NCBI GenBank assembly: GCA_027600665.1
Contig: JADGJL010000516.1
Span: 1-19,261, forward strand
Direction of reading: 5' to 3'
Origin: Irineochytrium annulatum
Taxonomy: Eukaryota > Chytridiomycota > Chytridiomycetes > Chytridiales > Chytridiaceae
DNA: 19,261 nucleotides
In this document: positions 1 through 19,261 of the stretch, piece after piece
How the letters are laid out: each line of letters opens with the position of its first letter
Position numbering within the stretch: the stretch's first letter is position 1
The notes under the pieces: model-generated
The model's input: the letters and a program-made list of their open reading frames with translations, nothing else
Told to the model about the DNA's origin: nothing
Databases searched by the model: none
Translations under genes and position numbers: made by a program

Positions 1-2644
1 CCCCAATGGCGCGCCCCGCTTGCCATGCGTGCCGCCCCCGGCGCCGCCCCCCCTCTCCAGATGCGGCCTTGGGGCGTTCTTCGGCACCCGCCTCCGGTCT
101 TTCTCGCTCAAAGACGCCAGGGACGCGTTGATCAAATCCTCGGCCACCCGCTTCAAATGGCTCGCGGTGTCGACCTCCGTGAAGACGCTCGGGAAGCGGA
201 ACCTGCTCAACAGAAACGTTATTAGTCTTCATACGTAAAACCAAAAGCATAGGACGCACCCAAGCCACATGTAAAGGATGATAGCCTTGTGTGACATCTC
301 CAACACTTTAAGCTTGTCGATGTCGCTCGTCGGCTCCTTCGGAAGCTTGACGATGGCGTCAAGCGATGACTCCCTTCCGTCCGCAAGGTCCCTCGCGAAC
401 CGGAGAGTGATAGCGGCCAGGTACGGGTCGTCCGCGTTCGTGGGCGCGGCTACGAGGACGTACCGATCCCGGAGGGAAAGCGGCAAGGGTTGAATCAAGT
501 CCGCGATCGCCTTCTGGTTCTCGAGGTTGCAGAGGAAGTAGTCGCCGTCTAGGCGGGCCAGGTCCTCAAATTTATCCTGCGAACGGGAAGCAACGGTAAA
601 TTAGTTTTCGAAAATAGTCACGCTTAATGCATCAACAGCAGCACGTACGAGAAGCCCCGAGAAAGTCTCACCCGGCAGTTCTTCGGCAAACGCCTCGAGC
701 TGCTCAAGCAGGGGTTGTAGACCCGCAGTCGTCAGCGCGGGGGCCATGGGAATCTCCATGCACTGCTTCAGCCGCTTAATGTCGTTATTGTTCAAGGTCG
801 TCACGTATCCAGTCTCGTTAGCCGTCCGGAATCGCCCCGCCCGGCCACCAATCTGCTTAACTTGCGAAACGGAGAGCTTTACGTTGTCTTTCCCGTTAAA
901 CTTTTTCATGGTTTCGAAAATGACCCGGCGGATATTCCTTATAAAAAGTCAAAAGGATCACGATGAGACAAAGGAGAAATATGCTACAAAACTTACAAAT
1001 TCAACCCCATGCCAATGGCGTCGGAAGCGATGAGAATATCTAGGTCGCTTGACTGGTCATTGAACAGTCTAGCCTGCTCCGCGCGTGTTTCTTTGTGAAA
1101 TGAGACATATGCACAAGCGCTTTACTTAAAACGACGAAGCGAACCCACCTGGCGGCAAATTTCCATAAATTACAGCGGTCTTCGACTTCGAATACAACTC
1201 GACCTGCCTCCTCAATGCAAAAATCCTCTTCCTCGAAAACGTCACGATGCAATCACCCTTCTTGAGGTTCGTCAACGACCCATCCAACCCCTCGTTCTCC
1301 ACCACCAACGGCGTGAGCCTGTCATACGTGTGCACCTCCACCTCCTCCCCGGTCGTCTCACAGATCCTCTTGACAAGCTCCACCGCCGACGCCTCCCCGC
1401 ACACATGCACCTCATCCGCCTGCAGCCCCAACAGCGCCTGCGTCCACGCCCACCCCCTCTGCTCGTCCGCGATCATCTGTATCTCGTCCAGCACGCCGAC
1501 CTCAAACCTCTTCGCCTGCGGCACCATCTCGACCGTCGCGCTCCACTTATCCACCCCGTCGCTCTCCCTCCGCTCTTCGCCCGTAAGGAGGTTGCAAGGT
1601 GTCCCAGCGGCGCTCATGCGCTCGTAGACCTCGTGCGCGAGGAGGCGGAGCGGGCCCGCGTAGATGGCCGAGCGGGCAGCCTCGAAGCGCTTCAAGGCCG
1701 CGTGGGTCTTGCCCGAGTTCGTCGGGCCGACGTGGCAGATGATGCGGCGCTTGCGAAGCCGGGCCTCCGGGAACCACTCGGCTGGCGTGCGGAGGTCGCT
1801 AAACTTTGTCAGGGTGTCGAGGAGGCTTACGTCGGCGTCCTTGAGATTCTCGCGGACGTACTGGTAAAGGGCCGGGAAAAGGACGCGCTCCATGTTTGCT
1901 GCAAATCAGTTATATTAAAAAATGCAAAGCACAATTAGATCTCACCCTTTTCCAACATGCTGCGCGTCGCCAGTTCGCGGGAAAGATAAGGTATCTCATC
2001 CGCCTTGAGAGCTTCGGCAAAGCTGGACATGATACCAGCGACGACGGTTTTATCGATATTTAAGCCTTGCAGCTTCTTCTTCACATATTTGGACTCCTTA
2101 AACTTATCCATGAACTTTCGGAACTCTGATACAAGGAGGATAAGCATACTTTCAAAGTAAGGTAAACGCATTGGTATTTACCAGCTTTCGCAGTCTTCGA
2201 GTCCGCAATTGCAGCCTTCGCTCCGTCCGACTTCGCCGCCGCAGCCGCCGCGGCCAGCTTTGCCGCAACCGCGCGCCCGTCCCGCACCTTCTTCGGCGGC
2301 GTCCATGGGCGTTGCGCAGTAGGCGAAGACCAGCTGACGGGATCAAAGCTCTTGTCGTTCCCCTTTCCTATATCCTTCTTTGGCCCCTTCGGCTTCCTGT
2401 CAGCCCCATCCCCCGTGTCGCTGCTCCCGTAACGGCATTTAGGTCGTTGAGTGAACATGGCAGAGCGCGCATGTGGGCAGCCGGTCGTCGCCATGGCCCA
2501 AGGGCGGTGAAGATTCCACGTCGTGAGCTGGCGGGAAGCCCCTCGGCGGCCCGCGCCGGCTGGGAACGCGGCCGTCCCGAGCAAGCAGGCAACCTGTTGG
2601 CATGACGCCCGCGCCGCCGTCCTCACGGTGGAGGTATTTGGCAT
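1..2644 (-). CDS. SUV3: SUV3-type mitochondrial ATP-dependent RNA helicase (3' end cut by window edge)
   Basis: Exons read on the minus strand are 2644-2182, 2125-1946, 1898-1149, 1090-997, 937-622, 576-260 and 202-1, and all phases agree (774 complete codons visible). Walker A GPTNSGKT lies near residue 272, motif II DEIQM near 352 and motif [11 protein letters not shown] near 524; this DEIQM/GGRAGRF combination is the SUV3 signature within superfamily 2. After the helicase core comes the SUV3 C-terminal region (YMWLGFRFPSVF), then a basic, glycine-rich tail that runs off the window without a stop. The first ~60 residues are Arg/Ala/Ser-rich with few acidic residues, as expected of a mitochondrial presequence; the start is the first ATG of that exon. 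In yeast Suv3 pairs with the Dss1 exoribonuclease in the mitochondrial degradosome, and that role is inferred here from family. Introns are 45-59 nt; for example 203-259 carries a CTAAT branch-like site. Residues ~60-150 are Lys/Ala-rich and probably disordered. Confidence 0.95.
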
Positions 2645-3126
2645 GCTGTAAAGGAAAATGAAAGGCTCTGCGATTTTGACAGATCGACATGCTCACACCT
2701 TATCACAAGCCTACACCTCTCCCTTTCTCCCCCCTCGGCGACCTATCTTTGAGGACCGGTGGGGAGCATCGGCGCATGCGCGAACCCGTTCGCGACCACT
2801 TTCTCCTTCGACCGCGTCCATTCGTTTCCGTGCGTGAAGATGGAAAAACTAAAAGCTCCATGAAGGAAGCAAACATAAAAGAATGGCGTGTATTGAAAGT
2901 CCGTGTATGAGAAGCACCAAGAAAGAAATGAAAAAATTCATAGCACAAGATACATGGCAAGGAACCAAAGCGCAACGGCCGCTAAACGCCAACCACTTAA
3001 CGTCAGTGCAGACGTTTTTGAAATAAAAGGATCTCTGGAAAGAGAGGCTGTTTCTTTGCGCCACCCGCATATCCGCCTTCGTAATTGCACACAACTCCCT
3101 CCCTTCGTGACAGCACCCTGTCCGCC
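2645..3126. other. Intergenic region: SUV3 upstream and GST-like gene downstream
   Basis: This 482-bp stretch separates two minus-strand genes, so it should hold the 3' end of the GST-like transcript and the promoter of SUV3. The open frames seen here on both strands have no family-like composition and no consistent splice structure. I see no clear TATA box, no AATAAA on the minus strand and no RNA gene. Confidence 0.6.
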
Positions 3127-4527
3127 TTACATCTTCGCCTCCCTGACCTCCCCCACCACATAACCCCTCCTCGGAAAATGGACGACCGTCTCCACCCCAT
3201 CCTCACCCTTCCTCCTAACCGCTACCCTGTCCGCCCCAGCCCCCTCAACCAAATTCCCCACAACGGGCCCTTCCTTCCCATAATCGTTGGGGATCACCCT
3301 AACCCTCCTCCCTTCCTGTGCCCCACCGAGCACGCTCCTGGCGCTCCTTGCAACCTCGGTGCACTCGGCATCGGTCATCAACGCGCCTTGCGGCGGTCTC
3401 TTGTCGCCGGGCGCCGCGCCGGTCGCCAGGAGGAGGCGGGCGTACCAGGCGTGGATGTGCGGGTATTGTGCGGCGGTAAAGTGGGGCTTCTCCGTGGGTA
3501 AGGACATGGTAAACCAGACGGGAAGAAGGGCGTGGAGATCGATGTGGGTCGGGGTTGATTGATCTTTTATGGGTTTGATGAGAGTGGTTAGATATTACAC
3601 AGGCGAGAGTATGGAAGAGTGGAATAAGACAAGTGCCCGCAACTGCATCCTCTCGTCCATTCACCCAAGAGTACACTCTCCCCCTCCACCACTACCTCTA
3701 CAAAAGACAACTCACCAAACAGCCAACCCGTCTTCGACTGCGCCAATGACTCCTCCAAACTGGCAAAACCGGAATGGGCTTGCTCCCTCATGTAGGGCCT
3801 GGCGGCCTTGTGCTCCTCGATGGGCCTCGGCTTCGACCTTCCCATCATCCTGTCACGATCGTTCCTAAAGGATTCCGGGACGAGCTCCATGGGGATGAGG
3901 GAAGCCACATTCTATTAGGAGGAATTGAAGGGTTAATAAAAGTTGAGTTAAGCAAAAAACCACAGGCGGGCACGAAAGTAGTTAAACGAAGAAGAAAACG
4001 CGCTTCGCGCGCAAGAACGTCGGGTTTCAGATGACAAATAAAAGAACAATGTGAAAGAATTAGGGCATGTACACACCAAAAACATAAACTTGTCACACCA
4101 CATGGCCGCGGCCTCGGCGCCGAACTTCCCGATCCCACTGCTCGGCACAAGCGACTTCTCGGGCCACCTCCTCTCGATCTCGTCCAGAATCAAGGCCGTG
4201 TCGCAGTAAAAGTCGCACCCGATCTGCATGACGGGGATGCGTCGATACCCGCCCGTGAGCGTCTGAGTAACACGAGGCTGTTGTTGATCGAAAGGTGAGA
4301 AGGTGGACGAGCAGAGGAACCAGAAATGCGTAATTGCGTAAATGGTCTTACCGGAACGTTAGGGACGATGACACTTCGCCATTTGAGGCCCTTGAGTCCG
4401 AGCGCGAAGGTGATCTTCTGCGCGTACGGGCTCGTGTGGTATTGGTGCTGATCCGCAGGCAGAAAGAAGAGTCGGTTTGAAAGTACGGAAGGGAATAAAG
4501 TCTTACGAAGATGATCTCGTCGGCCAT
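3127..4527 (-). CDS. Glutathione S-transferase-like protein with C-terminal extension
   Basis: Five exons on the minus strand, 4527-4507, 4447-4352, 4277-4077, 3911-3716 and 3563-3127, give 951 nt and 316 aa with consistent phases. The first exon is only seven codons (MADEIIF). The N-terminal thioredoxin-like domain (about 1-85) shows HQYHTSPYAQK, where S13-P14 sits at the usual active-site turn, then the cis-proline segment RRIPVMQ (P54) and YCDT (D65-T66) at the glutathione gamma-glutamyl binding position. The helical GST_C-like half follows, with TGWLFDQSTPTHIDLHALL. The last ~60 residues (RVRVIPNDYGKEGP ... VVHFPRRGYVV) look like a small beta domain; from memory, similar tails occur on some fungal GST-like proteins. 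The substrate is unknown and the protein is probably cytosolic. Introns of 165 nt (3912-4076) and 152 nt (3564-3715) are the longest in the window. It lies 482 bp downstream of SUV3 in the same orientation. Confidence 0.85.
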
Positions 4528-4811
4528 GATGGGATCGCGCGTCGTTCGTTCGAGAGGAGAAGGGTGACAGCAGAGAGGTCGTGACGTTTATGAGCTGGCG
4601 CGACGGGCACGGGACAGGAAAGGATGTTCAGCCGAGATCAGAATTAAACCGAGCATGAATTGCATTGCCAGGTTTGACACAAAAGCAAGTGGGAAAAGTG
4701 GGATGAATGTTTACTGCGCGAGCGTCGTTCAAAGGGTAAATCATCGAGCATAAATTCAGGCCAGATAGACGCGTACGCGCAGCTGGCCCTTTGTGTTCTC
4801 GTAAGTGCAAC
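4528..4811. other. Upstream region of the GST-like gene
   Basis: This non-coding stretch lies between the GST-like start codon and the left boundary of the duplicated block. It should contain the GST promoter. It includes the 10-bp palindrome cgcgtacgcg near 4790, which I cannot assign to a function. No third copy of the micro-protein family is visible here. Confidence 0.5.
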
Positions 4812-4851
4812 CAAAAAGGAGAGGTCGAAGGACGGAAGAAGTAACTTTTAT

Positions 4852-4975
4852 GGGAGATGGAAATCATTTGATAAGCTCCTTCCCACGGACCTCCACGCAA
4901 GATAACGGCGTCAGCGCCGACTTATGACTTAAGCCTGCATGAAACGATGGCCGTTGCGGTCAGCGAAAGTCGATT
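4852..4975. other. Conserved non-coding block, copy A
   Basis: This block is strongly preserved in copy B (6174-6295). It contains cggcgtcagcgccg (4906-4919, a potential stem of 5 bp around a 4-nt loop), ttatgacttaag and the 18-mer atggccgttgcggtcagc (4947-4964). I found no reading frame conserved between the two copies, so it is probably not coding. It lies past the 3' end of the minus-strand micro-gene in each unit, so termination or insulation is a possible role, but this is inference. Confidence 0.6.
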
Positions 4976-5026
4976 GACTCAAGCAGTTAATCAAAGGCGT
5001 AGGCTTGCAGACAATGTATAGGCGTG

Positions 5027-5032
5027 TTTATT
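5027..5032 (-). terminator. Poly(A) signal AATAAA for micro-gene A-minus
   Basis: TTTATT on the plus strand reads AATAAA on the minus strand, about 225 nt past the stop of the small gene at 5256-5411. The equivalent signal sits about 200 nt past the stop in the second copy, within a shared context (ggcgt-ttattt). Confidence 0.6.
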
Positions 5033-5255
5033 AATTGTACGATTGCAGGAGAACAAAGAACTTTGAATGATGAAAATCGCCCCGCGGGTTGCGGAGGGCT
5101 GAAGGCCGATGGGGTCGCGGTTGCTTTCTGGGTCTCCCCGCCCGGCTGCGAATTCACAGCCATGGCGCCACGGTGCGTTGAACGTTGAACTTGAACGGCC
5201 AGATCGAATGCCTTGCTCGGTGGTCGGTAAAGGCCAATTAAGCAAAGGCTGATAT

Positions 5256-5411
5256 TCACAGGATCGTGGCGTGGGCCATCGAGGGCCCTCCGAGCATCAC
5301 AGGCGCCCGCTTAATGTGGGCCGGCCTAGTGCCGGCGGGACTGGCGGCGGTGGCAGCGGTGGCGACTGTGTTGACATTGGAGGCCGAGGAGGTGGTCGCG
5401 TTGGCAGGCAT
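5256..5411 (-). CDS. Micro-protein A-minus, 51 aa (KRAPV/HATIL family)
   Basis: The ORF runs from ATG at 5411 to TGA at 5258-5256. The first half is Thr/Ala/Ser/Asn-rich (begins MPANATTSSASN). The conserved half reads RPAHIKRAPVMLGG, then PSMAHATIL at the C-terminus. It is unrecognised as a known family. Evidence that it is coding: the paralogue at 6562-6714 preserves the last 23 residues with nine synonymous and only two non-synonymous codon differences, and two further relatives sit on the opposite strand at 5772 and 7112. A TATA-like CATAAAAGG lies about 88 bp upstream and an AATAAA about 225 nt downstream. There is no hydrophobic signal peptide or membrane segment. The dibasic KR could be a cleavage site or simply a basic patch; function is unknown. 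Confidence 0.82.
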   Translation of the reverse strand: MPANATTSSASNVNTVATAATAASPAGTRPAHIKRAPVMLGGPSMAHATIL

Positions 5412-5494
5412 GTACGATTTCCGAGTTGGGTGAAGAATAGAAGGCGAGTCTGGTGTTGAAGTGCGGGATGGGCCGACATGGACGAGGCGGGGAA

Positions 5495-5503
5495 CCTTTT
5501 ATG
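5495..5503 (-). promoter_or_regulatory. TATA-like box for micro-gene A-minus
   Basis: CATAAAAGG on the minus strand lies about 88 bp upstream of the ATG at 5411. The corresponding CATAAAGG in the second unit lies about 106 bp upstream of its gene. The matching position in both copies and the mirror-image box on the plus strand support a divergent promoter. Confidence 0.6.
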
Positions 5504-5657
5504 AGATCGCGGCAACGGACAGCCTTGCGAGAGACCTCTCTGATGCCCCATGCCGAACGATTGAGCGTGGAAGCCGACACAAGCCGCCGACAGGGCCACC
5601 ATCCATGCCGTTCGGCGGCCTCACGAATCACGACAGCCTCCACGCGCAGTCGCAGCC

Positions 5658-5663
5658 TATAAA
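5658..5663 (+). promoter_or_regulatory. TATA box for micro-gene A-plus
   Basis: TATAAA followed by GAGG lies about 109 bp upstream of the ATG at 5772. The leader between them is C/A/T-rich with few purine runs, typical of well-expressed fungal genes. The paralogous gene has GATAAAAGG at an almost identical distance (about 113 bp). Confidence 0.7.
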
Positions 5664-5771
5664 GAGGGGTTGTTCAGGTCGTTGCGGCACCAGCATCATC
5701 ATCAGCTACCTTCCCGACTCGACGACCTTCACATCTTCCCAAATACCAACCCACCTCGAGTCATCCTGAAG

Positions 5772-5921
5772 ATGCCCGCCGCGAACCAAACCGCCGCCTC
5801 CACGACTCCGTCCGCCTCCACCGCCGCCTCCCCCGCCAACACGGCAATGCACAAGCCCGCACACGTCAAGCGAGCGCCTGTTCTCCTAAGCACCATCGGT
5901 GGTCACGCCACCATCCTTTGA
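5772..5921 (+). CDS. Micro-protein A-plus, 49 aa (KRAPV/HATIL family)
   Basis: The ORF runs from ATG at 5772 to TGA at 5919-5921. It begins MPAANQTAASTT, continues Ala/Ser/Thr/Pro-rich, then carries HKPAHVKRAPV and ends LLSTIGGHATIL. The reading frame is open further upstream without ATG, but only the part from 5772 is matched in the paralogues, which all begin MPA. Its closest relative is the plus-strand gene at 7112. The 22 core codons compared show four synonymous changes plus conservative substitutions (L/F, L/I, I/V, T/A, T/S). A TATA box, short leader and AATAAA make this a complete small transcription unit. There is no signal peptide, transmembrane helix, cysteine or CaaX box. I do not recognise the family; function is unknown. 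Confidence 0.85.
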   Translation: MPAANQTAASTTPSASTAASPANTAMHKPAHVKRAPVLLSTIGGHATIL

Positions 5922-6005
5922 GCTTTGCACGGGAGCGTCTCCAAGACCCGCGAACCGCCCGATTCGAAGCAACTACCATTTAAAGTGCATATCACAACTT
6001 ACCAC

Positions 6006-6011
6006 AATAAA
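6006..6011 (+). terminator. Poly(A) signal AATAAA for micro-gene A-plus
   Basis: AATAAA lies 85 nt past the stop codon at 5921, followed by A/T-rich sequence. The paralogous plus-strand gene has AATAAA 91 nt past its stop. Confidence 0.65.
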
Positions 6012-6173
6012 ACAATATTATACCCACTCACTAGTTGCACGTACTTCTTGTTCGCGTTCCGTTTTTCAAATATCCAATCAATACTCCGGATTTTTGGCAT
6101 TTTCATTGCATGGTTTCGTTTCAGTATGACGGCGAGTTCGGCAAAAAGAGGATGTCGAAGAGCGGAAGGAGCA

Positions 6174-6295
6174 AAGGAAGATAGAAATCATTGATAAGCT
6201 CCCTCCAGCGGACCTCCATGCAAGATTATGGCGTCAGCGCCGTTTATGACTTAAGTTCACATGGAATAATGGCCGTTGCGGTCAGCCAAAGTCTA
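6174..6295. other. Conserved non-coding block, copy B
   Basis: This is the counterpart of 4852-4975. It contains ggcgtcagcgcc (6230-6241), ttatgacttaag and the identical 18-mer at 6269-6286. Here it lies between the convergent 3' ends of micro-gene A-plus (AATAAA at 6006) and micro-gene B-minus (AATAAA at 6362-6357), which fits a terminator or boundary role. No conserved ORF is visible. Confidence 0.6.
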
Positions 6296-6356
6296 ACTTC
6301 GGTGTCAGCAAGTGGCGAGAGCATGTACCGGTAGTTTGCGGACATACATGGGCGTA

Positions 6357-6362
6357 TTTATT
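6357..6362 (-). terminator. Poly(A) signal AATAAA for micro-gene B-minus
   Basis: TTTATT on the plus strand reads AATAAA on the minus strand, about 200 nt past the stop of the small gene at 6562-6714. It matches the position of the signal in unit A. Confidence 0.6.
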
Positions 6363-6561
6363 ATTTGTTTAGAAAACAAAAACTACGAATGATAATATTG
6401 CCCCCGCCAAAGGGCGGAGGAACCTGGGGGTACATTGTTGCGTTCTTGCTCCCTGCTCCGCGCTGCGACTTTACAGCCATGGCGCCCCGGCGTGTTGAAC
6501 GCTGAGCTTAACGCAAAGCCTTGCCTGGTGATCTTAATGTTGGTTTAAGATGGCTTGCATT

Positions 6562-6714
6562 TTACAGGATTGTCGCGTGAGGCATCGCGGGACCGCCGAG
6601 CATGACGGGGGCCCGCTTGATGTGAGCCGGCCTTGAGCTGGCGGAAACTGTGACGGTGGCAGAGGAGGTCGCGGTGGAACTGGAGCTCGAGGAGATGATC
6701 GTGGAGGCAGGCAT
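6562..6714 (-). CDS. Micro-protein B-minus, 50 aa (KRAPV/HATIL family)
   Basis: The ORF runs from ATG at 6714 to TAA at 6564-6562. The N-terminal half is almost entirely Ser/Thr/Ala/Val (begins MPASTIISSSSSS), followed by RPAHIKRAPVMLGG and PAMPHATIL. It is the unit-B counterpart of the gene at 5256-5411. The N-terminal half has drifted while the core and C-terminus are kept, mostly through silent changes. A TATA-like CATAAAGG (6824-6817) and a downstream AATAAA complete the unit. It differs from its sister by S to A and A to P near the C-terminus. There are no cysteines, signal peptide or membrane helix; function is unknown. Confidence 0.82.
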   Translation of the reverse strand: MPASTIISSSSSSTATSSATVTVSASSRPAHIKRAPVMLGGPAMPHATIL

Positions 6715-6816
6715 TTTTGATGATAGAATTGATGAGGAAGCCGGAGTGGGAGAGAATTCAAGGCCGAAGGCGCGTTTGCTATTGAAGTGCTGGTCGGCAA
6801 GGACGAGTTCCTGGCG

Positions 6817-6824
6817 CCTTTATG
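6817..6824 (-). promoter_or_regulatory. TATA-like box for micro-gene B-minus
   Basis: CATAAAGG on the minus strand lies about 106 bp upstream of the ATG at 6714, the same arrangement as in unit A. Confidence 0.55.
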
Positions 6825-6991
6825 GGATCTGCGGCTGGTGTCGTGGTAGGCGGGTGTTGTTCACGGATCGCAGTTGCCCGCAAACGTGGAGTGGAAGTGA
6901 CATTCAAGCCAACAACTTCGACATGGCCACGACCCACGCCGTTCAACAACCTATCCACAACATACATTGGCGTCCACGCGGAACGAAGGCC

Positions 6992-6999
6992 GATAAAAG
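6992..6999 (+). promoter_or_regulatory. TATA-like box for micro-gene B-plus
   Basis: GATAAAAG lies about 113 bp upstream of the ATG at 7112. About 168 bp separate it from the opposing minus-strand box (about 155 bp in unit A), defining a compact bidirectional promoter. Confidence 0.55.
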
Positions 7000-7111
7000 G
7001 ACCTGCCGACGTCGTCGAACACCACCAACATCAAGAAACTACAGATCTCGACTTGGACGTCCTTCAGCTTGACTTCCTTCAAACAACAACCCACCTCCAA
7101 CCTCGACTAAA

Positions 7112-7240
7112 ATGCCCGCCTCAAACCAAATCACTGTCGCCGCCGCCTCACCCTCCCCGGCCGCGATCCAGAAGCCCGCACACGTCAAGCGAGCACCCGT
7201 CTTCATTAGCGCTGTGGGCGGTCACGCCAGCATCATCTGA
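7112..7240 (+). CDS. Micro-protein B-plus, 42 aa (KRAPV/HATIL family)
   Basis: The ORF runs from ATG at 7112 (context aaaATG, favourable) to TGA at 7238-7240. It begins MPASNQITVAAASPSP, has a shorter variable region than its sister at 5772, then QKPAHVKRAPV and FISAVGGHASII. The 23-nt stretch encoding KPAHVKR and the first bases of the next codon is identical to unit A, and changes after it are silent or conservative. The C-terminus ends SII where the other three end TIL. A TATA-like box about 113 bp upstream and AATAAA at 7331 frame the transcript. Family and function are unrecognised. Confidence 0.84.
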   Translation: MPASNQITVAAASPSPAAIQKPAHVKRAPVFISAVGGHASII

Positions 7241-7672
7241 GTGTGCTCAGGAACCTGCGTCGAAAGAACGAGGGCGCTAACGAAGATTGAACTGCAGCGT
7301 ACATGGATATTATGCAGCTGACAACTCATGAATAAATGCATTTTATACCCGTTATACGTGTAAAGCGCGTTCACTTGTTATCGGAGTTATATACCAGCCA
7401 TTGGAAGGCTCACTTTGTTGGAATGGTCTTTGAGAGATGGCGTCGTTACCTACATCGACGCCCACGTCCATCCTGCTGTGAGCTAGGTCTCCTTTTAATA
7501 CTTCATGCAGTAAGCAGACAAGAGGAGCATTACTTTGGCTCGCAGAATATAATTTGCTGCCTAATTGGCTCCGAATTATCCTGTTGTTGACGCGGGGTTC
7601 GAACTTTGACGACGAACCCTTTAGCGGTCCAACCCCCATACCCCGATCAGGGCTGGCCGCTCATTCCCTCTC
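7241..7672. other. Intergenic region: 3' UTR of micro-gene B-plus and promoter of the SDR-glycosyltransferase gene
   Basis: This 432-bp stretch holds an AATAAA about 91 nt past the micro-gene stop. The remainder should be the upstream region of the next plus-strand gene. A ggttcgaa near 7586 resembles a tRNA T-loop, but its flanks do not form a stem. No other feature is supportable. Confidence 0.55.
7331..7336 (+). terminator. Poly(A) signal AATAAA for micro-gene B-plus
   Basis: AATAAA lies 91 nt past the stop at 7240, matching the 85-nt spacing in the sister gene. Confidence 0.65.
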
Positions 7673-10302
7673 ATGGCGATGAAATTCTCCCTCGGCGCCG
7701 GCCACCAAAGTGGCCGCAAGGCCCTTGTGGCCCTCAGCCTCCTGATGATGGCCTATTGGATCTTTATCTCGACTAGGATGACCGTGCTGACGGTCGAGAA
7801 CGAAGTGGAGTCCGTGTCGGATACATCCTGGGAGGCCGTCAACCCGGACGGGAGCGCCGCCAGCGACGGGCACCATGCTGTGGTCGCTGGCGGTGAGAAG
7901 GGGGCAGCCGTGTGGTCGGTCCCGAGGAGAAAGGCCGAGGGCGACCCTTGCGCGAAGGAGGTGCCGGCTGCGGGTAAGGTTGGCCAGGGCCAGCCTGGGA
8001 ACGGATCATTGGTTCTGGTCACGGGCGGCGCGGGGTTCATTGGATCAAATGTTTGTATTCCTAAACCTTATGAAGAAATACGCGTCGCTAACCCACACCC
8101 TGATATTACAGCTAGTAGACCGACTGCTTAGTCTCGGATATCGAGTACGCGTCTTCGATAGCCTCGTGACTGGGTCGATCCGGAACGTGCCGCTGAACCA
8201 CCCCCATGTCGAATTCCGTATGGACGACATAATGGACCCGATGGCCTTGAGCGCCGCCATGGAGGGTGTTGAGTACGTGTATCATATGGCTGCCATGAGC
8301 AAGGTTGCTCCAAGCATGAAGAGCCCCGCAATGGCCAAGTTTTGCACCGAAGTGAACGCTTTGGGTTCTTGGAGTGAGTACACCACGAGGACGCCTTTCG
8401 CGTTACCAATCTTACTGTTTGGCAGATGTCCTTGAGGCTGCGAGGTTGGCCGGCGTCAAAAAGGTGGTGTACGCTGCCTCCTCCACATATTACGGAAACA
8501 ACCCGCCCCCACACACGGAGACTGACGCTGTAAGTAGTGCACGCCAGCAATTCAACAACCTTTCAACTTACTTCTATCATCTGCAGCCGAGCTTCTTGAC
8601 CCCATATGCCGCGTCAAAATATGAGGGCGAAATACAAATGCAGATGTTCAACGACATCTTTACAGTGCCGACAGGTGATAACTCTCTAAATCTGCAACCG
8701 AAGTTGATTCTTGATTTTTCAGTATCCATCCGGTTTTTCATGGTATATGGCCCGCGTCAGCCTAGCACCGGCGCCTACGCCATCGTGACCGGCGTCTTTG
8801 CGCGCCAGGCCGCCCTGAAGCAGCCGTTGACTATAGAGGGTACAGGCGAGCACTCCCGCGACTTCATCCACGTCCAGGACATCGTCGAGTCTCTCATCAT
8901 CGCGCAGCAGGATGAGAAGCTCCGCGGTGAGGTCATCAACGTCGGAACGGGCACCTCCTACACCGTCAAGCAGGTCGCCGACCTGGTCTCGTCCGACCAA
9001 GTCCATATCAAAGCGAGGCCGAACGACCTCGAGGCTACGCTGGCTAACACGTGCAAGATGAAGAGGGTGCTGGGTTATTTGCCAAAAAAAAAGTTTTTGA
9101 AGGAGATGGCGTATATGGCCGAGGCCACGATGAAGGGGAAGATATTTCAGCAGGAGTGGTTGGATGCTCGGCTGAGGATTTCGGCGCCTTGGGTCATGCC
9201 GGCGAGGTGGCCGATGTTCCCGTGGTATGGGAGGCAAAACTCGATCGAGGGCTTGGTAAAGGCCGTGACGGCGTTGGAGGCATCGGGGTTGCAAAATACG
9301 GTGGCGCTGTTTCTTTTGGATAGCACGCATACGAGGTGAGAAGCGTAGGACTTTCCTATCCGCTCATCGTTCTTTACCCCTTAATCCAACTCGTAATTTC
9401 GCAGATTCGCATTGATGAATCACATCTACTCGCTTGTCACGTCAGGCGGTCTATCATCCTTCATCGTCGCCGCCGCGGACAAGTCGGTCGAAGCGTGCCT
9501 GGATATGAATTACCCGTGTTGGAACGTGACTGAACTTAAGCCGTTATCTCAGGGCAATCGGAGGGAGCAGTTAACGCTAGAGCTGCTGAAGCTGGGGGTT
9601 AATGTGCTCGTAGGGGATACGTAAGTCTGATGTATTGAAGCTCACAATAACTGTTTAACTTAGAAATACTGCCTACGTTCGGGAAGCTGCGAGATCGTAC
9701 TCGAACGTTCGGAGCGCAGATATTGTCATCAACAGCGAGGCGCCGGTAATTCGAAGTCGTTGTCGTGGAATGTGATGTTAATGATCTGTCCACATGTACA
9801 GAAAAGCGCATTCCACACAACGAATTTCTTAGCAAAGTCGAACGCGAGGTCCATCGCGCTCTTCGAGTCGGTCGTACGGTCTGTCGGTACCTTCCGTGAG
9901 ATCCTAGCCGACGGGAAGGACAAGCAGTGGAAGCTTGTGGGTTCCGGCTCTACCGGCTCGCATGACGCCGACGTCGCCACCGTTTTTATGAATGCGCACC
10001 CACCGCAAAGCTGCTCAACACCAAAGAGGGTGGGCGACGCCAGGTCGGGCGCGTGCAAGACATCGCTGGCTCTTTACGAGCCATTCTGCCACCAAATCCA
10101 CGACGAGAAAATCCAGGTCGTTTCCGAGGGCGGACTTCACATCACCCTCTGCCCGTGGAATGGGCTGGAGTGTGATGTGCAGCAGAACATCCCGACCGCT
10201 TGGACGCGGTCGGGGGTATACGAGAACCAATTCGAGCCGCCCAGTTGCGACGCGACGGTGATTGAGCTAGAAGGGGCGGGTGTGGAAGGACTGGAGGAAT
10301 GA
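7673..10302 (+). CDS. Membrane-anchored fusion: NDP-sugar epimerase/dehydratase (extended SDR) plus PF03407-like glycosyltransferase
   Basis: Eight exons, 7673-8050, 8112-8373, 8426-8529, 8587-8674, 8723-9335, 9405-9620, 9664-9745 and 9802-10302, give 2244 nt and 747 aa with consistent phases. Residues ~15-33 are a hydrophobic stretch after basic residues, which suggests a type II Golgi/ER anchor. The SDR half (about 112-430) has TGGAGFIG at 117-124, a YAASK catalytic Tyr-Lys pair (Y255, K259), RFFMVYGPRQP, and RDFIHVQDIVE followed by NVGTG, as in UDP-sugar epimerases and decarboxylases. From ~470 the protein resembles nucleotide-diphospho-sugar transferases (LLKLGVNVLVGDTNTAYVR, then ADIVINSE). 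The expected DxD is D553-T554-N555, so the third position is Asn. A likely role is making and transferring a nucleotide sugar in the Golgi; the exact sugar cannot be told. The alternative of two adjacent genes is unlikely, because exon 5 to exon 6 splices in frame with no stop. Confidence 0.87.
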
Positions 10303-10833
10303 GGAGGCGTGGTCTTAGTGTCTTTACGCCGCGGATTTGAGATTGCAGGTCGGGGGAAGAGAAGGGGATAATTGATGTCACCGTGTGGTAGATTGCCATG
10401 ATAGATTCAAGAGGCTATGTTGCTCAACTCATCTGAACTAACGGTTACAATTTACATCTGCTTTCCCCACAAAAGCGAGCGAATTTTACCGGCTCGTTTT
10501 GTCAGTGTCAGAGAGGAATCACATATCAAAAAGCTCATAGTAGCCTTCGAGGTTGGCTGGCACAATGCACATTAGCGTTTTTTCACAGAATCCCGGCTCC
10601 TGCCTAGTGTCGGCGATGTTGGCCACATCCCGTGGCGTCATGGTGGAAGGGGGCGTCAGCATGTTGAAAACGCGGGGTGGGTTGGTGTTTCCACTCAGCC
10701 AGTAAGCTTCGTATGGACTTCCAAGCCGCCCTACCACCGATTGTGGAACCTTGCAGCGACGATGAGAGGGAGGACAACGCTGGCGACGACGCCGAGGACG
10801 GCCCCGCGACCGACGGCCTCGACCCAAACGGTC
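10303..10833. other. Intergenic region between the SDR-glycosyltransferase and the aspartic protease
   Basis: This 531-bp stretch should contain the 3' UTR of the upstream gene and the protease promoter. A minus-strand frame ending at 10519 has roughly 75 residues of protein-like composition, but no start codon or convincing splice partner is visible (see findings). No TATA box or AATAAA is clear. Confidence 0.5.
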
Positions 10834-13587
10834 ATGACGTTGCGGGCCGTCGCCTTGCTGGCCATCTTCACAGGCGCCGCGGCTGTGGATTCCACAGGGT
10901 GGGCTTTCGCGTCATACCATTGCAATGGTTGTAGCTGACCTGCTGGCGATAGGACTCGGCTAGCTCTGGCCAAGCGGATACCACCGGCCAGTGCCGCGGC
11001 GCTTCTGGGCCACCAAAGGGCCATCAGAACGAAGTGGAACGATGTCACTCAGAACGTCGACGCCGCGGGTGTTGGCCCGGCCGGCGTGACAGCCTCGCTA
11101 ACGAATCAAGGCGACTATTCGGTATGGCTAGCAGGCTGAGGTTATGACTTTTACTTATTGTTGCTCTGGTCTTAGTACTACGCCAACATTTCCCTCGGCA
11201 CACCTCCTCAGTACTTCAACGTCCAACTGGACACAGGCTCGTCCGTCCTCTGGGTTGCAAAGGCCGGCTGCGTCTTCTGCAATGACTCCGCCTCTTTCGA
11301 CGGCACGAAATCGTCCACTTACAACCTGACGGGCTCGTCACCGAAGTCGATCTCATACGGGACGGGCAGCGTTACCGGGACGACGGCCCGAGACACCTTT
11401 GGATTCAACGGTCTGAGCGTCAAGTCGCAGGTTTTTCTGGAGGTCATGAAGGAATCCACCATTACTGCGAACCAAATGAACAGGGTCTATGATGGCATCC
11501 TGGGACTTACCTTTGAGAACGGCCTCAACAGTACGTTGCGCGGGATAAAAAGCGAGCCATTGATTGAAACGGTTCTTTCTTATTTTCGCAGCTACAACAC
11601 CACACGAGAACATCTTTTACGGGATGGCGACTCAGAAGGTCGTGACCAACCCAGTCTTTGGCGTTTGGCTTAACCAGTAAGCAGTTAGTTTCAATGAGGG
11701 CTTTAATATTGAGTGTTGCCGTTCAGCTCTGCCACACCTGGACAAGCGGTATCGAATGTCGGAGGGGAGGTCACGCTGGGCTTTATCGATCCGAACCATT
11801 ACCAGGTTAGTGTAATCAGTACTTCAATGAGCTTCTTAACATACATTGCTGATTTCAATGTCTTCCAGGGCAACCTTACCTACCTAAATGTGGTGGATAC
11901 TAACACTAGCCTCGGCCCAAGATATTTCTGGGGAGTCCAATGCGACGGCGTCATCGCCGGCCAACAAAGGATCGCCGCCTCCACGCCTCAGACGTATGCA
12001 ATCCTGGATTCTGGCACGTCCTTTGTCTCCGTGGATGAGGACACTTTCCAATCCATCGTGAACGCCCTTATTACGGCCGTCACCTCCGTCCAGGGCCTGA
12101 CCGACAGCATCGGCGACATTATCTATACGTGCCCTTGCGACGAGGTCGCGCAGCTGCCCAACATCACCATCGTGCTCTCAGGCAACTTTTTTAACATCTC
12201 ATATAAGGACTACGTCATCTCGGACGGGTTCGCTTGCTACATCGGTATCATGTCGTCGGGCTTCAGCCCGCTCGCCTTACCCCCCGGCGTGGCGCCCAAC
12301 GTCTGGATTTTGGGCGACGTTTTCATGAGGAAATGGTATTCGGTATTCGACTATACGGGGCGCGTCGGGCTCGCGCTCGTGGCCAACACGACGGCCACGC
12401 AGAACCTGTCCGGCGCGGGGCTCTTTAATCCAAATGGCGTCGGGGCCGGTTTCCCGGGCGGCGGCGAGCCGGCGGAGTCGACCTGGTGGGCGCCGGGGAC
12501 GTTCGGGCCGGGAGGCCCGACGGACTGGGACGGCGGGTCCCAGCTCGGCTCGGCCTCGGCGTCGTCTAGTTACTCTTTATCCGGCGAGGGAGCGCTCATC
12601 GCCATTCTCGTCATCCTGGTCGTTTTGCTTCTCGTGGCCACCGTCGTCGGTGTCCTTATTTGGCGGCAGCAGAGGACAAAGAAACTGGCGTCTGAGCTGC
12701 CAGTTTCTTACCTTACCAGGGATGGCACCATCGTAAGCCCACTGCGACCTGGTGTAACTACATGTTCTGATCACGTACTCGTTTAGCATCCTTCCACCAT
12801 TCAATTGACCCCGATTTATGCAACGCAGCAGTCGCAGGGGGCGTCGCCGTGGGTTGCAAAGATGGGCGGTGCGCCGGACCCCGAGGTCTGGGGTCCCGAC
12901 GAGGTCGAAATCTGGGCGCGCATCACGGGTCTCGGCGTCGACGTCGCGGCAAAGCTCAAAGGTGCGTTCTTGACCCCTCGAGCATCTCGAAGTGCAGTCC
13001 TAAGATCATCCCTTGCAGATAACAACATCACGGGCATGACCCTCCTCGGAATGAACGCCTTTGCCGTCGAGCGCGCCCTCAAAGTCGACGCCGCGACCGC
13101 GGGCCGGATCGCGTTCGCCATCAGCCAGCTCCAGCTCGAGAACGTCCGGACGCTAAGGAGGCCCGCTGCAACCGCCTCAGCGGCAGGGATGGCGCCTGGG
13201 GTTGCACTAGGTGCAAATCTGTTACCGTCACCCTCGCAGGGGAAAAACCTGCCTAGGATTCCATCTGCGGTAGAGATCTGGCGCGAAGACGTCATGAAGG
13301 CGGTATCGGCCAAGGATGAGGCCGAAGTTTGTCAGTTGGCCGCCGACGAGGGCGAGCAGGTGGGCTCTGTCGAGAAGAGGGAGGACGAGGTTCTCAATGA
13401 AGTTGGAGCAGCGGCAGCCAAGGCCGCAGAGGAGGAGGGGGAGGAGAGTAGGCTTGAGATGAGGGCCAGCAAGTCGATCGCAATGGCAGATAAGGCGCTG
13501 GCGCACGACGCTGCAAGCATCTCGGTATCACTTAGTGAGCCCAGACCACCTGAGAGCAAAGCGGCGACGGAAACCAAGTTCCCATAG
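10834..13587 (+). CDS. Pepsin-family (A1) aspartic protease with transmembrane segment and cytosolic SAM-like domain
   Basis: Eight exons, 10834-10898, 10953-11121, 11176-11530, 11592-11676, 11727-11805, 11869-12732, 12787-12961 and 13019-13587, give 2361 nt and 786 aa in consistent phase. MTLRAVALLAIFTGAAA is a signal peptide. The propeptide region contains K29-R30, a possible Kex2 site. The catalytic motifs are DTGSS (D97) and DSGTS (D298), with the flap tyrosine in SYGTGS (Y139). A Gly/Ser/Pro-rich stalk leads to a transmembrane helix at about 493-516, then RQQRTKK, the stop-transfer charge. The tail holds a SAM-like fold at about 572-637 (EIWARITGLGVDVAAKLK, then NITGMTLLGM) and ends in an Ala/Glu-rich, probably coiled or disordered region. 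It is probably a plasma- or vacuolar-membrane protease with yapsin-like topology. The start was chosen for the signal peptide; an in-frame ATG at 10762 would add an unlikely Arg/Thr-rich extension. Confidence 0.88.
12733..12786 (+). other. Phase-0, 54-nt intron whose retention truncates the protease tail
   Basis: The intron starts GTAAGC and ends TTTAG. It is a multiple of three, so read-through stays in frame for 17 codons and meets its first stop at the TAG that forms the 3' splice site (12784-12786). The spliced form includes the SAM-like tail; the retained form ends just past the transmembrane segment. Confidence 0.7.
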
Positions 13588-13974
13588 ACGACCCAAGAAG
13601 ACTTTTCTCTTATAATACATAAGATTTCATTCGCACGGTTAGCGGTTGGCAGAATGGATTATTTGCATTATCATTATAATATCGTCTGTACCCAACACCA
13701 ACAAAATGAATATAATTAATCACACGGTAGCACAATTTTTATTAAACATTTATAAGTCTCCTTGTATCCAATTATCATGGGCACAAGTCGCCACTATTAA
13801 AAGCTCACAGGATATAGGTACTATTCTTAATTTCGATGCGGGCACCGCAACGAAGCCCAACCCTTCGCGAGGCAAGGCCAAAAGAAAACATACAAACAGA
13901 CCGGGATACACGAGAAAAAGAATTAAGCAAAAACAGCACATAGGGCATGTACGTGTTTACGGCAGCTGAAAATA
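13588..13974. other. Convergent intergenic region: protease and SWI3 3' ends
   Basis: This A/T-rich 387-bp stretch lies between the plus-strand protease stop and the minus-strand SWI3 stop. TTTATT at 13738-13743 reads AATAAA on the minus strand, about 232 nt past the SWI3 stop, and is a plausible poly(A) signal for it. Open frames here are A/T-driven and not credible genes. Confidence 0.55.
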
Positions 13975-16845
13975 CTAATTCAAGCTGAATGTGACCCCGG
14001 TTTCTAAGCCCGCTCCCAATCCTGCCATTTCCTCTGATGTAAGTTGGACGACCGTCACCGGGAGCACACGATCCTCCGGTTTTTTCTCCCCCAACACCTC
14101 CCCAATCATGGCCCCGACGACAGCAGGTGGCGCGGTCGCACCCGCAATCTGCCCGGCCCCAACGGTTGCTCCCGCACCAGCCACCGCCCCAGTTGTCAGA
14201 GACCCGCCGCTCAAACTACCGATTGCGCCTCTCGATGCATAGAACGCCGCCTTCTCTTTCCTGAACGCCGCCCGCTCCTGCGCGAGTCGGGCACGCTCCC
14301 TCTCCAGCTCGGCCCGCTCGACGTCAACGATGGCCTCGATCTCTTCAAAATGCTTCATCTTGAGCGCGAGCTTCTTCAGCTGGAGCTGAAGGCAAATGTC
14401 GACCAGGCGTCGGCACTCGACCTCCTCCGAGCTCGAGATCGCGTACGCCCGCGCAGCGGCCGCGCCGAGCGCAGTCGCCGCGATCTTCTCAAGCTGGCTT
14501 AAAGGGTGCCCGGGTGTCGCCGGCGTGTGCGGGGTCTTAGCCAAGTCCGTTCCTGGCGTCGCTACCGCTGGCGTGGCGGAGGTATCGTAGGCCGCGACGG
14601 CCTTCACTACGACATCCTTCAACTCTTTTGCGTCCCCACTTAAAGCCCGTCCGGTTTCCTCCCTCACCGCAACCTCCCCTCCTTCACTAATCCGTTGCGG
14701 CTCGGCACTTGACCCGTCGACCTCCATAGAGCCCGCCCGTGCTTCCGAACTGCCCTTCTCTATCGCCAACCCGTTCATTGGTGGCGCGACCGTGTCCCCC
14801 TTTCGGCGAGCCTCGTCCAATACCACCGTTTGGCCAATTGCTGCCATCGCTGACGCTTTCGCCACTTGCGGCTTAACAGTAGACGCCAGCATGGCGACAA
14901 CACTTAGCACTGGGTTGTCGGCTGCCGAGAACGGAACCACGCCGGATGTGAACGTCAGGGCATCAAGGACGTCCCGTCGCAGAATTTTCCGGAGGGGGCC
15001 GCCCAGCCTTCCCACCACCCCGTTCGTCCCATCACCCTCCGCGATCTCCCCCGACGCCGCGTCCTTCTCCGTCCTAACACCCTCCTCATTCTCCGCGATG
15101 CCGAACGGACCCCGTACGGTCAAAGGGTCCTCTATCGGGATCTCGAGGAATCGCAAGATGCAGTCCTCCTTGCCCCTCGTGGCGACGTGCTCCGCAATCT
15201 TATCCCAGTCGCTCGAGTACATCTCGAGCCCCTCGAGCAGAAGCAGCGTCTCCTGATCCGACCAATCATGCCGACTTCGCTTCGCCTGCAGCGACACGGT
15301 TTCTCGGTCGTCGTGCCGCGTAAAGTCGCCGGCGTAAAGGGACGAAGGGAAACGGTTCGCCATGTAGCAGTCCCTGCACACGCGCGTGACGTCGGTCGGC
15401 GCTGCTCCTGACGCCGTCTCGGTCGATAAGCTCGTCTTGTAGTGCAGAGCAGTGCAGTCGACGCCGCAGGTTACACAGTTTAGTCGGCTCTTCCGCCGTT
15501 TCCCCACGTTTTCTTCTCCGTCCTTCTCATCATCTGCCCCTTCCGCTTCGTTCTCCCGCTTCAAAGAATATATGCTGGGGGCCGCGACAAGGCCACCGGG
15601 AAGAGTCGGGAGCGGTGGTACGGGGACCATGTCGTGTGCCTGAATTTGAGCATCTCGCGCCGGCACAGGGATGTTTGGTGCTAACGGTTGAATACGGGTC
15701 GGTGTATCGACAGTTACCCGGTATGTCCCAGTATAAGGCGGGCCGATTGGGGCAGGCCGTGAATCCGGATCGACCTGAAAACGGTGTTAAGCTACGGCCC
15801 ATAAAGGCAAAAGTACGCAGCTCAAACCTGATAGTTGATCAATCCCCATGTTTCGAGAAACGAGTGAACCCTTATGATCGCACAAACGTCACCGGCCAGG
15901 TTCCTCCGACATGCAGTCACCGTTAGATACTCCGTTGGGTTCAAGCGGTAGGTGTTTACTATGAAGTCCCGATAATCTTTGTAGACTTGCGGCGTCTTTG
16001 ACTTATTCTTATTGTTGAAAAATTCCGGCAGCGCTTTCTTCTCAATTTCGTGAATGTCCGTGAATGTGAACCAAGACGAGTGCGTCGGAATGATGATGTC
16101 CACCCGCTGAGGCGGGGAAACCTTCGTTACAGAGGGCACTCCGTGATCCAAATCCATTATTTTAACGCCACTAGGCGCCACGCCATCGTTTGCTGATGGG
16201 TCTTCATCCTTTACAGCCACTTTTCCTGATACAAAAAAAAATATAAAGAGAAGGCTAGGTGCTGACAAGATGGGCAAATCGCAGGGCTCCCGAACAATAA
16301 ATATGCAAGGACACAAACCAACCTTGCTCGTCAACGTCCATGGAGCTGTCCCCCGGAATCTGCGCGTCCTCCTCCTCGTCCTCTTCTTCGTCTTCTCCCT
16401 GAATAGCTTCTCCGTCATCCTCCTCCCCATCGCCATCGGGATCCTGATCAACGCGACGCCTGGACCGCCTCACCGGCTCGTCGTCATCGTCGTCCCCCAT
16501 ATCTGGGTCACCCTCGTCATCGGCTCCCTGCCCCTCTCCCTCCATCTGTTCCCCTGACCCCGCAAGCGCGCTAGCCCCCATTGCACCTTGCGCATCCCCC
16601 ATCGCCATCCCCGGATAAGCCATTCCCGGCTCGTGAACGTTCCCCGAGGCCGCCAGCAGTGGCGGGTCCGCGTCGTAGCCGGATACGAGGCTCGCGACGT
16701 CGAAGTGGCTTCTTGAGCCGCCGGGAGGGGATCCCGCTGAGGCCGGCACACCGGGCGACTGGGCGTACCCATACTGGCCACCGGCGACCATGGGGTCCTC
16801 GTCGCCTGCCTCGTTCATCCCCGCCATCGGATCCTGTCCGAACAT
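13975..16845 (-). CDS. SWI3: SWI3/RSC8/SMARCC-type chromatin-remodelling subunit
   Basis: Three exons on the minus strand, 16845-16323, 16225-15828 and 15774-13975, give 2721 nt and 906 aa in phase. Domain order is diagnostic: an acidic N-terminus (about 1-215) with Asp/Glu runs, a SWIRM domain at ~220-307 ([10 protein letters not shown] to [10 protein letters not shown]), then [16 protein letters not shown], a zinc-binding module with CVTCGVDC and CRDC (Cys at about 407, 410, 414, 440, 443), a SANT domain at ~478-523 ([28 protein letters not shown]) and a charged leucine-zipper-like coil (~755-820). In yeast Swi3 and Rsc8 scaffold the SWI/SNF and RSC complexes; which of the two this serves cannot be told, since a fungus with a single copy may use it in both. 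Ala/Thr/Pro-rich linkers separate SANT and coil. It is divergent from EFM5, 254 bp away. The start is the first ATG of the acidic exon. Confidence 0.94.
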
Positions 16846-17099
16846 GCTGGGCGATGATGAAGCCCGTTGAAAATCGCGAGGGCGGGCGCGGCGTTGGCGA
16901 TGAGAGGCCGGGTTGCCGTCGATGTCACAAAGGGACGCCTAATGCTGAGGTCTGGCGGCCTCGTGAATGCGATGGCCGAAGGTCAACTTCACGTTCGGTT
17001 GCTGCGAGTCCCGATTTTTCGATGCTTTTTTTGCGCCTGCCATCAGGATAAACGTAGCCTGCTTGCCACCTAAAATTAACCACGGCGACTGCAATATCA
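16846..17099. promoter_or_regulatory. Divergent promoter region of SWI3 and EFM5
   Basis: These 254 bp lie between the start codons of the minus-strand SWI3-like gene and the plus-strand EFM5-like gene, so both promoters must lie here or overlap the leaders. I see no clear TATA box on either strand. Confidence 0.6.
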
Positions 17100-18201
17100 A
17101 TGTCGATGGATCCTGCTGCTGGTGATCTTCGGGTCCCCGACGGGCCTGGGTCCGATATCGACGAAAACGGCGCTGAGAGCGATGACGACGAATTAAGGCT
17201 ACCGGCCGACACTTTAGCGCTGCTGCAATCATTTCTGATTGAGAAGAAGGAAGAGGACGAGAAGTTCGAGCGCCTGCGGTCATCTGTAAGAATACCGTCG
17301 GAGTTGGAGGCCGAGGAAAAGGAGAAAGCCACGATCGCCTTGGACATTGCTGATTTCCGAGAGGACTGGCAGTCAGTATTTCCGAAATATTCACTTGCGT
17401 TGATTTTGTTAAAGTCTTCATTTTCTTACCACCATCGATAGGTTAAGTCAATTTTGGGTTAGTGGTCGACAACTTAGGACGGGTGGGTGGACAATGCGCC
17501 CATATTCTTCTCGTGCTTGACTTGAAAGGAAGCTTTGGCCTTACTGTCTTTGCCCGATGTAGTACGATGACGATACAGCCATCCGGCTAGCCCAGGAAGC
17601 TTACAACCTAACCCCCATCGGTGGCACGATTGCCTGCGTCTCATCTCCCTCCGCATTCATAAAACTGACGGTACGTGGGACGATTCTGTCAACAAATCGT
17701 CTAAACACGTTATCACAGAAGCTCGACCTCGCCGCGAAGCGCATCAAGGCCTACGTCTTCGAGTACGACCGCCGCTTTAACGTCTACGGCGACAGCTTTG
17801 TCTTTTTCGACTACAACGATCCGACGGCGCTTGAAGAGTTTTACATGGACCCCGTGACGGGCGACCGGACAGACAGGCCGCTCTATCACGCCATCGACAC
17901 CATTATCGCTGACCCGCCGTTTCTTAGCGACGAGTGCTGGACAAAGACAGCCATTTGCCTGCGATGGCTGTCAAGACGGAAGGTCGCAGCTGCAGAGGAT
18001 GTCGCTGAGGATGTCAAGAACGGGCTCGTCAAGGCGGAGGATGCGAGCATCATCGTTGCCACGGGGAGAGTGATGGAAGAAAAGATCAAGCGCGAGTTAG
18101 GCTGTTCGATGACAACATTTGAACCGCTGCATCGGGGCGGACTATCGAACGGTTTCGGTTGCTTCACCAACGTTGAGACGCCAACATTGAAATGGGCTTA
18201 A
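17100..18201 (+). CDS. EFM5: EFM5/EEF1AKMT1-type eEF1A lysine N-methyltransferase
   Basis: Four exons, 17100-17371, 17442-17457, 17563-17670 and 17719-18201, give 879 nt and 292 aa. The conserved family stretch LSQFW, then YDDDTAIRLAQEA, is restored only when the 16-nt second exon is included. The class I methyltransferase core follows: GGTIACVSSPSAF (cofactor region), YVFEYDRRF, FVFFDYNDP, and the DPPF substrate motif at residues 197-200 (IIADPPFLSDECW), which marks the N6AMT2/EFM5 group. The family trimethylates a lysine on translation elongation factor 1A, and the activity here is inferred from that. The N-terminal ~60 residues are acidic (DENGAESDDDELRL) and make it longer than I recall for yeast Efm5 (about 250 aa). 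An extra loop around residues 225-245 (KVAAAEDVAEDVKNGLV) is also Ala/Glu-rich. It is probably cytosolic. Confidence 0.93.
17442..17457 (+). other. 16-nt micro-exon in EFM5
   Basis: This exon is bounded by a 70-nt intron (17372-17441, GTCAGT to ATAG) and a 105-nt intron (17458-17562, GTTAGT to GTAG). It supplies the last base of a Gln codon plus L-S-Q-F-W, which is conserved in the family. Skipping it would shift the frame. Confidence 0.85.
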
Positions 18202-18695
18202 CACTGGGACATTTTGATGTTTGTTAAAAGCGTTAACTTGTCCTCTAGAAGTAAAATCGCGTCAGTGTATTAGAACTAAAGAGCATTCTCTCCTAATTTT
18301 CAAATGCTATATCTGCGAGTGGGGATCATATTAGAACGAGGACATGGGCACACGGATGGTAGGTACTTAACGAGCAAAGGTGTTCGGAGTAATTCTTATT
18401 TTCGTGGTGGGTGACAAAAAAGCAAGCCGCAACGCGCATCACAAAAAATAAAGGGTAATATTATAGGAGGGGAGGGCAAAAACGACTCATAGAAACATGT
18501 ATCCCAAAATCGGCTTTGGGCCTCCACGCAGCCAGGTAATAAATACTGAAGTAAACGGAAAAGGAAAGAATACACAAAAACAATCAAGAGTTCATCAATA
18601 TTCCGCATCGCCACCCTCAGCAAATATAAGTAGGTTATAGCCCGCCACCCCCAGAGCAATCGAAACACTTTAACTTGGCACCCGACCGTATCTTG
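18202..18695. other. Convergent intergenic region: EFM5 and SPRY-gene 3' ends
   Basis: This 494-bp A/T-rich stretch lies between two convergent stop codons. A minus-strand open frame here is hydrophobic only because of base composition, and I do not support it. No canonical AATAAA in a fitting position was found for either gene. Confidence 0.5.
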
Positions 18696-19261
18696 TCAGC
18701 GGGAAGCCGAGCTCGTGAAATCGGAGATCGACACCGCCGCCCCGTCGCCCATCGTCACTGACGGGAAGATGATTGGCGGCAGGTTCCTAAACGCGATCCC
18801 ACAGTCGATCCCGCCAATCTCGAACCCAAGCGTTCGTGCGTCGAGATCAAGCTTGACAACCACGGGCGTTCCCCTCGAAAATGTGACACCCCTCGGCAAC
18901 CGACCGACAAATATACGCCCAACCCGGAGCGATCCGTCGCTCCAAACCGACCACCCACCGTCTTCGCCGACAAACGACGCCCGTGGTAATGATGCGGCCG
19001 AGCCCACACCTATTGACGTCGTCGACGCCCGGTGGAGTTGCTGCGCAGACCCATTAAATTGGCCGGGTGTTGCCGCGCCAGACGGACCTGTCGGCGTGCC
19101 AAACACGTCGTCGTCCTCCTCGTCAAACCTTCTGGGCATCGACGTCTTCAGCGGCGGCACCGCCGTCGACGCGGACGCAACGGGCGTCGACGTCGTTGCC
19201 GATGTTGCGCCAAACAACGCATTTCCCACCGTCCCCAGCACGCCCAGCACCGACCCCGTAC
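18696..19261 (-). CDS. SPRY-domain protein, C-terminal fragment (5' part beyond window)
   Basis: The frame is open from the right window edge to a TGA at 18698-18696, with no intron needed (187 codons). No ATG is visible, so the true start lies beyond the edge. The first ~100 residues are Ala/Ser/Thr-rich and probably disordered, with an acidic patch FDEEDDDVFGTP. The last ~90 residues resemble a SPRY fold: GWSVWSDGSLRVGR, GTPVVVKLDLDARTLGFEI, then CGIAFRNLPPIIFPSVTMGD. SPRY domains bind protein partners in ubiquitin ligases, RanBPM-like and COMPASS (Ash2) proteins. No upstream domain is visible to say which, so the role is open. Confidence 0.75.
   Translation of the reverse strand, partial: TGSVLGVLGTVGNALFGATSATTSTPVASASTAVPPLKTSMPRRFDEEDDDVFGTPTGPSGAATPGQFNGSAQQLHRASTTSIGVGSAASLPRASFVGEDGGWSVWSDGSLRVGRIFVGRLPRGVTFSRGTPVVVKLDLDARTLGFEIGGIDCGIAFRNLPPIIFPSVTMGDGAAVSISDFTSSASR

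Follow-up and report, generated by a model that had tools for sequence, protein, structure and literature searches.

Do the short reading frames clustered in a 19,261-nucleotide stretch of the Irineochytrium annulatum genome (GCA_027600665.1, contig JADGJL010000516.1, positions 1-19,261, forward strand; hereafter 'the window') represent genuine genes and, if so, what may their products do? An earlier note had described four ORFs of 42-51 codons arranged in two tandem divergent pairs. Their coordinates and strands check out: ORF A (5256-5411, minus strand, 51 aa) is the divergent partner of ORF B (5772-5921, plus strand, 49 aa), while ORF C (6562-6714, minus strand, 50 aa) and ORF D (7112-7240, plus strand, 42 aa) are the tandem duplicates of A and B, respectively. 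All four products, which we assign to a micro-protein family termed F1, follow the common plan attributed to them, with an MPA start, a [KR]PAH[VI]KRAPV core and an HA[ST]I[LI] end. Each contains three Lys/Arg residues and no Asp, Glu or Cys.

The likeness of A-D exceeds chance. When the 63 ATG-initiated ORFs of 38-65 aa in the window were compared all-against-all by BLASTP (no low-complexity filter, E<=1e-3), just nine similar pairs emerged, and these included all six pairings of A-D (E 1e-18 to 2e-6). Two of the remaining pairs are weak and unrelated (E 8e-5 and 5e-4). The third links two antisense ORFs, at 5729-5896 and 7039-7206 (E 2e-11), which we read as shadows of B and D, since only 4, 8 and 0 of 14 F1 members are open in the three antisense frames, respectively.

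The tandem duplication itself is borne out by BLAST alignment. The first copy of the unit extends over 4812-5922 (aligned segments 4812-5411 and 5712-5922) and the second over 6142-7241 (6142-6714 and 7046-7241), with a spacing of about 1.32 kb. The family had been thought to have four members; it is larger. A search of the same genome recovered homologues outside the duplication, namely 11 further F1 ORFs on five other contigs (C50, C252, C738, C551 and C621), bringing F1 to 14 intact ORFs plus one with an altered end on six contigs. Among the homologue contigs, only C50 can be counted as a copy of the window duplication.

All 14 aligned members begin with MPA, MPT or MNT and fit a single definition, derived from these same 14 sequences and excluding the altered-end C50 copy of B: a core [RK]P-x-[HA]-[VI]-K-[RQ]-[ASC]-P-V, in which [ASC] lies 15-16 residues from the end. 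Two other families and one further ORF accompany F1. F2 comprises six ORFs of 58-63 aa that have the core in common with F1, the two profiles matching across it with an hhalign probability of 90.9 (E 1.2e-6). F3 is the divergent partner of F2, with three intact ORFs and one carrying an internal stop; its tie to F1 and F2 is weak (hhalign probability 5.2 and 0.6). F4 is a single ORF with an F3-like tail, found at E 0.136. Members of F1, F2 and F3 occur together inside 2.1 kb on C621, and no micro-protein partner was seen within the 900 bp read at C201. Acidic residues do occur in F2 and F3. Across F1-F4 we observed a C-terminal tail of 15-17 residues, opening with [SAC]P[VI]-x-[ILM] and directly preceded by basic residues; in all 11 chosen representatives, the distance from the first residue of [SAC]P[VI] to the C-terminus is 15-17 residues.

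Substitution patterns carry the signature of selection at the protein level. Over 91 F1 pairs, differences in the core fall at codon positions 1, 2 and 3 in the proportion 244/145/491. Variable columns are likewise distributed 5/3/14 (of 21 each) in F2 and 13/10/30 (of 48 each) in F3. Of 18 F1 pairs, 15 have a lower dN than dS in the core, and the remaining three are either identical or saturated; examples of dN/dS are 0.06/1.03 for A and C, 0.04/0.93 for two C738 members and 0.14/0.85 for the C252 pair. Values for F3 are 0.19/1.22, 0.19/1.43 and 0.07/0.14, whereas in F2, 3 of 15 pairs compared over their full length fail to show a dN lower than dS. The sense frame is open in all 14 F1 members, partly by construction, members having been accepted as ORFs. 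We may also hypothesize that these are spurious or decaying ORFs, open merely through recent duplication. The cluster is indeed duplicated (C50 carries a 93% identical block), the antisense ORFs are similar too, and broken copies exist: the B copy on C50 has a changed end, the partners on C551 and C738 are degraded and an F3 copy on C618 contains an internal stop. However, the third-position bias and the excess of dS over dN in the core hold among old duplicates, which makes this explanation highly improbable. The codon-position pattern and dN/dS rule out non-coding or chance ORFs, and A-D are almost certainly genuine protein genes under selection.

We found nothing to suggest that the ORFs are end pieces of a longer, already known gene: conservation extends jointly over start, core and stop, and A-D have no match in Pfam, in agreement with the earlier view that they belong to no recognized family. 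A genome-wide search with the pattern [VI]KRxPV followed by two hydrophobic-type codons returned 16 matches, against 2 for a reversed control. These are 14 F1 and 2 F2 ORFs, so that none of the 16 places the core in a longer protein; the pattern misses 1 of 15 F1 and 4 of 6 F2 members and, more generally, variant cores, and introns are conceivable. In viral contigs, one stretch fitted the F1 pattern and none was confirmed. For F2, 64 viral stretches fitted; the two that were confirmed come from a single type of long protein that has KKVKKAPVIV in its interior, and we take them as coincidence. We take the same view of prokaryote genomes, where 23 stretches fitted, with a single confirmation that extends across 12 residues. 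No relatives of three single members were found in the PDB, nor any match to the F2 profile, and no comparable micro-protein family appeared in the titles and abstract openings of the open-licence literature, among the matches listed.

Each ORF had also been credited with its own TATA-like box and AATAAA signal, and both are present. The TATA-like elements precede their start codons by 92-120 bp: CATAAA at 5498-5503 (minus strand, 92 bp from A), TATAAA at 5658-5663 (plus, 114 bp from B), CATAAA at 6819-6824 (minus, 110 bp from C) and GATAAA at 6992-6997 (plus, 120 bp from D), the perfect hexamer occurring only at B. The AATAAA signals stand downstream of A (5027-5032, minus), B (6006-6011, plus), C (6357-6362, minus) and D (7331-7336, plus). 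The start codons of A and B are separated by 360 bp (5412-5771) and those of C and D by 397 bp (6715-7111), two shared upstream regions that presumably act as bidirectional promoters.

Five of nine F1 promoters contain 3-4 AACCCT boxes; among 1516 background windows, none has more than one box and 155 have exactly one. These boxes are shared across many loci, not all. They are absent from both window promoters and from their two C50 copies, and so do not tie A-D to co-regulation with the remaining loci. A single box is found in three of six F2/F3 promoters, a count also met in the 155 background windows. The AACCCT boxes bear a partial resemblance to TTAGGG, the element of Tbf1, which has been described for most fungal species as the key regulator of the genes for ribosomal proteins (PMC2834713). 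A wider regulon defined by AACCCT-N10-30-AGCTGAGC was rejected: the arrangement is not enriched, since it has 6 matches in the genome against 9 for the reversed control, and five of the six lie at F2 promoters, which may have common ancestry. The heat-shock-like GAANNTTC was not found in the seven promoters scanned. At the RNA level, Rfam gave four matches over positions 4000-8000 (E 0.59 to 3.2), all far under gathering scores, and hence no conserved RNA; the block at 4868-4971, in its two copies and on both strands, folds no better than shuffled sequences (z 0.62, 0.05, -0.83 and 0.23).

What might such proteins do? AF2 predicts no secondary structure for them (mean pLDDT 58.6); residues 31-40, which contain the core, score highest (72), and the tail beyond it is predicted with little confidence (blocks at 59 and 54), the input consisting of four close sequences only. 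We tentatively favor, with somewhat less than even confidence, a mechanism in which F1-F4 dock by their tails on a candidate abundant partner. The micro-proteins would be intrinsically disordered and cytosolic, and would be produced at high dose from the many gene pairs. One abundant partner would receive the C-terminal tail in a pocket or channel, the Ser/Thr/Ala-rich N-terminal half may serve as a loose linker, and the docked molecules could then act as stoichiometric ligands or inhibitors. The last residues differ among members (IL, II, AL, VL, PL, VI, CL, LL, CR, LR), variation that does not fit well with a strict reading of the C-terminus.

Another explanation, of modest probability, is that these are structural or storage micro-proteins specific to the lineage, as might occur in a spore wall or cap, whose composition would count for more than docking. 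The many copies and the low-complexity halves made up of Ser/Thr/Ala would suit this. Against it, the core is conserved far beyond what composition alone would require. The residue before the core proline, Ala in seven, Ser in six and Cys in one of the 14 aligned F1 members, recalls a proline-directed site, KR[SA]P, so that the proteins may be stage-specific kinase or phosphatase ligands, with KRSP phosphorylatable and KRAP a pseudo-substrate. We consider this unlikely, as it leaves unexplained both the conserved hydrophobic and Gly/Pro residues beyond the site and the constant spacing to the C-terminus. A similarly low probability attaches to secreted peptides (pheromone, antimicrobial or signalling) or precursors of modified peptides, cleaved at KR to release the tail as active product. 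Short size, many copies, a dibasic KR just ahead of the tail in most F1 members and a variable leader followed by a conserved tail all suit a cleavage product. However, the Ser/Thr/Ala-rich N-termini show by eye no hydrophobic segment or secretion signal, A-D lack Cys, the dibasic site is not kept there in C738p2 and F3, and no modifying enzyme was recognized in the ten adjacent ORFs scanned, a small part of the neighbourhood.

Returning to tail docking, the partner might be the ribosome. We regard as quite improbable, though worth stating, that F1-F4 are translation-dormancy factors of zoospores, whose tail of about 16 residues would thread a channel of the ribosome, either the exit tunnel or a different one, and thereby prevent stored ribosomes from translating before germination. 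Several observations hint at this. A gene for a radial-spoke protein makes flagellated cells likely, and the zoospores of chytrids have been described as inactive in translation, their ribosomes being dormant (PMC8887899); as a contrary pointer, translational activity is reported for aphelid zoospores (PMC11767097). Basic residues ahead of the tail, its Gly/Pro richness, a copy number suggestive of high dose and the partial likeness of the AACCCT boxes to the Tbf1 element are likewise no more than hints. Should the tail bind ribosomes, it would offer a molecular handle on zoospore ribosome silencing. In any case, selected multi-copy micro-protein genes form a layer that ordinary gene calling may miss, and the fixed-length C-terminal tail, divergent pairs and AACCCT boxes in many loci provide a signature for use elsewhere.

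Among known systems, the DAP/DAPL1 (Dap1b) ribosome dormancy factors (PF15228), a family characterized by binding, along with eIF5A, at the exit tunnel of the ribosome, are small and disordered, as proposed for F1-F4, and contain a stretch like KPTVFISG, which is similar to KRSPVFISG in the C551 member. Membership in that family was rejected: PF15228 has no match in the genome (E<=10), in the four window ORFs or in seven other members; no DAP chain appeared among the PDB profile matches, and the PDB copy used may hold none. As part of the improbable dormancy proposal, F1-F4 could instead be a convergent counterpart of vertebrate Dap1b. The dormancy/auxin-associated family PF05564 matches one C738 member weakly (E 0.19), at chance level, with 12.8 bits against a curated cut-off of 25, and the other six of seven members have no match. 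The single PDB match of the F1 profile, also at chance level (E 0.64), is to the N-terminal RPEAIKMAPVIL stretch of a UDP-GlcNAc 2-epimerase (6vlb), locally like RPEHVKRSPV; it spans 15 residues of what is, by contrast, a folded 380-residue enzyme. Histone-type genes, which are organized in divergent pairs, encode products unrelated to the F1-F4 micro-proteins; the resemblance is one of architecture only, both being multi-copy short genes with a common upstream region.

Two divergent pairs of micro-protein genes lie in the window, and all four ORFs were found on the strands and at the positions given in an earlier note: A (5256-5411, minus strand, 51 aa), B (5772-5921, plus strand, 49 aa), C (6562-6714, minus strand, 50 aa) and D (7112-7240, plus strand, 42 aa). 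They follow the common plan proposed there, with an MPA start, a [KR]PAH[VI]KRAPV core and an HA[ST]I[LI] end. Start codons are separated by 360 bp in pair A-B and by 397 bp in pair C-D, which is a tandem copy of A-B about 1.32 kb along; each ORF has, as claimed, a TATA-like box 92-120 bp upstream and an AATAAA downstream. The window has 63 ATG-ORFs of 38-65 aa, and nine pairs of these are similar. Six are the pairings of A-D, one joins the ORFs that shadow B and D on the antisense strand, and two are weak and unrelated. The antisense ORFs over B and D (minus strand, 5729-5896 and 7039-7206) resemble each other (E 2e-11) because they mirror the coding strand, and openness of the antisense frames is not maintained across the family.

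Outside the ORFs, an intergenic block that separates convergent 3' ends (4868-4971 versus 6191-6293) is 85% identical across the tandem copies, with lower identity elsewhere: 75-76% in coding sequence, 63% in the adjoining 3' flank and 55% in promoters. No common long open frame was seen in this block, all its Rfam matches fall under the cut-off, and its folding is not unusual. Neighbouring ORFs of the window match a Suv3 helicase, an NAD-dependent epimerase, an aspartyl protease and a Myb/SWIRM-associated protein, identities that say nothing about the micro-proteins.

The family of A-D, here F1, was described earlier as having four members; our searches give 15 ORFs of it in this genome. We searched the 26.9 Mb assembly (1082 contigs, including the window as C566) with B, C, D, one member from contig C738 and the C621 member, and with translations of the loci, and found four ORFs on C566, four on C50, three on C738, two on C252 and one each on C551 and C621. 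Fourteen of the 15 are intact, the exception being the C50 copy of B, whose end is altered. The N-terminal part, described earlier as a variable region rich in Ser, Thr and Ala, does differ in sequence and length across F1. A core pattern, [VI]KRxPV plus two hydrophobic-type codons, has 16 matches in the genome versus two with a reversed control; 14 are F1 and two, on C799, are new. In the six F1 pairs readable on both sides, start codons are 360-397 bp apart. Degraded F1 remnants lie opposite a good member on C551 (16391-16477, E 0.039) and on C738 (near 0.4 kb), so that every F1 locus but C621 is a divergent pair, whole or half-broken.

The C50 locus is an inverted match to window block 5254-7298 at 93% identity, extended by a shorter piece to 7373. 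It looks like a dispersed duplicate rather than a second haplotype, because the left flank (3900-5250), the only flank compared, has no match other than itself, the tandem copy at 6142-6513 and its equivalent on C50. Identity between C50 and the window is 96-100% in five interior features, 85.9% in edge gene A and 89.9% in edge gene D, and beyond the stop codon of the A copy BLAST detects no similarity to the window. We infer that C50 may be an older duplicate with an interior recently homogenised by gene conversion, and that at its edges only constrained coding sequence would still be recognisable.

The two C799 matches, together with an ORF adjoining the C621 F1 gene, led to a second family, F2: six ORFs of 58-63 aa (one each on C621 and C354, two each on C618 and C799) ending in KVK[KR]AP[VI]LILGPGGSxSxGxx. 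Comparison of the F1 and F2 profiles matches the cores (probability 90.9, E 1.2e-6). A third family, F3, is divergent from and upstream of F2 at one place on C621 and two on C799, the start codons being 329-438 bp apart, and ends in [VI]P[SR]AP[VI]N[IL]GWPSAGGxGxL; a further copy on C618 carries one stop, so that an F3 partner or remnant accompanies four of the six F2 genes. At C621 (10166-12269), F1, F2 and F3 genes lie within 2.1 kb, the sole locus with all three among those fetched. A genome search with F3 gave a weak match on C201 (E 0.136), to an ORF that we named F4 (29423-29656; 77 aa, or 55 aa from an inner ATG); it has an F3-like tail, ending KKRTRSAPIYLGWPSANGATLL, and no partner micro-protein was seen in 900 bp of its surroundings. 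In all 11 chosen representatives of F1-F4, [SAC]P[VI] begins 15-17 residues from the end. By sequence, F3 is only weakly tied to F1 and F2 (profile probabilities 5.2 and 0.6), and we join it to them because of the pairing, the common C621 locus and the tail position.

Substitution patterns point to coding constraint in F1, F2 and F3. The F1 sense frame is open in 14 of 14 intact members, partly by construction since being an ORF was a condition of acceptance; the corresponding counts for the other five frames are 9, 8, 4, 8 and 0. Over the 12-codon F1 core, all 91 pairs together show 244, 145 and 491 differences at codon positions 1, 2 and 3. Core dN is below dS in 15 of the 18 pairs computed (from 0.04/0.93 to 0.39/0.96), pairs that share ancestry and are not independent; of the other three, one (B with its C50 copy) is free of differences and core dS is saturated in two. 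Variable columns at positions 1, 2 and 3 number 5, 3 and 14 in the last 21 codons of F2, and 13, 10 and 30 over 48 codons of F3. In three of 15 F2 pairs, dN over the full length does not fall below dS (C621-C618m, 0.20/0.19; C354-C618m, 0.25/0.19; C799a-C799b, 0.05/0.05), which places F2 constraint mainly in the tail; the C799a-C799b tail still has dS 0 and dN 0.06. The three F3 pairs give 0.19/1.22, 0.19/1.43 and 0.07/0.14.

Pfam returned no family for A-D at E up to 10, and none for six of seven other members; the seventh matched PF05564 under the cut-off (E 0.19). PDB chains gave no match to three single members, one chance-level epimerase match to the F1 profile and none to the F2 profile. 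Viral contigs and prokaryote genomes yielded only short matches, taken as coincidence. The novelty claimed here is relative to these collections only.

TATAAA lies 90-114 bp upstream in five of 11 F1 genes scanned, and CATAAA or GATAAA at 92-120 bp in four; in one gene the sole candidate is an A-rich TACTAAAAA at 83 bp, a pattern entry added by eye, and the minus-strand C252 gene has no TATA-type box. AATAAA or ATTAAA occurs within 400 bp downstream in seven of the 11. Of nine F1 upstream regions, five have three to four AACCCT boxes and four have none, namely the window's two and the C50 copies of both. Six F2/F3 upstream regions carry it once (three) or twice (three), and F4 twice within about 500 bp. 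The background set comprised 1516 overlapping 390-bp windows from the other sequence retrieved; 155 contain a single AACCCT and none contains more. Three to four boxes thus lie well beyond background and two lie beyond it, but a single box falls within it. Related pairs have promoters of common ancestry; C621 has no BLAST match to other loci, yet has three boxes. Five of six F2 promoters have AGCTGAGC 14-17 bp after AACCCT.

The genome encodes a radial-spoke protein (PF04712, best E 9.5e-51), so that flagellated cells are likely and a zoosporic fungus is a probable reading; 14 well-known control genomes of the same search gave no match. AF2 models of A-D have no secondary structure and a mean pLDDT of 58.6; pLDDT is 72 in residues 31-40, where the core lies, and 59 and 54 in the tail that follows. 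A-D have three Lys/Arg and lack both acidic residues and Cys; acidic residues are present in F2 and F3. What is conserved is a mostly basic stretch, then a tail of near-constant length. In the simplest reading, a disordered ligand would use its tail to dock on an abundant partner, and the number of gene pairs suggests that the micro-proteins are made in high dose. The boldest version of docking, a ribosome-dormancy role in zoospores, is a hypothesis that we consider improbable: the tail may resemble a stretch of the DAP dormancy factors, and the membership test found no PF15228 match in the genome or in seven members. Chytrid zoospores are described in PMC8887899 as translationally inactive with dormant ribosomes, and PMC13345908 reports Dap1b, a hibernation factor, at the exit tunnel. 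The AACCCT box partially resembles the TTAGGG element of Tbf1, to which PMC2834713 gives the key role in regulating ribosomal protein genes across most fungal species.
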